From ANME-2 cluster archaeon (GTDB lineage: Archaea; Halobacteriota; Methanosarcinia; Methanosarcinales; Methanocomedenaceae): a stretch of DNA of 64,000 bases. The notes beneath the pieces are model-generated. The model did not search any database. It was not told the DNA's origin and saw only the letters and a list, made by a program, of their open reading frames with translations. Positions 1-64,000 of the stretch are shown in pieces. The translations under genes were made by a program, and so were the position numbers. The DNA lies in contig JAAXOC010000042.1 of the NCBI GenBank assembly GCA_014237145.1, positions 1 through 64,000 on the forward strand. The letters are read 5' to 3'. Each line of letters opens with the position of its first letter. The first letter of the stretch is position 1.

Positions 1-2
1 TA

Positions 3-688
3 AAGAAAAACTTTGGTATTGAGTACAATTTGAGTCATGTGCAGCTCTTGTGTAAAAAAAACTTCAATTATCCTTTAAGAAAACAGGATTGATTCCAGGC
101 AAGGCTCAAACCGAAACAGTACAGAAAGATTTTATCCGGCAGATAAAGTACTATTCCCAAGAAAAAGGAACGGTTCTGCTCTTTTTTGATCCGTGTCATC
201 TTCTCCATAATGTAATAAACGCAAGAATATGGCAGCCACGAGGTAAAAAAGGTACAATCACAATAAAATCCAATACTGGTCTAAAAATAATCAATATACC
301 TGGAGCACTCAATATTGAAGATTTTTCTGTGACTACAATATTAACAGAAGAAACGTGTGATTCCGTGCGTATTGTTGAGTTCCTAAAGAAGATTAAAGAA
401 AAATATCCCGGCAGGAAAATTGTTGTTATACTGGACAATGCAAGGTATAATTATGCGAGAGTTACAAGAGCTTTTGCAGAAGAAAATGACATCTTGCTAC
501 TTTTTTTGCCTCCTTATGCACCAAACCTCAATCTTATTGAAAGATTATGGAAATTCACAAAGAAGCATCTGGTAAATAACACATATCATGAAGATTACGC
601 CCAATTTGTCAATGCAACTAACCGTTTTTTCAATAATTTGGGTAAATATCAACAAGAATTATCGAGTCTTTTCACACAAAAGTTCTAA
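3..688 (+). pseudogene. IS630-family transposase, frameshifted near its N-terminus and truncated by the window edge
   Basis: DDE transposase of the IS630/Tc1-mariner superfamily. The main reading frame (from about 80, first usable start TTG at 89) carries the catalytic core: first Asp in LLFFDPCHL, second in VILDNARYN, and the Glu in LNLIERLWKF after the typical LPPYAPNLN stretch. It runs to a normal C-terminus at 688. Upstream, bases 3-92 read in another frame as the end of the helix-turn-helix region (FGIEYNLSHVQLLCKKNFNY) and then stop at TGA 90-92. A shift of -1 near the A-rich stretch at 54-83 would join both parts. The element is therefore either inactive or uses frameshifting. No terminal inverted repeat is visible because the left end lies outside the window. 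Confidence 0.8.
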
Positions 689-734
689 ATTATACATGCG
701 GAGTAATATATAACAATAAACATACAACAATCCC

Positions 735-2111
735 TCATATATCATCCAGATCAAAAACTACAAAGCCCTTTTCTTTCAATTCCTTTTTACCTGTTATCTT
801 CTTTGCAGCAAGACCAAAAAACTCAGTTCGTTTGCCTTTGTTCCAGTTCACAAAACCGGCCTTAAGTTTAAGTTTTTCAAGAATTGCCAGAGATTGCTTC
901 AAAGAGAGTGTCCTCCACTTACACTCCATAAATAAAACATCCCTTGATTCATCATTCACTACAAGAAGGTCAATCTCAACATCCTTATGCCACCACTTAT
1001 TTATTCCTGTGTAGCTGAAGGGAATATCAACACAATTCCATCTCAACAATTTTTCAACAAAATATTCAAACCGTCTCCCGCAGTAACTATTAAACTCTTT
1101 TTGCACCTTGGTCATTACTTCCTTTTTATTCCCGACCTCAAGCATACCCCTGTTGCTGTATACGAACCTGAACCAGAAATCAAAATAATCATCATTTATT
1201 ACATATATCCCGCCCTTTCTTTTATGTATTGGTAAAATATGCCGTATAATGTGCAGGTTTTCAAGCGTATTCAGATATTTTGAAAGATTGGCTTTGTCCA
1301 TATTTGTGGCCGAGTATAACTTGCCAAGAGAATTATATCCAAGTGACAGTTTCTTGAGAATAAGCGCATATATCCACTGCTCACGAAACTCATGTTTCAA
1401 TAAGAAATCCACTTCTTCATAGAGGTATTTTCCTTTCGACAGGATATTTTCCTCAATATTTTGAAAAACTGTTAGTGTATCATCCCATTTATCCAGATAA
1501 GCGGGAATACTTCCAATTGTGAAAATGGTTTTTAGAACGTCATCTGTACTATATCCAGGCAGGAATTTTCTAACAGGATCCAGCCTCAGTTGTGTAACTT
1601 CCCACTGTCCGGTCCTTCTTCCAAAAAGGGGAGACCTGACCCCAAGCACTTCAGTTTCCATTAAGCTGACACTTGAGCCGCAGAGAATAAGCATAATATT
1701 CCGGTCTTTAAGTATCTGGTCCCATATCTTCTGGAACAGTGATGGAACAGCCCTGTCAACTTCTATTAAGTATGAGAATTCATCTATTACGATTATTGTC
1801 TTTACAGTTTCATTGAGGAATTCTACAAGATTTTCAAACAATTCAGTCCATGAATTCGATTCAATTCTTGAGAATATTGAAATATCCAATTGTTCTGCTA
1901 TAGTTTGTTTAAATTCATTGATGTTCTCATAAGTTGTATCTTTTGAGGCAAGGAAATATGCACCATTTTTGTTTTCTAAGGATTTTTGTATAAGTTCGGT
2001 TTTTCCAACTCTCCTTCTGCCATATATGATTATGAATTCCGATCGGGAGCTTTTATAGCAGTTTTCCAAAAAATCCAGTTCATTTTCCCGGTCGATGAAC
2101 TTTTGTATCAT
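735..2111 (-). CDS. AAA-type ATPase with C-terminal DUF234 nuclease-like domain
   Basis: Archaeal ATPase of the DUF234/MJ-type family, 458 aa. The N-terminal half is a P-loop domain with Walker A GRRRVGKTE near residue 31 and Walker B IIVIDEF near 115, followed by a sensor-like stretch LILCGSSVSLME. The middle resembles a winged helix. The C-terminal DUF234 part contains VEIDLLVVND followed by FMECKW, an arrangement of D, E and K like that of PD-(D/E)XK nucleases. These proteins occur as scattered, often mobile accessory genes whose function is unsettled; links to defence or DNA transactions are suggested for the family but not shown. It stands alone, with the IS630 remnant just downstream. 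Confidence 0.8.
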   Translation of the reverse strand: MIQKFIDRENELDFLENCYKSSRSEFIIIYGRRRVGKTELIQKSLENKNGAYFLASKDTTYENINEFKQTIAEQLDISIFSRIESNSWTELFENLVEFLNETVKTIIVIDEFSYLIEVDRAVPSLFQKIWDQILKDRNIMLILCGSSVSLMETEVLGVRSPLFGRRTGQWEVTQLRLDPVRKFLPGYSTDDVLKTIFTIGSIPAYLDKWDDTLTVFQNIEENILSKGKYLYEEVDFLLKHEFREQWIYALILKKLSLGYNSLGKLYSATNMDKANLSKYLNTLENLHIIRHILPIHKRKGGIYVINDDYFDFWFRFVYSNRGMLEVGNKKEVMTKVQKEFNSYCGRRFEYFVEKLLRWNCVDIPFSYTGINKWWHKDVEIDLLVVNDESRDVLFMECKWRTLSLKQSLAILEKLKLKAGFVNWNKGKRTEFFGLAAKKITGKKELKEKGFVVFDLDDI

Positions 2112-2225
2112 GATTATTATACTTTCTATACAAATAGTTAAATATTACGGTCAATTAGCCTGGCAGAATAATCACCGATCATACCTATCCGGATTGTGAA
2201 GTGATATGGTTCCAAGATGCTGTCC

Positions 2226-3251
2226 TTAATATTTTATCCTGACCTCATCCAGCAAGAACGGTGGCCTGAATATCCCGTTCTCTGTAATAACAGCGGTCAC
2301 GTTCTCCATTGGAGTGGCATCAAAGGCCGGGTTGTATACAGGCACGTCCAGAGGTGCAACCTGGCAATTGTCAATATATCGCAGTTCATCTGCGTCTCGC
2401 CGTTCTATCTCCACCTCGTCTTCCATTCTCTCAAAATCAAACGTGGAAACAGGTGCAGCCACATAAAAAGGAATTTCGTGCTCTCCTGCTACTACGCTGT
2501 GGGTGTAGGTACCTATCTTGTTGAACACCGCATCCTGGGTGATACGGTCCGCTCCCACTATTACGCTATCCACCATACCCTGCCGCATCACGTGCCCGCT
2601 CATACTATCGGTTATCAGTGTCACAGGGATGCTGTCCTCCATAAGTTCCCATGCGGTTATCCTGCTTCCCTGGTTCAGCGGCCTTGTCTCGCAGGCGATC
2701 ACTTTTATTTCCTTGCCAGCCTCAACGGCACTTCGAACCACACCCAGGGCTGTGCCCCAGTCTACGCAGGCCATCCGGCCCGCATTGCAATGGGTCATGA
2801 CAGTATCGCCATCCTCCAGGAGAGCGGCACCGTGTGCACCAAGCCTTTTGTTCAATTCTACGTCCTCGTTGGCAATGGCCTTTGCTTCGGCCAGGACTAT
2901 ACTGCGTATGCTGTCAGTATCGTATGCATCCCGGGCCGCACCCAGCACCCTATCCACACCCCAGGCAAGATTAACGGCAGTTGGCCTGGTGGCCTTTATG
3001 ACATCACCTATCCTGCATAATTCGTCCAGAAGTTGTTCCATGGAACTGGCACTGCTGCGAGCGGCTGCCAGGGCAATGCCAAAACCCCCTGCCGCACCCA
3101 GTGCAGGTGCACCCCGCACCCGCAGCGACGAAATAGCCTTGGTAAGGGAAGCGATGTTGTCGCACTCGATGACCTTGTATTCTACAGGCAGCAGGGTCTG
3201 GTCTACCATCACAATGGTGCAGTTCTCGTCGTTAAAGTCAATGGTCCTCAA
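2226..3251 (-). CDS. mtnA: S-methyl-5-thioribose-1-phosphate isomerase-like protein (MtnA/aIF-2B family)
   Basis: Predicted aldose-ketose isomerase that converts 5-methylthioribose 1-phosphate (or a related sugar phosphate) to the ribulose form in methylthioadenosine salvage. Family signatures are clear: GAPALGAAGGFG, THCNAGRMACVDWGTALG (with the catalytic Cys region), CETRPLNQGSR, ITDSMSGHVM, and VGADRITQDAVFNKIGT with the catalytic Asp. Starting at TTG 3251 gives 341 aa, the usual family length, and places the start 7 bases after the stop of the upstream hydrolase gene. A longer reading to 3365 would overlap that gene by over 100 bases and is unlikely. Ribose-1,5-bisphosphate isomerase is a related alternative, but motifs and length favour MtnA. 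Confidence 0.85.
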   Translation of the reverse strand: MRTIDFNDENCTIVMVDQTLLPVEYKVIECDNIASLTKAISSLRVRGAPALGAAGGFGIALAAARSSASSMEQLLDELCRIGDVIKATRPTAVNLAWGVDRVLGAARDAYDTDSIRSIVLAEAKAIANEDVELNKRLGAHGAALLEDGDTVMTHCNAGRMACVDWGTALGVVRSAVEAGKEIKVIACETRPLNQGSRITAWELMEDSIPVTLITDSMSGHVMRQGMVDSVIVGADRITQDAVFNKIGTYTHSVVAGEHEIPFYVAAPVSTFDFERMEDEVEIERRDADELRYIDNCQVAPLDVPVYNPAFDATPMENVTAVITENGIFRPPFLLDEVRIKY

Positions 3252-3258
3252 TCTTTTT

Positions 3259-4080
3259 TCACGTCCCGTTCGTATCAATGTTAAATAATGCGGCTGCATT
3301 TTCGCCCAGTACCAGAACCTTGTGCCTGTCATCGATGTCCAGTCCCTGTATATTGGCCGCTTCACTACCCTGGTCCCTGAAAGGATAATCAGTGCCGAAC
3401 AGTATCCTGTTAAACCCGTGCGCCTCCATGATATCTCTGATGCGCTTTACTGTGATGTGTTCGTGCCCGGGTATGGGGAACACATAGGCTGTATCCAGAT
3501 ACAGGTCCCTGCCCAGAAGGTGGCGCTCCACCTCGTCCCAGCAGCGGTATCCTCCCAGGTGGGCGGCTACTACTTTCAACCCGGGAAATGAGTCCAGTAC
3601 ACTGGCAATCCTGTCTGGCGTGGTGTGCACGTGCCTGACCGGGGTGACCTCATCGCCTGCATGGAACACAAGTACCATATCGTCGCTTAGCGCCTCGTAA
3701 ATAGAATACATTCGCTTCTCATCAGGGTAGAAGTGCTGGAACTCGCTGTGCAGCTTGATACCTTTGATCCCCATTTCCTTCATGCGCCGGATCTCCCCCT
3801 CAGGGTCGGGATATTCGGGATGCATGGCCCCCAGACCGATAAAGTGGGGTGCAAAGGTGGATATTTCTGCCACCCAGTTGTTGATGCTCTCCACCTGCGC
3901 CGGGGTGGTGGCAACCGAAAGTATAACTGAGGCATCCACGTCTGCGGCCTGCATGCTTGTGCGTATGCCGGGTACGGTAGCCTCGCCGCAGGCATTGACG
4001 CCGTATTGCTGTTCCAGTCCGGCAATGGCTTTTGAGGCTATCTTGTCAGGGAAGATGTGGGCGTGGGCGTCGATGATCAT
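3259..4080 (-). CDS. TIM-barrel metal-dependent hydrolase (amidohydrolase-2 family)
   Basis: Amidohydrolase-2 superfamily protein of 273 aa. It opens with MIIDAHAHIFP, the HxH metal ligand pair on the first barrel strand. Further ligands are H in KLHSEFQ, H in LVFHAGDE, H in VVAAHLGGY, and D in LFGTDYPFR near the end. Such enzymes hydrolyse or decarboxylate small carbon compounds; the substrate cannot be inferred. It sits 7 bases upstream of the MtnA-like gene on the same strand, so the two probably form one transcript, and the protein might act on a product of thioribose salvage. A TATA-like box about 27 bases upstream of the ATG suggests a leaderless message. Confidence 0.8.
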   Translation of the reverse strand: MIIDAHAHIFPDKIASKAIAGLEQQYGVNACGEATVPGIRTSMQAADVDASVILSVATTPAQVESINNWVAEISTFAPHFIGLGAMHPEYPDPEGEIRRMKEMGIKGIKLHSEFQHFYPDEKRMYSIYEALSDDMVLVFHAGDEVTPVRHVHTTPDRIASVLDSFPGLKVVAAHLGGYRCWDEVERHLLGRDLYLDTAYVFPIPGHEHITVKRIRDIMEAHGFNRILFGTDYPFRDQGSEAANIQGLDIDDRHKVLVLGENAAALFNIDTNGT

Positions 4081-4103
4081 GTGAAGCTAAGTTGGAGTTG
4101 GTG

Positions 4104-4111
4104 GTTATAAG
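4104..4111 (-). promoter_or_regulatory. TATA-like promoter element of the hydrolase/mtnA pair
   Basis: Reading on the minus strand, CTTATAAC lies centred about 27 bases before the ATG at 4080, the spacing expected between an archaeal TATA box and the transcription start. No ribosome binding site precedes the ATG, so a leaderless transcript is likely. Confidence 0.45.
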
Positions 4112-4216
4112 AACTTTGGAATTGTAGTGGGAGGAGGAGTCCTTATCTGGCATTAAATATTGAGATTACATAAATATGAATAATTCTAAATTATCCGCAT
4201 ACAGTATCCGGCCAGG

Positions 4217-5224
4217 TCAATCCCCACGCCAGGTAACCACAACATCATCGGGCCTGTAATTAGGCCGAACATGTGATTCATTTAGCGGCAACAGGTTCTG
4301 CTGCTCGAACATCAGAAGCCCAAGATATGCTATCATGCTGCCGTTATCACCCATGAACCGCTTCTCAGGCACATAGAACGAAATGCCCCGCTCATTGCAC
4401 ATGATCTCAAGCATCTCCCGCAGCCGCATATTGGCACCCACACCGCCCGCAAGCAGTATCTCGTTCTTACCGGTATGTGCCACCGCCCTTTCCGTGACCT
4501 CCACCAGCATTGCAAATGCGGTTTCCTGAAATGAAAAACACACATCTTCTATAGAGGATGTTTTCAGGGCAGCGGATGCGGCAGTGGACAGGCCCGTAAA
4601 TGAAAAGTCCATTCCCTTCACAACATAGGGCAGCGGCACATAGGATGATGCATTATTAGCAAACTCCTCGATCTTGGGACCGCCCGGATGCTGTAACCCC
4701 GCACCCCTGGCAAATTTATCAAGGGCATTGCCGATACCGATATCCAGTGTTTCACCGAACACACGGTAACGCCCAGCCCTGTAAGCCAGTACCTGGGAAT
4801 TTGCCCCGCTCACATACAGTACCACCGGGTCCTGTGATGGTGTCTTCCAGCGCCCCACTTCTATATGTGCAACACAGTGGTTCACGCCGATAAGTGGTAT
4901 GTCGAGTGAAAGGGATAGTGCCCGGGCCGCGGTGGCAGCGGTGCGCAGGCATGGCCCCAGCCCGGGACCCTGGGAAAAAGCTATAGCATTGATATCGCCA
5001 GGGGCAATTCCTTTATCCCTGGCATTTGCAAGTACCGCAGATATTACACTCTTAATATGGTCAGCATGGTGCTGGGATGCTTCCCTGGGATGGATGCCTC
5101 CGGTTGGTGGAACATATGTAGAGGTTACTTCGGTTATTACATCAAATGTGTCCACAATGGCTGCACTTAAGTTCCATGCAGTCCCTTCTATACCTAATAT
5201 TATGGGTTTGGTCGGTCCGTTCAA
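4217..5224 (-). CDS. kae1: tRNA N6-threonylcarbamoyladenosine synthase Kae1, stand-alone form
   Basis: Catalytic ASKHA-fold subunit of the archaeal KEOPS complex, which transfers the threonylcarbamoyl group to A37 of ANN-decoding tRNAs. Motifs: ILGIEGTAWNLSAAIVD at the N-terminus, HHADHI with metal-binding histidines, YVSGANSQVLAY, GIGNALDKFAR, LAGGVGANMRLREM, and a final FMGDNGSMIAYLG. The protein is 335 aa and ends at TWRGD. Many euryarchaea fuse Kae1 to the Bud32 kinase, but here a stop follows directly and the next 130 bases contain no kinase motif. Translation seems to start at TTG 5224; AT-rich TATA-like sequences lie 16-30 bases upstream. Confidence 0.93.
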   Translation of the reverse strand: MNGPTKPIILGIEGTAWNLSAAIVDTFDVITEVTSTYVPPTGGIHPREASQHHADHIKSVISAVLANARDKGIAPGDINAIAFSQGPGLGPCLRTAATAARALSLSLDIPLIGVNHCVAHIEVGRWKTPSQDPVVLYVSGANSQVLAYRAGRYRVFGETLDIGIGNALDKFARGAGLQHPGGPKIEEFANNASSYVPLPYVVKGMDFSFTGLSTAASAALKTSSIEDVCFSFQETAFAMLVEVTERAVAHTGKNEILLAGGVGANMRLREMLEIMCNERGISFYVPEKRFMGDNGSMIAYLGLLMFEQQNLLPLNESHVRPNYRPDDVVVTWRGD

Positions 5225-5295
5225 AGGAGTGCCCCTATATAGTGATAATTTTTGGCTAAGAAGGTGTGATTACGCTTAAATATTTAGTTTTTGGA

Positions 5296-5661
5296 CTACA
5301 GTATTTCCTGGACTTTCCGAACTACTTTGTCCAGTTCAAGGACTATCGGATCCAGTTTTGTGTCAGGTTCGATCAATACGGCAACAAGAGCCTTGGGTCC
5401 TGCACGAATCGCAATCAGTCTTTCATTGGGATAATCAATGATAACCCTTGAACAATTCTGCCCGGATCTTGGTACGGCAATATCTGCAGTTCTCAACATT
5501 GTTGCTGAGGCCTTTGCATATTTTTCTATATTGGGTTCGGCAGGCTGGCTAAAGATATAACCGTCCTGACTGGCGACAAGTGACATCTTCAATCCCCCTA
5601 AGTTCGACAGGTCTTGTCTTACCCACTGGAACATATTGTCCATAATTTTATTTCGAGACAT
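5296..5661 (-). CDS. Roadblock/LC7-domain protein
   Basis: Small protein of 121 aa resembling Roadblock/LC7 domains, which in prokaryotes regulate small Ras-like GTPases (MglB-like). The sequence has the expected pattern: an N-terminal helix, a strand containing SLVASQDGYIF, a long helix with EKYAKASATMLRTA, strands with CSRVIIDYPNERLIAIRAG, a strand with KALVAVLIEPD, and a final helix ending in VRKVQEIL. The frame stays open to 5835, but the extra 58 residues are Gly/Ser/Cys-rich and not domain-like. ATG 5661 is preceded by TTATAAAG about 25 bases upstream, consistent with a leaderless start there. No GTPase gene is adjacent, so the partner is unknown. Confidence 0.6.
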   Translation of the reverse strand: MSRNKIMDNMFQWVRQDLSNLGGLKMSLVASQDGYIFSQPAEPNIEKYAKASATMLRTADIAVPRSGQNCSRVIIDYPNERLIAIRAGPKALVAVLIEPDTKLDPIVLELDKVVRKVQEIL

Positions 5662-6100
5662 ATCTGGCAGGTCAATAGCTTTATAAGAATAGTTGATGCT
5701 GAAGGGGTAATAAATCTTTCCCTCACAGCCAGTATCTCCGAACAATATAGCCCCAAAGAAAGCTCCACCTGACCCACATGTAGAAATTTTACAAGATGTG
5801 GATATACTGTCGGTGACTCCCTGATGCTCTATCAACCCGTGCTGACGGTTTAAAGGACAATATGGTTCATTATCTAGTATTCAAGAAAATGCAAATTTCA
5901 GACAATATAGAATCCAATCCTGGATACCATGTCAAAATATTTGATTGATACTAAGAAAATTATGTAGTCCTATATGGTGAAAAGAATATGATTTTTCTAC
6001 TGAATATTGAGATAAATGTATCTTCGAAAACAATAATTGCTGAATCACCTGGGTTTTTCTAGAATAATTTAAGTAGTTTAAATTTATAAATATATCTTCT

Positions 6101-6238
6101 ATGGCAATGTCTAAGAAGGATATGGGAAGGAAAAGTGCTAAGAAAAAGGCACAATTGGAAGAACTTGAAAAACTTGCTGCTTCTGGAAGCGGTGATGCTA
6201 AGAAAAAACTTGCAAAAGCCAAGAAAAAGATGAAATGA
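6101..6238 (+). CDS. Small lysine-rich basic protein
   Basis: A 45-aa reading frame beginning MAMSKKDMGRKSAKKKAQ and ending KAKKKMK. About 40 percent of residues are Lys or Arg, with a central helix-like EELEKLAA segment and a short GSGD turn. It is preceded by TTTAAATTTATAAATATA at 6077-6094, a good archaeal TATA region. Codon use is coherent and the gene ends cleanly at TGA. It is not recognised as a named family; a DNA- or RNA-binding role would suit its charge, but that is a guess. The long opposite-strand frame here is a shadow. Confidence 0.55.
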   Translation: MAMSKKDMGRKSAKKKAQLEELEKLAASGSGDAKKKLAKAKKKMK

Positions 6239-6376
6239 TCATTTGAGGATTTTGAATGATCTTTTTGAACCCGTTTTTACAATAGCATAAGTTTCATCTT
6301 CAGTATGATACTAAATTGTAAAATAGTGAACAAAATATATTCTTATTATATTAATTAATGCAAGAAAATTTGAAGG

Positions 6377-6461
6377 TGCGGGGGGAGGGATTCGAACCCT
6401 CGGATTCCTTCGAAACAGGGTCCTAAGCCCTGCGCCTTTGACCTGGCTGGGCTACCCCCGC
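6377..6461 (-). tRNA. tRNA-Leu (anticodon TAG)
   Basis: An 85-base tRNA on the minus strand. The acceptor strands GCGGGGG and CCCCCGC pair perfectly. The anticodon stem-loop is CAGGG-CTTAGGA-CCCTG with anticodon TAG, there is a long class II variable arm as expected for Leu, and the T arm GAGGG-TTCGAAT-CCCTC is intact. CCA is not encoded. Confidence 0.95.
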
Positions 6462-6510
6462 ATTGTGGGACTTTTGTGCTATTGGACAAAGCGAAATGCA
6501 CGCTTCGATC

Positions 6511-6526
6511 GAACCTTGCAAGGTTC
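6511..6526. repeat. 16-base perfect palindrome between two tRNA genes
   Basis: GAACCTTGCAAGGTTC reads the same on both strands. It sits downstream of tRNA-Leu (upstream in minus-strand terms) and could be an operator, a transcript hairpin or a repeat core. Nothing else marks its function. Confidence 0.4.
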
Positions 6527-6602
6527 GTCTGCGGCTAATCCAGCATTTTTAGCATGGTCTTCACGTTAGAAATCTGTGAAACCAAGTGCTATGGATGAAG
6601 TT

Positions 6603-6842
6603 TTAGATGGACCTTGGTAGATTTAAATCTTTTGTGAATACTGGCCTAGAGACAAAAAGATGAAAATTATGCTCGAAATATGACGATGAATGCAAAACAA
6701 AGTTTTCAAACTTTTCAGGTGTATATTGAGTGAATTTACCTTCTCTAACCCTGCGTTCGGCTGCTTCAACCTTTTTTATAAATTATGTGTGGATTTTTTC
6801 ATCGGGTGGATATAATTCATCCAGATTTGCAATTGCGTCCAT
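6603..6842 (-). pseudogene. Decayed small gene, possibly an antitoxin, with one in-frame TAA
   Basis: On the minus strand from ATG 6842 the frame reads MDAIANLDELYPPDEKIHT, then TAA at 6783-6785, then continues in the same frame as FIKKVEAAERRVREG with KFTQYTPEKFENFV and ends at 6603. The composition is protein-like on both sides of the stop, with amphipathic charged helices as seen in small antitoxins of toxin-antitoxin pairs. The stop is TAA, so pyrrolysine read-through does not apply. No toxin gene is adjacent. Interpretation as a pseudogene is an inference from coding character, not from a recognised family. Confidence 0.4.
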
Positions 6843-6860
6843 AAATTGACAATAAACAAA

Positions 6861-6931
6861 TGCGGCCGCCGGGAATCGAACCCGGATTAGTGGCTTGGGA
6901 AGCCACTGTCATACCGCTAGACCACGGCCGC
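6861..6931 (-). tRNA. tRNA-Gly (anticodon CCC)
   Basis: A 71-base tRNA on the minus strand. The acceptor arms GCGGCCG and CGGCCGC pair perfectly, the anticodon stem GTGGC/GCCAC encloses TTCCCAA (anticodon CCC), and the T arm is CCGGG-TTCGATT-CCCGG. CCA is not encoded. Confidence 0.95.
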
Positions 6932-6959
6932 TTATTGCTATTTTTTATTACGTTTTGGT

Positions 6960-7029
6960 CTCATCGAGCCGGATGTGAATGGGACACGCTCTACAGAGGC
7001 GTAACTCTGGCCGTCTAGACCACGGCCGT
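6960..7029 (-). other. tRNA-like relic beside tRNA-Gly
   Basis: On the minus strand a segment repeats the start of the neighbouring tRNA-Gly (GGCCGTGGTCTAG, 13 identical bases), followed by a hairpin CAGAG-TTACGC-CTCTG resembling a damaged anticodon arm. No matching acceptor strand or normal T arm can be built downstream. It reads as a decayed or partial tRNA copy, either a duplication or the residue of an integration event at the tRNA. Confidence 0.35.
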
Positions 7030-7193
7030 ATGTCAGTAAATTTTTAACTCATTTCGGTACTAACCACTAAGCCTTACTGCCTATTAATCCTTATGCTTCC
7101 GCCGCAGGACATAACGAAAACATCACCTATTTATAATCTCCTACCCTTTTATAGCCATTATTCAACATTCATTCTTTGCGAGGGCAACCTAAC

Positions 7194-8351
7194 ATGATCG
7201 ACAGAAACGAGATTATAGAAGTACTCCAGGAATATGACCCAACCGATTACAAGATCGGTGCCGTAGCATCCCATTCAGCCCTGGATGTATTTGACGGAGC
7301 AGTGGAAGAAGGTTTCCAGACCTATGCCATATGCCGCAGCGGCCGTGAACAGACCTACACAAATTACTTCAGGACAAAGTGTGACAAAGACGGCTGCGTC
7401 ATACGCGGCGTGGTGGACGACTGGGTTGTATACGACAGTTTTGATGAACTTCTCCTGCCTGCAGAACAGCAATCACTCATCGACAATAACATACTTTTCA
7501 TACCTAACCGCTCCTTTACATCCTACTGCGGTATAGACGCTATCGAAGATGATTTCAGGGTACCACTTGTGGGCAGCCGGAACTTGCTGCGAAGCGAAGA
7601 GCGTGGCGAGAAACAGGACTACTACTGGCTGCTAGATAAAGCCGGTCTGCCCTATCCTGAAAAGCTGGAAGACCCACAGGAAATAGACGAACTGGTCATG
7701 GTAAAACTACCCCATGCTGTCAAGAAACTTGAACGGGGTTTCTTTAGTGCCGCAACCTATGAGGAATACCTGGAAAAATCAGAATCACTTCTGGCACAGA
7801 ACGTCATAACCCAGTCCGCTCTTGATAACGCCCGCATCGAACGCTATATCATCGGCCCGGTCTTTAATCTTGATTTCTTTTATTCACCAATCGAAGAAGA
7901 CCTAAGTCCGGTCGAGCTACTGGGTATCGACTGGCGGTTCGAGACAAGCCTCGACGGACATGTCAGGCTGCCCGCGCCCCAGCAGATGACACTTAATCCC
8001 GGGCAGGTAACACCTGAGTACACGGTCTGCGGCCACAACTCAGCCACACTAAGGGAATCACTACTCGAAGAAGCTTTTGAACTGGCAGAGAAGTACGTAT
8101 CAGCCGCACGGAAATACTACGATCCAGGTATAATCGGTCCCTTCTGTCTCCAGACCTGCGTGGATAAAGATCTCAACTTCTACATCTATGACGTGGCTCC
8201 CAGGGTGGGCGGCGGAACAAATGTTCACATGTCTGTGGGGCACCCCTACGGCAATACCACCTGGCGCATCCCCATGAGCACAGGTAGACGGCTGGCAATG
8301 GAGATTCGCAATGCTATTGAGATGGATAGACTTGATATGATTGTAACCTAA
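7194..8351 (+). CDS. purP: 5-formaminoimidazole-4-carboxamide ribotide synthetase PurP
   Basis: ATP-grasp enzyme of archaeal purine synthesis. It uses formate and ATP to formylate AICAR to FAICAR, replacing the folate-dependent bacterial step. The 385-aa product begins MIDRNEIIEVLQEYDP, followed by IGAVASHSALDVFDG and the Arg-rich AICAR-binding loop ICRSGREQTY. It contains the ATP-grasp core with YIIGPVFNLDFFYSP and LLGIDWRFET, and ends with the metal-binding region YDVAPRVGGGTN. ATG 7194 is chosen because GAGGG lies 9 bases upstream and a TATA-like CTTTTATAG at about 7146 fits a short leader. The methylthiotransferase gene follows 14 bases after its stop, so the two are probably cotranscribed. 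Confidence 0.95.
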   Translation: MIDRNEIIEVLQEYDPTDYKIGAVASHSALDVFDGAVEEGFQTYAICRSGREQTYTNYFRTKCDKDGCVIRGVVDDWVVYDSFDELLLPAEQQSLIDNNILFIPNRSFTSYCGIDAIEDDFRVPLVGSRNLLRSEERGEKQDYYWLLDKAGLPYPEKLEDPQEIDELVMVKLPHAVKKLERGFFSAATYEEYLEKSESLLAQNVITQSALDNARIERYIIGPVFNLDFFYSPIEEDLSPVELLGIDWRFETSLDGHVRLPAPQQMTLNPGQVTPEYTVCGHNSATLRESLLEEAFELAEKYVSAARKYYDPGIIGPFCLQTCVDKDLNFYIYDVAPRVGGGTNVHMSVGHPYGNTTWRIPMSTGRRLAMEIRNAIEMDRLDMIVT

Positions 8352-8365
8352 ATCCTTTTCCAAGG

Positions 8366-9601
8366 ATGAAAATATACATAAAGACCTTTGGCTGTACGGC
8401 TAATAAAGCCGACAGTCACAGGATCATGCAATTGCTTGCCTCGCAAGGTCATGTTTTTATCGACAATCCGGATTCTGCTGACCTGGTGGTAGTTAACACA
8501 TGCACGGTTACGCAGACCACCCAGCAAAAAGTCCTAAAATATATCAATTCAGTATCTGATCTAGGTAAGGACATTGTGGTAGCAGGGTGCTTACCTGCAG
8601 CCCAGCCCGATATCCTGGACGGTATCAACTACCCGTCAGTAACACCTGCTTCACTGGATAATATTACCGATATTGTAGGTAGTAATGGTATTACTGCCCC
8701 TGCCCCCTATGATGTTCCAATACTGGATGGTGTAACAGGTATTGTTAGCATTTCACAGGGATGTGCAAGACAGTGCTCCTACTGTATTGTAAAGCAGGCC
8801 AGGGGCAAACTGGTAAGCCGCCCTGTTCACGATATTGTTGATGAGATAAGGTTACTTGTACGGCGTGGTGCCAGGGAGATCCAGCTTACTTCACAGGACA
8901 CATCGGCTTACGGCATGGATATGGGCATAAAACTGCCTGAACTGCTACGTGACGTAACCACTGTTGAAGGGGATTATATGATAAGAGTTGGCATGATGAA
9001 CCCGTCCACGGTTATTGACATTATCGACGATGTAATTGAATCCTTTAAAAGTCCGCATATTTTCAAGTTCCTTCACATTCCTATACAGTCCGGATCAGAT
9101 AGGGTCCTGCAACACATGAACCGCAAGCATACATCAGAAGAGTTCGAATATATCGTTGATACGTTCAGGAACAATTTTCCTGGAATGGTAATCTCAACAG
9201 ATTTTATTGTAGGGTATCCTACAGAGACCGAGCAGGACTTTATTGATACACTGGAATTGCTAAAGGAAATTCGTCCTCAGAAGGTCAATATCACCAGGTA
9301 TTCACCACGACCGAACACACCCTCATCCCAACTGCGTGACCTGCCATCATGGAAGAAAAAAGAACGCTCACGTAGACTGACGGAAGTACATCATACTGTT
9401 AACAGGGAACTGCTCAAAAAGAGGATAGGGGATACTCTACATGTTTTGACAACAGAAGTGGGTAAGGATAATTCCACTATAGGACGGGATATCTATTACA
9501 ATAACATCGTAGTGAAAGAGGATTTACCGTTAGGTAACTGGTACTATATGAAAATAACAGGTTCTACTATCACTTACCTGATAGGTGAAATTAAAATATA
9601 A
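8366..9601 (+). CDS. tRNA t6A37 methylthiotransferase (archaeal MtaB/CDKAL1-like)
   Basis: Radical-SAM enzyme that adds a methylthio group to C2 of t6A at position 37 of tRNA. The 411-aa product has the three expected parts. The N-terminal UPF0004 domain has cysteines in FGCTANKADSHR, VVNTCTVT and VAGCLPA, which hold the second cluster. The radical-SAM core has CARQCSYCIVKQARG (CxxxCxxC), followed by LTSQDTSAYG and HIPIQSGSDRVLQ. The C-terminal TRAM-like domain covers the last 60 residues. It probably shares a transcript with purP. Its substrate is the product of Kae1, encoded 3 kb away. A stem-loop terminator follows. Confidence 0.9.
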   Translation: MKIYIKTFGCTANKADSHRIMQLLASQGHVFIDNPDSADLVVVNTCTVTQTTQQKVLKYINSVSDLGKDIVVAGCLPAAQPDILDGINYPSVTPASLDNITDIVGSNGITAPAPYDVPILDGVTGIVSISQGCARQCSYCIVKQARGKLVSRPVHDIVDEIRLLVRRGAREIQLTSQDTSAYGMDMGIKLPELLRDVTTVEGDYMIRVGMMNPSTVIDIIDDVIESFKSPHIFKFLHIPIQSGSDRVLQHMNRKHTSEEFEYIVDTFRNNFPGMVISTDFIVGYPTETEQDFIDTLELLKEIRPQKVNITRYSPRPNTPSSQLRDLPSWKKKERSRRLTEVHHTVNRELLKKRIGDTLHVLTTEVGKDNSTIGRDIYYNNIVVKEDLPLGNWYYMKITGSTITYLIGEIKI

Positions 9602-9628
9602 AAAAAAACCAGTAAAAAAGAATGAACA

Positions 9629-9650
9629 GGGGTAAAAAGTACCCCTTTTC
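9629..9650. terminator. Stem-loop terminator between convergent genes
   Basis: GGGGTA-AAAAG-TACCCC forms a 6-bp stem with a T-run on the right and an A-run on the left, placed exactly between the convergent methylthiotransferase gene and fpoO. It could act in both directions. Confidence 0.55.
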
Positions 9651-9652
9651 AA

Positions 9653-10006
9653 TTAATGGTGGCCTTTATGGGATGCCAGTTCTGCCTGCCGTTTGTTGTA
9701 TGCATTCTCGGTGGCTTCCAAGCATGATTCACAGATTTCCGCCACTTTTTCCTTATAATAAGGCTCGCTGAAATCAGGAACTCTCATTTCCACGGCATAC
9801 AGTTGTTCACCCTTTCTTCCACAAAGGTTGCATTTGGAACCTTTTGCCTTTGCACGGATTTTATTGGCGTCATGGGAGGCGTTGGTGCATTCCTCGCAAA
9901 TGGCCATCCACATCCCTGTAGGGTAGGCGTTTCTGAATCTCGGTACATCGGGTTTCACAGGACATAGAGTAGGTCTTCCTACTCCGCATAGATCACAATC
10001 TGCCAT
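9653..10006 (-). CDS. fpoO: F420H2 dehydrogenase subunit FpoO
   Basis: Last gene of the fpo operon, encoding a small soluble subunit specific to the methanogen F420H2 dehydrogenase; its exact role is not established. The 117-aa protein has four CxxC pairs (CDLCG, CEECT, CNLCG, CESCL) that suit zinc or iron-sulfur binding, and a His-rich C-terminus. The start is ATG 10006 because AGGAGGTG lies 6 bases before it; the GTG a few codons upstream is part of that ribosome binding site. Confidence 0.88.
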   Translation of the reverse strand: MADCDLCGVGRPTLCPVKPDVPRFRNAYPTGMWMAICEECTNASHDANKIRAKAKGSKCNLCGRKGEQLYAVEMRVPDFSEPYYKEKVAEICESCLEATENAYNKRQAELASHKGHH

Positions 10007-10021
10007 ATTTTTCACCTCCTA

Positions 10022-11500
10022 TTATAATCCCAATACATTAGCCGCATTTGCTGCCCAGTTGACGAATGGTTCAGGAACAATTCCTATTGCCAGCACGCCT
10101 ATAATTGCCAGCAGTATAGCCAGTGCATATGCTCCGGGTACTTTCAATTTTTCATCGGACGAAGGCGGAAGTACATACATATATTTCACAACCCTGGCGT
10201 AATAATACAGGGACAATGCACTATTCAATATGGCAAAGATCACCAGGAGCAAAAATCCTCCTTGCAGCACTGAATAGAACAGTATGAACTTACTGACAAA
10301 ACCTGCTGTTGGTGGAATACCAGCCAGGGCAAACAGGAATATCATAATGCTGAATGCCAAGAATGGAGACCTTTTACCCAGTCCGGCAAAGTTATCCAGA
10401 TGATCAACGTCCTTAGCATTACTGTTCTCCTTCAACAACATATATCCCAGTGCTGCCACTGCAATGAAAGCACCCGTCTTCATGAAAGCATGGGACATAA
10501 CATACAGTATGCCTCCAGTCAATGCCTCGGGTGACATGACTACAAACACCATGGAAATATATCCTGCCTGTGCCACTGAAGAATAAGCCAGCATTCGCTT
10601 TAAGCTCCTTTGGCTAAGGGCAACCACATTCCCAAGGGTCATAGTAATTATTGCAAGAATCATGAACACCATTGCTATATCGATCTTGATGGCTATCATT
10701 GCTACCAGGAATATCCTGAAAGCTGCAACGAATGCCATCTTCTTTGACCCGGCTGCCAGTAATGCTGATATAACGGTGGGTGCGCCTTGATATGTATCCG
10801 GCGCCCACATATGGAACGGTACCAATGCCATCTTAAATCCAAATCCGGCCACAATCAGCATCAAAGCTATTACACCCATTGGACTCTGGAGGACCGTGGG
10901 ATTACTGTTAAAGAAAACTGCCAGTTCACTGATGTTTGTAAGGCCACCACTCATGCCATATATGTATGAAAGACCGAACAACAGCAATGTGGATGACAGG
11001 GCACCTACGATGAAGTACTTGACTGCCGCTTCCAGGCTATTTGAATCCTTCTTATTGAATCCTGCCAGTGCATAAGTGGATAAACTGGCCAGTTCAAACC
11101 CGATGAACATAGTTACAATATCTATCGCTGAGGCCACTACCATCATTCCGATGGTCCCGAGTAGTATTAGAGTATAATACTCGTCTTGATTCTGATGGCC
11201 ATCATACTCCTTTATCGATGCTATAACCACAATCAGGGATACCACTAAGAATGTCAGCTTAAAGAACTGGCTCATTGGGTCAATGGTCAGGGAATCTGCC
11301 AGTATGCCTTCCATCTGTATATCATATATTCCCCTGCACACAATGACCAAGCTGGCCACTGCAAGGAATATTGTGGCAAGATATCCCAGTACCTTTTTCT
11401 GTGAATTTGCCAGAAACAGACCGATCATCATAATGGCAAGAGCCCCGATGGTCAATATCAGTTCTGGAGCGAATTGGGAAGCTAGTTCTATATAATTCAT
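10022..11500 (-). CDS. fpoN: F420H2 dehydrogenase subunit FpoN
   Basis: Antiporter-like membrane subunit homologous to NuoN of complex I, 492 aa with about 14 predicted transmembrane helices. Family features include the conserved Glu in FIGFELASLSTYAL, the Lys region in FGFKMALVPFHMWAPDTYQGAP, and SVAQAGYISM. The start ATG overlaps the fpoM stop by 4 bases (ATGA), showing tight coupling. It pumps protons or sodium during transfer of electrons from F420H2 to methanophenazine. Confidence 0.95.
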   Translation of the reverse strand: MNYIELASQFAPELILTIGALAIMMIGLFLANSQKKVLGYLATIFLAVASLVIVCRGIYDIQMEGILADSLTIDPMSQFFKLTFLVVSLIVVIASIKEYDGHQNQDEYYTLILLGTIGMMVVASAIDIVTMFIGFELASLSTYALAGFNKKDSNSLEAAVKYFIVGALSSTLLLFGLSYIYGMSGGLTNISELAVFFNSNPTVLQSPMGVIALMLIVAGFGFKMALVPFHMWAPDTYQGAPTVISALLAAGSKKMAFVAAFRIFLVAMIAIKIDIAMVFMILAIITMTLGNVVALSQRSLKRMLAYSSVAQAGYISMVFVVMSPEALTGGILYVMSHAFMKTGAFIAVAALGYMLLKENSNAKDVDHLDNFAGLGKRSPFLAFSIMIFLFALAGIPPTAGFVSKFILFYSVLQGGFLLLVIFAILNSALSLYYYARVVKYMYVLPPSSDEKLKVPGAYALAILLAIIGVLAIGIVPEPFVNWAANAANVLGL

Positions 11501-12978
11501 ATCATCACTCCTGGAATGATTTTACTGGCATATTCAAACATTTCCATCACTGATCCCGGATATACTCCAAACAATATTATCAACAACACCAGTATCGCCA
11601 TGGGTATCAGTTCGAAGTTAGCCAGATCATGAGGTTCACCAAGTTTCTCATTGTAACTGCCAAACATGGCACGTTGCAATGCCCACAAGTGATACCCGGC
11701 CGTAGCTACAATACCCAGCATTGCTATAAGTGCGTATATTGGCAGAGTCAGGTAACTTCCTGTAAGTACCATAAACTCGGCAATAAAACCGCTCATAGCC
11801 GGAAGTCCCAGTGATGCCATGAATCCACACATCATCAAGAAGGCAAGTTTGGGCATCCGGTCAGCCAATCCGCCCAGGTCTGGTATGATCCTGGTATGAA
11901 CACTGTGCTGTATCACACCCACGCTCATGAAAAGCACGGCAGTGATCAGTCCGTGACTGAATTGCTGGAACATGGCTCCTGAAACTGACATGTAGTTGAA
12001 TGCGGCAGCTCCAAGCATCACATAACCCATGTGGGCTACACTACTGTAAGCGACCATCTTTTTCAGATCTTTCTGGGCCAGTGCCAAAAATGTGGCATAT
12101 AATATACTTACCACAGCCAGCACAGCCATCAATGTGATTATATCTGAGCGATATGGTCCCAGGCCATCCATCATTGGTAACAATACCCTAAACAGCCCGT
12201 AGCCGCCCATTTTAAGCAGCACACCAGCCAGCAGGACACTGCCTGCAGTGGGTGCTTCCACATGGGCATCCGGAAGCCAGGTATGGAAAGGTACGGTAGG
12301 CATCTTCACTAAAAACCCAAAGAACAGGGCAAGGAAAATACCAACTCTCATCTCAGGAGATGCGATGTCAGAAAATGCCTGTAACAATACAGGTATTTCG
12401 AAGGTATTAACACCGGTACTGAAATACAGCGCAAATATACCCAGCACCATTACAAGACTGGCAACATGAGTATAAATGAAGAACTTAATTGCTGCATAGT
12501 CCTTATTAGGACCGCCCCAGATACTTATCAGGAAGTACAGTGGTATTAGTGTCAGTTCCCAGAATATGTAGAACAGGAAGAAATCCAGGGCCATAAATAC
12601 CCCAAACACTCCAGCCTGAAGTACCAGTATCAAAGCAAAGAACTGGTTGGGCTGTTTGTTCTCTCCCCATACATAAATTATGGTCAATGGACACAGTATC
12701 GCATTTAATAGTATCAACGGCATACTGACTCCGTCAACACCCAGATAATAACTTATCCCCATATAGTCCATCCATGGAATTTTATCTATGAACTGGAATT
12801 CCAGGAAAGCTAAACCTGATTTGAACTGGAGATATATCATTATCGTAAGTACAAATGATATTGCTGATGAGACAAATGCAACCATTCTGGCTGATTCACG
12901 GCTCTTAGCAAATAACAGCGTTAGGGCAGCACCTATGAGTGGGATGAACAATATTAACGAAAGTACATAATCCACCAC
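11497..12978 (-). CDS. fpoM: F420H2 dehydrogenase subunit FpoM
   Basis: NuoM-type antiporter-like membrane subunit, 493 aa. Diagnostic segments are FYIFWELTLIPLYFLI with the essential Glu, KMPTVPFHTWLPDAHVEAPT with the conserved Lys and His, and SSVAHMGYVMLG. Translation begins at a GTG that directly abuts the fpoL stop codon; GGAGGTGATC inside the end of fpoL is the ribosome binding site. Confidence 0.95.
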   Translation of the reverse strand: MVDYVLSLILFIPLIGAALTLLFAKSRESARMVAFVSSAISFVLTIMIYLQFKSGLAFLEFQFIDKIPWMDYMGISYYLGVDGVSMPLILLNAILCPLTIIYVWGENKQPNQFFALILVLQAGVFGVFMALDFFLFYIFWELTLIPLYFLISIWGGPNKDYAAIKFFIYTHVASLVMVLGIFALYFSTGVNTFEIPVLLQAFSDIASPEMRVGIFLALFFGFLVKMPTVPFHTWLPDAHVEAPTAGSVLLAGVLLKMGGYGLFRVLLPMMDGLGPYRSDIITLMAVLAVVSILYATFLALAQKDLKKMVAYSSVAHMGYVMLGAAAFNYMSVSGAMFQQFSHGLITAVLFMSVGVIQHSVHTRIIPDLGGLADRMPKLAFLMMCGFMASLGLPAMSGFIAEFMVLTGSYLTLPIYALIAMLGIVATAGYHLWALQRAMFGSYNEKLGEPHDLANFELIPMAILVLLIILFGVYPGSVMEMFEYASKIIPGVMI

Positions 12979-15024
12979 TTAGATCACCTCCCAGAATGAA
13001 AGGATAAGGGCTATCAGGCCCACCCCTAAAATCGTTGCTGTGGCATAATTCTGCACCACGCCTGTTTGAATCTTTTTCAAGACTTCTGCTCCTCCTATGA
13101 TAAATGAACTGATGCCGTCAATGATACCATCAACTATCTTACGGTCACTGAACTCACCGGCCAGGGCAAGTACTCCATAAGTGAACTTCAGGGATATCAG
13201 CTCAATGAATATCTCATGCTGGTAGTATCGCTTGGCAAGAATCGCGAATAACGGATTCTTCATATTCCCGATCGATGCCACACTTATCCACCGCCTGTTA
13301 TAGATCACCCATGCTAACAGTAGTCCACCCACACCAACAATAACCGGTAATAGGAATATTATTGGGGAAGTTTCTTCTGTGATAATATGATGAAGTTTAT
13401 CGTGATCTATTATACCATCATTACCACTTAATCCAGCAAGATGTTCAATCTCGTGATGATCATAGGTATGACCTACGAAATTCGTGAAAGGAATGAAGGT
13501 AAGCATTCCAAATACCAATGCAAATACAGCAAGAATTGATAAAACTCCTGTCATAGTTGCTGGCGACTCATGAGGATGTCTTTCCTGGCGGGGTTTGCCT
13601 GTGAATGCCATAAACCACAGCCTGAATGTATATATTGCTGTTAATAATGCCGCTAATATACCAAAGGCAAATGGGATCCAGTCATTAGTCATGTGGGCAA
13701 ATATATATGAACCTTCTACGATGATCGCATCCTTACTGACAAAGCCGCTGGTACCAATAGGTGTACCAAGTATTTTAACAAATGGTATACCAATACCGGC
13801 AAGTGCCAGTGAAGAAAATAACATGGTGATCCCTGTGATCTTCATCTTACTCATCAGACCACCCATTTCACGCAGATCATTTGTACCAGTCGAATGAATG
13901 ACACTACCTGCACACAAGAACAGACATGCTTTGAAGAAGGCATGATTGATCAGGTGGAACATGGCAAAACCTACTGCAGCTACACCTATTACCGATCCCA
14001 TTCCCAGTGCCAGCATCATATATCCAAGCTGGCTGATCGTGGAAAAGGCAAGTACACGTTTAATATCATTCATTACCAGTCCCATGGTAGATGCGAACAG
14101 TGCTGTAAAACCTCCTATATAAGCTACAACAGTAAGTGTCGCAGGAATTGTAATTCCGGCTAATTCAACCCCAGGAGATGCAATGAACATCGGGAACGTC
14201 CTGGCAACCAGATACACACCAGCAGTAACCATAGTAGCTGCATGGATCAAGGCCGATACCGTAGTCGGACCTTCCATTGCATCAGGCAACCACACATGTA
14301 GCGGGAACTGCCCGCTCTTACCTACCGCACCGCCAAAGAAGAGCAGTGTAATGATAGTAAGTTGACCTGATGGTATATGATGAATATTGTCGAAGATCGT
14401 ACTGAACTGGAGCAGATATACTGTCTCATGCCCGGTTATATGAGGAAGCACATGTTCTCTCATATTAAAGAATAATATTACTATACCAGCTAAGAACAGC
14501 ACATCACCCACACGGGTTGTGAGGAATGCCTTCTTTCCGGCAGCAGCTGCTGTAGGTTTCCTGAACCAGAAACCAATTAGCAGATATGAACACAGACCTA
14601 CCAGTTCCCAGGCAATAAAGAACTGAAGGATGTTGTCTGCCAGCACCACACCCAGCATAGCAGCAGTGAACAATGCGGTCTCTGCAAAATATCTGGGTTT
14701 GGCAGGGTCATGTGCCATATAACCTATAGCATAGATGTGAATGAGCAAACTCACAAAAGTGACCATCAACAACATTACACTTGCCAGAGGATCGATAAAA
14801 ATACCAACGTTCAATACTGAAAACCAATGAGCAGATACCTCAATGGGCACATGTGTATTATATATCTGCAAAAATGCCATTACAGATATAATACAGGATA
14901 TGGCGATTGCCACTATCGGTATATATCCTCCGCCTGAGGGTAGTTTCTTGCCAAAAGCAAGGGTAAGTACGAATGCTAACACCGGAAGTGCCGGTATCAA
15001 ATATACTATATTATCAACAGCCAT
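12979..15024 (-). CDS. fpoL: F420H2 dehydrogenase subunit FpoL
   Basis: NuoL-type antiporter subunit, 681 aa, the largest membrane subunit. It contains FIAWELVGLCSYLLIGFW, GKSGQFPLHVWLPDAMEGPT and STISQLGYMML, the standard proton-channel motifs. The C-terminal part is long enough to form the lateral helix that ties the antiporter subunits together. It lies 3 bases downstream of fpoK. Confidence 0.95.
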   Translation of the reverse strand: MAVDNIVYLIPALPVLAFVLTLAFGKKLPSGGGYIPIVAIAISCIISVMAFLQIYNTHVPIEVSAHWFSVLNVGIFIDPLASVMLLMVTFVSLLIHIYAIGYMAHDPAKPRYFAETALFTAAMLGVVLADNILQFFIAWELVGLCSYLLIGFWFRKPTAAAAGKKAFLTTRVGDVLFLAGIVILFFNMREHVLPHITGHETVYLLQFSTIFDNIHHIPSGQLTIITLLFFGGAVGKSGQFPLHVWLPDAMEGPTTVSALIHAATMVTAGVYLVARTFPMFIASPGVELAGITIPATLTVVAYIGGFTALFASTMGLVMNDIKRVLAFSTISQLGYMMLALGMGSVIGVAAVGFAMFHLINHAFFKACLFLCAGSVIHSTGTNDLREMGGLMSKMKITGITMLFSSLALAGIGIPFVKILGTPIGTSGFVSKDAIIVEGSYIFAHMTNDWIPFAFGILAALLTAIYTFRLWFMAFTGKPRQERHPHESPATMTGVLSILAVFALVFGMLTFIPFTNFVGHTYDHHEIEHLAGLSGNDGIIDHDKLHHIITEETSPIIFLLPVIVGVGGLLLAWVIYNRRWISVASIGNMKNPLFAILAKRYYQHEIFIELISLKFTYGVLALAGEFSDRKIVDGIIDGISSFIIGGAEVLKKIQTGVVQNYATATILGVGLIALILSFWEVI

Positions 15025-15027
15025 ATC

Positions 15028-15330
15028 TTACCACCTCAGAATGTTGATATTGTCGATATTGACATTGTTCTTAGACCTGAATATACTCATTAATATTGCA
15101 AACCCGATAGCTGCTTCAGCCGCTGCAAGAGCAATACTGAACAGCACAAAAACATGACCGTTCACCTGGCTGAAATGTGATGCAAAAGCTATCAGGTTGA
15201 TGTTAGCTGCATTTAGCATCAGTTCCACACACATCATAATCATGATTCCTGACCTTAATGTCATCACACCATAAGCACCAATGCAGAACACAATGGCTGC
15301 AACAATTAGATAATAACTGACCGGTAACAT
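15028..15330 (-). CDS. fpoK: F420H2 dehydrogenase subunit FpoK
   Basis: NuoK-like membrane subunit of 100 aa with three transmembrane helices. The second helix carries the conserved Glu in MMCVELMLNAANINLIAF, and the third carries another in ALAAAEAAIGFAI. Its ATG shares one base with the stop of the upstream gene (TAATG). Confidence 0.94.
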   Translation of the reverse strand: MLPVSYYLIVAAIVFCIGAYGVMTLRSGIMIMMCVELMLNAANINLIAFASHFSQVNGHVFVLFSIALAAAEAAIGFAILMSIFRSKNNVNIDNINILRW

Positions 15331-15638
15331 TACTCTTCCTCCTTCTTGGCCATGTAGAGACTCCCTAACAGTGCCGCTAACAGGACAAGTGCAAGGACCT
15401 CAAAGGGAATTACATATTTGGTGAACAACAGTCCTCCTACATGTTCAATCCCACTTGCGTCCGTTGACCCGTCCTCCCAGACTGTATAATCAATAGGTAC
15501 ACTTTCTGGCAGAGTGCTAGGCACAAAAGGCCCTAATCCGACAACACTAACTATCGCAAGCAATAATGCTGCCAACAATAAAAGTGCAGTCAACATGCTA
15601 ATTACTCTACCTGTGCCTGATAATTGTTCCATATTCAC
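15330..15638 (-). CDS. fpoJ: F420H2 dehydrogenase subunit FpoJ, C-terminal half (second J gene)
   Basis: A 102-aa protein corresponding to the C-terminal half of NuoJ. In Methanosarcinales the J subunit is encoded by two adjacent genes, as here. It has an N-terminal helix, an extracytoplasmic loop of about 40 residues, and a C-terminal helix with VIPFEVLALVLLAALLGS, the family's conserved last helix. It overlaps the first J gene by 4 bases. Confidence 0.88.
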   Translation of the reverse strand: MNMEQLSGTGRVISMLTALLLLAALLLAIVSVVGLGPFVPSTLPESVPIDYTVWEDGSTDASGIEHVGGLLFTKYVIPFEVLALVLLAALLGSLYMAKKEEE

Positions 15639-15892
15639 TCCACCTCCTGGTTTCTCGTAGTAAGCATTACTGCAAAGAGTATCATCACACCAATGGCTCC
15701 TACATATACCAGTATCTGCACTACAGCTATGAACTGCGCATTAAGCAACACATAAAATCCGGCAGCAGCCATCATAGTTATAACACAATGGAAAGCACTG
15801 TGTACAACTTCCTTTGATTTTACCACCATGATGGATGAACCGATCATGATTATTGATATGATTGCAAATGGTATGATCTGCAGGTCTATCAT
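15635..15892 (-). CDS. fpoJ: F420H2 dehydrogenase subunit FpoJ, N-terminal half (first J gene)
   Basis: An 85-aa protein matching the N-terminal half of NuoJ, with three hydrophobic helices and the conserved VQILVYVGAIGVMILFAVML segment that lines the proton path. It overlaps fpoI and the second J gene by 4 bases on each side. Confidence 0.92.
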   Translation of the reverse strand: MIDLQIIPFAIISIIMIGSSIMVVKSKEVVHSAFHCVITMMAAAGFYVLLNAQFIAVVQILVYVGAIGVMILFAVMLTTRNQEVE

Positions 15893-16284
15893 TTCGTATA
15901 CCCCCCTGTCCTGCCTTCAAGTTCGGCTTTATTAGGAGCTGCAAGCTGGTCAGGACTGTAGATTGTTTCTTCCTTGGTCCAACAAGCCATCTCAAAGTGT
16001 TTTGTCATAGACAGTGCCCCATTCGGACAAAAATCAACACACAATCCACAGAACATACAATGCCCGTTATCAAATTGTGGATACCATTTTCCGCTTTTTA
16101 CAATCTCGATAACATTATTTGGACACATCTGGGAACATATACCGCATCCTACACATTTATCCATATCCAGATGTTGCTGCCCCCTGAATGCATCCGGCAG
16201 TTCCATAATTTCTTCCGGATATAGTCTCGTTACAGATTTTGTATATACAGTGCGAAGAGTTATTTGTAAATTTTTTAATACCAT
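15889..16284 (-). CDS. fpoI: F420H2 dehydrogenase iron-sulfur subunit FpoI
   Basis: NuoI-like subunit with two 4Fe-4S clusters on the cytoplasmic arm, 131 aa. The clusters are held by CVGCGICSQMCPNNVIE and CMFCGLCVDFCPNGALS. The N-terminus has the basic TLRTVYTKSVTRLYPEE stretch seen in NuoI, and FRGQQHLDMDKC precedes the first cluster. It passes electrons from FpoF toward the B/D module. Confidence 0.96.
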   Translation of the reverse strand: MVLKNLQITLRTVYTKSVTRLYPEEIMELPDAFRGQQHLDMDKCVGCGICSQMCPNNVIEIVKSGKWYPQFDNGHCMFCGLCVDFCPNGALSMTKHFEMACWTKEETIYSPDQLAAPNKAELEGRTGGYTK

Positions 16285-16296
16285 CTTTTTCCCCTC

Positions 16297-17349
16297 CTAT
16301 GCCCACCATAACCCTATTATCGTGGACCACACAAGGTTCAGCAAAGCTAGTGGAATTAATACCTTCCAGCCTATATCTATGACCTGATCGATCCTGTATC
16401 TAGGCAGGGCAGCTCTGATCCATATGAAAAGCATCATCACTATTATTACCTTAGCAATTACCCAGAAGATTCCTGGAATGTATAGATTGCCGACAATAGG
16501 GAGACCATTCCATCCACCCAGGAATATCAGGGTAACAATAAAAGAACCCACAACTGCATGGAGATATTCAGCAAAGAATGCCAGCCCCCATCTCATCCCG
16601 CTGTATTCCGTAGCCCATCCTGCGACGAGTTCTTCTTCTGCTTCAGTTTGGTCAAAGGGTATTCGCCCCACATCAGCCAACAAGGCTATGAAGAATACTA
16701 CAAAACCCAACGGCTGTGCAATAATGAACCAAATACTTGACTGGGCTTCCACTATCTCCACGATATCCAGTGAATGCGCCATTACTGCCACACTAATAAT
16801 AGTAATACCTAGTGGAACTTCGTAACCGATCATCTTTGCTACGTTCCTGAACGCGGCAAGCACTGCATATTTACTGCTTGAACCCCATCCAGCCATAAAT
16901 GTAGCAAAGATAGCCAATCCGGATACTGCTTCAAGATACAGGATACTGATATCCATTCGTGATACTGCTACTGCATAATAGTTCCCGTTGATATAAAGAT
17001 AATCGAAGGGAATTACCGCCACCATCAAAAATCCTGATGTAAGTGCAACAATCGGTGCACCTATAAATAACCATTTATCAGCCTTGGCAGGGATAATATC
17101 TTCTTTAGTGAATAGTTTGATAGCATCTGCTATCAACTGCAATACACCAAATCGACCGCCTACCCGATTAGGACCGATCCTGGATTGCATATCTCCCAGG
17201 AACTTGCGCTCGAGATATACCATTACAAGAGCTCCACCGAATACGGCTCCTATCACCAGCCCGCCAAGAACACCCCTGATCCAGGGTGCAAATGGATTGG
17301 CTGCAAAAATAATAACAAGGTAATCCATAATAATTTCAAATATTCCCAT
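16297..17349 (-). CDS. fpoH: F420H2 dehydrogenase subunit FpoH
   Basis: NuoH-like membrane subunit of 350 aa with eight predicted helices, at the junction with the peripheral arm where the quinone-like carrier (methanophenazine) enters. Signatures are ERKFLGDMQSRIGPNRVG, the KLFTKEDIIP loop, and IPFDQTEAEEELVAGW with the conserved acidic loop. Confidence 0.96.
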   Translation of the reverse strand: MGIFEIIMDYLVIIFAANPFAPWIRGVLGGLVIGAVFGGALVMVYLERKFLGDMQSRIGPNRVGGRFGVLQLIADAIKLFTKEDIIPAKADKWLFIGAPIVALTSGFLMVAVIPFDYLYINGNYYAVAVSRMDISILYLEAVSGLAIFATFMAGWGSSSKYAVLAAFRNVAKMIGYEVPLGITIISVAVMAHSLDIVEIVEAQSSIWFIIAQPLGFVVFFIALLADVGRIPFDQTEAEEELVAGWATEYSGMRWGLAFFAEYLHAVVGSFIVTLIFLGGWNGLPIVGNLYIPGIFWVIAKVIIVMMLFIWIRAALPRYRIDQVIDIGWKVLIPLALLNLVWSTIIGLWWA

Positions 17350-17361
17350 AAATTACACCTC

Positions 17362-18492
17362 CTACCTGTCTACCTCACTGGTACAAGAATCCATACTCGC
17401 TGCTATGGCTGCCACATCAGCTACGTATCCTCCCAGCAATAATGGCGGTAGTGCCTGTGCCGTAGCAAATGCAGGACCCCTGATCCTGAAACGATATGGT
17501 TTATCGGAACCGTCAGAAATTATGTACATTCCCATTTCTCCCCTCGGATCTTCAATACGGGCATACACCTCTCCGGCTTTGGGCCGCGTGATATATGGTG
17601 TTACATCCTGCTTATACGGACCTGAAGGCATCTGGTCCAGACACTGTTCAATAATATAGATACTCTCAAGTATCTCAAGTAACCTTACTTTGACCCGAGA
17701 GAATACGTCACCATCAGTCTGGGTGATCACCTTAAAATCAAGATCATCATATACCAGATAAGGTTCCATCCGCCTTAGGTCATACTCCACGCCTGCGGCC
17801 CTCAATGGCGGTCCTGCCACTCCAAGTTCGCCCGCTTCTTTGGCAGTTAATACTCCTACACCTTTAGTCCTTCTGAGGTAGATCGAATCACTGGACAGCA
17901 TCGCATCATGTGATTTGACCTGTTTCTTCAGTTCTCCCAGGGTTTTTAAAGCCATCTCCTTATAACCTGGCGGCAGGTCGTTCGCTACCCCGCCAAACCT
18001 TGCATAATTGTGGTTTAGTCTTGAGCCTGTAATAGCTTCCAGCAGGGACACTACCCCTTCCCGCTCCCTGACCATATAAATGAACATGGTCAAAAAGCCC
18101 ACATCTGTAGCATATTCACCTATTCCTAACAGATGGCTTTGTAATCTGCAAAGCTCATTAGTTAATACCCTGAGATACTTGGCACGATCTGTAGGTTCTA
18201 TGCCCAACAGTTCCTCAACACCACGGCAATATACATCGTTATTGGAATTGGAGGCAAGATAACATATCCTGTCAGTCAACGGAAGGATCTGGAGATATGT
18301 CCTGTCTTCAAACACCTTTTCCATACCTTTATGAATATAACCGATCTTGAGTTCGGCTTCCCTTATTGTTTCACCCTCTATCTTCAGATCAAGCAAAAAA
18401 GGACCTGGCTGCAGCGGATGCTGTGGTCCGAGATGCAGGAGTATCTCAGATGGTTTGGGTGGGGAAGTAATTTGAGTTGCTTCATGCGTCAT
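17362..18492 (-). CDS. fpoD: F420H2 dehydrogenase subunit FpoD
   Basis: NuoD/49-kDa-like subunit of 376 aa on the peripheral arm, forming the carrier-binding site with FpoB. It has LHLGPQHPLQPGPF at the N-terminus, IGYIHKGMEKVFEDRTY, and RFGGVANDLPPGY. It ends with ADVAAIAASMDSCTSEVDR, matching the family's final DVxxxxxSxDxVxxEVDR motif. The gene is complete, with AGGTGA before its ATG. Confidence 0.96.
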   Translation of the reverse strand: MTHEATQITSPPKPSEILLHLGPQHPLQPGPFLLDLKIEGETIREAELKIGYIHKGMEKVFEDRTYLQILPLTDRICYLASNSNNDVYCRGVEELLGIEPTDRAKYLRVLTNELCRLQSHLLGIGEYATDVGFLTMFIYMVREREGVVSLLEAITGSRLNHNYARFGGVANDLPPGYKEMALKTLGELKKQVKSHDAMLSSDSIYLRRTKGVGVLTAKEAGELGVAGPPLRAAGVEYDLRRMEPYLVYDDLDFKVITQTDGDVFSRVKVRLLEILESIYIIEQCLDQMPSGPYKQDVTPYITRPKAGEVYARIEDPRGEMGMYIISDGSDKPYRFRIRGPAFATAQALPPLLLGGYVADVAAIAASMDSCTSEVDR

Positions 18493-18502
18493 TATTCATC
18501 AC

Positions 18503-18970
18503 CTATGTTAAATCGGGATACCCGGCGTAATCTTTACGCAGTGGCCATTCTCCTTCCATTTCTTCTATCAGCAATAGGACCTTCATATACGGACAATCAT
18601 TAAATTTGATCCCATAAAGTTCATATGTTTCCCTTTCATACCAGTTTGCATTCCAGTAGATACCACAGAGTGAGTCAATATTCGGATCATCTCGTGGTAA
18701 GGAAGCTTTTAATGTTATGACCAACGGTGCCGAATATGATGTAACATGATATACCACCTCCATTTTATCAGGAGGATAATCCACACCTGATACACAGGAA
18801 AGATGGTCGAAACCGTTGTCAAGTAAAAACTGCATGATCTCTTTTACTTTGCCTGGATCTATTCTTGCTACCGCCCTGTTAGGTGAGGGAACATCCACAT
18901 CAGAAACTGCATCCTTGAACGTATTTGACAGTTCTATCATGATGGTTTTATCCATTTTTTCATCTCCCAT
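18503..18970 (-). CDS. fpoC: F420H2 dehydrogenase subunit FpoC
   Basis: NuoC/30-kDa-like subunit of the peripheral arm, 155 aa. It contains the family signature ANWYERETYELYGIKFNDCP and ends with PLRKDYAGYPDLT. Two starts are possible: ATG 18970, or ATG 18955, which has GGGAG 8 bases upstream and begins MDKTIMIELS. The second looks better on ribosome binding, but both give a normal protein. Confidence 0.94.
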   Translation of the reverse strand: MGDEKMDKTIMIELSNTFKDAVSDVDVPSPNRAVARIDPGKVKEIMQFLLDNGFDHLSCVSGVDYPPDKMEVVYHVTSYSAPLVITLKASLPRDDPNIDSLCGIYWNANWYERETYELYGIKFNDCPYMKVLLLIEEMEGEWPLRKDYAGYPDLT

Positions 18971-18973
18971 CTT

Positions 18974-19516
18974 TTACACACCACCATCTGCCGGATTTGG
19001 TATTACAGTCCTGTCTTTCTCAGCCACGATCTTTTTCTGAAGTTCAATGAAACCCTGCAAAAGGGCTTCGGGTCTTGGTGGACAGCCAGGAATGTAAATA
19101 TCCACAGGGAATATTTCATCAAGATGTGTGACTGTACTATATGATTCCCACCAGGGACCACCGGATATTGCACATTCACCCATCATCAATATCCACTTCG
19201 GTTCTAACATCTGGTCCCAGACCCTTTGCAGAGCAGGCAGGTATTTCTTGCTAACATAACCACTGATCATCATTACGTCAGCCTGTCTCGGGGAACACCT
19301 CGGAATGATACCGAACCTGTCAGTATCATAATGGGCTACACCTACGCATATTTGTTCAATTCCGCAGCAACCCATCGGATGGGTCATGAACCATAACGAG
19401 TTCTTTCTGCCCCAGTTCAAAATTTTCTGGAGCGGTGAATTTTTAATGAACTCTTGTATTGCGCTGGCAGAAGTGACCGAAACATTCGGCGGAAGCTCCA
19501 TCTCTATCTCACCCAT
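18974..19516 (-). CDS. fpoB: F420H2 dehydrogenase subunit FpoB
   Basis: NuoB/PSST-like subunit that binds the terminal 4Fe-4S cluster (N2), next to the methanophenazine site. The ligands are visible as MTHPMGCCGIEQI, MGECAISGG and PGCPPRPEALL. The start is uncertain: ATG 19516 overlaps the end of fpoA by 13 bases and is preceded by a G-rich stretch, while ATG 19501 has GGTGA about 7 bases upstream. The N-terminus is variable in the family, so either is acceptable. Confidence 0.94.
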   Translation of the reverse strand: MGEIEMELPPNVSVTSASAIQEFIKNSPLQKILNWGRKNSLWFMTHPMGCCGIEQICVGVAHYDTDRFGIIPRCSPRQADVMMISGYVSKKYLPALQRVWDQMLEPKWILMMGECAISGGPWWESYSTVTHLDEIFPVDIYIPGCPPRPEALLQGFIELQKKIVAEKDRTVIPNPADGGV

Positions 19517-19902
19517 TCCAAGACCCCCTTCTTCCATTCATATATAAGTCCCAATAGTACAACAATCATAAACAATACCATCGCCAAAATGCTAAATCCT
19601 GTAGTAAAACCTGGTGTAGTTGTAATCACAGCATCATTCACATAAACAGTAACCCATGGGTAAAGGAACAATAATTCAACATCAAACAATACAAAAAGTA
19701 TTGCATATGAATAATATTCAACATTGAACATCATATTCGCACTACCGGTGGGCACAGAACCACTTTCATAGGTTGTGAACTTGGCTAGTGTCTTGCTTCT
19801 CGGCGATATCTGCTTTACAATAAACATTATCGCCAATGGTATTACTAAACCAAATAGAATGAAAATAGCTACAGGTATAAAATTATCAATAATCTCCTCC
19901 AT
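19504..19902 (-). CDS. fpoA: F420H2 dehydrogenase subunit FpoA
   Basis: First gene of the operon. It encodes a NuoA-like membrane subunit of 132 aa with three helices. The conserved segments are TYESGSVPTGSANMMFNVEYY in the cytoplasmic loop (given without its flanks) and AILFVLFDVELLFLYPW in the second helix. AGGTGAT lies just before the ATG. A TATA-like promoter sits about 48 bases upstream. The thirteen genes run without any gap longer than about 20 bases. The F420-oxidising FpoF is not in this window and is probably encoded elsewhere, as in Methanosarcina. Confidence 0.95.
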   Translation of the reverse strand: MEEIIDNFIPVAIFILFGLVIPLAIMFIVKQISPRSKTLAKFTTYESGSVPTGSANMMFNVEYYSYAILFVLFDVELLFLYPWVTVYVNDAVITTTPGFTTGFSILAMVLFMIVVLLGLIYEWKKGVLEWVR

Positions 19903-19943
19903 ATCATCACCTATATGTCTTTTCGATATTGAGAGTTAAATTC

Positions 19944-19956
19944 TATATATAAAAAT
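19944..19956 (-). promoter_or_regulatory. TATA-like promoter of the fpo operon
   Basis: On the minus strand TTTTTATATATAG lies about 48 bases before the fpoA ATG, leaving a leader of about 20 bases with a clear AGGTGAT ribosome binding site. It is the only strong TATA candidate in the gap. Confidence 0.5.
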
Positions 19957-20078
19957 GTTATGAAATGTTCATGGGATTTTAGTGGTCCCATGTTTCATTA
20001 TCGAGAATAACAGGTTAAACTTATAATCCCAACAAGAAAATCCTCTCTTCAGTTGGATTAACTTGATGCCTGACCAGG

Positions 20079-20639
20079 TCAAAGGCCCTTTGTTTTCACA
20101 ATGTCAGACTCGATATCATCTACTTCGGCTGCAAAAGCAGTGGCAATCTCCTTCCCCATGCCTATAAAATCAGTGATGCCCAGGTAGGTCAGACAGGCAA
20201 CTTCCACATCAGTAGGCGTGCCATTACATGAAATATTAATGCCAAAATGTATTTTCTCAGAGGAAATCCCCGCAGATGCTATGCTAACAGTCAATTTACC
20301 CGTACCAATAAAAATATCATCACCGTTGCGTATCGATTCTATGCCGTGGTGAAATAAGACATCTTTAGCACAGACAACCAGCAAGCGCTGCATATAATAT
20401 GCAAGCCTTATGCTGCCCGGTGAATCGAACCGCTCAACTATGAAGTGCAGCATATCCCCGCCCTTGATGGCTAGATTATTTTGCAGGTCTTCCAGATCCT
20501 TGATATTTGAATCCGGAATGTCCATAGCCCCCCTGAACAACACAATGCTGTCCCCGGGAATATCTTTTGAATATGCCCACAGCGGCTCTATCTGGGAGCC
20601 GTCATAATCCAGGGTGCCGGATAGTATCTCTATTCTCAT
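20079..20639 (-). CDS. DUF366-family protein
   Basis: A 186-aa soluble protein resembling the archaeal DUF366 family, whose function is unknown. Recognisable stretches are YDGSQIEPLWAYSKDIPGDS near the N-terminus, GGDMLHFIVERFD, RLAYYMQRLLVVCAKDVL, and a C-terminal FGINISCNGTPTDVEVACL. There are no membrane segments. It lies 39 bases downstream of the Alba gene on the same strand, so the two could be cotranscribed. Confidence 0.65.
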   Translation of the reverse strand: MRIEILSGTLDYDGSQIEPLWAYSKDIPGDSIVLFRGAMDIPDSNIKDLEDLQNNLAIKGGDMLHFIVERFDSPGSIRLAYYMQRLLVVCAKDVLFHHGIESIRNGDDIFIGTGKLTVSIASAGISSEKIHFGINISCNGTPTDVEVACLTYLGITDFIGMGKEIATAFAAEVDDIESDIVKTKGL

Positions 20640-20678
20640 GGAACCTGATGCTCTGAGCGAATAAAATATAAAATAATA

Positions 20679-20948
20679 CTACTTCCCTATTGTTATTTCC
20701 ATTGCTGATACGTTGGTTTCGCCGCGGTCCGATGTTACCTTTTCTGTGGATATGAGAATATCCTTCACTTCCACATTATCAAGGAACCTGTTCCTCACCA
20801 CTTCTGCAACATCAACAGCTCTTGAAATGGCCCTGCCGCGTGCTTTGATAGTTACTTTATTGGTACCACCATTGAACTGGGTTACCACTGCAAGTACATA
20901 GTTCATCACTGGTTTGTTACCGACATATACTACATCGTCATTTTCCAT
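20679..20948 (-). CDS. albA: Chromatin protein Alba
   Basis: Archaeal DNA/RNA-binding protein of 89 aa. It shows the Alba fold pattern: [20 protein letters not shown], then [19 protein letters not shown] with the basic binding loop, and a final beta-hairpin [21 protein letters not shown] precedes the ATG and AAAATATATG about 60 bases upstream is a TATA candidate. Confidence 0.93.
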
Positions 20949-21026
20949 TTCGCCACCTCAATGAAATCAATATGGATATTAATACCTTTCAGCTATTCTA
21001 CATATATTTTACTGATGAACCCTGTC

Positions 21027-21092
21027 AATAAAATGCTCACTTTGTTCGCATTTTCTAAGCCTACAGGAAAATATATACTTTCCTATACGTTG
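21027..21092. repeat. Dispersed repeat, uninterrupted copy
   Basis: AATGCTCACTTTGTTCGC with following ATTTTCTAAGCCTACAGG and an AATATATACTTTCC tail. The same sequence occurs at about 51940-51974 plus 52245-52272, where a 270-bp element splits it inside CTAC. This copy therefore shows the site before insertion. It lies between Alba and the acyl-CoA synthetase genes. Confidence 0.7.
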
Positions 21093-21108
21093 AAAAACCA
21101 ATATTTAC

Positions 21109-21756
21109 TCATTTTGTAAGTATCCTGGCATCCACTGCTACCGAGCCCCGGGAATACACGATCAACGGGTTAATGTCAATCTCAGTGATATCAGGATTCT
21201 TTTCAAGCATAGATGATAATGCGGTGATCACATCAATAATGGCTTTTAGATCAGCAGGTTCCCTGCCTCTCGCACCTTCGATGATAGGACTGCCCTTAAT
21301 CTCCAATACCATCTCACGTGCCATCTCCCTGTCCACGGGCGTAACCCTGAAGGAAACATCCCTGCATATCTCCACAAATATTCCACCCAGTCCGAACATG
21401 ATCACATGACCGAACTGAGGGTCCAGTTTAGCACCGATGATCACTTCAAGTCCGGGTTCGGCCATCTTCTGCAATACTACTCCTTCGATCCTTGCTTCCG
21501 GCAGGTGCTGTTTCACAGACTTCATCATCCTATGATATGCATCCTTTACCTCCTTATCCGAACCCAGGTCAAGTATAACGCCGCCCACATCGCTTTTATG
21601 GGTGATATCAGGTGAGACGAGTTTCATTACAACAGGATGACCCAGGGTTTTGGCCGCTTCCACGGCAGCCCCGGCTGAAGATACTGTAGCCATTGGGAGC
21701 ACGGGAATATTCCAGTCCCCTAACAATTTCCAGAGCCGTTCCTCATTTTCGTTCAT
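21109..21756 (-). CDS. ADP-forming acyl-CoA (acetyl-CoA) synthetase, beta subunit
   Basis: ATP-grasp beta subunit of the archaeal ACD enzyme, 215 aa, which makes ATP from ADP and phosphate while releasing the acid from acyl-CoA. It shows ATP-grasp features: HPVVMKLVSPDITHKSDVGG, VVLQKMAEPGLEVIIGAKLD, MFGLGGIFVEI, and ITEIDINPLIV with the metal-binding Asp-Asn. Its ATG overlaps the alpha-subunit stop by 4 bases. In this organism it would support acetate formation by substrate-level phosphorylation, though the acyl specificity cannot be read from sequence. Confidence 0.9.
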   Translation of the reverse strand: MNENEERLWKLLGDWNIPVLPMATVSSAGAAVEAAKTLGHPVVMKLVSPDITHKSDVGGVILDLGSDKEVKDAYHRMMKSVKQHLPEARIEGVVLQKMAEPGLEVIIGAKLDPQFGHVIMFGLGGIFVEICRDVSFRVTPVDREMAREMVLEIKGSPIIEGARGREPADLKAIIDVITALSSMLEKNPDITEIDINPLIVYSRGSVAVDARILTK

Positions 21757-23120
21757 TCCTTCACCTTTTCTATAAACCCATGATGCTTGACCAGGGATGC
21801 CAGGGCCTTAACAGCCCTTTCAGGTACAGGGTAATTGGGAAGACCGCCAGTTTTTAAAATATCTATCCCTGCTTCTGTGCCCGCACCTCCAAGCCAGCAT
21901 GTTATTACCGGTTTAAGACATCTACCGCGGTGAATATCTACAATAGCATTTGCCGGAATGCGTGAATCCCACATCACAGTATGCACATAGATCACGATCA
22001 ACGCATCGATATTTGGGTCACGCAACATATGTTTGACGATACCGTTATAGGTCTCATAGGATGCCAGTCCGGCCGTATCTACCGGATTGCTGTATGATGC
22101 GAACTTCGGGACCAGTTCCTTGATACTGGCTCTTGTTCCCTGCTCAAAGCCCGGTATTGCCAGACCCAGACGTTCACATGTGTCAGATGCTATGATACTA
22201 GCACCACCGCCGTTGGAAATTATTCCCACCCTGTTGCCTGCGGGTGCAGGCTGGACCGAAAGGGCCAGTGCAGAATCAAAAAGGTCATCAATATTCTCGA
22301 TCCTGATAATACCTGCCTGTTTGAAAGCGGCACTGTAAACATCATCCGAGCCTGCCAGACTACCTGTATGTGAGAATACGGCCTTTGAACCGCTCCGGGT
22401 CCGGCCGGCCTTTACCGCAAGAATGGGTTTGGATATGCCCTTGGCCAGTTCCATAAACTCCCGGCCGTGATTGATACCCTCAATGTACATTGCGATCACA
22501 TCTGTCTGTTTATCATCAGCAAGATATTCCAGTAAGTCCACATCATCAACATTGGCCTTGTTGCCAGTGCTTACCACGATATTCAGGCCGATCCCCATCT
22601 CCATTGTCCAGTCAGCCAGGGCCAGTCCCAGTGTACCGCTCTGGGTGATAAAGGATATCCCACCCTTTGCAGGTAGTTTGGAGATAATGCTTGCATTCAT
22701 GCCTGCATGGGCATTGACCACCCCCAGTGTGTTCGGGCCGATCAGCCTCATACCGTATCGGTCAACAATCCCCATCAACTGTTCTTCAAGCTGCTTCCCC
22801 TCACCACCCACTTCGCTGAACCCTGCGGTGACCATAATAATGCCTTTAACTCCTTTCTTGCCGCATTCTTCTGTCACTGCAAGTGCATAAGATAAGGGTA
22901 CAACGATAACTGCCAGATCAACAGGACCCGGTATATCAAGCACAGAAGGATAACATGTCTGCTCAAGGATGTCCGTTGCCTTCGGATTCACAGGATATAC
23001 ATGGCCGGGAAACCCATTGCCCAGCATGTTCTTCAGTATGGTATAACCCCATTTACCTGGTGTTGCCGATGCCCCGATAACGGCTATAGATTCCGGTTCG
23101 AATATTGCTTTTAACGTCAG
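21753..23120 (-). CDS. ADP-forming acyl-CoA (acetyl-CoA) synthetase, alpha subunit; apparent CTG start
   Basis: CoA-binding and phosphohistidine subunit of ACD. From 23120 it reads LTLKAIFEPESIAVIGASAT, the normal beginning of the family, then the Rossmann fold, FITQSGTLGLALADW, KAVFSHTGSLAGSDD (catalytic His), and a C-terminal GLPNYPVPERAVKAL. The length of 455 aa is typical. The first ATG in frame, at 23027, would remove half the CoA-binding fold. Between the upstream TGA (23187-23189) and 23027 there is no ATG, GTG or TTG in frame. CTG 23120 lies 9 bases after GGGAG, so a non-standard start is the best explanation. Confidence 0.85.
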   Translation of the reverse strand: MTLKAIFEPESIAVIGASATPGKWGYTILKNMLGNGFPGHVYPVNPKATDILEQTCYPSVLDIPGPVDLAVIVVPLSYALAVTEECGKKGVKGIIMVTAGFSEVGGEGKQLEEQLMGIVDRYGMRLIGPNTLGVVNAHAGMNASIISKLPAKGGISFITQSGTLGLALADWTMEMGIGLNIVVSTGNKANVDDVDLLEYLADDKQTDVIAMYIEGINHGREFMELAKGISKPILAVKAGRTRSGSKAVFSHTGSLAGSDDVYSAAFKQAGIIRIENIDDLFDSALALSVQPAPAGNRVGIISNGGGASIIASDTCERLGLAIPGFEQGTRASIKELVPKFASYSNPVDTAGLASYETYNGIVKHMLRDPNIDALIVIYVHTVMWDSRIPANAIVDIHRGRCLKPVITCWLGGAGTEAGIDILKTGGLPNYPVPERAVKALASLVKHHGFIEKVKE

Positions 23121-23306
23121 TTGTATTTCTCCCGATAGTTCACGTTCGGTCGATATGATACCCCTTTTTTTATGATCGGGGGAATCTCACATCCACAAGT
23201 TCATGTATTTGTTACAATGTTATATTTGTTGCAACGTTTTAATATACATTGTTTTTTCAAACGATTAATAAGGTTTATAAGATGTATTAATAATATTGCT
23301 GGTTGT

Positions 23307-23933
23307 ATGATACGAAAGTGTCCGAAACATGGTTTTTTCAGAGGAGAAGTATGTCAATGCGGCGAAGCTGGCAGTTATGTGCTGGATGATGAGCGCACTG
23401 AACGAATGGGCCGGTTCCTTTCCGGAGCATTGCGGCATTTTCCGGATGACCTTGGGCTGGCCATGAACCAGCATGGTTGGGTGGATATTGATGTGCTGGT
23501 GGATGTTATGATGACAAGATATCCCTGGGCATCCCATAACAGGTTGATAGCAATTGTGGAATCTGATAAGAAGGACAGGTACCAGCTATCAGGCAAAAAT
23601 ATCAGGGCCAGATACGGACACTCGGTTATCATTAACCTGGATTTTCCTGAGAACGACCTGGAGTTTGTATATTACGGTGCCAGCCAGGAAGAAGCAGATA
23701 TGATACAGGAGATGGGGATCAAGCCTGTACGCCAGAGATATGTGCACCTGAGTTCCACTTATGAGAAAGCCGTGGAGGCTGCCAGTGTACATACTGAGAA
23801 TCCGGTTATCTTCAGGGTAGATGCCTTTGCTGCTACGGAAGGTGGTGTGGAAATGATGGGGGTGAACAAGTTTATCGTGCTGTCCGAAGAGATACCGCCC
23901 GAGTACCTGGAAATCACCGAGCCGGAATCATAA
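23307..23933 (+). CDS. kptA: RNA 2'-phosphotransferase (Tpt1/KptA)
   Basis: Transfers a 2'-phosphate from RNA to NAD, releasing nicotinamide; in archaea the physiological substrate is unclear. The 208-aa product starts with a zinc-ribbon-like CPKHGFFRGEVCQCGE. The KptA core follows: FLSGALRHFPDDLGLAMNQHG with the RNA-binding Arg/His, RLIAIVESDKKDRYQ, IRARYGHSV, and a C-terminal ADP-ribosyl-like half with YYGASQEEADMI and HLSSTYEKAVEA. ATG 23307 is used because the domain begins there and TTTATAAG lies about 30 bases upstream. Its stop overlaps the end of rtcA on the other strand. Confidence 0.9.
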   Translation: MIRKCPKHGFFRGEVCQCGEAGSYVLDDERTERMGRFLSGALRHFPDDLGLAMNQHGWVDIDVLVDVMMTRYPWASHNRLIAIVESDKKDRYQLSGKNIRARYGHSVIINLDFPENDLEFVYYGASQEEADMIQEMGIKPVRQRYVHLSSTYEKAVEAASVHTENPVIFRVDAFAATEGGVEMMGVNKFIVLSEEIPPEYLEITEPES

Positions 23934-25001
23934 TGATATTTTAAAAACATCCTTTTTTTCTTCTATCCTGAACTCCACACCCAAAAACTGCTCTACCACC
24001 CATATATTCGTCCGTGTATGCCCGGACACATCCCGAACCGTTAAGCTACCGCCCCCGGCAAGCCCTATGTACGGAATCAACTGGTCGGCAAGGTGCACGT
24101 CCACCGCAGCCCCCGAGCCCAGTTCTGTAATTATCTCTCCAGCAGCAGCCTTGCCCACCTTCTCGGCAGGCAGCCCCCGCTTACCCAGGGCACTGCCGCC
24201 GGCATGCCCGCACCACAGGGTTATCCCGCTGCCGGTAGATGGGGAGTTGGCTGCCCATGTATCAATGGATGAACTATAGCCTGCCTTTTCCAGTGCTGCT
24301 GTTGCTGCATCTGCCTGCCGCTGCATAACGTGGGGCGGCAGGTTTGAACTATGCGATATGCCTGCAACTCTACAGGGTTCTTTCTCCTTCCCCCTCTCCC
24401 ACTCCTTCTCCATCCCCTCCTCCTTCTTCGTATCCGCCTCTTTCTCTTTATCCAGGTCCACAGCCCGCAATGCCGACGGGTGAATAATAGCAGCGACCCT
24501 GCCGCCGCCCCTGGGATAGTAACCCCGGCGTTGAAGCTTAATATTACACTTTAATCCCATAGTTTCAAGTACTGGTAGCAGCACATGGGCCATATAGTCA
24601 ATAGGAGGTGACCATGCCACATCAGTGCCACCTGTGATGTCCAGTGATACTGGTTCCTGTGCTGCCAAGGCGATAGGCATCAGGCACTGGAGAAGTAGTG
24701 TAATACTGCCTGCCGTACCGATATCTATTTTATAATAACCGCCTGGAATACCACCCGAGGTACTAACCCCCGGGCTGAATGTAAGTTCAGTGGAACCGGA
24801 TTTCAGTCCCGATATCCTGGCACCAGTCATGTCAGCGGCCGTCCTGATAGCACTCATGTGCTGGGCCTTCAGTCCGGATTTCGGTCTGTTGCTGCGGATA
24901 TTGCTGATCGTTACATCAGTTCCTGTAACAGCAGACAGTGCAACAGCCGTGCGTATGATCTGGCCGCCGCCTTCGCCGTAGGAGCCGTCGATGTTGATCA
25001 A
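23928..25001 (-). CDS. rtcA: RNA 3'-terminal phosphate cyclase RtcA
   Basis: Converts RNA 3'-phosphates to 2',3'-cyclic ends using ATP. The 357-aa product has INIDGSYGEGGGQIIRTAV and RPKSGLKAQHM at the N-terminus. WCGHAGGSALGKRG, with the histidine region that is adenylated in the family, lies in the last third. A Lys/Glu-rich low-complexity stretch around residues 188-215 is unusual and probably a surface loop. The gene overlaps the upstream flavoprotein gene by 4 bases and meets kptA tail to tail. Confidence 0.92.
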   Translation of the reverse strand: MINIDGSYGEGGGQIIRTAVALSAVTGTDVTISNIRSNRPKSGLKAQHMSAIRTAADMTGARISGLKSGSTELTFSPGVSTSGGIPGGYYKIDIGTAGSITLLLQCLMPIALAAQEPVSLDITGGTDVAWSPPIDYMAHVLLPVLETMGLKCNIKLQRRGYYPRGGGRVAAIIHPSALRAVDLDKEKEADTKKEEGMEKEWERGKEKEPCRVAGISHSSNLPPHVMQRQADAATAALEKAGYSSSIDTWAANSPSTGSGITLWCGHAGGSALGKRGLPAEKVGKAAAGEIITELGSGAAVDVHLADQLIPYIGLAGGGSLTVRDVSGHTRTNIWVVEQFLGVEFRIEEKKDVFKISL

Positions 25002-26341
25002 GCTATACCTTCCATCTTATTTTTTGCATCATCGGCCGCAAACGTTACCGGGTCGATGACCATGGCAACCGGCGGCGAGTATGAGGTCTCCCAATCCAGC
25101 AGGTCGTCGACTTCTGCACCCATACGTATGGCAAGGCTGAGAGCATCTATCCTCTCCTTAACACCCTCGCTCGACACCACCTGTGCGCCTACAAGCTTCT
25201 TTTTTGAGAACAATAGTTTAACGAACAGGGGCATAGCACCCGGATAATAACCGGCCCTGGAATATCCCTTTGAACTACCGCTGATTATGTTAATGTCGTG
25301 GACTTTTGCCGTATGCGAGGTAATACCCACCGAACCTGCCACCAGATGCCCCGCCACCACCACACCCGGGCTTAATGTAGGTGGATAGACAGCATCCTTA
25401 CCGGCAAGGTTCCCGCCAATAACCCGTGCCATCCTCCGGGCAGCCGAACCCAGCCTGCTGATAACAGGCGAACCCGTGATGAGATCAAACACCTGGGCGC
25501 ACTCACCACCTGAATAAACATTATCCTGGAATTCTCCATCCATGCTCACCCTCAGTCCCTCATCGGTCACAATGCCGCCTGTAGTACCTATATCATAGCC
25601 AGCCTTCCTGGCAACCGATGTCAAGGGCTTTAGTCCGGAAGTCACTATAACAACATCAGTCGGCAGTGTTTCACCCCCCGCACTGACCGATTCCACCCTT
25701 TGTTTTCCATTCACAGAATCCACACTGGTACATGTCATTACCCTGATACCCATCGAGATAAGATGCTGCTCTATAAATGATGCCATATCTGGATCAAGGG
25801 TCAGTGGAAGCACCTGGGCCAGGGTTCCTATCAATGTGGTATTAATCCCTCTCCTGACAAGGGATGCTGCAACTTCGATCCCTATCCCATCCGCACCAAT
25901 AACCACCACCCTGCTGTTATCATTAATATTAAACTTGATGTCCATGCCATCCGATAGCGTTTGCAGGGTGAACACACCGCTTAAGTGAATTCCGGGGATG
26001 GGCGGGATAACAGGTGTACTACCAGTAGCGATCACCAGATGATCATATTCAAAAACACCAGAATCTGATATCACTTTCTGGCTTTTGGCATCTATGTGCC
26101 TGACCTCTGTGTTAAGATGCAGGTCTATACCCATTTCAATAAAGGTATCTGGCGGCCTTACTATCAGGTCAGGGAATTCAGATATAATACCTTCCAGTAC
26201 GAAGGGCATCCCGCACTGGCTGTACGCAGTGTGAGTGTCCGATGAAAATACCAAAACATCATAATCCGTATGCCGTTTCAAATAGGTGGCTACAGTCATC
26301 CCCACGGCACCTGCACCAATAATAGCCACTTTCTTTGTCAT
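24998..26341 (-). CDS. CoA-disulfide reductase / NADH oxidase-like flavoprotein
   Basis: Pyridine nucleotide-disulfide oxidoreductase of 447 aa. It has an N-terminal FAD-binding GAGAVGMTVATYL, the single redox Cys in YSQCGMPFVLEG (residue about 43, as in CoA-disulfide reductases and NADH oxidases), ATGSTPVIPPIPG, an NAD-binding segment VVVIGADGIGIEVAASLVRR, and a C-terminal dimerisation domain. Possible roles are reduction of CoA disulfides or polysulfide, or oxygen scavenging. It overlaps rtcA by 4 bases, an arrangement that does not obviously reflect shared function. Confidence 0.85.
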   Translation of the reverse strand: MTKKVAIIGAGAVGMTVATYLKRHTDYDVLVFSSDTHTAYSQCGMPFVLEGIISEFPDLIVRPPDTFIEMGIDLHLNTEVRHIDAKSQKVISDSGVFEYDHLVIATGSTPVIPPIPGIHLSGVFTLQTLSDGMDIKFNINDNSRVVVIGADGIGIEVAASLVRRGINTTLIGTLAQVLPLTLDPDMASFIEQHLISMGIRVMTCTSVDSVNGKQRVESVSAGGETLPTDVVIVTSGLKPLTSVARKAGYDIGTTGGIVTDEGLRVSMDGEFQDNVYSGGECAQVFDLITGSPVISRLGSAARRMARVIGGNLAGKDAVYPPTLSPGVVVAGHLVAGSVGITSHTAKVHDINIISGSSKGYSRAGYYPGAMPLFVKLLFSKKKLVGAQVVSSEGVKERIDALSLAIRMGAEVDDLLDWETSYSPPVAMVIDPVTFAADDAKNKMEGIA

Positions 26342-26406
26342 TAGTTGTAATTTATTGTTAATCGCAAATTAGGTTTATCGTGAAAAGTAAAATAAGAGTT
26401 ATTTTG

Positions 26407-26460
26407 TGTGAGCGGGTTGGGGAGTGGGGGTTAGTTAGAAAAACGTTGTTCCCGCTCACA
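26407..26460. repeat. Inverted repeat with 10-bp perfect arms
   Basis: TGTGAGCGGG and CCCGCTCACA are perfect complements separated by 34 G-rich bases. It stands in the 200-base gap upstream of the flavoprotein gene and downstream of the NfnB-like gene on the same strand. It could be a terminator hairpin, a leader structure or a regulator site; no T-run follows. Confidence 0.5.
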
Positions 26461-26543
26461 AGCTCCTATCTATTCAGATTTAATATATATAGTTTTCGGA
26501 ATTTACATTAGAATCTAAAAAAATTACTTCCACCCATACCACA

Positions 26544-27929
26544 TTATAAATTATTCGAATTAAGATATTTGTCAATAGCCTTAGCAGCAATCTTACCTGC
26601 ACCCATGGCACTTATGACTGTAGCAGCCCCTGTTACCACATCTCCACCGGCAAATACCCCGGTTTTAGAAGTGGCACCGTTATCATCTGCTATTATTGTA
26701 CCCCATTTCGAGGTCTCAAGGCTAGAAGTAGTCATCGGGATAAGCGGATTTGGAGATGTCCCTACTGCTATTATCACTATATTCACATCAAGGATATGTT
26801 CAGAACCTTCTATAGGTACGGGCCTGCAACGTCCTGATTCATCGGGCTCGCATAGCTCCATATTCAGGCATTCCATCTGCCTTACCCAGTTCTTCTCATC
26901 ACCAAGTATCCGTGTGGGGTTTGACAGGAGCTTGAAAATAACGCCTTCCTCTTTTGCATTCTCAATCTCCTCACGCCTGGCCGGCATCTCATCATCTCCG
27001 CGGCGATACACTACAGTCACTTCTTCGGCACCCAGGCGAACCGCACACCTGGCAGCGTCCATTGCAACATTCCCTCCACCCACAACCACTACCTTATGGC
27101 CCTTTTTGACAGGAGTATCATAATCAGGGAACTGGTATGCCTTCATCAGGTTAACCCTTGTCAGGAATTCATTTGCAGAATAAACACCACTGAGATTCTC
27201 ACCGTCGATGTTCATGAAGCTGGGCAACCCGGCACCGGTGCCGAGGAATACGGCATCATACTCATCCAGTAGTTCATCCACGGTCTCTACCATACCGATC
27301 ACACTATTGAGGTGGATATCAACACCCAGTCTTTCTATGTATTCGACTTCCTTCTGGACAATGGATTTGGGCAGCCTGAACTCTGGTATGCCATAGACCA
27401 ATACGCCTCCTGCCTTGTGCAGGGCCTCCATCAGGTTCACACTGTGCCCCATCTTTGCCAGTTCGGCAGCAGCGGTCAGCCCTGCCGGACCTGAACCTAC
27501 TACGGCCACCTTCTTACCTGTCGATTCGGGTTTTTCCGGTTCCCCCAGCTTGTTCTCCAGTTCCCAGTCAGCAGCATAACGCTCCAGTCTGCCGATGGCA
27601 ACGGGTTCACCCTTCTTTGCCAGCACGCAGACCTCCTCACACTGGGTCTCTTGAGGGCATACGCGACCACAGATGGCTGGAAGTGCATTCATGGACTTCA
27701 GCTCATTAATAGCACTTTCCATATCTTCATCTGCTATATACTTAATAAAAGCAGGGATGTCGATCTCTACCGGGCACCCGGCCACACACAAAGGTTTCTT
27801 GCACTGGATGCACCTGCTTGCCTCATTTACAGCCTGTTCATGGGAATATCCCAGTGCTACTTCATCAAAGTTGGAACGCCTCTTTTCAGGGTCCTGTCTT
27901 GGCATATCCTGTCGTTCTAACACTGGCAT
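26544..27929 (-). CDS. GltD-like/NfnB-like NADPH flavoprotein subunit
   Basis: A 461-aa flavoprotein related to the small subunit of glutamate synthase, to the large subunit of NfnAB, and to sulfide dehydrogenase SudA. The N-terminal iron-sulfur region has CIQCKKPLCVAGCP and CGRVCPQETQCEEVC. Then come an FAD-binding VVGSGPAGLTAAAELA, VYGIPEFRLPK, an NADPH-binding VVVGGGNVAMDAARCAVRLG, and a final FAGGDVVTGAATVISAMGAG. The NfnA-like gene overlaps it by 13 bases, so an electron-bifurcating transhydrogenase (ferredoxin/NAD(H)/NADP(H)) is the likeliest role. Ferredoxin-dependent glutamate synthase or sulfide dehydrogenase remain alternatives. Confidence 0.85.
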   Translation of the reverse strand: MPVLERQDMPRQDPEKRRSNFDEVALGYSHEQAVNEASRCIQCKKPLCVAGCPVEIDIPAFIKYIADEDMESAINELKSMNALPAICGRVCPQETQCEEVCVLAKKGEPVAIGRLERYAADWELENKLGEPEKPESTGKKVAVVGSGPAGLTAAAELAKMGHSVNLMEALHKAGGVLVYGIPEFRLPKSIVQKEVEYIERLGVDIHLNSVIGMVETVDELLDEYDAVFLGTGAGLPSFMNIDGENLSGVYSANEFLTRVNLMKAYQFPDYDTPVKKGHKVVVVGGGNVAMDAARCAVRLGAEEVTVVYRRGDDEMPARREEIENAKEEGVIFKLLSNPTRILGDEKNWVRQMECLNMELCEPDESGRCRPVPIEGSEHILDVNIVIIAVGTSPNPLIPMTTSSLETSKWGTIIADDNGATSKTGVFAGGDVVTGAATVISAMGAGKIAAKAIDKYLNSNNL

Positions 27930-28765
27930 CCTTCCTGTTCACATTTTTTGTAGTGTTCCATAGCAAGCTGCTCCTCATCCTGGTACATCTGCAACCTGTT
28001 CATGAGCAAAGTAAAATCGACCTCATGTGCATCGAATTCCGGCCCGTCTACGCATGCGAACTTGGTCTCGCCGCCAACCAGCACTCTGCATGAACCGCAC
28101 ATGCCAGTGCCGTCTACCATGATACTGTTTAGACTTACTACGGTTTTCACACCGAATGGATGGGTTACCCCGGCCACGGTGCGCATCATTATAGGAGGTC
28201 CGATGGCAACCACAAGGGAAATGGATTCACTGCCTTCGAGCAGTTCTTTTAGCACATCTGTAACAAAACCATGGTGCCCCTTGGTGCCGTCATCGGTTGT
28301 AATAAACAGTTCATCACTTACATCCCGCATCTTTTCCTCCCACAGCAGCAGGTCTGCACTGCGGGAACCTATAATGGATATTACTTTGTTGCCAGCTTCC
28401 TTGTGGGCTCGGGCAATAGGATATACAGGGGCCACACCCACGCCGCCACCCACACATACTACTGTACCTACCTGCTCTATCTCTGAAGGCTTGCCAAGGG
28501 GGCCCACGAAATCGAGCAGGCATTCTCCGGCGTTCATTTCAGATAACCGAGCTGTGGTCTTTCCCATCTCCTGGAAGATTGTGGTTATTGTGCCCTTCTC
28601 GCGGTCAAAATCAGCAATAGTCAGGGGAATTCGCTCTCCTGCATCATCTATCCTCAGAATGATGAACTGGCCTGCCCGGGCTTTTCTAGCTATCCTGGGT
28701 GCAAAAATGATCATATTGTGTATTGTTGGAACTATCTGGCTTTTTTCAATTATCTCAAATGGCAT
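27917..28765 (-). CDS. NfnA-like FAD/NAD-binding subunit (PyrK/SudB family)
   Basis: A 282-aa ferredoxin-NADP reductase-fold subunit, the usual partner of NfnB/SudA. It carries an FAD-binding RIDDAGERIPLTIADFD, an NAD-binding VVCVGGGVGVAPVYPIARA, and a C-terminal 2Fe-2S site with MCGSCRVLVGG and FACVDGPEFD, as in dihydroorotate dehydrogenase PyrK. The gene precedes and overlaps the NfnB-like gene, typical of this complex. Confidence 0.85.
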   Translation of the reverse strand: MPFEIIEKSQIVPTIHNMIIFAPRIARKARAGQFIILRIDDAGERIPLTIADFDREKGTITTIFQEMGKTTARLSEMNAGECLLDFVGPLGKPSEIEQVGTVVCVGGGVGVAPVYPIARAHKEAGNKVISIIGSRSADLLLWEEKMRDVSDELFITTDDGTKGHHGFVTDVLKELLEGSESISLVVAIGPPIMMRTVAGVTHPFGVKTVVSLNSIMVDGTGMCGSCRVLVGGETKFACVDGPEFDAHEVDFTLLMNRLQMYQDEEQLAMEHYKKCEQEGCQC

Positions 28766-29034
28766 GTTGGTTTTCCTTCTAAATAAAATATTGAATAGGT
28801 CTAGGATTACGTGAGTTCATAATGTAATCGATAAAGTAAAAATTTAACGGTTGTAAATTTTTAAATGAATGCAGGGGAAAAAAGTAAAGGTGACATTTAC
28901 AGGCTGCTGGAAAACATCATCATAAACCGGGCATGAATCCCCCGGCCCCCTCGCAATCTCCACAGACAGCCCCATAATTAGAAATTTCCGGATAAAAAAG
29001 ATAGTATTATTTTATGTGATGTAAATAATGAAAG
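28766..29034. other. Intergenic region with no recognisable gene
   Basis: AT-rich gap of 269 bases. The only frame with coding character is 23 codons from ATG 28864 on the plus strand, too short to support. The part before 28865 holds the promoter of the NfnA-like gene. Confidence 0.4.
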
Positions 29035-29514
29035 TTATATGAAATGAAAAATATCACGTTTTTTCTTGAATTTTATAGTACCCTGACAAATATCCTTTTC
29101 TATAATAGATATGTCCAAATCTATTTGCTTGCCAGTCATAAAAGAAAGTGCTCCTTCTATTAAACCTTGAGTACTACTGCAAAGAGGATTTTTTATGGAT
29201 AATCCTTGGTTACTGCATATATCTTTTATAAAACAGTTTTTAAACCGTAGATCTGCTGTATATTCTTTTTCTTTTGAGTTTTCACTTATAATTTCTATAT
29301 CAAAACAAAACTTGATGTATTCAATGAATTGTTTCAGAGCAGTTTGTGGATCTTTGCCCGTTCCGATTTTTTCCCCTAAATTTTCCCCTTTTCTAAAAAA
29401 ACTCATATAAATTAAATCACTTGTAACTTCATCGCCATTTACTTCCCTGAGTGTACCAAGCAATCCTGCAATCAGTGTCATACACCCCTGTTCAGATGTG
29501 AGTTCCGAAGTCAT
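29035..29514 (-). CDS. V4R-like (4-vinyl-reductase fold) small-molecule-binding protein
   Basis: A 159-aa protein with no membrane segment. The order of elements resembles V4R/heme-NO-like ligand-binding domains: an N-terminal helix, SDLIYMSFFRKGENLGEKIG, a long helix TALKQFIEYIKFCFDIEI, a strand pair with TADLRFKNCFIKD, a Cys-containing loop, then GLIEGALSFMTGKQID and a final hairpin CQGTIKFKKK. The ATG at 29514 is preferred because AAAGGT lies about 7 bases upstream; an in-frame ATG at 29556 would add 14 residues. It is upstream of and divergent from nothing obvious; the five-haem cytochrome gene lies next to it on the same strand. The family assignment is tentative. Confidence 0.45.
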   Translation of the reverse strand: MTSELTSEQGCMTLIAGLLGTLREVNGDEVTSDLIYMSFFRKGENLGEKIGTGKDPQTALKQFIEYIKFCFDIEIISENSKEKEYTADLRFKNCFIKDICSNQGLSIKNPLCSSTQGLIEGALSFMTGKQIDLDISIIEKDICQGTIKFKKKRDIFHFI

Positions 29515-29614
29515 AATTAAACCTTTTATAAATTCATATATTAGTGAATTATTCAATCCACTATATTTTAGGGTTTTCTATTTACTTACTAATGATTTAT
29601 CAATAGATGCTGCC

Positions 29615-30118
29615 TTAACTACTGTTCATGGAATTGATATGGATACTCTGAATATCCTGTATGTGGCAGATAGTGCAGGAGTATCCTCTGGTCATATGTA
29701 TTGTTACAATATTTCCATAGCTTGGTTGGATCGCGTCAGGGTAGTCGTGACATGCATCGCAGATCTTATCATGCCCTGGTAGTTTTTCCGGGATGATTGG
29801 TTCAAGACCATGGCAGACAACGCATGAGAGATTAGCTGTAGTTTCTTTGATGTGCAGGTCGTGGAGATCTGTTCCATGACACGGTTCACAATAGATGCCG
29901 CCCTCTATATGTTTCTTTTCTTTTTCCGGATGAGTATGACATATTTCACAGTCTATTGTTTGTTCCGGAATTGGTTCGAATTCCGGTATAATAATTTCAT
30001 CTACATCAATGTCATTTTGTGGGGCGAAAATATCTGTAGTTACTGCCAGGTAGACAACACCTACAATAAGTAGAATGCCTGATAGTGCAATTATTATAAT
30101 GTAATTTTTATCTTTCAT
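29615..30118 (-). CDS. Membrane-anchored five-haem c-type cytochrome
   Basis: A 167-aa cytochrome. An N-terminal transmembrane anchor (residues 5-28, IIIIALSGILLIVGVVYLAV) is followed by an acidic linker and five CxxCH haem motifs: CEICH, CEPCH, CVVCH, CDACH and CTICH. The haem part would lie outside the membrane. The compact spacing (20-25 residues between motifs) resembles small tetra- and pentahaem electron-transfer cytochromes. It is divergent from the giant cytochrome gene across a 470-base AT-rich gap, and may connect the methanophenazine pool to the larger cytochromes. Confidence 0.85.
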   Translation of the reverse strand: MKDKNYIIIIALSGILLIVGVVYLAVTTDIFAPQNDIDVDEIIIPEFEPIPEQTIDCEICHTHPEKEKKHIEGGIYCEPCHGTDLHDLHIKETTANLSCVVCHGLEPIIPEKLPGHDKICDACHDYPDAIQPSYGNIVTIHMTRGYSCTICHIQDIQSIHINSMNSS

Positions 30119-30588
30119 GGCCTTAACTTATTAAAATATATATACTATATTAATTTATACAATTTAAATAGATATTACTTTCAATCCTCATATGATATAC
30201 TCTTGTTTCGATATATAATGATTTCGTAACCAGACTTTATACAAATGTTGAAAATATAAATCCAAAAGATATATAAAATAACGAAAACAATATAAAATAA
30301 TATTTTAATATATGGAGTGTGAATTCTTTATGAAATTCTCAACAAAATGGAAATTTCAGGCGGCTGCGATCAACAGGATACGATCTAATTCTACATATCC
30401 TGTAAATCCTGTCAAAAGATTTAATTGAAACTACGAAAATTACCGATATCTATATCGAAATGTGTTTATAATTTACGATACGTTAAAAAAATTGGTTTGA
30501 AAATTTGAATTATTCAATCCAGAAATTTAAGATATATTTCAATCGGGGATAAAATAGTTGCCCCGCATAAAATAAATAGATAAATATT
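30119..30588. promoter_or_regulatory. AT-rich divergent regulatory region upstream of the giant cytochrome
   Basis: About 470 bases of very AT-rich DNA between divergent cytochrome genes. It holds many TATA-like stretches, including AAAATATATATACTATA next to the five-haem gene and GCATAAAATAAATAGATAA just before ATG 30589. No ribosome binding site precedes the giant gene, so it may be leaderless or weakly translated. A less AT-rich piece at 30355-30412 contains ATCCTGTAAATCCTGTC, a degenerate repeat-like stretch. No gene is visible. Confidence 0.4.
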
Positions 30589-33500
30589 ATGATTCCTGCT
30601 GTAACCACTGGACGTAAATATACCAGTCGCCCTGTCAGAGCAATGTCTTTACTTGCTACCTGCACGTGCCTGGTTGTGCTATTTGTGATGATGTGCGGGG
30701 TTGTAGAAGCTGCTGCGACCTATGATTACACGATTACTGTAACTGATGATGTTGATGACCAGTGGAGCACGAATCTGAGCAATAATGACAGCACCGTTAA
30801 CGGCAACATCTATGTGGAAAACGGCGCTGTGCTGAACCTCATAAATGCAACGATACAGATGGGGGACGGATTTTCCATCATTGTCGAAAGCGGTGCAACC
30901 ATGAATGTAACCAGTGATTCGATTATCACAAGGGATTCCGGATATTACAATTTCAACTACAATAGCGGCAGCCGTGGCCATCTGAGCGCAAGCACAATCG
31001 AGTACAGCTATACATTGCAGATCAACACTACAAATAACATTACCATCACGGACTGTACCATCCACAACAATCAGTACCATGGCATACACCTGACATCGGC
31101 CTCAGGATATGTCAACATCACAGACTGTAGCATCGCAAACACCGTCCAGGGACACGACATATTCATAGATTCCTCGATGAACAATATCCTGCGAAATAAC
31201 AGTCTGAACAACAACAATGGAGATTACAGCCTGTACGTCACAGGAAACTATGATCAGGATATCGACACCACCAACACCGCAAACGGCGGGCTGGTATATT
31301 ATAACTACAGCGACAGCGGCACGATTACCAACGAAAATAACATCGGGCATGTAACAATTGCCAATTGTACCGATCTGTGGTTCACGGGCTGCACGATACA
31401 TAACGGGGATGGTGTCCGGATCGTGGGATCTTCATCGAGTGGAATTAGTGGAAGTACTTTCGAGAACAACGCAAAAGACGGGGTTTATTTTACCGATTCA
31501 AGCAATAACACCATAAAAGACAGTCATATTCTGGATAATATTGGTAATGGTATTCTTTCAGACGGTACAAGCAGTGACAACCGCATCATCAACAACAGCG
31601 TCATCAATAATAGCAAAGGCATTTTTTTAAGAGGAATTGGAAATAATAATATCACAGATAACAATATATCAGAGAATAGTGACGGTGGTATCAGCATAGG
31701 TTCGGGTACTGAACACTTTGGAGATAACATCATACGAAACAATACAATACTCTCGAACAGCGGTATTGGAGTTACTTTTTATTCGAATAATAATGATTTA
31801 AGCGAGAATACAATATCAGGGAACGGGAATCTTACATTACTATTCGAGTCCCCGTATTATAATAATTACATCTGGCGCAACAACACAGCAAACGGCGAAG
31901 AAGTGAACTATTATCATGATGAACATGACATAATCATCGAGTCGAAATATCTCTCAGCATCCAATGTGAGCAATGTCGGAAAGATCACACTTATCAATTG
32001 TACCAACATCATCATAAGAGACAGTGTACTTTCGAATAGCAGCAAATCCGGTTATGGTATATTTTTGCAGAACTCAAATAATAATAGCCTGACCAACAAC
32101 ACCATATCGAATAACTTCTACGGCATCCTACTGGACGAATCATCCAGCAACAACATCACTGATCTCGATACGATTAGTCTAAACTGGGGAGCACAGTTAG
32201 AATCGAATTCGAGTTACAACAACATCACAGGTAGCACTATCAAAAGCACAATCACCAATGCACTGCACATAAGCTCATCCGATCACACCACCATCACTGA
32301 CACCACTAGCTCATCTGTGGATTTGTACGGACTACTTACTAGCAATGCCCATTACATAAACCTTACAAATGTTACTATCAGCTCATCATTCAGCGATGGT
32401 ATAAGCCTATTAGCGTCCCACCACGTAACCATCCAAGACGGCAGCAGCATCACCGCAAACAACACAGGCGTGCACTGCACCAACGGCAATAACACCAACA
32501 TAATCGACACTACCATCACAGCGGGTACAGACGGCATATATATGTCCGAGTCAAACTGGGGCAATTTCACGAACAACAACATTGATGCCAAAGAGCGGGG
32601 CATAGCTCTTAACACATCAAGGGATCACAACTTAACAGCAAACACTATAACGAACTACACGAGCATCGGTGTCCTGCTTAAGGAGTATTCAACGAACACA
32701 ACGATGATAGGAAACGATCTCACACGCAACGGGGCAGAGTTCGATATCAGGATCAATGACTCAAACGGCGCAACCTTCACAAACAACGAATCAACAGCAG
32801 CGAATTACATATTCTATCTAACCAATGACATCAGACTCTGCACGCTCGATACCGTCTTTGACAAAACAAAGGTCGGCTACGAGGATACATCGAATCTGAC
32901 ACTGATGTGGCGAATCGATGTGCTCTGCTGGGACAATTACCATCTTGAGCCGATGTGGACGAACCTCACAGTGCGTTATAGGGATATCAGTGATTATGAC
33001 GAGTCGCTATGCTGGGAAGGCGAGACCACTAATGCAAATGGCAGATTGAGTAACAATGCCTTCGGTGATCACGGACCTCCCACCCCAAGCAGCAACTGGC
33101 TTACTGTAATCGAGTACAAGCAGAACGTAAGCACAAAGATGAGCTACCAGCCGATGAATTGCACGGCAGTCAACAGGTGGGATGTGCTTAACAAGATCTA
33201 TGACAAAAGATACAAAAACCTCACGACTGCGATCTCTGGACCAGGGGTCACTATTCTCGTGGATGCAGGTCACACCCCAAATGGCAAGTGTTACTACTGT
33301 CATGAGGATAAACTCAAGAATGCGGATGACACGTGGAAGTTCCCGAATACGAGACACTGGAATGAGTATAACGCAAGGATCATGAACGCCTCACTGGGTG
33401 ATCCGTACACTCCGGGGCGGTGCATCGACTGTCATGACGAGACCGACTCTACAAAATTCCCGCACGGTACTGAGAGCGGAAAGGAAATGCTGTACTATCC

Positions 33501-36500
33501 AAGTCCGCAATTATGCTACACCGGCAGGACCGGCAGTCTGGAGTGCCACAGTGCGAATGCAACACCGCCCCTCGATCAGGAGAATGAGTTCAACCAGACG
33601 ACCCACCACCCGCTCGGGGATGGGAAACTTGCATGCAAGGCGTGCCATGACAATCATGGGTCGAAGAATCGGTTCGATCTGCTGAGGTATTATACGAATG
33701 CTATAATAGGGGGGTATAATTCATCAGACTATGCACTCTGCCTTGTGTGTCACCTTGAGGAGAAGATCGTGGCGAAAATGTCAGATGAGAACGGTTATCT
33801 TGCAAACTACGTGAATCAGACGAACTTCAGGGATGAGTATTATGGGTGGGATGAAGGGTTCAGTTCAATGAATAAGCCAATAAACATCCACTCTCCACAG
33901 GATAATAGTGATCATCCCAAGAGAAACTGCTACTCCTGCCACAATCCACACGGCAGCGATAATCCGGCAATCATACGCAATAATGCAACGGATGGTGGCC
34001 CTATTAACTATACCTACATCACCAATGTCTCGTCTACAGACAACAACACGGCATGGGAGGTACTGGATTACGATAACTGGAATAATACAACCGCAAACAA
34101 GGGTGGTGGACTACTGTATCTGATTAGTAGTAGTAATGGTTGTTATTGCCACTGGGATAATTATGGTTATGAGATGATCCTATCAGAAGGTTCTTTCACC
34201 TACCGAGAATTCATCGACTACGAAACCGCAGGAGGTGCGGGCTGTCTCGAGTGCCATGACAACAATGCTTCCGCATACAACGAAACCCCGATCCGTCCGA
34301 TCGTGAACCTGACCGCAATCAAACTTGCAATGCACACCAATCTGAGCGGTGCGTTCCGCACTGGCAGCATTCTTCAGGGAACTGACAGGAACTTCACAGG
34401 GTGGCTCGAATATCGCGATTACACAAACGAACAGATCAACAACATCACCGAAGACAACGCGATCTGCTGGGCATGTCACTCCACAAACGGCACGCCACCG
34501 TATCCTGGATTCCATCCGGATCGGACACTGAACCCATACAAGTGCCCGAAGTGCCACGGACCAGAGAACGGTCAGCCGCCGCACACACAAGGGCTGGTTG
34601 CTGCGATCGATAACCACGGTCCGACCACAAAGGGCATAGGAACGATATTCATCCAGACCGATATCGGGAGCAACGGATCATGCGAAGACTGCCATGCACC
34701 GAGCGTTCTACCGGAAAGTATGATCAATCCAGATGATAATCTCAAGGTGTGGAAATGGGGAGTAGGTTCTACTGGCACGGGTGACGGCTGTATCACCTAC
34801 GAAGGCAGAACCACGATGGGTAATGTCTCGCACTACGGACTGAATAGATTGCAAGGGGAGGCACTTGGAATAGATAACCCGCTCATAGACACCTCTGACT
34901 GCCTATTGTGCCACTGCAACTCCACAAACGGCGCGATATGGGGCAATGCACCAAATGTGACCGATAATATGTACGGAGCAAACACATCAAACCTCTCTGA
35001 GTGCTATGATTACTGCCATGTACTCCCCGACTACCTGTATAATGTAACTGAGGATACCATCCCGCATTTCCATAACAAGTCCCTCTATGCCGGCGGCGGG
35101 TTCGACTGCGTGGTCTGCCATGACATCGACAGTTTGTACGGAATCAAGTCGCTTATCGATGCAGACGCAATCGCTGCTGGTATTCACGGGAACGTCGCAA
35201 ACAACACCATCTCTACCATCCTTGAATGCGATCCGAGATCAAAGCCCTGCTGGGGCTGCCATAACAGCAACGGTATGCAGCCGGATGGAATGGGGGACAG
35301 GAACTTAGTTTACGAACCGCACAAGAATCCGTGGTCATGCGAGGACTGCCATGCACGAAGCGATGAATGGAACGCGGCAACGAGTTACGGCGAAACATGG
35401 ATAAGTTCGAGTTATCCGCCGAACCGCCTGCCTCCGATAATATATGCGCATTATCCGAACTCAACGACTCTCAAGACCAATATGAACGGCGAGGGGAGAT
35501 GTGTTGACTGCCACAACAACAGCATCAACCAGAGCCACGTTGACACATTCGGGCAGATACTCAAAAACACGATCAGATCGAACGTCTCGCATTACGGCAC
35601 AACAACAGACCTGGTCAATCCGACCCAGGACTGCAGCATATGTCACAACACTACACCAGAGAATGCAACGAAATGGGGAGGCGCTCTGCAGAATAACCAC
35701 GGCAACTTCACAGACGAGGCAGACGTGGATGATGGCTGCTACGTCTGCCACACAAATGACGAAGAACCCTCAGTGGACTTCCATGCAGCGAATCTGTGGT
35801 CGGGAATGGGTGGATTTGAGTGTCTGGAATGCCACGATAATGACGGGTTTGCAAAGAGAAAAGTGATCAATGGAAGTGTCTATGAGAGTGGGGTTCACGC
35901 CAGGATGAATAACGCCACCACCGGTTCTAACGGCACCAACCAGTCGTGCTGGGTCTGCCACTTCGAAAATGGCATGAACGCGGATAGACATAGTATGCTA
36001 AAGGATACGCCGTATCTCTGCTATGACTGCCACAACAAAGCCGGAGGGCCATTCAGCAATGTGAGCGATGCACCAGAGGTTCACAACCACTTCAAGAACG
36101 GAACCAACATCTCTGCGTACTGGACGCGTGCGACAGACTCTGACTCATGCATGGGCTGCCACAACCAGTCAGAGATGTTCTATCCGTTCAACGAGAGCGA
36201 TACATACCGCACTAACTTCTCGATCACATCACATTATGGGGATAACCGGACAGATCTCGTCGATCTGTTCGTTGAAAATAACAACACCGCGTACTGCTCA
36301 TACTGCCACGTCAATACATCAACTCCGTTCATGGAGTTTGAGAACGATAAAAATATCCAGCACGCAGGAAGCCAGAAATGCAACGAATGTCATGGCGATG
36401 GCAGGCTTCACAACGAGACCCTGACACGGGCGCAAACAAGTGGGAACTGCACCGACTGCCACGCGCTCTACGGGGTTAACAAGACAGATACGGTCTACGA

Positions 36501-37536
36501 GATCAATGTTACAGCAATGAATCTTGGGGTACATGCTAATGTAAACGATAACATGAGATTAGTTGCATCCGCACCGCCGATCAATGATCCAAACAATTCA
36601 ATGTGCTGGGGCTGCCATGTGCCGGGCGGAGCATACCCCAAGACCGGTCACAACGAGACGTTCAACAACGACGCGTACCTCTGCTATGAGTGCCACAACG
36701 GCACTTATGCATACAACAACGTGAGCAACGCACCCGCGGTCTACAACCATTTCAAGGGCGGCATCGATATCAAAGCACGCACGGATGCCGAGACGAACTC
36801 GACCTCATGCGGATACGGATGCCACAACTTAAGTACGATGAAGGTTCCGGGCTTTGATTCAGGCGGGAATGCGACGTACCGTGTTAACTTGTCGCAGGCA
36901 TCGCATTATGCGATAAGCCGCCCTGACATAGCAAACGAAAGTGGTGGTTACTCTGAGTGCACATGGTGCCACATGGACTCGACAAACGAGTTCATTGATA
37001 TCTTCTTGAATACAGGTCCGCCGAACTACACCGCAAACATCACACATGCGTCAGAGACATCTGGTTGCATTATCCCGGAATGCCATAATAGAGGCAGGAT
37101 ACATGATTCAAATCTTACGATTCCATCAGTGAACTGGTCAGAGTGCGAAAGCTGCCACTTCGGACTGGACAACTCTGATGCGTATGTGAACGAGACGATG
37201 TTCGATGCGAGTGTGCACGGGGGGTTGAACTGCACGATGTGCCATATCAACACGCAGATGAATCACCCTACCAGCGATTATACCTGGAAATGGTGCGAGT
37301 GCTGCCATTCGTATCAAGCAGATCCGATAAACGAAACTGATCGCCATAATGTAACAACCACACCATCCACATATTCGGTCGGAGGAACGAATGTACTCGA
37401 TATCGAGGACTGCACAATCTGCCATAATGCAACAGCATATAATGCTGCTGTAGGTTATTATAATTCTACATATAATTGCAGATATTGCCACGCTTATCCG
37501 GATAAAGGTAACACGACAAGTCAGGAGTGGTACTGA
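30589..37536 (+). CDS. Giant secreted beta-helix/multiheme cytochrome fusion (about 31 CxxCH motifs)
   Basis: A 2315-aa secreted protein. A basic N-terminus and hydrophobic segment (about residues 19-41, cleavage near VVEAAAT) form a signal peptide. Residues about 95-780 are a right-handed parallel beta-helix of the NosD/PbH1 type, with repeated NNITDNNIS-like rungs. From about residue 900 to the end there are 31 CxxCH motifs plus unusual ones: CYDYCH and CGYGCH (three spacers), CIIPECH (four), GCYCHW (one) and a wide LCYTGRTGSLECH. No C-terminal membrane helix is seen, so it may be released or attached to the S-layer. Asn-X-Ser/Thr sites are very frequent. It likely belongs to extracellular electron transfer. 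The carbohydrate-binding-like helix could serve anchoring or cell contact; that is inference. Confidence 0.9.
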   Translation: MIPAVTTGRKYTSRPVRAMSLLATCTCLVVLFVMMCGVVEAAATYDYTITVTDDVDDQWSTNLSNNDSTVNGNIYVENGAVLNLINATIQMGDGFSIIVESGATMNVTSDSIITRDSGYYNFNYNSGSRGHLSASTIEYSYTLQINTTNNITITDCTIHNNQYHGIHLTSASGYVNITDCSIANTVQGHDIFIDSSMNNILRNNSLNNNNGDYSLYVTGNYDQDIDTTNTANGGLVYYNYSDSGTITNENNIGHVTIANCTDLWFTGCTIHNGDGVRIVGSSSSGISGSTFENNAKDGVYFTDSSNNTIKDSHILDNIGNGILSDGTSSDNRIINNSVINNSKGIFLRGIGNNNITDNNISENSDGGISIGSGTEHFGDNIIRNNTILSNSGIGVTFYSNNNDLSENTISGNGNLTLLFESPYYNNYIWRNNTANGEEVNYYHDEHDIIIESKYLSASNVSNVGKITLINCTNIIIRDSVLSNSSKSGYGIFLQNSNNNSLTNNTISNNFYGILLDESSSNNITDLDTISLNWGAQLESNSSYNNITGSTIKSTITNALHISSSDHTTITDTTSSSVDLYGLLTSNAHYINLTNVTISSSFSDGISLLASHHVTIQDGSSITANNTGVHCTNGNNTNIIDTTITAGTDGIYMSESNWGNFTNNNIDAKERGIALNTSRDHNLTANTITNYTSIGVLLKEYSTNTTMIGNDLTRNGAEFDIRINDSNGATFTNNESTAANYIFYLTNDIRLCTLDTVFDKTKVGYEDTSNLTLMWRIDVLCWDNYHLEPMWTNLTVRYRDISDYDESLCWEGETTNANGRLSNNAFGDHGPPTPSSNWLTVIEYKQNVSTKMSYQPMNCTAVNRWDVLNKIYDKRYKNLTTAISGPGVTILVDAGHTPNGKCYYCHEDKLKNADDTWKFPNTRHWNEYNARIMNASLGDPYTPGRCIDCHDETDSTKFPHGTESGKEMLYYPSPQLCYTGRTGSLECHSANATPPLDQENEFNQTTHHPLGDGKLACKACHDNHGSKNRFDLLRYYTNAIIGGYNSSDYALCLVCHLEEKIVAKMSDENGYLANYVNQTNFRDEYYGWDEGFSSMNKPINIHSPQDNSDHPKRNCYSCHNPHGSDNPAIIRNNATDGGPINYTYITNVSSTDNNTAWEVLDYDNWNNTTANKGGGLLYLISSSNGCYCHWDNYGYEMILSEGSFTYREFIDYETAGGAGCLECHDNNASAYNETPIRPIVNLTAIKLAMHTNLSGAFRTGSILQGTDRNFTGWLEYRDYTNEQINNITEDNAICWACHSTNGTPPYPGFHPDRTLNPYKCPKCHGPENGQPPHTQGLVAAIDNHGPTTKGIGTIFIQTDIGSNGSCEDCHAPSVLPESMINPDDNLKVWKWGVGSTGTGDGCITYEGRTTMGNVSHYGLNRLQGEALGIDNPLIDTSDCLLCHCNSTNGAIWGNAPNVTDNMYGANTSNLSECYDYCHVLPDYLYNVTEDTIPHFHNKSLYAGGGFDCVVCHDIDSLYGIKSLIDADAIAAGIHGNVANNTISTILECDPRSKPCWGCHNSNGMQPDGMGDRNLVYEPHKNPWSCEDCHARSDEWNAATSYGETWISSSYPPNRLPPIIYAHYPNSTTLKTNMNGEGRCVDCHNNSINQSHVDTFGQILKNTIRSNVSHYGTTTDLVNPTQDCSICHNTTPENATKWGGALQNNHGNFTDEADVDDGCYVCHTNDEEPSVDFHAANLWSGMGGFECLECHDNDGFAKRKVINGSVYESGVHARMNNATTGSNGTNQSCWVCHFENGMNADRHSMLKDTPYLCYDCHNKAGGPFSNVSDAPEVHNHFKNGTNISAYWTRATDSDSCMGCHNQSEMFYPFNESDTYRTNFSITSHYGDNRTDLVDLFVENNNTAYCSYCHVNTSTPFMEFENDKNIQHAGSQKCNECHGDGRLHNETLTRAQTSGNCTDCHALYGVNKTDTVYEINVTAMNLGVHANVNDNMRLVASAPPINDPNNSMCWGCHVPGGAYPKTGHNETFNNDAYLCYECHNGTYAYNNVSNAPAVYNHFKGGIDIKARTDAETNSTSCGYGCHNLSTMKVPGFDSGGNATYRVNLSQASHYAISRPDIANESGGYSECTWCHMDSTNEFIDIFLNTGPPNYTANITHASETSGCIIPECHNRGRIHDSNLTIPSVNWSECESCHFGLDNSDAYVNETMFDASVHGGLNCTMCHINTQMNHPTSDYTWKWCECCHSYQADPINETDRHNVTTTPSTYSVGGTNVLDIEDCTICHNATAYNAAVGYYNSTYNCRYCHAYPDKGNTTSQEWY

Positions 37537-37542
37537 AAATCT

Positions 37543-37962
37543 ATGATCTCAAAAAGAATAATTATCGCGGGAATCTTAATTATATTGATCATAGGTATAG
37601 CTAATGCTATGCTTTCAGGCAGTCACGAATTATTTAAAACTGAGCCCACTCCGCAGGAATTTTGCAGCAAATGTCACTTGGCATCCGCAGCCAATGTCAG
37701 CGCTGGTGCACACAGCCCGGTAAATTGCCTATGTCATGGATACAATCCAAACTCAAGTTCGGAATATAATGTTAATATGACACATGATCTTACTAAGAAT
37801 ATCTATTGTACAAACTGCCACTCAAAGTATAATGAAACATCCGGAGATATCGTGATCTATAGTGGTATAAGCGGATTAAAACAGTCTGCGCATTATATAA
37901 TTGATAAAACCGACGATCAATTATACAACAACAGCAGGGGGTTTTTCAGTGATCCTGAGTAA
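37543..37962 (+). CDS. Small membrane-anchored cytochrome, two CxxCH plus one CxCH
   Basis: A 139-aa protein 6 bases downstream of the giant gene, so probably cotranslated. The N-terminal anchor IIIAGILIILIIGIANAML leads into a segment (LSGSHELF) shared with the two other small cytochromes nearby. Haem motifs are CSKCH and CTNCH, with NCLCHGY in between, where a single residue separates the cysteines. His residues elsewhere could serve as distal ligands. It could tether or feed the giant cytochrome. It lacks the C-terminal extension of its relatives. Confidence 0.75.
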   Translation: MISKRIIIAGILIILIIGIANAMLSGSHELFKTEPTPQEFCSKCHLASAANVSAGAHSPVNCLCHGYNPNSSSEYNVNMTHDLTKNIYCTNCHSKYNETSGDIVIYSGISGLKQSAHYIIDKTDDQLYNNSRGFFSDPE

Positions 37963-38075
37963 ATCTATTATTTTAAAATACAGGGATGTGACCTGTTTAT
38001 TCAATCAAAAAGTGCATAGATATGTAACGGTAGATATGGAGTGCAAAACACCTGTTAATAATGTTTTGGTGAATT

Positions 38076-38843
38076 ATGGAACGAAGTAAGATATTATTGA
38101 TAATTGGTTTATTAGCGCTTGCAATATTTGTTGTGCCTGATATACTTTCAATGTTTACTGGGGGGCATAGATTTTATGATGAAGTGAACTGCCAGCGCTG
38201 CCATATAGCAGAATATAATGAGGTAGATGGGTCTTCTACAGGTCAAGTACATATCAGGGCAGCCAGCAACACTAATTATACTACTTATCTTGCCATTGGA
38301 GGTATTGATTATTATCCATCAAACGGCACAATTCATTCGGTCGATAATAAGATCTGGAGATGGAACGACAATTCATGGACCAATGGTTCAACATCATTAT
38401 TAGTCAGTCTGGATCATAATGGTAATTCTGAGATCGATGGAAATGAAATCTGTCACCTATGCCACAATACATCATTAATAGACAAGCCAGATACCCATTC
38501 AATAACCATGAGAACATGTGATGATGACTGGTGTCATGGCAACAGGAATTATACTTTAAATGACCCTGAACTGTTCGACACTTCGCAGACCAGACTCAAT
38601 GTGGGAATGGTCTTAAATTACTCAGGTAATCTTCACAGGGCGTTCTATCTCAGCCAGTGCAACGAGGCAACTGGGTACACAGCAGGTAATCCTTTCGACC
38701 ATACAATGGGAAATGTCAAAGGAGATTATTTTTCAAAGGGTTACTGGGCATGTGTCGGATGTCATTCCGAGGTTCAGGTCAATATAGAAATAGTTCCAGG
38801 TGAGTACAATCACACTGGTGGGCCACCGCGGAAATACCTGTAA
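38076..38843 (+). CDS. Membrane-anchored tetrahaem-type cytochrome
   Basis: A 255-aa protein with an N-terminal anchor (ILLIIGLLALAIFVVPDIL) followed by SMFTGGHRFYDEVNCQRCH. Motifs are CQRCH, CHLCH, CDDDWCH (four residues between cysteines) and CVGCH. GGTGA lies 5 bases before the ATG. It is similar in plan to the cytochromes at 37543 and 39991, so the three are probably paralogues. Its 3' end overlaps the opposite-strand membrane gene by 34 bases. Confidence 0.78.
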   Translation: MERSKILLIIGLLALAIFVVPDILSMFTGGHRFYDEVNCQRCHIAEYNEVDGSSTGQVHIRAASNTNYTTYLAIGGIDYYPSNGTIHSVDNKIWRWNDNSWTNGSTSLLVSLDHNGNSEIDGNEICHLCHNTSLIDKPDTHSITMRTCDDDWCHGNRNYTLNDPELFDTSQTRLNVGMVLNYSGNLHRAFYLSQCNEATGYTAGNPFDHTMGNVKGDYFSKGYWACVGCHSEVQVNIEIVPGEYNHTGGPPRKYL

Positions 38844-39253
38844 ACAGCACTTATTGTATCAGATAATAAAAATGCAATAATACCACCGGTTATTGTGCTG
38901 AGTATATCCGGGATTCTGAGTGTGGATAAAATAAAATCCGTAAATGTCAGGAAGTCCTTTGGATGATATGTCATGCCGTGAATGATCTCGGTTTTAAAAT
39001 AATAAATTAAGATATATCCGATAAGAAGAGAAACTATTGCGACCCCTATAAAATAGAGCAGGTTAACAGGTGAAATATCCATATTATCCTCCCCGTTCTG
39101 GTCACTTAAAACCACAAGTCCGATTCCACTAATAAAACCAGCGATAAACCCAATTACCGGTGCAAAATAGTTTAGGAGTATAACGACTATTCCGTAGATA
39201 ATACCGCCAGCGACAGCACTTGCCACGGTTTTGATTGAAATATTTTTTGACAT
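38810..39253 (-). CDS. Small integral membrane protein
   Basis: A 147-aa protein with about four hydrophobic helices (SAVAGGIIYGIVVILLNYF, IGFIAGFISGIGLVVLS, LLYFIGVAIVSLLIGYIL and a last one with STITGGIIAFLLSDTI). No family is recognised and no redox residues are seen. It overlaps the end of the tetrahaem gene tail to tail by 34 bases. It begins at ATG 39253, and position within the cytochrome cluster is the only clue to its role. Confidence 0.55.
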   Translation of the reverse strand: MSKNISIKTVASAVAGGIIYGIVVILLNYFAPVIGFIAGFISGIGLVVLSDQNGEDNMDISPVNLLYFIGVAIVSLLIGYILIYYFKTEIIHGMTYHPKDFLTFTDFILSTLRIPDILSTITGGIIAFLLSDTISAVYRYFRGGPPV

Positions 39254-39515
39254 CAGATATACATCCGTAACGATAAAATTTTAATGAAACTATTTGCTAA
39301 TACTGACAGTTACTTGATTCTATAAAGAATTCTCACACTTGTTTATTAAGTTTTTTGATTTGAATCCCATCAAGCCATATATTCAGTAGATTGTACTATT
39401 TTTGTACACAGTATGTGGGGAGCATCATTTACCTGAAATTCAGATGCCTGAAAATAAAAAAAGTCCCATAACACTTCAAAAGACTTATTAGGCATAAGTG
39501 TATACTTATTTCTCT

Positions 39516-39911
39516 ATGCGGTTAATTTATATCATTATGCTTATTACACTAATTATGGCATCTGGCTGTCTTGGGGAAAAGTCAATCATTAAAGCCAATG
39601 TTACAATTACAGAGCACAATGGTACACCAGTCATAGATAGTATTGAGGCTACAAGTGCAAAAGTCAGTAAAGTTGAGAATTACAGGGAGGTATCGCCACG
39701 TTTACCAGGCGTTAGTATGAAATGTATCAGCAACATGAGGCATATCGATTACTGGAGATCGGTCGATTACAATGGCTCAGGAGAATATGAGTTGATATCC
39801 GAGTTACGAATAATACCTGATAAAGGAGAGGGTGTTAATGTAATCATCGAGGTGGTTGACAGTAGTGGTAACGTGATGGCCAAGAGAACCGAGACCATCA
39901 CATGGAAATGA
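39516..39911 (+). CDS. Predicted lipoprotein
   Basis: A 131-aa secreted protein. MRLIYIIMLITLIMASGCLG is a lipoprotein-type signal with the lipid-attachment Cys. The mature part is beta-rich, with TITEHNGTPVIDSIEAT and a final VIIEVVDSSGNVMAKR, suggesting an immunoglobulin-like fold. Starting at the internal ATG 39516 gives the better signal peptide than the GTG 18 bases upstream. No known family is recognised. Confidence 0.55.
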   Translation: MRLIYIIMLITLIMASGCLGEKSIIKANVTITEHNGTPVIDSIEATSAKVSKVENYREVSPRLPGVSMKCISNMRHIDYWRSVDYNGSGEYELISELRIIPDKGEGVNVIIEVVDSSGNVMAKRTETITWK

Positions 39912-39990
39912 ATTTACATGTAGTTTTTAGCTAAAATCGAAAAGCGTATATAATATAGGGAAGAAATATTACTTATAATGAGGAAAAATT

Positions 39991-40710
39991 ATGAAAGCTA
40001 ATCAGATAATTTTATTGGCAATTGCTATAATTGCAATCGGATTATTCATTATTCCCAGCACGTTGTCAATGTTTGTTGGGACGCACAGTTTTTTCAGCGT
40101 CAGGACAGCTGATGCTCAATACAGAATGTGCGAGAGATGTCACTGGGATGAGGTTGGAGAATGGGAAGCAAATACTGGTGCACATGCTACTTACCGTGAC
40201 TACTACAAGAGTGTACAGGGTGGTGGTGTGGATCCAGGTTGTTTCTGCCACCAGATCAATAGTAGCAGATTAACAAGTTTCCAGTTCGACGTCAGCGGAA
40301 TAGATAATCACAGCTTTGAAATATGGAATGAAAGCGGCGATATCAACAGCAACGATCCTACCACGTGGGAATGGCGAACTAACTCTACACCACATGTTGC
40401 ATTTACTGTTGCGTGTGTAGACTGCCACTATAATGCAAGCACACAGTTAAATAATTCAGCCGAAGCGCATGGATCCTTCTATAATGCTACTCTTAATGCT
40501 ACAGGGATTGGAGTATCTGAAAATACTGCTTGTCTTGCATGTCATAGTATGGTTGGACTGAATATCACGATGCAACGCAATCTGGGTGGACTTGAGATAA
40601 ATGCTAATCACACTAACTACACTGCCGGTAATAGCTGGGAGATAGAGATCAGTATAAATTCAACAAGAACAACAAATAGCACATATTGGGGGGCAAATGA
40701 AACCCGATAG
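39991..40710 (+). CDS. Membrane-anchored cytochrome, three CxxCH plus one CxCH
   Basis: A 239-aa protein with the same plan as those at 37543 and 38076: an N-terminal anchor (QIILLAIAIIAIGLFIIP), then LSMFVGTHSFF and the first haem motif CERCH. A GCFCHQ motif with one spacer residue follows, then CVDCH and CLACH. The C-terminal third is Asn/Thr-rich with several glycosylation sequons. It ends at a strong hairpin terminator. Confidence 0.78.
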   Translation: MKANQIILLAIAIIAIGLFIIPSTLSMFVGTHSFFSVRTADAQYRMCERCHWDEVGEWEANTGAHATYRDYYKSVQGGGVDPGCFCHQINSSRLTSFQFDVSGIDNHSFEIWNESGDINSNDPTTWEWRTNSTPHVAFTVACVDCHYNASTQLNNSAEAHGSFYNATLNATGIGVSENTACLACHSMVGLNITMQRNLGGLEINANHTNYTAGNSWEIEISINSTRTTNSTYWGANETR

Positions 40711-40735
40711 TTGATCCGGAAGGATCAACTTTTTT
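40710..40735 (+). terminator. Intrinsic-type terminator after the cytochrome gene
   Basis: GTTGATCC-GGAA-GGATCAAC is a perfect 8-bp stem with a four-base loop followed directly by TTTTTTC. The first base of the stem is the last base of the cytochrome stop codon. It separates this unit from the signal peptidase operon. Confidence 0.75.
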
Positions 40736-40775
40736 CTTATTTATTTAATTTACTGAATTAATTATTATCTGGAAA

Positions 40776-41555
40776 ATGTCATATGTTAATCAGATTATCA
40801 ATATAATAATCTACAGTTCATTTTACCTTTATTATAATCATCTATCTCTGTTAATTTTATTTTTTCTAACGCTTTTATTGTTCTATATTTTATATAAAAG
40901 AAATAGTAAATTAGGAATTTTATTCCATTTAATTGGTCCATTCATAAAAAAAAGGCCGTACCAGAACCAGAAAAAAAATATTCAAATCCGGATGAAAAGT
41001 TATAGCAAACTATCCAGAAGACCGAGCATCCTTCAAGTAATAATCCCATTGATCATTACTGGATTGACAGCGTATGTCATCCTAAATCAGCTTGTATTTT
41101 TCGCCATCATAACCTCAGGAAGCATGTCCCCGACCCTTGAAGTAAAGGACCTTGTTCTTATGCAAAACCTGAAGATCGATCCACAGCAGGGAGATATAAT
41201 CATGTTTGAGACAAAAGAGGCAAAAATGCCAGTCATCCACAGGATATATTCTGGTTCGGAAAACGAGATCAGGACAAAAGGTGATGCTGTGGAATTAGTG
41301 GATAACTGGATAATTAAAAAAGATCAGATACAAGGGGAAGCGATGATATTTCAGGGCAAACCTATAGTGGTCAAGGATATTGGTGAATATTTACTGTTCG
41401 ATCCGAATAATGTTCGAATTACCAAGTATGGATCTGAGATGTACAGGGTCAGCCAGATCATAAAGAATATCAAGAGTCTTGGTCTTACAATATTCATAAT
41501 TTGTATATTGCTTTATATTTTCATAAATTTCAGATCCACTGGCAAAAGTTACTGA
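40776..41555 (+). CDS. Signal peptidase I (archaeal SipW/Sec11 type)
   Basis: Membrane-bound signal peptidase of 259 aa. It contains the catalytic serine in ITSGSMSPTLEVKDLVL, followed by GDIIMFET and VIHRIYS. The His replaces the bacterial Lys, as in archaeal and eukaryotic Sec11-type enzymes. DAVELVDNWIIKKDQIQGEA provides the last conserved box. There are two N-terminal hydrophobic segments, one more than usual, and one at the C-terminus. The position just before the giant cytochrome operon suggests a dedicated role in processing it. Confidence 0.85.
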   Translation: MSYVNQIINIIIYSSFYLYYNHLSLLILFFLTLLLFYILYKRNSKLGILFHLIGPFIKKRPYQNQKKNIQIRMKSYSKLSRRPSILQVIIPLIITGLTAYVILNQLVFFAIITSGSMSPTLEVKDLVLMQNLKIDPQQGDIIMFETKEAKMPVIHRIYSGSENEIRTKGDAVELVDNWIIKKDQIQGEAMIFQGKPIVVKDIGEYLLFDPNNVRITKYGSEMYRVSQIIKNIKSLGLTIFIICILLYIFINFRSTGKSY

Positions 41556-41647
41556 ATATTTCTTTAATTTACAGGTAAACGAAATTCTGCCATGAAAAAA
41601 AAAATGAAAGAAATAAATAACATAAACCAACCTATTAATTAATATAC

Positions 41648-42718
41648 ATGACTAAAAAACCAGATATTTCACTTTTAGAAAAATTTAGTATATTATATTT
41701 GTTATTCATGGCAATTTATTTAATATACTTACATTACACGCCGGTGATAGATGTACTGTCAGGTAAAGAATTCAAAGCGCAGGATTTTATTGTGAATCTG
41801 ACTATTGTAATTATTGGGTTATGTGCTTTATGGGGCGGGATTACTCTGGCAAAAAGAGCCATTGCCCAGGAGCAGCTGATTAATATGGGGTTTGAACACG
41901 GGGTATATAACAGGCTTGAGCCCATCCTGCAGGAAATCGCTGGCACTCAGGTTGTGATCGATAAGATGGATGAACAGCTGAACAGTATGAACATCAATAT
42001 AGATCGCCTTAGAAAACGTTCGGTCGAATTGAAGATCCCTGGAACCGAGCCAGCGTTCGGGATCGATATTGCCGCACAGATCTCACGTTTTCTTCGATTG
42101 ATCATATTAATTAACATTACTCTCGCAACATTCATATTTCTCTTAAATTTCACACGCAGTTATACTCCCTTTATACTGACAATGTTGTATATTCTCTGGT
42201 GGCTCGAAATAACCTATGAATACACTCTTTGGGAACGATCATCTGTATATTGGTGGGTTTTTATCCCGATACTTACCATACCAATCACAACAATACTGGG
42301 CGATATAATGTATGGAAGCGGGATTTTGATTGGAGGCATGGGCATCTTACTTGCATTATATGTAAGTGCATATTATACCTGGAGCAAATATATTATCGAG
42401 GGAATTTTACCATTTGATTTGAATAAGCCCATCAGTAGAATTCCCAGTGATAATATAACTTCTTCACATTTCTTTCCATCCAGAATATATTTCATACAAC
42501 ATCATTATAAACTAGGAAAAATTTTAATAACTATCTCGATCATTTTCACATCTTTATTAATAATACAATTATTCAGCGTAAATATATATTACATAAAATT
42601 CCTACCAAATTTTTCACTTGATCAATTTGTATTCTTAGGTATTTTTTCAATAATATTTTATATATTGGGTGTCAGATTGAAGCACAATACAAAAGAAAAC
42701 GAAACGGAGACAATATGA
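41648..42718 (+). CDS. Polytopic membrane protein of unknown function
   Basis: A 356-aa protein with about eight predicted transmembrane helices. Two N-terminal helices are followed by a cytoplasmic coiled-coil-like stretch (residues about 75-130, with IDKMDEQLNSMNINIDRLRK). Then come six more helices, including WWLEITYEYTLWERSSVYWW. No haem or metal motif is seen. Its stop overlaps the start of the giant S-layer cytochrome by 4 bases, so the two are translationally coupled. It may be an export, assembly or anchoring factor for that protein; this is inferred only from position. Confidence 0.65.
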   Translation: MTKKPDISLLEKFSILYLLFMAIYLIYLHYTPVIDVLSGKEFKAQDFIVNLTIVIIGLCALWGGITLAKRAIAQEQLINMGFEHGVYNRLEPILQEIAGTQVVIDKMDEQLNSMNINIDRLRKRSVELKIPGTEPAFGIDIAAQISRFLRLIILINITLATFIFLLNFTRSYTPFILTMLYILWWLEITYEYTLWERSSVYWWVFIPILTIPITTILGDIMYGSGILIGGMGILLALYVSAYYTWSKYIIEGILPFDLNKPISRIPSDNITSSHFFPSRIYFIQHHYKLGKILITISIIFTSLLIIQLFSVNIYYIKFLPNFSLDQFVFLGIFSIIFYILGVRLKHNTKENETETI

Positions 42719-45700
42719 TAAAAATCAACACTGCACGGATATTGTTATTATTTATACTAACGTGCAGTGCAGGTACTGTTGTGGTTCAGGCACAAAATTA
42801 TACTGTGATAATGAACTACGGTCAGACTCCGTATCAACTCGGATACTTAAGTCAGGGAAATGCCACAGGCTGGACATGGTGGGATACTGATGGCGGGATG
42901 CAGCAAAAAAACCTCATTCTGGTAAGTATTATGGAGAATGCCACACCAGTCAGCGGCCTCTCACCACCTGCCTGGACACAAGACAGTTCAGAGAGCCACA
43001 TAGGAAGTCATAGCTGGAAGGCAGGGGAAGGTATACATAGCTGGCATTATCTCGACGACCATACTACATCCGGGACTCCACTAGAGGATATTGTCCTATC
43101 AGGATCCCAGGAAAAACCGGGTTTCTTTGCAAAAACATATATCTGGCTTAACGAATTGATCACAGGTGTTAATTCCGCTGCTGTAGGGCCAATGATCAAC
43201 CTGACATACTGGACTAAGTATGATATGACAGATAATTACGGTTTTGTCAAAGTTTCAGCAGACAGGGGAGAAAACTGGGACACACTTGAAGAATATTCAG
43301 GTAACAGCAATGGATGGGTGGAAAAAACAGTCAACCTGACAAAATATGATGGACAACAAATACTTATAGCATTCTATTTCAGTGTAAATAACAATAACGA
43401 TGAAGAATGGTGGATAGATGATATAAAAGTGATATCAGATGGCAAAGTAATCTTCAGCGATGGTGCTGAAAATCCCCCACCTGTACTCACAGTGAATGTT
43501 ACTTATCCGCATTTCAAATATTCGAGTGGTGATTTCTCAAGTGAAAAAACAACAATAGGCCTTGTGGAGGACTATGCTCATCAGATATATTACGGAGTGT
43601 TCAATTATCCGGATGATGCTTATACTGGTGAATACCAGGTCGATTTCAGCACTACAATAAATTCCAATGATCTTCAGGCATCAACCAGTTTCAGTACCAC
43701 ATTATGGGGCTGCCAGGCAAGAGGCTGCCATGATTCATGGAGTCCAGAGAGCAATCCCTCTGAGCGTAACCCGACAGTTATGATACATCCTGATGACATT
43801 ACATCACAACTAAGTGGAAACTGCCTGAGCGTTTGTCACAGTACCTATTCATCGCAGTTCCTGCGGGCAACTCCCCTTCACCTGCATGACCTAAAATACG
43901 GTCATGAGGGTGGATTTATTTATGGTTCAAGTGGATGGACTACTATCTACAATAACACAAATGCAAACGTGCAGATGTATTATAAAACATCTGTTAAGCG
44001 ACCCATTCCACAGACCACATTCAATGTTGCCTCCCATGTAACAGTGGCAGAATGCACTGACTGTCATACTAATTTTATACATGATGGAAGTGGAAGTGAT
44101 ACCTATGATATCGCCACTCCCGATTCATTAAACGGAATAACATACCAAAATCCAACAGGTGTGCATAACACAGTATCATGTGAAGCATGTCATGGAATCT
44201 ACAGCAAGATTGCAGGGGAGGGGTTATATTACCCGCCATTTGATACCACTAAACAGCTAAGCGATTCGATTGGGGACTATGGACCTGAGTTCATGTCATA
44301 CGAAGCGGTGACAAAAACCTATATAATAAATATGGATAACTCCGGAACAATTGATGTGACCGTAACCGGTGATGATAATGAATATAAAATATTTCTCTCA
44401 CTTATCGGACCGATAGACAATACCAACGGTCTTCAGGATTTAAACACTACTGACCCGTGGGATGGCACCTATTGTGTACCCAGCGTCAATGGAACTGCCA
44501 CATTCGCATTTGGATCAAAAATATATTTTCCATCGGGTGACAAAATTCGCGGTGTTACTTTTGATTCATCTCCAAAAAGCGGTATATGGATAGCCAGGGT
44601 ATTCCCGCGGTCCCCTGGTACTTTTAATTATACAATAACTTCAAGTCATCCGATCCAGCAAAAACCTGTTATTCATATACCATGGAACTGCAGCGAATGC
44701 CACAATCCTGATGCAATCGGAAGTTTAGCAGGAGCTAATACCCTCAAACCCATGCCTTTGTGGGATAACCAGGGATTATCATATACCCATACTGATCATA
44801 ATGACGATGGCAAGGATGACGTTACTTGCAGGTTATGTCATAATTCATTCCATGATATTTCAATTAAGAACTGCACTGACTGCCATATTCAGCGGCCTGG
44901 CGGTCATAACCAAGCGAATTATTATGACATGGGATATACCGGTTGTATGTTCTGCCACAAGGACCCGCATTTTGAACCCGAGGCAGCAGCTGGTGGTAAT
45001 TGCACTGACTGCCATCTGCAGGGTGGTACAAATGCAACATCGGATCTGATAATAAGTAAGGATGGTTTTTTCAATAGTGCACACAACAACATTACAGGAG
45101 ATTTCAATGCCAGCAATTATTCTGATATATCCAGGGTCTGCTGGGGATGTCACGTAAATTATACTGAACAGCTTATAGATCCATTCCATACCAGACGTGC
45201 ATCAGAATTACCTGATTGTGAGGACTGCCACTTTAGTAAAACACCGTTAAATGGCGAAAACCTGAGAAAGATACCGCCCATACAGATCCCTGAACACCAG
45301 CCTATGGGTGTGGATGTCCAGACAAACATATCTACCAACTGTACTTTCTGTCATAACAATTCACTATCCATTTCGATACCGACTACAAATGTCAAATACG
45401 CTGAAGCCAAGAACTATGTTTCTCACTATGTGGATACTGACAATTTAATGACGACAACCAATAATACCACTGACTGTTGGTGGTGTCACTTTGTCAATTC
45501 AGATAATGTTTCATGGGGTATGCCTACAGATCCCTTCAATTCTACCCACTACGATCATACTCCATTAAAACTCTTTAATAGCATCGACTGTTATCCATGC
45601 CATATTTCAAACAAGGTAATGGATAATGGCAATCCACAGGCAGGGTTTACCTTCCATAATGACAGTATGCTCCCCGGTGCCGGAAAATATTGTGTGGACT

Positions 45701-48700
45701 GTCATGATATAGGTGGAATGGTAAATGAAACGTACCAGATCGATGTACAGGCCATGAACATGTCAGGTGCGATACATTATGATCTCAACAGAGTTGCAAT
45801 CGACACAATGGATCCAAATGAAGATCCGAATAACGTACGCTGCTGGGCCTGCCATGGTGACGGAAACCTATCCGAAGCTGCCCAACCCACAGGCCATCCT
45901 GACAATTACAGCACTCCCAAGAACTGCGGTAACAGGGAATGCCACAATTTCAACCAATCGATCTTACATGAACCGATGGTCTATGAGCACATCAGGTATG
46001 TGGATGATATCGACGAGCATGTTAACACAACAGCAGATTGTTCGGTATGCCATAAAAACAGCATCGTGAGCCACGGGGACAATTTAGTTCCTAATGATAC
46101 CTCACTGGTATCACATTACGGATCGACCTGGAACCTGGTAAATACATCAGACTGTATCTACTGCCATCTCGATGAAGACAATGCAGAGGAATGGGGCAAT
46201 GCACCTGATCCAAGAAACCATACGGATTATACCTTTGTTGAAAAAACCCTCATTGCCGGCAGGCCGTGGAAACTTGTGGATAACTATTCCATCACGTTAT
46301 TAGAAACCACAAGTAATGCTGCAATGTTCATCTTTGAAAAAGATGGTGAGCTGCTTGAGCGTGATATCCTATCCCTGGGTGATGAGCTTAATTTCGAGAT
46401 CAGCGGGATAGAAGACGAGAACACCAGTATCGTAAATTTCACAATAACTAAAATATTCAAAGGAAGAGATCCATATGCATATGTTGTTGAGTTGTCTGGA
46501 GATGTGCTTGCATCACGCATCCACAGAGAAACAAATAATATAGCGTGCTATGCCTGTCATGACCGTGAATATCGTACAAATGAACCGGACGGCAGGGATT
46601 ACTATATCCTGGAAAAGGATGATGAAAATGTCACTCTGGGACGTATATATGTCAATTTCGAAGAGAGTGATAAGAAAGTGCTTAAGATGGGAGAATTCTG
46701 GGATCTTGGAGAAGGTTATAATCTTTATGTTGCAGATGTAAACCTGCAAAGCACTGCTACACGGCTGCAACTGTATAAAAATGAAACGCTGGTAGAAGAC
46801 ACAATAATAAAAGAGGGAAGCAATTTCATACATGAAGAACGGGTTTTCGATCGGGATATTAATGTGTTCAGCGCAAAACTGGATATTGTTTTTGTTGGTA
46901 CAACAACCCAGGCTATTATACTAAAGGATGTGAGGCTCATTGCAGGTGAGCAGAAAGTACTTGACGGCGATCTATGGATACTACAGACCAAGAAATTATT
47001 AAGGGACCTGCCGCTGGATAGCGTCATAACAGTTGGAGAAGAAACTGGGACATTCCATGTTTACACTCTTTCACCTGGCGAATACAGTTCGGACTGTATC
47101 AGCTGCCATGCAGGAAATGGAGTAGCCCCCATTAAAATCGATGTGGATACTTTCAAAAAGGGTGTACATGCTTATTTGAATCAAAACGCAACCTGTAACA
47201 CTTTTATCACTGACGAGGCAAATAAAGCATGCTGGGCATGTCACGGCAATGGCAGCGAGCCTGATGAACATCCTACGCCCTACTTAGGTGAGCGCCCGCC
47301 AAAAACCTGTATTAGCTGTCATGGGTACTCGCAATTTGATGCAACGCAGGTATATACACACTACCAGAATGCTGAAATTTCAACAGATTCAACATGCTGG
47401 GACTGCCACTTTAATACTGTCATTAATAGCACCTCTAAAAATGTAAAGGCTGCAACATCCCATGATTCAACACGGGAAGACCTTTTAGATACCTACAGTT
47501 GCGATGTATGCCATAACAATGAAACAAATGCACCCATATGGGGAGATGCACCACAGGTTACAAAACATAATGCAGATAATGACTGCACCCTATGCCATGC
47601 AGGTGAGGGAGTTGAGACATTCCATGACAAAGGAATAACCATAACAAGGAATTGTGAAGATTGCCACGTTGACAAACAACAGGCAAATGAATTCAACCTG
47701 AGTCCAATTATTACACACTATCCGGGTGCACCGGATGATAGTGTAAACACCCTGAAACGTAATGAGTACACCTGTCGTGTATGTCATAACGCTACTAATG
47801 AAACATTACACCTAAACCTTGAAATAAGAGAATACCGAAACGAGACTATGGGCTATTGCTTCCCGTGTCACAGCGTTGAAGGAGAATTCCCCCACAAATC
47901 AGAAGCGTTGATAGAGGTACTGCGTCACGGATCCGGTATAAAAGCTATTTCTGGCTGTGATGCATGTCACTCTCCTGAAGGTATTAGTAAATTCCATACC
48001 CCAACCTTGTTGAGTAAGGGCACTTTTAGAGGCGCGGTCCGACATGACGTTGATTGCCTGGATTGTCATCCTGAACATGAAGGTAAGGAATATCAGCCGT
48101 TTGAAGGCGTACTGTGCGTCGACTGTCACACTGAATACGGTTCAGTCCATTATGCGGGTGCAGAAGTAAAAATGACGAATCAAACCACTACATGTGTCCT
48201 CTGTCATAATGAGGAAGCTGATATATATCATAACCTGACGTACTTTGTGGGCGATATGACAGATGAAGTCCTTGAACCCTGTCGTGATTGTCATAAAGAC
48301 ATCGAATCCCTCAAGGAACATGTCAGGTCATTAAAGATCATAGGGGGAACCATGGCAACCATTTCGCACACAGTATCAGAAGTTACAATAACTTGTGACT
48401 CTTGTCACAATGTCACTGGAGAGAACAGGTTCCACTTTGATTCCTATCCTATGGGTACTGTACAGGACCCTGGCTGGCCGAACTGGACAGCAGGGAATGT
48501 TACAAAATGCAAGGACTGTCATACATATCACGGCGGAGCTACACCTTTCAATGCCACGAATATGGGTACCCAGGGTCTTTCACCCTCGGGTACAGCTCAT
48601 GGTTTGGCACCTAACTGCACACTTTGCCACGGCGGGGCTGACCCTATAAGTTTCCATACTCTGGCAACTTCCCAGTTTATACCTCGTCTGGCAGTTACAT

Positions 48701-49092
48701 TAAATCCTGAAGAAGTATTCCAGGGAGAAACGAGCTTCTTGCAGGCATCAGTAGTGCTTCCAACGCTTACAAAAGTAACGGGTGCTGAATATTTCATTAA
48801 TAATATGGGTAAGGAAGGATACGGGGCGCCTCTGGAATTTGTGGTCGGCGAGTCAACCGATTCATCTGTCTTGCTTGGGGCAGTGATAGAAACATCAGAC
48901 CTATCTACAGGAAAGCATACTATTTTTGTACATGTGAAAGACTCTTCTGGAAAATGGAGCAATGTTGATATCGGTGTGCTCACAGTGAAAAAGCCTGTAG
49001 GACTTGCAATTATTGAGATTTTATTAAGAGATATTGTACCTGCATTAATTTTTATTGCATTGTTATTTTTAATCTGGAGACGCTTTAGATGA
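42715..49092 (+). CDS. Giant S-layer-type multiheme cytochrome (37 haem motifs) with C-terminal anchor
   Basis: A 2125-aa membrane-anchored extracellular cytochrome. It has a signal peptide (residues 1-30), a beta-rich lectin-like region to about 330, and 34 CxxCH motifs between about 332 and 1970, plus CQARGCH, CGNRECH (four spacers) and CLSVCH (three). A beta domain lies near 520-650. Two S-layer-like domains are inserted near 1182-1275 and 1290-1455, with RLQLYKNETLVEDTIIKEG and IDIVFVGTTTQ-like strands (written IVFVGTTTQAIILKDVRL). An Ig-like domain and a single helix (IVPALIFIALLFLIW) ending WRRFR close it. S-layer-fused cytochromes of this kind are a known ANME-2 hallmark and are thought to carry electrons through the cell envelope. 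It is coupled by 4-base overlaps to the genes on both sides. Confidence 0.93.
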   Translation: MIKINTARILLLFILTCSAGTVVVQAQNYTVIMNYGQTPYQLGYLSQGNATGWTWWDTDGGMQQKNLILVSIMENATPVSGLSPPAWTQDSSESHIGSHSWKAGEGIHSWHYLDDHTTSGTPLEDIVLSGSQEKPGFFAKTYIWLNELITGVNSAAVGPMINLTYWTKYDMTDNYGFVKVSADRGENWDTLEEYSGNSNGWVEKTVNLTKYDGQQILIAFYFSVNNNNDEEWWIDDIKVISDGKVIFSDGAENPPPVLTVNVTYPHFKYSSGDFSSEKTTIGLVEDYAHQIYYGVFNYPDDAYTGEYQVDFSTTINSNDLQASTSFSTTLWGCQARGCHDSWSPESNPSERNPTVMIHPDDITSQLSGNCLSVCHSTYSSQFLRATPLHLHDLKYGHEGGFIYGSSGWTTIYNNTNANVQMYYKTSVKRPIPQTTFNVASHVTVAECTDCHTNFIHDGSGSDTYDIATPDSLNGITYQNPTGVHNTVSCEACHGIYSKIAGEGLYYPPFDTTKQLSDSIGDYGPEFMSYEAVTKTYIINMDNSGTIDVTVTGDDNEYKIFLSLIGPIDNTNGLQDLNTTDPWDGTYCVPSVNGTATFAFGSKIYFPSGDKIRGVTFDSSPKSGIWIARVFPRSPGTFNYTITSSHPIQQKPVIHIPWNCSECHNPDAIGSLAGANTLKPMPLWDNQGLSYTHTDHNDDGKDDVTCRLCHNSFHDISIKNCTDCHIQRPGGHNQANYYDMGYTGCMFCHKDPHFEPEAAAGGNCTDCHLQGGTNATSDLIISKDGFFNSAHNNITGDFNASNYSDISRVCWGCHVNYTEQLIDPFHTRRASELPDCEDCHFSKTPLNGENLRKIPPIQIPEHQPMGVDVQTNISTNCTFCHNNSLSISIPTTNVKYAEAKNYVSHYVDTDNLMTTTNNTTDCWWCHFVNSDNVSWGMPTDPFNSTHYDHTPLKLFNSIDCYPCHISNKVMDNGNPQAGFTFHNDSMLPGAGKYCVDCHDIGGMVNETYQIDVQAMNMSGAIHYDLNRVAIDTMDPNEDPNNVRCWACHGDGNLSEAAQPTGHPDNYSTPKNCGNRECHNFNQSILHEPMVYEHIRYVDDIDEHVNTTADCSVCHKNSIVSHGDNLVPNDTSLVSHYGSTWNLVNTSDCIYCHLDEDNAEEWGNAPDPRNHTDYTFVEKTLIAGRPWKLVDNYSITLLETTSNAAMFIFEKDGELLERDILSLGDELNFEISGIEDENTSIVNFTITKIFKGRDPYAYVVELSGDVLASRIHRETNNIACYACHDREYRTNEPDGRDYYILEKDDENVTLGRIYVNFEESDKKVLKMGEFWDLGEGYNLYVADVNLQSTATRLQLYKNETLVEDTIIKEGSNFIHEERVFDRDINVFSAKLDIVFVGTTTQAIILKDVRLIAGEQKVLDGDLWILQTKKLLRDLPLDSVITVGEETGTFHVYTLSPGEYSSDCISCHAGNGVAPIKIDVDTFKKGVHAYLNQNATCNTFITDEANKACWACHGNGSEPDEHPTPYLGERPPKTCISCHGYSQFDATQVYTHYQNAEISTDSTCWDCHFNTVINSTSKNVKAATSHDSTREDLLDTYSCDVCHNNETNAPIWGDAPQVTKHNADNDCTLCHAGEGVETFHDKGITITRNCEDCHVDKQQANEFNLSPIITHYPGAPDDSVNTLKRNEYTCRVCHNATNETLHLNLEIREYRNETMGYCFPCHSVEGEFPHKSEALIEVLRHGSGIKAISGCDACHSPEGISKFHTPTLLSKGTFRGAVRHDVDCLDCHPEHEGKEYQPFEGVLCVDCHTEYGSVHYAGAEVKMTNQTTTCVLCHNEEADIYHNLTYFVGDMTDEVLEPCRDCHKDIESLKEHVRSLKIIGGTMATISHTVSEVTITCDSCHNVTGENRFHFDSYPMGTVQDPGWPNWTAGNVTKCKDCHTYHGGATPFNATNMGTQGLSPSGTAHGLAPNCTLCHGGADPISFHTLATSQFIPRLAVTLNPEEVFQGETSFLQASVVLPTLTKVTGAEYFINNMGKEGYGAPLEFVVGESTDSSVLLGAVIETSDLSTGKHTIFVHVKDSSGKWSNVDIGVLTVKKPVGLAIIEILLRDIVPALIFIALLFLIWRRFR

Positions 49093-51245
49093 TTATTGGG
49101 AACATACTCTTATATATCAGTTTGATATCTTCATGCTTAGCTGCTGTTTATATGTTTACCGGTAGAATAAAAACAAGCATCCAGCTATTAAGAACCGCAG
49201 CTTTTTCAGCAACACTTGCTGTGCTGTTGCTGGCATTTGCCTTTATATTCCTGGATTTCAGTCTGTTCTATGTCTGGCAGCATAGCAGTGCAGAACTTCC
49301 GGTTTTTTATCGGCTGGCTGCTATACTGGTAGGCCAGGAGGGAACGTATTTGATATGGGCATGGCTTTCCATCATAGTAGTACTGCTGTATACAGAACTG
49401 CATGGGATACACGACCGGACAGCTATGATCACTAATGTATATGCCTTAATATGCTGTGCTTTTTTGCTTGTCATGACAATTACAATGACACCTTTTAGAT
49501 CAATATTCGCAGTAAGTGGAGCTTCAATGCCTACTTCAGGAAACAGCATCAGCCCGGAGCTTATTGATATTTTAATGCCGCTGCATATTTTCACGACTTT
49601 TATAGCATATGCGTTTACAATCATTCCTGCTGCCATGTCACTGGCTTATCTCACAAAAAAGAAGAATATGCCGGATAGTAAAAATTATCTCCGTATAGCA
49701 TGGTTATTTTTGAGTATTTGTATAATCGTAGGCGCTATATGGGCTGATCGTCTTTTAGGCTGGAACGGTTTCTGGCAGTGGGACCCGATACAAGCGCTTT
49801 CATTGTGTACATGGCTTTTATTGACAGCTGCCTTGCATGCTGTTGTTCGGTTGAATGTGGGGGAATATAATAGATTGTTCCCACTGTTATGTATCGGGAC
49901 ATTTCTTGGATCTTTATATATGACTTTATTAGCAAGAAGCGATGTTTTTGGTTCCATCCACAGCTTTCCCGGAACACCCACGTGGTGGATGATTGTTGTT
50001 TTTATGGCAATTGTTATTGTTTTTTCATTAATTATGGCTTTAAGGCCTGATAAGACTGAATACACTACATCAGACAGTATTTATATTTTTAAACCATCAA
50101 ATACTTTTTATTTTACCATATTGATATTGATCATGATGGCGTTTATTGCCTTCTGGGGACCGACAGTGTATTTAATTCTCGGTTATATGGGCCGGGAGAT
50201 AATTATTCCAATGGAATTTTATAATATATTGTTTTATCCCCTCGTTGTGGTCCTGTCTTATCTTACCGGTATCTGCTTGCTGTACGGAAGAGTGAGGAGC
50301 CGCACACTGGCATATGTTGGCATTATTTATTTCACCATATCCATTATACTCGCTGTAGCAGTACCGTACGGCACCCATTCTGTAGCAGCATCCTATACTG
50401 GTTCATCTTTTGAAAAGATATTAGGCTCAATTTCTGTTACTTCTTATATACCTGCTTTTTTCTTTGTTACAGGTAGTGTTATATTTAAAATGGTCAGAGA
50501 TTTAAAGGTAAATAATAAAACAGCATTAATTCATCTAAATGGAATCAATCTTATTCATGTTGGATTTGTTTTCATTGTTCTTGGTGCCATTCTAAGCACT
50601 TCCTTTGCGACTTCGCACCATTTTAGTTATAGTTTATCCGAAAAGGGTGAATATAAAGAAGATGAAGGTATAGTTTTGCGGTTTTTGGATTATAGAGTTG
50701 AGAAGATAGGTTCGGACTGGTATCAAACCGTAGATGTTGAAATATTTGACGATAGTGAGTATAAAGCAAGTCCTGTTTTTTTGAAAAGTCGACAATTTGG
50801 ATATATTACCCGCCCGGAAGTAAGACACGGTTTGCTTTCAGATACCCAGATTGAATTCCATGGAACTCTGCCACACCAGATTGAGCTTGAAACTATCGAA
50901 ATAAATATTAAAAAGCAGCCATTTGCAATTTTTATGTGGAGTGGATGTGTGCTGCTGATCGTAGGTGTGTTACTCACACTTTCATCTGATGTTATTCGCA
51001 GAAAAGGATGGATATTGTCATACCTGAAATTTGTCATGAGTAAGCCTGTATCTGATATTCTACCTTTTGAAACAAAAGAATGTAAGATATTAACTTTATC
51101 TATTCCGGTAGCTGTTATCATAGGAACTGTCATAGCCATCTTTGTGTATGAAATGCTGGGTTATTTGTATGCTTTTTATGTGATTCTGGGCGGGGCTGTT
51201 ATCGTATCTGTAATTACTTATCTATTAAAATTCAGAAAATCTTGA
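49089..51245 (+). CDS. ccmF: CcmF-type cytochrome c haem lyase
   Basis: Polytopic membrane protein of 718 aa with about 15 helices that attaches haem to apocytochromes. It carries the WWD-type haem-handling motif GWNGFWQWDPIQALSLCTW near residue 224, HisHis-type loop residues flanking it, and the earlier GQEGTYLIWAWLS near 81, as in CcmF. The C-terminal periplasm-like domain (VLRFLDYRVEKIGSDWY) is also typical. Its start overlaps the stop of the giant cytochrome gene by 4 bases, so the lyase is made together with a major substrate. No other ccm genes are in the window. Confidence 0.92.
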   Translation: MIIGNILLYISLISSCLAAVYMFTGRIKTSIQLLRTAAFSATLAVLLLAFAFIFLDFSLFYVWQHSSAELPVFYRLAAILVGQEGTYLIWAWLSIIVVLLYTELHGIHDRTAMITNVYALICCAFLLVMTITMTPFRSIFAVSGASMPTSGNSISPELIDILMPLHIFTTFIAYAFTIIPAAMSLAYLTKKKNMPDSKNYLRIAWLFLSICIIVGAIWADRLLGWNGFWQWDPIQALSLCTWLLLTAALHAVVRLNVGEYNRLFPLLCIGTFLGSLYMTLLARSDVFGSIHSFPGTPTWWMIVVFMAIVIVFSLIMALRPDKTEYTTSDSIYIFKPSNTFYFTILILIMMAFIAFWGPTVYLILGYMGREIIIPMEFYNILFYPLVVVLSYLTGICLLYGRVRSRTLAYVGIIYFTISIILAVAVPYGTHSVAASYTGSSFEKILGSISVTSYIPAFFFVTGSVIFKMVRDLKVNNKTALIHLNGINLIHVGFVFIVLGAILSTSFATSHHFSYSLSEKGEYKEDEGIVLRFLDYRVEKIGSDWYQTVDVEIFDDSEYKASPVFLKSRQFGYITRPEVRHGLLSDTQIEFHGTLPHQIELETIEINIKKQPFAIFMWSGCVLLIVGVLLTLSSDVIRRKGWILSYLKFVMSKPVSDILPFETKECKILTLSIPVAVIIGTVIAIFVYEMLGYLYAFYVILGGAVIVSVITYLLKFRKS

Positions 51246-51358
51246 AAAAATATCTAACTCAACTTTCTGCCCAACAACATTATATCTGATTGCAATCCAT
51301 GTTTAATTCTAAAGCAGTGTCGTTTGGAGTACCGTCTGCCTGATAAGGAGGAATATCC

Positions 51359-51601
51359 ATGATATCTAAAATGGAGTACCTAAAAAAGCGATACAAAGAA
51401 ATGTCACAAGCCCAGCTTGAACTTATTATTGTACAATTGGACAGGGAACTTGAAGATAATCCTGATTCTGTTAAGGATGAACTATGTATTGCAGTGGATG
51501 CTCTGGAAAATAAAAAGAAAAAAGCCCATGGAAAGAGGAGGCATAGGCCGTGTCTTCCAGGCAATTTTGAACACCAGTTAGATGTGGGTGAAGAATTCTA
51601 A
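51359..51601 (+). CDS. Small basic hypothetical protein
   Basis: An 80-aa protein beginning MISKMEYLKKRYKEMSQAQL, mostly helical, with a basic patch ENKKKKAHGKRRHRP and a C-terminal PGNFEHQLDVG. AAGGAGGAATATCC lies just before the ATG, a strong ribosome binding site. No family recognised. It is followed 9 bases later by another small gene on the same strand. Confidence 0.5.
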   Translation: MISKMEYLKKRYKEMSQAQLELIIVQLDRELEDNPDSVKDELCIAVDALENKKKKAHGKRRHRPCLPGNFEHQLDVGEEF

Positions 51602-51610
51602 GGCAGGGAT

Positions 51611-51853
51611 ATGATGGAAGATCGTATACTGGCACACCTGGAAATTATCGAATCGGTCTATGGTGTTGAAATACTGAACAAGTCCGGGGTTGTGCAGTGG
51701 ATTGAGGAGATAACCGATGATGATAAACAGGCCCTGACTATCGCAACAGCCTTGAATACATGGATCATGATGAACAGTACAGGTACGGGCCTGGAAATAC
51801 CAATCACTGTGCTTGAACAGATACAGGCGAATCTGATGTCGAAAAGCAGATAG
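51611..51853 (+). CDS. Small acidic hypothetical protein
   Basis: An 80-aa helical protein, MMEDRILAHLEIIESVYGVE, with a Glu/Asp-rich centre EEITDDDKQA. Coding signal is good, with AGGCAGGGATATG before the tandem ATG codons. It probably shares a transcript with the basic protein upstream; the opposite charges hint that they might bind each other, but nothing more can be said. Confidence 0.5.
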   Translation: MMEDRILAHLEIIESVYGVEILNKSGVVQWIEEITDDDKQALTIATALNTWIMMNSTGTGLEIPITVLEQIQANLMSKSR

Positions 51854-51974
51854 GACCTTGCCATGTTCAAATGTAACAGAAGACGCTTATGGTAATGGTA
51901 ATATCGTGAAAAAAGAGATATTTCAATAAATCCATAAAGAAAATGCTCACTTAGTTCGCATTTTCTAAACCTAC

Positions 51975-52244
51975 TGTCAAGTCAACATCAAAGTGTCAGA
52001 TTATGAAGGGAATAGGGCACAATTCTAAAATCAAATTATTTCAATAATAATATTAGACGCAGATTGACACTGATACATTCACTTCCGCGGGAAGTGAATG
52101 CCTGCTACGCCTTAAGGGCGTGCAGGTTACTCAGATGCAACCTTAAATCTGCGTAAATCAGTGTAAATCTGCGTCTTAAAAATAACTGGGAAATGGAACA
52201 GTGTCAGATAATATCTCTAGCGATATTGTATGGTTGACTTGACA
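51975..52244. mobile_element. 270-bp MITE-like insertion with 12-bp terminal inverted repeats
   Basis: The ends are TGTCAAGTCAAC and GTTGACTTGACA, perfect 12-bp inverted repeats, flanked by CTAC on both sides as a target-site duplication of 4 bases. The related repeat at 21027 lacks this DNA, which proves the boundaries by comparison. There is no transposase gene, so it would need one supplied elsewhere. The family is not recognised. Confidence 0.75.
52053..52178. repeat. Nested inverted repeat inside the MITE-like element
   Basis: AGACGCAGATTGACACTGAT near 52055 matches the complement of ATCAGTGTAAATCTGCGTCT near 52157 in 19 of 20 bases. In between lie further palindromes, CTTCCGCGGGAAG and CCTTAAGG. 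It may be a second element inserted into the first or the element's own core; it also resembles the common ATCTGCGTAAATC-type archaeal repeat. Confidence 0.6.
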
Positions 52245-52347
52245 CTACAGTAAAGTATATACTTTCCAATACATTCAAAAATAAAAATGCAGATGGGAAA
52301 AACCCATCTACCCGGCCCATGAAAATATTCAGAATTTACGCATCCTC

Positions 52348-52673
52348 TCACTCTAAAGGCCAGTTCTTCTCCATCCAACCCGGTATCCTGCCGCTATCTG
52401 GCGGTCCGATCTTCACCTTCAGTCCACTGGCATCCTCCATGTCACCCTGCAAACGGACAGCCAGTCCCGGTAAAATGACCGTATTGTGCCCAGTCATCTC
52501 GCCGAAATCGAAACCAACCATCTTAAACTCATCAGACACCTTCTGCCCTGTCATCTGCCCATCTGCCACCGCAGTCTCCACACCAAGTCCGTCAGTATCT
52601 GTAGCCAGCAGGTAACAGTCAATACCGCTACTGGCCAGGTCGCTCTCTACAGTACAATAGGTCAATGTCTGTT
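52348..52673 (-). pseudogene. cdhE fragment, C-terminal about 104 codons
   Basis: Encodes only the end of the corrinoid iron-sulfur protein large subunit, from CTVESDLASSGIDCYLLATD to GRIPGWMEKNWPLE, about 90 percent identical in DNA to the end of the longer copy at 53818. It has no N-terminal domains and no start signal. Homology to the other copy begins near 52331 and stops near 52673. It is a duplicated scrap, not a functional gene. Confidence 0.8.
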
Positions 52674-52728
52674 TGGTTCATGTGACTCTATAAACAAAAT
52701 ATAATTTTCCAATACTCTCAGATATATT

Positions 52729-53223
52729 TTATATATTATCAGCAAAAATTTCTTCAAATCGTGTTATTCTTGTCCGGTCATTTTTTTCAATATTGCTAAT
52801 CAAAGTTTCAATTTCTTTCCTGCCAAGTAAGCGCTTGATATAGCATAACCTGAATATGTCGACAATATCCAACCACTCCACACCAACATCTTTGCAATAC
52901 ATCTTCGCCTTTTTATCATTGGTAGCGAAATCTACGCCCTCTTTTTTACACAAGAGGATGGATGTCAGTTCACCGGCATGGAGATATGTTAATTTTTCTT
53001 TCATATGTTCATACTCCCGGGTTAAATCAGAGTCCAGATGGATGACCTTGAACCTTTGCTTTAGGATATCGTCAACAAAATCATACCCTACTTCCTTTGC
53101 TATTAAAAGTTCGTTATACACTTCAAAAGTAATTGCAAGGTTCGTTTCTGGAAATAGTCTTCTCAACAGATCTGCTTTGCCTATCTTACCAAGCATGCTC
53201 AAAATATCTGTATCGAAGATCAT
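52729..53223 (-). CDS. PIN-domain toxin
   Basis: A 164-aa PIN-fold ribonuclease-type protein. The acidic metal-binding set is visible as the Asp in MIFDTDILSML, Glu in FEVYNELL, Glu in LHAGELTSILL and Asp in VDFATNDKKAK. Such toxins cleave RNA. The antitoxin gene lies 2 bases upstream, so this is a type II toxin-antitoxin pair. It is placed between two fragments of cdhE. Confidence 0.82.
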   Translation of the reverse strand: MIFDTDILSMLGKIGKADLLRRLFPETNLAITFEVYNELLIAKEVGYDFVDDILKQRFKVIHLDSDLTREYEHMKEKLTYLHAGELTSILLCKKEGVDFATNDKKAKMYCKDVGVEWLDIVDIFRLCYIKRLLGRKEIETLISNIEKNDRTRITRFEEIFADNI

Positions 53224-53225
53224 GT

Positions 53226-53531
53226 TCAGAGGTATTTTTTAAGTTTCCTGTCCATTTCTACAGCCTGTCTCGCCTCTATCTCCCGCATAATTCCCCGTTT
53301 ACCCAATATATCTTTAAATTCGATTGTAGTCACTCCAGCCATTTCAGCTGCCTTACTTAAGGATACTTCTTCTTCTTTATAAAGTTCTATCGCTGCATTA
53401 ACCTTCAGTTCCGCATTCTCCCTGAATAGACTTCTCATGGCATCTTTTATTACTTCTAATTCACTCGAATAATACCCCGCATTCACCAGTGCCTTCACTT
53501 TCCGATCCACACTAACTGACTGCGCTTCCAT
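53226..53531 (-). CDS. UPF0175-type antitoxin
   Basis: A 101-aa helix-turn-helix protein resembling UPF0175 antitoxins. It has an N-terminal ribbon-helix-like part (QSVSVDRKVKALVNAGYYSS), then ELYKEEEVSLSKAAEMAG and a recognition-like helix TTIEFKDILGKRGI. It is the antitoxin partner and probable repressor of the downstream PIN gene, with a gap of 2 bases. Confidence 0.78.
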   Translation of the reverse strand: MEAQSVSVDRKVKALVNAGYYSSELEVIKDAMRSLFRENAELKVNAAIELYKEEEVSLSKAAEMAGVTTIEFKDILGKRGIMREIEARQAVEMDRKLKKYL

Positions 53532-53700
53532 TATTTATGCACCTCTTAATCATAATAAGATTATTTTTCTTATAATAAAATCCTTTCCTTCCCGATCAAC
53601 CAACAGACAACGATATATTTAACTGGCAATTCAAATCGTGTCACCACAAATACACATCCGGTCCACAATACCGGAAGAGGCGGGCATTGAGAAGGATTAA

Positions 53701-53745
53701 ATTATTCCCAACTGCACCGCCTGCCATAACGCCACGCAGTATAAC
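53701..53745 (+). pseudogene. Relic of a multiheme cytochrome gene
   Basis: Fifteen codons reading IIPNCTACHNATQYN, with the haem motif CTACH at 53713-53727. It resembles the CTICHNATAYN near the end of the giant protein at 30589. A TAA stop precedes it in frame at 53698-53700 and no other haem motif follows. It is a scrap of a lost or transferred cytochrome gene. Confidence 0.55.
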
Positions 53746-53817
53746 ACAAAAGATAAGAAATATCGATTAAATTTCGTTATCAAATATTCCTTAACGTAAC
53801 AGAATTTACTTATCCTC

Positions 53818-54751
53818 TCACTCTAAAGGCCAGTTCTTCTCCATCCAGCCAGGTATCCTACCACTATCTGGCGGTCCTATCTTAACCTTCAATCCGCTGG
53901 CATCCTCCATGTCACCCTGCAAGCGGGCAGCCAGTCCCGGAAGAATGACCGTATTGTGAGCGGTCATCTCGCCGAAATCAAAACCAACCCTCTTAAACTC
54001 ATCAGACACCTTCTGCCCTGTCATCTGCCCGCCTGCCACCGCAGCTTCCACACCAAGGCCGTCAGTATCGGTAGCCAGCAGGTAACAGTCAATACCGCTA
54101 CTGGCCAGGTCGCTCTCTACAGTATAATAGGTCAATGCAAAGTTGGTTGTCACGAAAACAGGAGAATCCTTGCCAGGCGAACCCACCTCATACACCTTTG
54201 GGTCCACCTTTACAGGCGTCCTCGGGTCAGTGTAGATAGTATCCCTGATATGCAGCTCCGGCAGCAGGGCATAAGGCTCGATACTGTGTACTATCATGAT
54301 ATCACCGTAACGCACCGAGAATACCGATGCCAGTACGGTCTCCCAGTAACTGGCAGAAACAGGGTCGTCATTGGCAAGGTATGCCGTCATAGGCACTGCC
54401 AGCAGCGGGAAAGCAATATCACGCTGCCCTTCCCTGATTCCGGCACGCCTTATCATAAGGAAATTCTCAAATGATTCCCGTAGCGACTTCCCCTGCGGAT
54501 TTGTGCCAGGGTCAAGTACCAGGTCCTCACGTCTCATCTCCAAAAACGTAGCTGTCAGGCTCTTTAACGTATCCAGGTCGTCAGGAGAGAATAGTACCAG
54601 TGGTACATCGTACTCCATAACCAGGTCGGCCACGCTCATGGTATCCCAGACATCCACAGCAAGTGCAGGCTGGTTAAAGAATGTAAGCTGGTGACGGTAT
54701 AGTATATCATCGCCACCCCCCATTTACAGTAGTTTTTCCAACATACACTTT
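53818..54751 (-). pseudogene. cdhE: Truncated, frameshifted cdhE (acetyl-CoA decarbonylase/synthase gamma subunit)
   Basis: CdhE is the large corrinoid iron-sulfur protein subunit that carries the methyl group in the Wood-Ljungdahl pathway; the intact protein is about 470 aa with an N-terminal 4Fe-4S domain. Here 301 codons from 54723 cover only the later barrel and C-terminal cobamide-binding region, with YRHQLTFFNQPALAVDV, TNFALTYYTVESDLASSG and RLQGDMEDASGLKVKIGP. Upstream of 54723 another frame reads VYVGKTTVN, which also belongs to CdhE, so an indel in the six-base G-run at 54716-54721 broke the frame. Homology ends near 54751. The functional gene must lie elsewhere. Confidence 0.8.
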
Positions 54752-54898
54752 AATAAAATATTGTGTTCAAGTTTTTATCTTTGGATAATTCTTGTAATGA
54801 CCAATTGGATGCACAACATCACTAAAAATAAAGATGATGTGAGCGCATAATATAGGCCTGCAATGTTCGTGTATTCCTGATTGAATTAGTGATTGCAC

Positions 54899-56329
54899 TC
54901 ATATACGATATTTATCTTTGATACTGTTGTGATATTTTATTATAATTATTACCATTATGATAATTATGAATACAGACAAAATCGACGAAATTGCTGCGCA
55001 AATTGCCAGAATCATGAATATTCCAGCAATAAAGGATGTACTATGAACAATATCTTTCTTAAAGTCTATAATAACAGAACTGGCTGAAGGTATGTCTTGG
55101 TTAGAACACTGATAATCGAATAAGCGTTCTGAAAAGAGCCATGTAACTAAAATGGAAGCAATGATACCACAAACGATTCCACCAGCTACTGGAGAGTGAT
55201 TAGACAGCGCCACTAAACCTAACAAAAGAAGCCCAATTAACCAATAAACGCCCCCAATAATATTATCATCGCCGTCGTCGTTTTTCATCAGTAATGGGGA
55301 AACAAAAAAATAAATCAGTGCAAAAAGAAAACTCCAACCTAAAGAACCTATTACACCAAGAACTAAAATAATATAGAGTAAAGACAGGCCCACACTTGTG
55401 GAGATAGGACCTCGAAAACGCTCATGAAACTTCCAATAAATTTCATAGCCAATAGCACCCAAAAGTAATAAAAAAATAAACATAGCTCCGCCACTACCAA
55501 ACGTTCCAAACAAAGACCCTATAGCTGCTCCAGCAAATACACTAGATATGCCCAATCTTGTGCTAAATTGATTTAAAGCATCTTTGTAACCCTCTGTGCC
55601 AAGTTTGACTGTGATTTGAGAGTTGCCCCCATTAGTTTTCACATCAATGACGCCAGTGCCTGCAAAGCCAGACACAAGGCCATCAGTGTCTATAGTAACT
55701 ACAGTCTGTTGTTTATGCATGGAAGGATCAATATGATCAGGAACTCTAATCCATAGTTGTGAAGCTTTGATTGTTCCCCTCAAAGCTCCGCCTCCCACAT
55801 TACTAATGGTAAAACTTTGGGACTGGCTCTTTCCAAGTTTGATGTTCTTGAAGTCCAGATAATCACAATCAACTTCTAATTTGGGCACCCCAAGAGGTTG
55901 AGCTTCGGTTTCGCCTATAGTTGCGTCATATTCTTCAGCAATTCTCTGGATAATCTCTTCAGCTTCCCTTTTTGGTATTTCTTTTCTCTCAGCATCTTCT
56001 AACAGCATTTGATACTCGGCAGGGGTAATTATCCCATCCATTGATGCTCCATGCACCAACTTTCCAAACTCTTCTTCAGGACTTGTCCCAATTATAGTTC
56101 TCTGCTGCTCTTGATACCATTTGCAAAATTCATTGTACTTCTTTGTATCACTAAAAACCTTTTGTGCTTCCAGTATAGTAGCCATTTTGAGATCCGCTGT
56201 GACCCCATGCTTATTCCTCCATACTCTTACTGCCTTTATAATCTTTTCTAGATTCTCTTCTCTGGTGCAGGAAGGTTTTATTTTGTCTTCCTCTTCCTCT
56301 AATTCTTCATAATAATCAGAAAATGCCAT
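54899..56329 (-). CDS. Membrane protein with J-like N-terminus and beta-sandwich domain (Hsp70 cluster)
   Basis: A 476-aa protein. Residues 1-75 (DYYEEL, then EKIIKAVRVWRNKHG and ATILEAQKVFSDTKKYNEFC) resemble a J domain, but the HPD motif that activates Hsp70 is absent. Residues 90-140 are a helical TerB/SHOCT-like region (GIITPAEYQMLLEDAERK). Residues 150-250 form a predicted Ig-like sandwich (SFTISNVGGGALRGTIKASQ). The C-terminal 220 residues hold six or seven membrane helices. It follows the Hsp70 gene on the same strand and is probably the membrane partner of that chaperone. Domain calls are by pattern only. Confidence 0.6.
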   Translation of the reverse strand: MAFSDYYEELEEEEDKIKPSCTREENLEKIIKAVRVWRNKHGVTADLKMATILEAQKVFSDTKKYNEFCKWYQEQQRTIIGTSPEEEFGKLVHGASMDGIITPAEYQMLLEDAERKEIPKREAEEIIQRIAEEYDATIGETEAQPLGVPKLEVDCDYLDFKNIKLGKSQSQSFTISNVGGGALRGTIKASQLWIRVPDHIDPSMHKQQTVVTIDTDGLVSGFAGTGVIDVKTNGGNSQITVKLGTEGYKDALNQFSTRLGISSVFAGAAIGSLFGTFGSGGAMFIFLLLLGAIGYEIYWKFHERFRGPISTSVGLSLLYIILVLGVIGSLGWSFLFALIYFFVSPLLMKNDDGDDNIIGGVYWLIGLLLLGLVALSNHSPVAGGIVCGIIASILVTWLFSERLFDYQCSNQDIPSASSVIIDFKKDIVHSTSFIAGIFMILAICAAISSILSVFIIIIMVIIIIKYHNSIKDKYRI

Positions 56330-56430
56330 CGTCTTACTCTTGTTTCTTAAAGACTTTTCTCTTTCATATAATATAGTGGCTGCATTCTTGCTTTTGCGAA
56401 GTGATGTTCTCCGTTAGTAGAAACAAATCT

Positions 56431-57981
56431 TCACTTAACAGTCATACCAGCAATCTCCTTTGCAATACTTTCCTGTTGTTTCTCAGTAAGAAGCGATGGA
56501 TTGTTTATAACTATATCCAACTTTTTGCCGGTAGATAACTCCTCAGCAGTAATATGAATCATATTTTCTTTATCATAAGTCATGGTTGTCCTGATCTCAG
56601 GAACGCCTTTAGGCATTGGTGGGATATCAGATAGGACGTACCCATCTTTGTCACCTATGATAGTACAATATTCGGGATCATCGTCCTCGCCCTGAAGAAC
56701 TATTATCCATACACTAGTTTGATTATCGAACCTCGTGGTATATGGTCTTGACTCTTGTGCCGGTATCTTATGATTTTTTTTGATGATGATGGAGTTAAGA
56801 TCCTTGCCGGTTTCTGAATCTGTAATACAAATTCCGAGGGAATGAGGGGTTACGTCCCCGATCTCCAACGATGGCACAGTATCAAGGTTTGCATCGACAA
56901 CCTGTTTCCCAACTCCATGAGCAGCAACTACTGACGCGCCTATAGCTACAACCTCATCTGGATTTACGCCAACATCAGGCGTTTTTCCTGTCAGTTCCTC
57001 AACCATTTTCTGTACCAATGGTATCCGAGTTGAACCGCCAACGAGGAGTATGTTATCTACGTCATTCCAACCCATTTGTTTTCCGAGTTTCTCACTCGCA
57101 GCATCAAGCGCTTCTTGGACCAGATCTATGCTATTCTGTAATCGAGGGCGGATAAGATCCTCAAATTGATCTCTCTCAAGTTCAATGTCCAGTGTCTTGC
57201 CAAAAGCTGAAAGGCTCACATAGGTCACTGTATCTGCTGATAGATCGATTTTTGCCTCCTCAGCACGACTATAAAAATCCTGATATGTCCTGAGATCCTT
57301 TGTGGGGTCTGTGCCATGCTTCTCTTTAAATTGATCCGAGAAGTACTCGACCAGCGCAGCATCAAAGTCCACACCCCCCAAAAACTTATCTCCATCAGAA
57401 GTTATAACCCGAATTTTCTGACCAGTAACCTTCATAAACGTTATGTCGAAGGTGCCGCCACCAAGGTCATATACCATTACCAGCTTTTCCTGCCCCAAAT
57501 TTTCTAAACCGTAGGCGATTGCAGCAGCTGTTGGCTCATTGATTATCCTTAAGACCTTAAGCCCAGCCAACTCTCCAGCAGTTTTGGTTCTATTTCGTTC
57601 CATGTCTTGAAAATATGCGGGTACTGTAATCACAGCTTCATTAATTTCCTCTCCAAGCTGCTTTTCAGCGTCTTGCTTTAATTTCTTAAGGATTAGGGCT
57701 GAAACTCCTTCCGGTCTATGCGTCCTCTCTTTATCATCAGTAAACTCCCATTCAGGTTTGCACATATGGCGTTTTGTAGCCAAAGCTACATTATACGGTT
57801 CTGCGATGGCAGCACGTTTAGCTCTTCCTCCAACTACTACCTCTTCGTCACGGAATAAGACTACTGAAGGGGTAGTGCTATTTCCTTCGCTATTCATGAT
57901 GATTTTCGGCCTACCTGTTTCATCTACAACCGCCATCGCCGAATGTGTCGTACCGAGATCTATTCCAATTACTTTTGCCAT
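56431..57981 (-). CDS. Short Hsp70/DnaK-like chaperone lacking the C-terminal lid
   Basis: A 516-aa Hsp70. The ATPase domain is complete: VIGIDLGTTHSAMAVV, INEPTAAAIAYGLE, YDLGGGTFDITFMKVTG and LLVGGSTRIPLVQKMVEE. The substrate-binding beta domain is present (VTPHSLGICITDSETG and ITAEELSTGKKLDIVI), but the protein stops at GMTVK, about 100 residues short of a normal DnaK. The helical lid is missing. ATG 57981 is chosen because GGAGGAG lies 7 bases upstream and grpE ends just before. Substrate release would be fast without a lid, which suggests a special client or signalling use rather than general folding. Confidence 0.88.
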   Translation of the reverse strand: MAKVIGIDLGTTHSAMAVVDETGRPKIIMNSEGNSTTPSVVLFRDEEVVVGGRAKRAAIAEPYNVALATKRHMCKPEWEFTDDKERTHRPEGVSALILKKLKQDAEKQLGEEINEAVITVPAYFQDMERNRTKTAGELAGLKVLRIINEPTAAAIAYGLENLGQEKLVMVYDLGGGTFDITFMKVTGQKIRVITSDGDKFLGGVDFDAALVEYFSDQFKEKHGTDPTKDLRTYQDFYSRAEEAKIDLSADTVTYVSLSAFGKTLDIELERDQFEDLIRPRLQNSIDLVQEALDAASEKLGKQMGWNDVDNILLVGGSTRIPLVQKMVEELTGKTPDVGVNPDEVVAIGASVVAAHGVGKQVVDANLDTVPSLEIGDVTPHSLGICITDSETGKDLNSIIIKKNHKIPAQESRPYTTRFDNQTSVWIIVLQGEDDDPEYCTIIGDKDGYVLSDIPPMPKGVPEIRTTMTYDKENMIHITAEELSTGKKLDIVINNPSLLTEKQQESIAKEIAGMTVK

Positions 57982-57982
57982 T

Positions 57983-58696
57983 TTATTCTCCTCCGTCATA
58001 TTTTTCTACAACAACCATTTCAGGTCGTAGCACAGTTTCCTGATACATGAATCCTTTATTAATTACTTCAATAATAACATCATCGTCTTCTGGATTAGAT
58101 GTGGGTTTCCGCTCTATCGCTTCTTGAAAATCCGTGTTAAACCTTTTTGGTGCATTTTCTATCAAGCGAACTCCTTGTCTTCCCAATATTTGTAATATCT
58201 CAATTCGAAAACTCTCAAGTGACATGTTGAAGTCATCGGACTCTGGCAAGTTGGCATGCTTTCTAACATCTTCAATGCGGTCAAATAGTTGGACAATATC
58301 CAAAAATACTCTCTTTTGAAATTTTTCAAAGATAAAATCTTTTTCATATTGTTGCAGTTTCGTGGTTACAGTCTTAATGAGTTCCCTTTTCGCTTCGTCA
58401 CGATCTATCTTTTCCCTGAATAATTGAGTAAGTTCTGCTACATTAGTTTCAAGCTTTGTTAGTCTCGTAGCGAGAGTAAACTCTTCTTTTTCTGATTTGT
58501 CCTCTTTTCGAGGCACTTTAGTATCTTTCACATCTCCATTAACCACCCCTGCACAGGCTGTCCTCAAAGTCCAAAATTTGCAAATTTTAGGCATTAGTTT
58601 TTGATTTAAAGGATTTATTGAATTTATTTTCCATAGAAATTTTAGTTTTGGGATGGCCTGTGCAATACAATTCTTTATTCCAGATATTTTACCCAT
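57983..58696 (-). CDS. grpE: GrpE-like nucleotide exchange factor
   Basis: A 237-aa protein with a long central coiled coil (TRLTKLETNVAELTQLFREK onward) and the GrpE head motif at the end, GFMYQETVLRPEMVVV. The N-terminal 60 residues are hydrophobic and basic and not typical of GrpE. AGAGGT lies 8 bases before the ATG, supporting this start. The stop is followed immediately by the Hsp70 ATG, so it should work with that protein. Confidence 0.8.
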   Translation of the reverse strand: MGKISGIKNCIAQAIPKLKFLWKINSINPLNQKLMPKICKFWTLRTACAGVVNGDVKDTKVPRKEDKSEKEEFTLATRLTKLETNVAELTQLFREKIDRDEAKRELIKTVTTKLQQYEKDFIFEKFQKRVFLDIVQLFDRIEDVRKHANLPESDDFNMSLESFRIEILQILGRQGVRLIENAPKRFNTDFQEAIERKPTSNPEDDDVIIEVINKGFMYQETVLRPEMVVVEKYDGGE

Positions 58697-58740
58697 ATCG
58701 CTGAACCTCTTTATTTAATATTGATTTTAATTTATCCCAA

Positions 58741-61251
58741 CTATTCTTTCAGATTATCGATATCTTCCTTGTTTTTATGGATTTGCTGCTCAAGGTCGTC
58801 GATTGCTTGCCAAACATCAGATAACTCGTGCAAAGTATTTTCCCCAATTTTATGAGAATCCCACAAAGCCATGCCAAAGTCGGTGACAGCATTATTTTTC
58901 TTTCTTTCGAGATTGTATAATTCAACTTTCAGCTTTCCTTGCTTTGCAGTGGACGTGACTGCATCCCCCAGTTTTCCCAAAAATCCAGACTTTTTCTGCC
59001 CACCTTTTGCTTTTTCCACTTCTTGATTTGTTCTTCTTATGAGAGCGTCGATTGCCAAAATATCATCCAATTTGTTTTCAGCAACAGGAGATAATTCGGA
59101 TGCGTTTTCTATGCATTCTGAATAAGCCAGTTCTCCTGCTTCACTGAATTTTTTGGTACGTTCTTTTGTAAGGCGGTTGATTTCGGAGTTAAAGGTGTTA
59201 ATTTGCTTATTTATTTTTTCAGATTCAGCTCTTTGTACAGTGGATTGATCTTCCTTCAATTCATTTGCTTTTTCTATACATTCTAAAGCATCATCGAGTT
59301 TACCAAGTTTATTCAATGCTTTTGCTTTCTTAGCCCAATAATCAGCGTCATTTGGATTTATTTCAATAGACTGGTTGTAGCAACCAATTGCTTGTTCCAG
59401 CTCACCCATTTCTTCCAATACATATCCTTTATAATACCACGCCTCGTCATTTTGTTCATTGATTTTAATGGTATTATCAAAACATTCAAAAGCTTCATCA
59501 TATTTTTCAAGTTGAGCATATACGTATCCTTTCCAAAACCATGAATCATCATTATGGGGTTTTATCTCAATAGCTTTAGTAAAACACCATATTGCTTTCT
59601 CTTTTTCACCAAAACCTCCAAAAGTGCAACCCAATTTTGTAAGCATCGTATCATCGATACTTTTGGGATTTATTTGCAGAACCTCATTAAAGCACTCGAT
59701 TGCCTCATCATAATTTTCAAGAGCAATATGGCTACCCCCTTTATATAACCATGCATGTTCATTTTCTGGATCAAGCTCCAATGCTTTTGCAAAACATTCT
59801 ACCTGAGTCTCAGTATCTTCCGTGTTACGCCCTAATTGAAACCATTCGTAAGCAGTTTTTCCTTCTAATTTTTTTTCATTGGTATATCCCTTTCTTAATT
59901 TCCTAGCTGAACGTTCCCTATTGTTTCTTGCATATGCATTATTTGGGTCCAGCTCCAATGATTTATCAAAGCAGATGATTGCCTCATCCAATCTACCAAG
60001 GTTGCTAAGAGCGAATCCTTTGTTATCCAATACGACAACATTGTCTGGATCGAATTGCAGTGACTTATCATAGCAAGTAATTGCCTCATCATACCTTTCC
60101 AGAAGGCTAAGAGCATGTCCTTTTTTATACAATGCCGAAGCATTTTCAGGATTGAGTTCCAGCACTTTATCAAAGCAAGTGATTGCTTCATCTAATCTAC
60201 CAAGTTTAGCAAGAAGGATGGTTCCTTTGTTATACCATGCACTATCGTTATCTGAATCTAAATCCAATGCTTTATCATAGCATTGAATTGCATCATCATG
60301 CTGACCTAACTCGCGAAGAGCATTTCCTTTGTTATACCATGTTATAGAATCGTCTGGATCAAGCTCTAGTGATTTCGTATAATATTCCACTCTTTTTTCC
60401 GGGTCTTCTGCGTCCACTTCCAATTGAAAGCATTCGTCCGTAGTTTTTGCTTCAACTTCATTTTCTACTTTATAGCGAAGGGCTTTTTCTCTGAGTTTCA
60501 ATGCATCATCATTCTCTGGATCTAACTCTAATGCAGTGCCACAGCACGTGATTGTTTCATCAAACCTTTCCAAATCATAAAGGGCAAATCCTTTAAAAAT
60601 CCACGTATAAGCATCATTTGGATCGATCTGCAATGACTTATCAAAGCATATAACGGCATCATCAGATACCTTTAGCAATCCAAGGGAAGTCCCCTTAATC
60701 TTCCACGCTTTAGCATTCTCCGGATCTATCTCCAGCGTTTTATTACAACATGCAATCGCTTCATCATGTCTTCCAAGATTGTGAAGAGTGCTTCCTCTAT
60801 TGTGTAATATAACAGCATCATTTGGATTAATTTGTAGTAATTTATCAAAACATGTAATTGCCTTATCATACCTACCGATGTTGCAAAAAATATGTCCTTT
60901 GTCATTCAATGCACTAATATTCTCCGAGTCTATCTCCAACGCCCTATCATAGCATGTAATCGCTTCCTCATATTTTTCAAGGTCACGAAAGACGTATCCT
61001 TTGAGAATCCATGCATGAACATTTTCTGGATCAAGCTCCAGTGCCTTCTCCAAGCATGTAATTGCCTCATCAGACCTGCCAAGGTTACGAAAGGCGTCTC
61101 CTTTGGAACCCCACGCATAAACGTCCTCTGGATCAAGCTCCAGTACTTTCGTAAAACATTCCACCCGAGTCTCAGGATCTTTCGCGTTAGCTCCTAATAA
61201 AAACCACTCATTCGCAGTCTTTTCTTTTTCCTTCGTTTTAAATAAACCCAT
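58741..61251 (-). CDS. Large TPR-repeat protein of the Hsp70 cluster
   Basis: An 836-aa protein made of about 18 tetratricopeptide repeats with a C-terminal coiled coil (about residues 655-836). The repeats fall into three blocks, each beginning with a header of the form KTAxEWFxLG followed by VECFTKxLELDPE (near residues 11, 275 and 455), so the gene grew by internal duplication. TPR arrays commonly bind Hsp70 or its clients. The order TPR, GrpE, Hsp70, membrane protein on one strand with gaps under 110 bases suggests one operon. GGAG lies 8 bases before the ATG. Confidence 0.85.
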   Translation of the reverse strand: MGLFKTKEKEKTANEWFLLGANAKDPETRVECFTKVLELDPEDVYAWGSKGDAFRNLGRSDEAITCLEKALELDPENVHAWILKGYVFRDLEKYEEAITCYDRALEIDSENISALNDKGHIFCNIGRYDKAITCFDKLLQINPNDAVILHNRGSTLHNLGRHDEAIACCNKTLEIDPENAKAWKIKGTSLGLLKVSDDAVICFDKSLQIDPNDAYTWIFKGFALYDLERFDETITCCGTALELDPENDDALKLREKALRYKVENEVEAKTTDECFQLEVDAEDPEKRVEYYTKSLELDPDDSITWYNKGNALRELGQHDDAIQCYDKALDLDSDNDSAWYNKGTILLAKLGRLDEAITCFDKVLELNPENASALYKKGHALSLLERYDEAITCYDKSLQFDPDNVVVLDNKGFALSNLGRLDEAIICFDKSLELDPNNAYARNNRERSARKLRKGYTNEKKLEGKTAYEWFQLGRNTEDTETQVECFAKALELDPENEHAWLYKGGSHIALENYDEAIECFNEVLQINPKSIDDTMLTKLGCTFGGFGEKEKAIWCFTKAIEIKPHNDDSWFWKGYVYAQLEKYDEAFECFDNTIKINEQNDEAWYYKGYVLEEMGELEQAIGCYNQSIEINPNDADYWAKKAKALNKLGKLDDALECIEKANELKEDQSTVQRAESEKINKQINTFNSEINRLTKERTKKFSEAGELAYSECIENASELSPVAENKLDDILAIDALIRRTNQEVEKAKGGQKKSGFLGKLGDAVTSTAKQGKLKVELYNLERKKNNAVTDFGMALWDSHKIGENTLHELSDVWQAIDDLEQQIHKNKEDIDNLKE

Positions 61252-61351
61252 AATATTACTCCATACGGATGAAATGTATTACTGGTTGATGTATTTTAAG
61301 AATTTTTTACAAAATTATCCGTTAAAACTGGCCTGCCGTCGAATTTTTGGA

Positions 61352-61501
61352 TTAATACGACTTATGACACTTGGGGCATGTTGATCTGCCCTTTCCACAA
61401 TCACTGCACGCAAATGCTCCGCAGTGCGGGCATATCTTTGTTCCGGGCCATCCTACGTCTCTATCGCCTTTTCCACATATATCACATTTTATTTTCGCCA
61501 T
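61352..61501 (-). CDS. Zinc-ribbon peptide upstream of the TPR gene
   Basis: A 49-aa protein, beginning MAKIKCDICGKGDRDVG, with three or four CxxC pairs: CDICG, CPHCG, CSDCG and CPKCH. These would bind two zinc ions. AGAGGT precedes the ATG by 7 bases. It sits 100 bases upstream of the large TPR gene on the same strand, so it may be the first gene of that operon. The C-terminal CPKCH looks like a haem motif but lies in a zinc-type context with no signal peptide. Confidence 0.6.
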   Translation of the reverse strand: MAKIKCDICGKGDRDVGWPGTKICPHCGAFACSDCGKGRSTCPKCHKSY

Positions 61502-61631
61502 GATTATACCTCTGCGTATCTATACTCACCAGCCACTATGGTCTCGCCTATTATATATCCCTTTATGCTTATTTCATCCTACTGATTGCTAACGTATCCA
61601 CGTTATTACTACCGCAAATGTACAATTATTC

Positions 61632-61639
61632 TATATAAA
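61632..61639 (+). promoter_or_regulatory. TATA-like element of the winged-helix gene
   Basis: TATATAAA lies about 32 bases before ATG 61668 in the divergent gap between the zinc-ribbon and regulator genes. No ribosome binding site follows, consistent with a leaderless or very short leader. Confidence 0.4.
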
Positions 61640-61667
61640 GATGTTTGTCCCATTCTTTATATGTTAG

Positions 61668-61928
61668 ATGGAACTGAATATCAACGATGAGATAAAGATT
61701 AAAATTTTAAAGCAGTTGAGTGATGGAAAGGTCTATTCATTCTATTTACTGTCGAAAAAAGTAAAAGCCAACAACACAACAGTCAAGAAAAACTGCGCAT
61801 TCCTTCACACAATCGGACTTATCAGGATCGATGATGTCACTTCGGAAGAGAGTGCATCAGGCACTCCATCCTACAGAGTCACAATCACAGAAGATGGACT
61901 GAAAGCCGTTCGATGGCTTGCACACTGA
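61668..61928 (+). CDS. Winged-helix transcriptional regulator
   Basis: An 86-aa archaeal wHTH protein. INDEIKIKILKQLSDGKVYS is helix 1, FYLLSKKVKANNTTVKKNC holds helix-turn-helix 2-3, and RIDDVTSEESASGTPSYRV with VTITEDGLKAV forms the wing and last helix. It is divergent from the chaperone cluster and is a candidate regulator of it. Confidence 0.65.
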   Translation: MELNINDEIKIKILKQLSDGKVYSFYLLSKKVKANNTTVKKNCAFLHTIGLIRIDDVTSEESASGTPSYRVTITEDGLKAVRWLAH

Positions 61929-62277
61929 AACACACATGACTACTCCACCGTATCCGATAGAAGATGAAATGCAGACTATAGCATAGAGTTTTAGTCCGAT
62001 CAAATCAATAACCGCATTGTGTGAAAATTACCAATGTTGGCAATTTTAGGCGCATCCCGATTTTAATAAAAATGAGAGTGGTACCGGTCTGCACATATAA
62101 GGCAGGCATTTCATTGAGAGCGGGCCACAGAATATGAGTTTGGGAAGATGGGCAAGGTGGGGTATGAGTGAGCTATTGGCGGTATGGGTGAACAGCCGGC
62201 GAAGACTTTGATATTACAGGGGTCAATGTAATCATTAAATACTTTCCAAATCAATAATCTTCAAGGAGATTTTAATA
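61929..62277. other. Intergenic region with no clear gene
   Basis: About 350 bases. A plus-strand stretch near 62122-62229 has protein-like composition (RATEYEFGKMGKVGYE, then a TGA, then AIGGMGEQPAKTL), possibly a decayed gene, but no family can be named. CCAATGTTGG near 62033 is a short palindrome. Confidence 0.3.
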
Positions 62278-62502
62278 ATGGAAAAATATACGCTCCCTGT
62301 TGTAATAGAAAAAGACGAATATGGCTATTTTGCAATGTGCCCGGCATTGCAGGGCTGTTACTCCCAGGGGGATACTTATGAAGAAACTCTTGAAAATATA
62401 AAAGATGCTATTTGCCTGCATTTAGAAGATATCCTCGAAAGCGGAGAGGCAATTGAAAAGATGAACTCTTTCAGCCTTGTTGCTCTTGAGGTAACTGCAT
62501 GA
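62278..62502 (+). CDS. hicB: HicB-family antitoxin
   Basis: A 74-aa HicB-like protein with the partial RNase H-type fold: YTLPVVIEKDEYGYFAMCPA, then LQGCYSQGDTYEETLENIKD and AICLHLEDILESGE. It would neutralise a HicA RNA-cleaving toxin. AGGAG lies 9 bases before the ATG. The gene stops in an ATGA overlap with what looks like the start of hicA, but the toxin itself is missing. Confidence 0.8.
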   Translation: MEKYTLPVVIEKDEYGYFAMCPALQGCYSQGDTYEETLENIKDAICLHLEDILESGEAIEKMNSFSLVALEVTA

Positions 62503-62530
62503 GCGACAGCAATTCCCGTTTTGTCTCTCA
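62499..62530 (+). pseudogene. Possible hicA remnant
   Basis: An ATG overlapping the hicB stop by 4 bases reads MSDS and, after a one-base shift, IPVLS, like the MSxxxPVLSGKE start of HicA toxins. After that the coding sequence is lost. The match is short, so this is a suggestion. Confidence 0.3.
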
Positions 62531-62636
62531 CTGCATTTTTTTGATCTTATTTATTGAGTTTTTAGTCTTACATCAGGTATACAGAAAGCATAAAATGTCT
62601 AAAATACGAACCACTGAATAAATATATTTAAATTAT

Positions 62637-62774
62637 ATGAAAGAAATCATTGAAAAGGCTATACCTATCAGTAGAAGGGGATCTGGATCAAATTCACCCT
62701 TAGATCACGTTTTTTCAGAGGTACATTGTCAAATTATTCATCAAGATAGAGGTAGATATTCAAGAATAAACTGA
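62637..62774 (+). CDS. Possible 45-residue protein, doubtful
   Basis: A frame of 45 codons beginning MKEIIEKAIPISRRGSGSNS and ending DRGRYSRIN. TATA-like AAATATATTTAAATTATATG lies right before the ATG. Arg/Ser-rich, no family recognised. It may be noise or a fragment of a mobile-element gene. Confidence 0.25.
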   Translation: MKEIIEKAIPISRRGSGSNSPLDHVFSEVHCQIIHQDRGRYSRIN

Positions 62775-62827
62775 GCATATTTGTTTAGCTGGAAGGAGTT
62801 CAATAGATCGTACCCCATTTTAGCTGT

Positions 62828-63943
62828 TCAATTATTGCATTTTTTTTTATTTTGTTTTGCCTTCTCACAACTCGGGTCTATTTCGAGGGCTTTGTTATAA
62901 CACATTAGCGCTTCCTCGTGCTTTCCTGAATGACGAAGGGCATCGCCTTTGACATGCCACGCATCAGCATCAAATGAGTACGATCTTAGAGCTTTATCAT
63001 AACACCTTATTGTTTCCTCATATTTTCCCATATGATTGAAGACGTTGCCTTTGCTCTTCCACACAAAAGCATCCTCTGGATCTATTTTGAGAGCTTTATC
63101 AAAACACCTTATCGCTTCCTCATACTTTCCTAAATGACGGAGGGCGTCGCCTTTGACATACCATGTAGCATCATCCTTTGGGTCTATTTTAAGAGCTTTA
63201 TCAAAACACTTTACCGCTCCCTCGTAGTCTCCTAAATGGCGAAGAGCATTGCCTTTCTTATACCATGTTGCAGCTTCTGGGCTTATTTTACTTAAGTCCA
63301 TATGCTTGATAGCTTTTTTAGTACACGCTATCCCTCCCATTTCCATTTCAATCGAAATATTTTCCGCCGAACTAAGGACAAAGCTTTTTAAATTCCACGT
63401 AAAAGAATTCTTTGGGTCTATTTCAAGAGCTTTGTCATAACACATTACTACCTCCCCATATCTTTTTAAACTTAAAAAACTTAAACCCTTTCGATTCCAC
63501 ACATAAGCATCCTTTGGGTCTATTTCAAGAGCTTGATTATAACACCTTATCGCCTCATTATATTTTTTCAAATTATCAAGAGTACCGCCTTTGCACATCC
63601 ACACATAAGCATCCTTTGGGTCTATTCCAAGAGCTTGATCATAACACCTTATCGCCTTATCATATTTTTTCAAATGATCAAGAGTATTGCCTTTGCACCT
63701 CCAAGCAGCAGCATACTCTGGGTCTATTCCAAGAGCTTGATCATAACACCTTATCGCCTTATCATATTTTTTCAAATGATCAAGAGCATTACCTTTGTGC
63801 ATCCACGCGGCAGCATACTCTGGGTCTATCTTCAATGCTTTCGTGTAATATTTCACTTTCTTCTCTGAGTTTTTTTCTTTAAGCCCTAACTCAAACCATT
63901 CTTCAGCGGTCTTTCCAAACAACCTATCGAAAATACTCATCAT
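62828..63943 (-). CDS. TPR-repeat protein related to the large TPR gene
   Basis: A 371-aa protein with about ten tetratricopeptide repeats of 34 residues. It opens with IFDRLFGKTAEEWFELGLKE, the same header found three times in the TPR protein at 58741, then VKYYTKALKIDPE. Repeats such as YDKAIRCYDQALGIDP are nearly identical to one another, showing recent internal duplication. A non-TPR insert sits near residues 190-225. It lies on the same strand as the chaperone cluster and probably belongs to the same system. Confidence 0.8.
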   Translation of the reverse strand: MMSIFDRLFGKTAEEWFELGLKEKNSEKKVKYYTKALKIDPEYAAAWMHKGNALDHLKKYDKAIRCYDQALGIDPEYAAAWRCKGNTLDHLKKYDKAIRCYDQALGIDPKDAYVWMCKGGTLDNLKKYNEAIRCYNQALEIDPKDAYVWNRKGLSFLSLKRYGEVVMCYDKALEIDPKNSFTWNLKSFVLSSAENISIEMEMGGIACTKKAIKHMDLSKISPEAATWYKKGNALRHLGDYEGAVKCFDKALKIDPKDDATWYVKGDALRHLGKYEEAIRCFDKALKIDPEDAFVWKSKGNVFNHMGKYEETIRCYDKALRSYSFDADAWHVKGDALRHSGKHEEALMCYNKALEIDPSCEKAKQNKKKCNN

Positions 63944-64000
63944 CTTATCTCAAACAGCCAATTCAATATAAACTTTATCTCATCAACCTTCTTCCCATTG

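Follow-up and report, generated by a model that had tools for sequence, protein, structure and literature searches.

It has long been asked how ANME archaea pass electrons on to the bacteria they live with, and the locus studied here raises this question in a particular form: what might a giant cytochrome with a beta-helix at its N-terminus contribute to this transfer? The window, a 64,000-nucleotide stretch of an ANME-2 cluster archaeon (contig JAAXOC010000042.1), contains at 30589..37536 on the forward strand an uninterrupted open reading frame for a single 2315-residue protein, as seen from the ORF list and the translation. Pfam matches and genome comparison identify the product as an orthologue of ANME MHC type C (MHC-C), a class known since its description by Chadwick et al. 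in 2022 (PLoS Biol, PMC9012536). The class calls for over 20 haem motifs on the C-terminal side of the beta-helix, and 31 CXXCH plus three conserved CX3-4CH motifs were found there. The first-pass annotation had recognized a fusion of a beta-helix with a cytochrome of 31 or more haems, which the single reading frame and its recurrence in other genomes bear out. It had also set this fusion against known ANME giant cytochromes, said usually to carry S-layer domains instead; that contrast was mistaken, as the architecture had already been published as MHC-C. An assembly error joining two separate genes was ruled out because the identical join is present in independent assemblies, with the full-length gene found in at least six other MAGs, some from other studies and sites. 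Orthologues are also present in genomes used by Chadwick et al., namely ANME-2b HR1, ANME-2c HMMV-459B1 and E20.

The protein begins with a putative signal region (residues 1-42, 30589..30714; alternative start Met19), recognized by eye from its hydrophobic stretch. A right-handed parallel beta-helix follows (residues 43 to about 735, 30715..32793), which is devoid of haem motifs and matches the Pfam families NosD (E 2.7e-33) and Beta_helix (E 4e-32). Supporting this assignment, the AlphaFold2 model of residues 43-900 shows short strands stacked coil upon coil; its pLDDT is about 90 in the beta-helix, and most 10-residue blocks as far as about residue 720 score 75-96. The fold earlier assigned to the first 780 residues is thus upheld, but not its end: the helix stops near residue 735, and a separate, highly conserved MHC-C-specific linker of 155 residues occupies positions 741-895 of the protein (32809..33273). 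In the orthologue alignment, 45% of the linker columns are invariant versus 20% in the beta-helix. The linker is useful as a diagnostic probe for MHC-C. Foldseek matched the predicted helix to the solved folds of PL6 alginate lyases, AlgG/AlgE epimerases, tailspikes and Ag43. A NosD copper-binding maturation factor was considered and rejected, as the full-length NosD model TIGR04247 scored 49 bits, below its cut-off of 300, and the repeats alone are common to both.

The remainder of the protein is a haem chain (residues 896-2315, 33274..37533), whose 31 CXXCH sites run from residue 901 to residue 2297. Three further haem-type motifs (CX3CH at residues 1472 and 2074, CX4CH at residue 2160) are shared without exception by the seven full-length orthologues, so that a count of 34 haems is well supported; indeed, all 34 sites are invariant across these orthologues, which come from three families. 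A C...CH pair at residues 976-987 (33514..33549; CX9CH here) is likewise invariant in the orthologues with a spacing of CX8-9CH and is a probable extra haem site, while CYCH at residues 1185-1188 (34141..34152) varies in spacing, being CX1CH here and CX2CH or CX3CH in relatives. The model of residues 1200-2310 had a pLDDT of 26, too low to be of use, as is expected without haem, and the haem profile matched no sequence in the PDB. The haem chain also carries 71 N-glycosylation sequons versus 23.6 expected (z = 12), three times the expected number, whereas the number in the beta-helix is not clearly raised. An AglB/STT3 gene is present, and the excess predicts a sugar-coated wire.

How would such a protein be held at the cell surface? 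The Pfam search found no S-layer domain (PF07752) in the 2315 residues; elsewhere on the contig, this domain was matched in MHC-B and in an ORF of 885 aa outside the window. By eye, no hydrophobic segment or TM helix was seen at the C-terminus (...NTTSQEWY, CRYCHAYPDKGNTTSQEWY), in agreement with the earlier note of a missing C-terminal anchor and with the published MHC-C definition. No RNA features were found at the locus. Upstream, on the reverse strand, lies a divergent pentahaem cytochrome gene (29615..30118, 5 CXXCH), identified by motif count and genome comparison; among nine genomes checked, it accompanies MHC-C or its fusion in three, is absent from five without MHC-C and stands alone in one. 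All downstream genes are on the forward strand. CXXCH counts and synteny define a small dihaem cytochrome directly downstream of MHC-C (37543..37962), a trihaem cytochrome with an N-terminal hydrophobic segment (38076..38843) and a second trihaem cytochrome with a weak MtrC/F-like match (39991..40710); between the latter two lies a small putative lipoprotein with a lipobox-like N-terminus, judged by eye (39498..39911). These are followed by the S26-type signal peptidase of the published MHC-B cassette (40776..41555; PF10502, E 3e-7) and a multi-TM ANME-specific protein, by position the "8x TMH" of Chadwick et al. (41648..42718). The genes at 42715-51245 are the MHC-B and CcmF2 of the same authors. 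Starting 5 kb downstream of MHC-C, MHC-B (42715..49092) has an M6-like/MAM N-terminus, 34 CXXCH motifs, an S-layer domain and a C-terminal TM segment, as seen by Pfam and motif count; the CcmF2-type haem lyase paralogue (49089..51245) was assigned by domain search and from the published cassette. Members of the genus share the conserved MHC-C/MHC-B/CcmF2 cassette, which also occurs, in rearranged form, in Argoarchaeum-type genomes; in the stretches read from ANME-2c and ANME-2b HR1 the two cytochrome genes are not adjacent.

Natural gene fusions bear directly on this question. Three genomes encode such a fusion: G184 and G179, both ANME-3 by inference, and G067 from the Methanoperedenaceae. 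The N-terminal part of MHC-C, ending near residue 1736 or 1949, there runs in frame into MHC-B, which is retained from around residue 755 to its C-terminal anchor. The fusions keep the beta-helix and lose the M6-like MHC-B N-terminus, while their MHC-B half carries the S-layer/membrane part; the fused genes have the pentahaem gene and CcmF2 as neighbours. A stand-alone MHC-B N-terminus is missing from the fused ANME-3-type genomes and present in a sister genome. Because one reading frame holds both the beta-helix half of MHC-C and the S-layer/membrane half of MHC-B, these sequences suggest that the two proteins form one conduit with the beta-helix outermost, and that MHC-B supplies the anchor missing from MHC-C. 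Based on these findings, we propose, with about an even chance of being right, that MHC-C forms the glycan-coated outer end of a conduit that carries electrons out of the cell. Membrane-anchored MHC-B would carry electrons across the S-layer, the haem region of MHC-C would dock end-on to MHC-B and extend the haem chain outward, and the terminal beta-helix could bind a glycan or another surface, whether on a partner cell, a shared matrix or a mineral. The conduit with a built-in contact module suggested by the first-pass annotation is therefore a reasonable reading of the architecture, and recognition of the partner wall by MHC-C had already been proposed in PMC9012536. The nearest solved folds of the predicted beta-helix act on or bind glycans, which suits a conduit of this kind, as do the invariant haem sites and the cassette with MHC-B and CcmF2. 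Against it count the low transcription of large MHCs published for an ANME-2c culture and cited in PMC9012536 and, for the docking to MHC-B, the separate positions of the two genes in ANME-2c and ANME-2b HR1. Having no anchor of its own, MHC-C could alternatively be turned the other way, its beta-helix facing inward or sideways and tethering the cytochrome to the cell's own S-layer glycans or matrix in place of a membrane anchor. The genome does encode other beta-helix surface proteins, including one of 2018 aa with NosD repeats and S-layer domains and no haem. Such a tether is nonetheless rather unlikely, given that the fusions are already anchored C-terminally and hold the beta-helix at the opposite end.

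Conservation within the beta-helix bears on what this tip of the protein might do. The fold suggests that it may bind carbohydrate. Its best solved folds, PL6 alginate lyases and AlgG/AlgE epimerases, also raise the idea of an enzyme, either a polysaccharide lyase or an epimerase, acting on the matrix that surrounds the wire to remodel it, but only 10 charged residues are invariant in 698 columns and these are scattered, the AlgG-type DPH motif was not found in the helix, and the helix differs in length by whole coils. We therefore regard an enzyme as very improbable. The low conservation (20%) and variable length (698-931 aa across orthologues, versus a steadier 1383-1440 in the haem part) are easier to reconcile with a module for binding or spacing than with a conserved enzyme. 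The same two features would also suit a rigid stalk or an Ag43-like self-association module with no specific ligand, and Ag43 and one further self-associating protein are indeed among the fold matches; yet all orthologues retain a motif block at residues 221-277, and a mere stalk seems unlikely. MHC-C is a good candidate for the outer end of the electron path to the partner, and the natural fusions point to an order of the conduit parts that can be tested.

The distribution of the gene is patchy. MHC-C also occurs in ethane oxidizers of the Argoarchaeum/GoM-Arc1 group, and the near-complete ANME genomes G010, G006 and G007 lack it, which indicates that electron export in general does not depend on it. 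In trees, MHC-B follows the families, in contrast to the mosaic MHC-C. We consider it slightly more likely than not that several archaeal families share MHC-C as a mosaic surface gene. Families that pair with bacteria at the same seeps (ANME-2a, ANME-2c and Argoarchaeum/GoM-Arc1) would exchange segments of it, with alternative versions circulating across families and none of the 34 haem sites changing; exposed receptors diversify in a similar way when partners or viruses put pressure on them. Being exposed and accessory, MHC-C may have diversified by this route. Metagenome assembly or binning could in principle mimic such a pattern, as several MAG contigs end within the gene, co-occurring ANME-2a and 2c have conserved stretches in common, and the copy in G024 may be a contaminant. 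The copy in the window lies on an 86.7-kb contig, though, and the FpoL, MHC-B and CcmF2 encoded with it group with their own genus. Moreover, when this copy is compared with that of G032, their shared segments show differences at 12% of bases and at about 25-30% of fourfold sites, and no identical run exceeds 48 bases, so they are not copies of each other; an artefact is highly unlikely. No MHC-C was found on viral contigs as a possible transfer vehicle, and an in-frame TGA in ANME-2c orthologues proved to be an ordinary stop near the C-terminus, with the last residues missing. The mosaic structure and patchy occurrence make partner specificity or virus pressure askable, by comparing MHC-C segment types with partner bacteria in sorted consortia.

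Compared with the published ANME MHC type C, which likewise has a large N-terminal pectin-lyase-type domain and many haems and lacks an S-layer domain and a C-terminal TM helix, the protein studied here shows no difference in kind. What would be new is a patchwork gene swapped between archaeal families and, in other lineages, its natural fusion to the cell-wall conduit protein encoded nearby. In the main text of PMC9012536 we saw no mention of mosaic exchange, of the excess of sequons, of the fusion in Methanoperedenaceae or of the occurrence in ethane oxidizers. Our literature search, limited as it was, found no other account of an ANME multihaem/beta-helix fusion; of four further points (the fusions with MHC-B, the sequon excess, the mosaic gene and its patchy presence), most turned up nowhere in print. 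The same paper describes an ANME-3 HMMV2 hybrid cytochrome that, like the fusions here, combines MHC-C and MHC-B features in a single polypeptide, and G179 is HMMV2 by inference; its text places the MHC-C features C-terminally and those of MHC-B N-terminally, the reverse of the order in our sequences. NosD and pectin-lyase-fold proteins, including PL6 alginate lyases, AlgG/AlgE and phage tailspikes, share the right-handed parallel beta-helix, but they are not fused to cytochromes, and are 8-16% identical to MHC-C in structural alignments; no catalytic motif was found in MHC-C. MHC-B resembles MHC-C in its haem segments (about 25-30% identity), and differs in its S-layer domain, M6-like N-terminus and C-terminal TM segment. 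The S-layer conduits MHC-A/B combine an S-layer domain with a membrane anchor, whereas MHC-C has neither, except where it is fused to MHC-B.

The giant cytochrome MHC-C (ANME MHC type C) is encoded at 30589-37536 on the + strand by an ORF that translates without interruption into 2315 aa. Pfam models for NosD (E 2.7e-33) and Beta_helix (E 4e-32) match its N-terminal half, while MtrC/MtrF domain II/IV, cytochrome c7 and paired CXXCH models match its C-terminal half, bearing out the single-ORF fusion of a beta-helix and a haem chain described in the first-pass annotation. The 31 CXXCH motifs extend from residue 901 to residue 2297, with none N-terminal of residue 901. The beta-helix was also recovered by AlphaFold2 modeling of residues 43-900 with eight orthologues as input, which gave short strands in a coiled array, confident to ~735 and of low confidence thereafter. 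Solved structures resembling it include PL6 alginate lyases, alginate epimerases, phage tailspikes and Ag43; TM-scores were low, which is to be expected when long helices twist differently, and our claim for the N-terminus is thus one of fold class. A 155-residue linker (residues 741-895) parts the helix from the haem chain; haem motifs aside, no stretch is better conserved (45% invariant columns, compared with 37% in the haem region and 20% in the beta-helix).

The same fusion recurs in other genomes, with seven full-length orthologues in three families. All 31 CXXCH sites are invariant among these seven, as are CX3CH 1472, CX3CH 2074 and CX4CH 2160, and a predicted number of 34 haems is therefore well supported. 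Spacing variants in large ANME cytochromes were noted by Chadwick et al. 2022 (PMC9012536). Two further positions are candidate haem sites: Cys976 with Cys986-His987, invariant in the orthologues with an inter-cysteine gap of 8 or 9 residues, and site 1185 (34141-34152), which reads CX1CH in the window and three relatives, CX2CH in most and CX3CH in two. CX1CH is not known as an established haem c motif.

Among 186 genomes in the order, a linker search detected MHC-C in 18, namely ANME-2a/b, ANME-2c, Argoarchaeum/GoM-Arc1 ethane oxidisers, one Methanoperedenaceae and two genomes of a putatively ANME-3-like genus; it returned no further MHC-C genome in the two families holding methanogens and Methanoperedens. 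MHC-C was not found in the near-complete same-family genomes G010 (99%), G006 (100%) and G007 (96%), the first of which nonetheless keeps the MHC-B/CcmF2 cassette, and MHC-C is therefore an accessory part. Elsewhere, three giant cytochromes (3320, 2578 and 2469 aa) are clustered in GoM-Arc1 E37 (G018, L027/L028), the largest of them with 40 CXXCH and seven NosD stretches. A 2018-aa surface protein (L102, G000:C81) combines S-layer domains and NosD beta-helix repeats with no haem. G024, of the ANME-2c family, holds a window-type cluster together with an ANME-2c-type MHC-B (L037, L158), reflecting either transfer or bin contamination.

In the window, MHC-B of Chadwick et al. (42715-49092; S-layer, M6/MAM-like N-terminus, 34 CXXCH) adjoins their CcmF2 (49089-51245); ahead of MHC-B lie the signal peptidase and multi-TM genes shown in Fig. 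12 of PMC9012536. A divergent pentahaem gene lies at 29615-30118; it is absent from five MHC-C-less genomes checked, the exception being G185, which has it without MHC-C. The contig also carries an Fpo (F420H2 dehydrogenase) operon (10022-19902, - strand), whose FpoL serves as a vertical marker, and two TPR-repeat proteins (58741-61251, 836 aa, TPR nearly throughout; 62828-63943). A short reading frame at 52348-52665 repeats C-terminal sequence of the adjoining CdhD-like protein (53818-54723), as either a partial duplication or a remnant.

Three genomes encode fusion ORFs with MHC-C at the N-terminus and MHC-B at the C-terminus: G184 (3134 aa, 45 CXXCH) and G179 (3136 aa, 45 CXXCH), both ANME-3-type, and the Methanoperedenaceae genome G067 (3349 aa, 50 CXXCH). 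The pentahaem gene and CcmF2 lie on opposite sides of the fused genes, an arrangement to be expected if a window-like cluster had lost its middle. The switch, located by comparing profiles and by following identity along the sequence, falls at ~1736 of MHC-C in G184/G179 and ~1949 in G067, and at ~755 of MHC-B in all three; kinship between the haem regions of MHC-C and MHC-B makes these positions approximate. No separate MHC-B N-terminus was found in the fusion-bearing ANME-3-type genomes, and their sister G185 has one. Tree placement puts the MHC-C part of G067 with that of G184/G179, and the MHC-B part of G184/G179 with G185. The difference in crossover points is suggestive of two separate fusions, or of recombination, at a later stage, into an MHC-B already resident. 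The fusions provide Rosetta-stone type evidence that MHC-C and MHC-B work together, and they set a polarity, with the beta-helix at the end away from the membrane anchor; we infer physical docking where the two are separate proteins.

The haem part of MHC-C contains 71 N-X-S/T sequons, where shuffles predict 23.6 (z 12) and the reverse pattern occurs 19 times; in its orthologues the counts are 63-69 versus 19-21. For the beta-helix the count is 37, compared with 28 expected (z 2.4) and 34 in reverse; sequons are lacking from the three Fpo proteins tested. An AglB/STT3 gene is present in the window genome. Judged from these sequons, a sugar coat on MHC-C is putative. We propose as the most likely reading, at about even odds, that MHC-C would extend the S-layer conduit of MHC-B outward, forming a haem wire coated in sugars whose beta-helix tip might bind some surface or matrix.

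GC3 in the window is 0.57 for MHC-C, 0.39 for MHC-B and 0.34 for CcmF2. Segment trees of MHC-C conflict with one another: residues 741-1200 give the cross-family pairs window with ANME-2c G032, G004 with G043, and G002 with G040/G020, the last recurring in residues 1210-1700. Monophyly was tested on groups taken from the genome search (families and genus), with segment limits set by eye and once the trees had been inspected. For the window genus it was rejected for residues 741-1160 (p-AU 2e-9) and 1210-1700 (p-AU 1.5e-51) but not for 1700-1990 (p-AU 0.09) or 1990-2306 (p-AU 0.05). ANME-2c monophyly was rejected for the first two segments and weakly for 1700-1990 (0.03), and the clade was recovered for 1990-2306. 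Across residues 1450-1549 the window is 55% identical to same-genus G002 versus 87% to G032 of another family. Assembly chimaeras are an unlikely source of this mosaic, because the segments shared by the window and G032 differ at 24-29% of fourfold sites, with identical runs of at most 48 bases; they are excluded less firmly for G002 against G040 or G020 (12-19%, runs up to 96 bases). In the control trees of MHC-B, CcmF2 and FpoL the window stays with its own genus. Exchange of MHC-C between families is therefore well supported. Candidate selective causes are a partner, a virus or neutral change.

ANME MHC type C was defined by Chadwick et al. 2022 (PMC9012536) by exactly the features of the window protein, which thus belongs to a published class, and the novelty of the fusion as first noticed is low. 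That class was overlooked in the first-pass annotation, which gives S-layer domains, in place of a beta-helix, as the usual feature of giant ANME cytochromes. The accompanying idea of partner contact coincides with the suggestion in the same paper that the pectin-lyase-like domain may recognise the partner-bacteria wall, and is likewise already known. In open-access full text, we found no published mention of the mosaic, the sequon contrast or fusions beyond the ANME-3 hybrid; the interest of MHC-C lies in these three features. That one hybrid, from ANME-3 HMMV2 (PMC9012536), was described with its ends in reverse order, whereas in G184, G179 and G067 MHC-C is N-terminal and MHC-B C-terminal.

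Follow-up and report, generated by a model that had tools for sequence, protein, structure and literature searches.

Two described systems come closest to the locus reported here. The first, shown in Fig 12B of Chadwick et al. 2022 (PMC9012536), is a gene cluster that encodes CcmF2, ANME MHC-B, an '8x TMH' protein and a signal peptidase; in the part of that paper available to us, CcmF2 always adjoins ANME MHC-B, the peptidase and '8x TMH' genes lie immediately upstream in ANME-2a, 2b and 3, and the '8x TMH' gene occurs in every ANME group and in Syntrophoarchaeum, Argoarchaeum, Geoglobus and Ferroglobus. The same part of the text proposes a haem-handling role for the '8x TMH' protein, interprets the CcmF as dedicated to MHC-B, annotates the haem-free N-terminal region of MHC-B as peptidase-M6-like, and gives the MHC-B product as a presumed conductor of electrons across the S-layer (PMC9012536). 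The second is the cytochrome nanowire of Archaeoglobus veneficus, AvECN (PDB 8e5g; Baquero et al. 2023, as cited in PMC12954529 and PMC12203936; also PMC11176372), in which three of the four haems are reported to take their distal His from another subunit (PMC12203936). An account of the secretion or assembly of archaeal cytochrome nanowires was apparently absent from the literature searched. Assembly of other surface filaments is gated by a protease dedicated to the protomer, namely prepilin peptidase/PibD for type IV pili and OzpA for OmcZ of Geobacter.

The locus lies in a window of 64,000 nucleotides (the whole stretch of DNA analysed, from an ANME-2 cluster archaeon), and its features are given in Table 1. 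The four-gene cluster as such is already known, so its finding in the earlier note is a rediscovery, and the four open reading frames and the two overlaps of 4 bases described there were all confirmed, with the membrane protein gene at 41648-42718. The assignments as a Sec11-type signal peptidase (TIGR02228, 57.5 bits in comparison to a cut-off of 51.85; PF10502 also above its cut-off), as a 37-haem S-layer cytochrome (34 CxxCH, one CX3CH and two CX4CH motifs; PF07752 in 2 stretches) and as a CcmF-type lyase (CcmF/NrfE-like; TIGR00353, E 5e-49; PF01578 and PF16327) also held. The remaining gene had been called an unknown eight-helix membrane protein; its product indeed had no match to any Pfam or NCBIfam family, and it has seven to eight helices of transmembrane (TM) length, the eighth (~174-192) being weakly hydrophobic in the window copy. 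Both overlaps recur in relatives down to ~55-60% protein identity and are therefore not due to chance, which supports the proposal that the membrane protein is translated together with MHC-B and CcmF2.

Table 1. Features of the locus, with positions in the window; a slash marks a predicted cleavage site
Feature	Start	End	Strand	Remarks
Second small cytochrome	38076	38843	+	Same N-terminal signal (VVPDILS/MFTGGH), different body
Small, putatively tetrahaem cytochrome, AvECN (PDB 8e5g) homologue	39991	40710	+	phmmer vs PDB, E 5.1e-13, residues 3-224
Predicted signal peptide of small cytochrome	39991	40068	+	Predicted cut S26/M27 (IIPSTLS/MFVGTH)
Hairpin and T-run (terminator- or attenuator-like)	40709	40730	+	9-pair stem, TTTTTC tail, in small cytochrome/peptidase gap
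Dedicated signal peptidase I (S26, Ser-His-Asp type)	40776	41555	+	Extra N-terminal TM and basic linker
Membrane protein core	41648	42427	+	Six TM helices and ~80-residue coiled-coil loop, predicted cytoplasmic (41-member alignment)
Two extra C-terminal TM helices	42428	42718	+	Complete only in MHC-B-linked copies
4-base overlap, membrane protein/MHC-B	42715	42718	+	Kept in 8/9 loci
ANME MHC-B type S-layer cytochrome	42715	49092	+	37 haem motifs, MAM-like N-terminal domain, C-terminal TM
4-base overlap, MHC-B/CcmF2	49089	49092	+	Kept in 7/9 loci
CcmF2-type haem lyase	49089	51245	+	CcmF/NrfE-like, adjoins MHC-B

Absent from the earlier note was the small cytochrome gene at 39991, which lies on the same strand directly upstream of the peptidase gene at a distance of 65 bases. 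On evidence that is wholly comparative, we consider it somewhat probable that the locus combines two modules in one co-directional string, namely a nanowire-processing module (the genes at 39991, 40776 and 41648), which would be the older and more widespread of the two, joined in ANME-2 to an MHC-B/CcmF2 module. The peptidase and the membrane protein would then more likely serve the upstream small cytochrome rather than MHC-B, because the pair co-occurs across genomes with a nanowire-type cytochrome and the MHC-B signal peptide looks ordinary (VVVQA/Q).

The small cytochrome matched 8e5g over its whole length. It has three CxxCH haem motifs (C47ERCH, C142VDCH and C181LACH) and, where the second motif would be expected, C84FCH, a putative haem motif of the form CXCH. 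It also carries four conserved His beyond these motifs (32, 65, 135 and 160), which fit the distal His contributed by other subunits in AvECN (PMC12203936). A relative of the Geoglobus/Ferroglobus type matched 8e5g at E 2.7e-49. The cytochromes neighbouring the peptidase/membrane-protein pair have a common N-terminus, which consists of a hydrophobic stretch, the pattern P-x-[TAV]-x-S-[LM]-F-x-G-Q-H-x-W-Y and then the first haem motif, and the signal-peptidase-I-like site within it, P-x-[TAV]-x-S/[LM]-F-x-G-Q-H, has a small residue at -1 and an allowed residue at -3 in 56 of the 66 cytochromes collected. This N-terminal segment is far better conserved than the remainder, with a median normalised score of 0.50 in comparison to 0.13, a difference inflated by the motif-based selection. 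The results also showed that the N-terminus profile, which did not contain 8e5g, matched this one chain only in the PDB (E 3.5e-17). The AlphaFold model of the small cytochrome (pLDDT 41, pTM 0.29) was too weak for fold comparison. The second small cytochrome had no match to 8e5g or to any other PDB chain at E <= 1.

The C-F-C-H form of the putative second haem motif (40240-40251, codons 84-87) was observed in several ANME-2 genera and also in loci L017, L048 and L049, and loci L015 and L018 have CxxCH; a similar CLCH is carried by 37543-37962. A hairpin occupies the same position, with a different sequence, in L015, L017, L018, L048, L049 and L050, making seven loci with the window, which could be explained if the filament subunit is made in excess over the peptidase, with partial read-through downstream.

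For the peptidase, the score over the cut-off and the catalytic Ser-His-Asp place it in archaeal signal peptidase I, with little or no variation at S116, H155, D170 and D176 among relatives. It belongs to a subfamily that is set off by a score gap, since 47 of the 295 genomes had matches of 239-333 bits and the next best match was 88 bits. Two further signal peptidases are encoded in the same genome, which together with the ordinary signal suggests that MHC-B would not need a dedicated peptidase.

To describe the distribution of these genes, we searched at two levels, the family (17 genomes) and the phylum (295 genomes), thus covering one phylum. The membrane protein was found in 9 of the 17 family genomes and in 50 of the 295 phylum genomes, in comparison to 52 for the nanowire-type N-terminus and 47 for the peptidase subfamily, and all three were present in 46 of the 55 genomes having any of them, the exceptions being mostly incomplete genomes or weak matches. 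Given as genomes with both, the first only, the second only and neither, the counts were 46/4/1/244 (phi 0.94) for the membrane protein and the peptidase subfamily, 47/3/5/240 (phi 0.91) for the membrane protein and the nanowire-type N-terminus, and 47/0/5/243 (phi 0.94) for the peptidase and the N-terminus, from related genomes, so that p-values overstate the independence. The controls were looser, with phi 0.59 for cytochrome c7 (PF14522) and 48/2/103/142 for the haem-lyase domain PF01578. The N-terminus table was 18/0/2/29 and 21/1/3/12 inside the single families f6 and f7, respectively, and 19/2/1/86 by genus. Because genes in the vicinity of the membrane protein supplied the profiles for the N-terminus and the peptidase, this co-occurrence is not wholly blind; nonetheless, those profiles recover genomes in which the genes of the trio lie apart. 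In genus g28 (G031, G067, G074, G092 and G119), the membrane protein gene stands alone and the peptidase gene lies about 20 bases or less from a nanowire-type cytochrome gene, so that the links within the trio do not rest on one common neighbourhood.

The peptidase gene and the membrane protein gene lie no more than 3.5 kb apart, in the same or opposite orientation, in 29 of 42 loci, and a small cytochrome gene is as near to the latter in 24 of 42. MHC-B was found beside the membrane protein only in close relatives, namely genera g1 and g4, one genome of g3 and the GoM-Arc1 genome L018. Elsewhere, the membrane protein gene lies among small multihaem cytochromes, pilin-like genes (g52) or unrelated genes (g28 and g56), and in some Archaeoglobi-like genomes it has no cytochrome within ~10 kb. 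The earlier note had proposed to ask whether the gene occurs only beside giant cytochromes; in the inspected loci it does not, as MHC-B adjoins it in just 7 of the 42. The presence of the family in so many genomes of the phylum goes most of the way towards the occurrence without cytochromes that the earlier note had named as speaking against it, although at the genome level the family is not 'widespread without cytochromes', as it co-occurs with the dedicated signal peptidase and the nanowire-type small cytochrome.

These neighbourhoods bear most directly on the idea of the earlier note that the cluster is a self-contained unit which makes, processes and places the giant cytochrome alone. The gene order and the overlaps in the ANME-2 loci agree with it, and for MHC-B and CcmF2 it stands; for the peptidase and the membrane protein it does not, since most genomes have this pair without MHC-B or CcmF2, and the two further signal peptidases could process MHC-B with its ordinary signal. 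As an account of all four genes it is largely refuted by the distribution, and we regard it as very improbable.

In L074 and L082 (g52), and partly in L077 (f31), the peptidase/membrane-protein pair adjoins five or six pilin-like genes and not nanowire genes, the pilin-like genes being DUF7287, DUF7288 and DUF7266 with VWA, and in L074 also DUF7289. The pair may have other clients there, or a more ancient function connected with pilin-like proteins.

Relatives of the membrane protein outside the MHC-B loci stop after the sixth TM helix (250-310 aa), and a partial C-terminal extension with one helix is present in L065/L066. P92, A98, W184, W185, P212 and Y242 are invariant among 41 members of the family. 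Among the short loops, the odd-numbered ones are poor and the even-numbered ones rich in Lys/Arg, a distribution that would place the coiled coil in the cytoplasm. The family profile gave coiled-coil matches only in the PDB, and an AlphaFold model built on six closely related sequences (pLDDT 48, pTM 0.26) was too weak for fold comparison. Several candidate identities were considered for this protein. An Oxa1/EMC3-like insertase was unsupported (a single weak EMC3_TMCO1 match, E 0.05, in 1 of 41 members), as was an archaeosortase/exosortase (no conserved Cys column in the family), and a factor specific to giant cytochromes was ruled out by the gene neighbourhoods. Tandem partial matches (two, in one frame) to residues 149-255 were seen in G109:C60:12859-13467 and G302:C174:3741-4352, suggestive of a duplication within the helical part.

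The composition of the membrane protein also bears on the published interpretation that it and the peptidase are general maturation factors of multihaem cytochromes, with the membrane protein handling haem and the cluster maturing MHC-B (Chadwick et al. 2022, as given in the part available). The spread over the ANME and related groups named above, the adjacency to MHC-B/CcmF2 in ANME-2a/b/3 and conserved Trp are reported in that part of the paper (PMC9012536), and the conserved 4-base overlap with MHC-B observed here points the same way. However, the family has no conserved His column (the best is shared by 17 of 41 members), which argues against a haem-handling protein, as such a protein needs His ligands; neither these nor a Trp-rich external loop of the WWD type were found, the one large loop being free of Trp and the conserved Trp lying in or beside helices, on the cytoplasmic half in the topology predicted from the charge distribution. 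A haem-handling protein is thus rejected on present evidence. In addition, there are methanogens with Ccm and multihaem cytochromes that lack the membrane protein, and cytochromes at large co-occur with it less tightly than the nanowire-type cytochrome does. We therefore judge general maturation to be unlikely.

The tight co-occurrence with the cytochrome would also be expected if the membrane protein exchanged electrons with the nanowire cytochrome, as a quinone or methanophenazine oxidoreductase subunit might, and the peptidase were a mere frequent neighbour; the invariant Trp pair and the Tyr in the membrane could line a quinone site. The link to the peptidase subfamily is equally tight, however, the pair remains linked in L074 and L082, which have no nanowire gene nearby, no cofactor-binding motif was found in the membrane protein, and subunits of this type do not usually carry a coiled coil in the cytoplasm, which leaves such a partner decidedly improbable.

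The MHC-B gene has the features of the published type, with PF07752, the 37 motifs, a C-terminal TM helix, the first haem motif at residue 333 and an InhA-like MAM domain (PF20773). An active metalloprotease in its N-terminal 'peptidase M6-like' region is unlikely, because HExxH occurs nowhere in the sequence. MHC-B had no sequence match in the PDB. The published type has a single haem motif in the linker between its S-layer halves; a candidate for it is C1278, which belongs to the sole CxxCH between residues 1147 and 1461 and precedes the best S-layer stretch (1315-1411). The adjoining lyase shows a WWD motif and, at positions 166, 250, 291 and 490, four His of the CcmF type, and it matched Thermus CcmF 6zmq at E 1.3e-20; family, motif, His ligands and the adjoining MHC-B gene all agree with CcmF2, a label that rests on neighbourhood and score.

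Upstream, 30589-37536 encodes a second giant cytochrome with 31 CxxCH, two CX3CH and one CX4CH and a right-handed beta-helix N-terminus (NosD/Beta_helix), features fitting ANME MHC-C, and MHC-C, the small cytochromes and MHC-B all lie inside 21 kb. Downstream, on the minus strand, 58741-61251 encodes an 836-aa tetratricopeptide-repeat protein of about a dozen repeats, some scoring as the CcmH/CycH TPR type, which is probably a generic TPR protein. Also on that strand, 52348-52665 nearly repeats a stretch of 53818-54723 and looks like a truncated duplicate of its C-terminal part (region 52319-54723), with a PIN-like gene pair of toxin-antitoxin type (52729-53531) between the two.

Returning to the two-module reading, a possible sequence of events can be outlined. 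Sec would export the small cytochrome, the Ccm system would attach its haem, and the dedicated peptidase would cut after P-x-T-x-S, exposing the conserved LFxGQH N-terminus. A correct free N-terminus could be required for polymerisation, because most haems of the A. veneficus filament take a His of the neighbouring subunit. The membrane protein may recruit, present or assemble the protomers jointly with the peptidase, and in ANME-2-like archaea, where the MHC-B/CcmF2 module would be tied by translational overlap to the end of the nanowire module, its two extra C-terminal helices may couple that module to MHC-B, the presumed S-layer conduit. We tentatively suggest that the peptidase, freeing an N-terminus that docks on the neighbouring subunit, and the membrane protein, as an assembly platform hard-wired to the S-layer conduit of ANME-2, form a biogenesis machine for AvECN-type nanowires. 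Such a role for the two proteins was not found in the literature searched, the scope of which did not include Baquero et al. 2023, the likeliest source.

If the trio is a biogenesis module, two genes are named that can be deleted or expressed, and the trio would mark, at the genome level, those archaea that form nanowires (ANME-1, ANME-2, Geoglobus/Ferroglobus-like and others). It would also suggest a way in which ANME-2 link their long-range wires with the S-layer conduit through which electrons pass to partner bacteria during methane oxidation.

In comparison to the cluster of Chadwick et al. 2022, the cluster in the window is alike in its four genes, their order, the S-layer domain, the MAM-like N-terminal region, the C-terminal TM helix and the CcmF2 adjacency; the part of that text available to us assigns the peptidase and the 8x TMH protein to cytochrome maturation or haem handling, and it does not include the link to a nanowire-type cytochrome, the six-helix core with an MHC-B-specific extension or the conserved hairpin. 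With AvECN (PDB 8e5g), the small cytochrome shares homology over the whole protein, the N-terminal signal, the predicted mature start and the conserved His; it has three CxxCH motifs and a putative fourth of CXCH form, and filament formation is known for AvECN, whereas the ANME-2 protein is a putative filament subunit. PibD and OzpA embody a similar idea of dedicated protomer processing, which we infer here, but they belong to other peptidase families. The window peptidase is like the archaeal Sec11-type signal peptidase I (TIGR02228) in its catalytic Ser, His and Asp and in its above-cut-off score, and unlike it in belonging to a subfamily set apart by its high scores, which has a further TM helix at the N-terminus and a basic linker and is present only together with the nanowire-type cytochrome.
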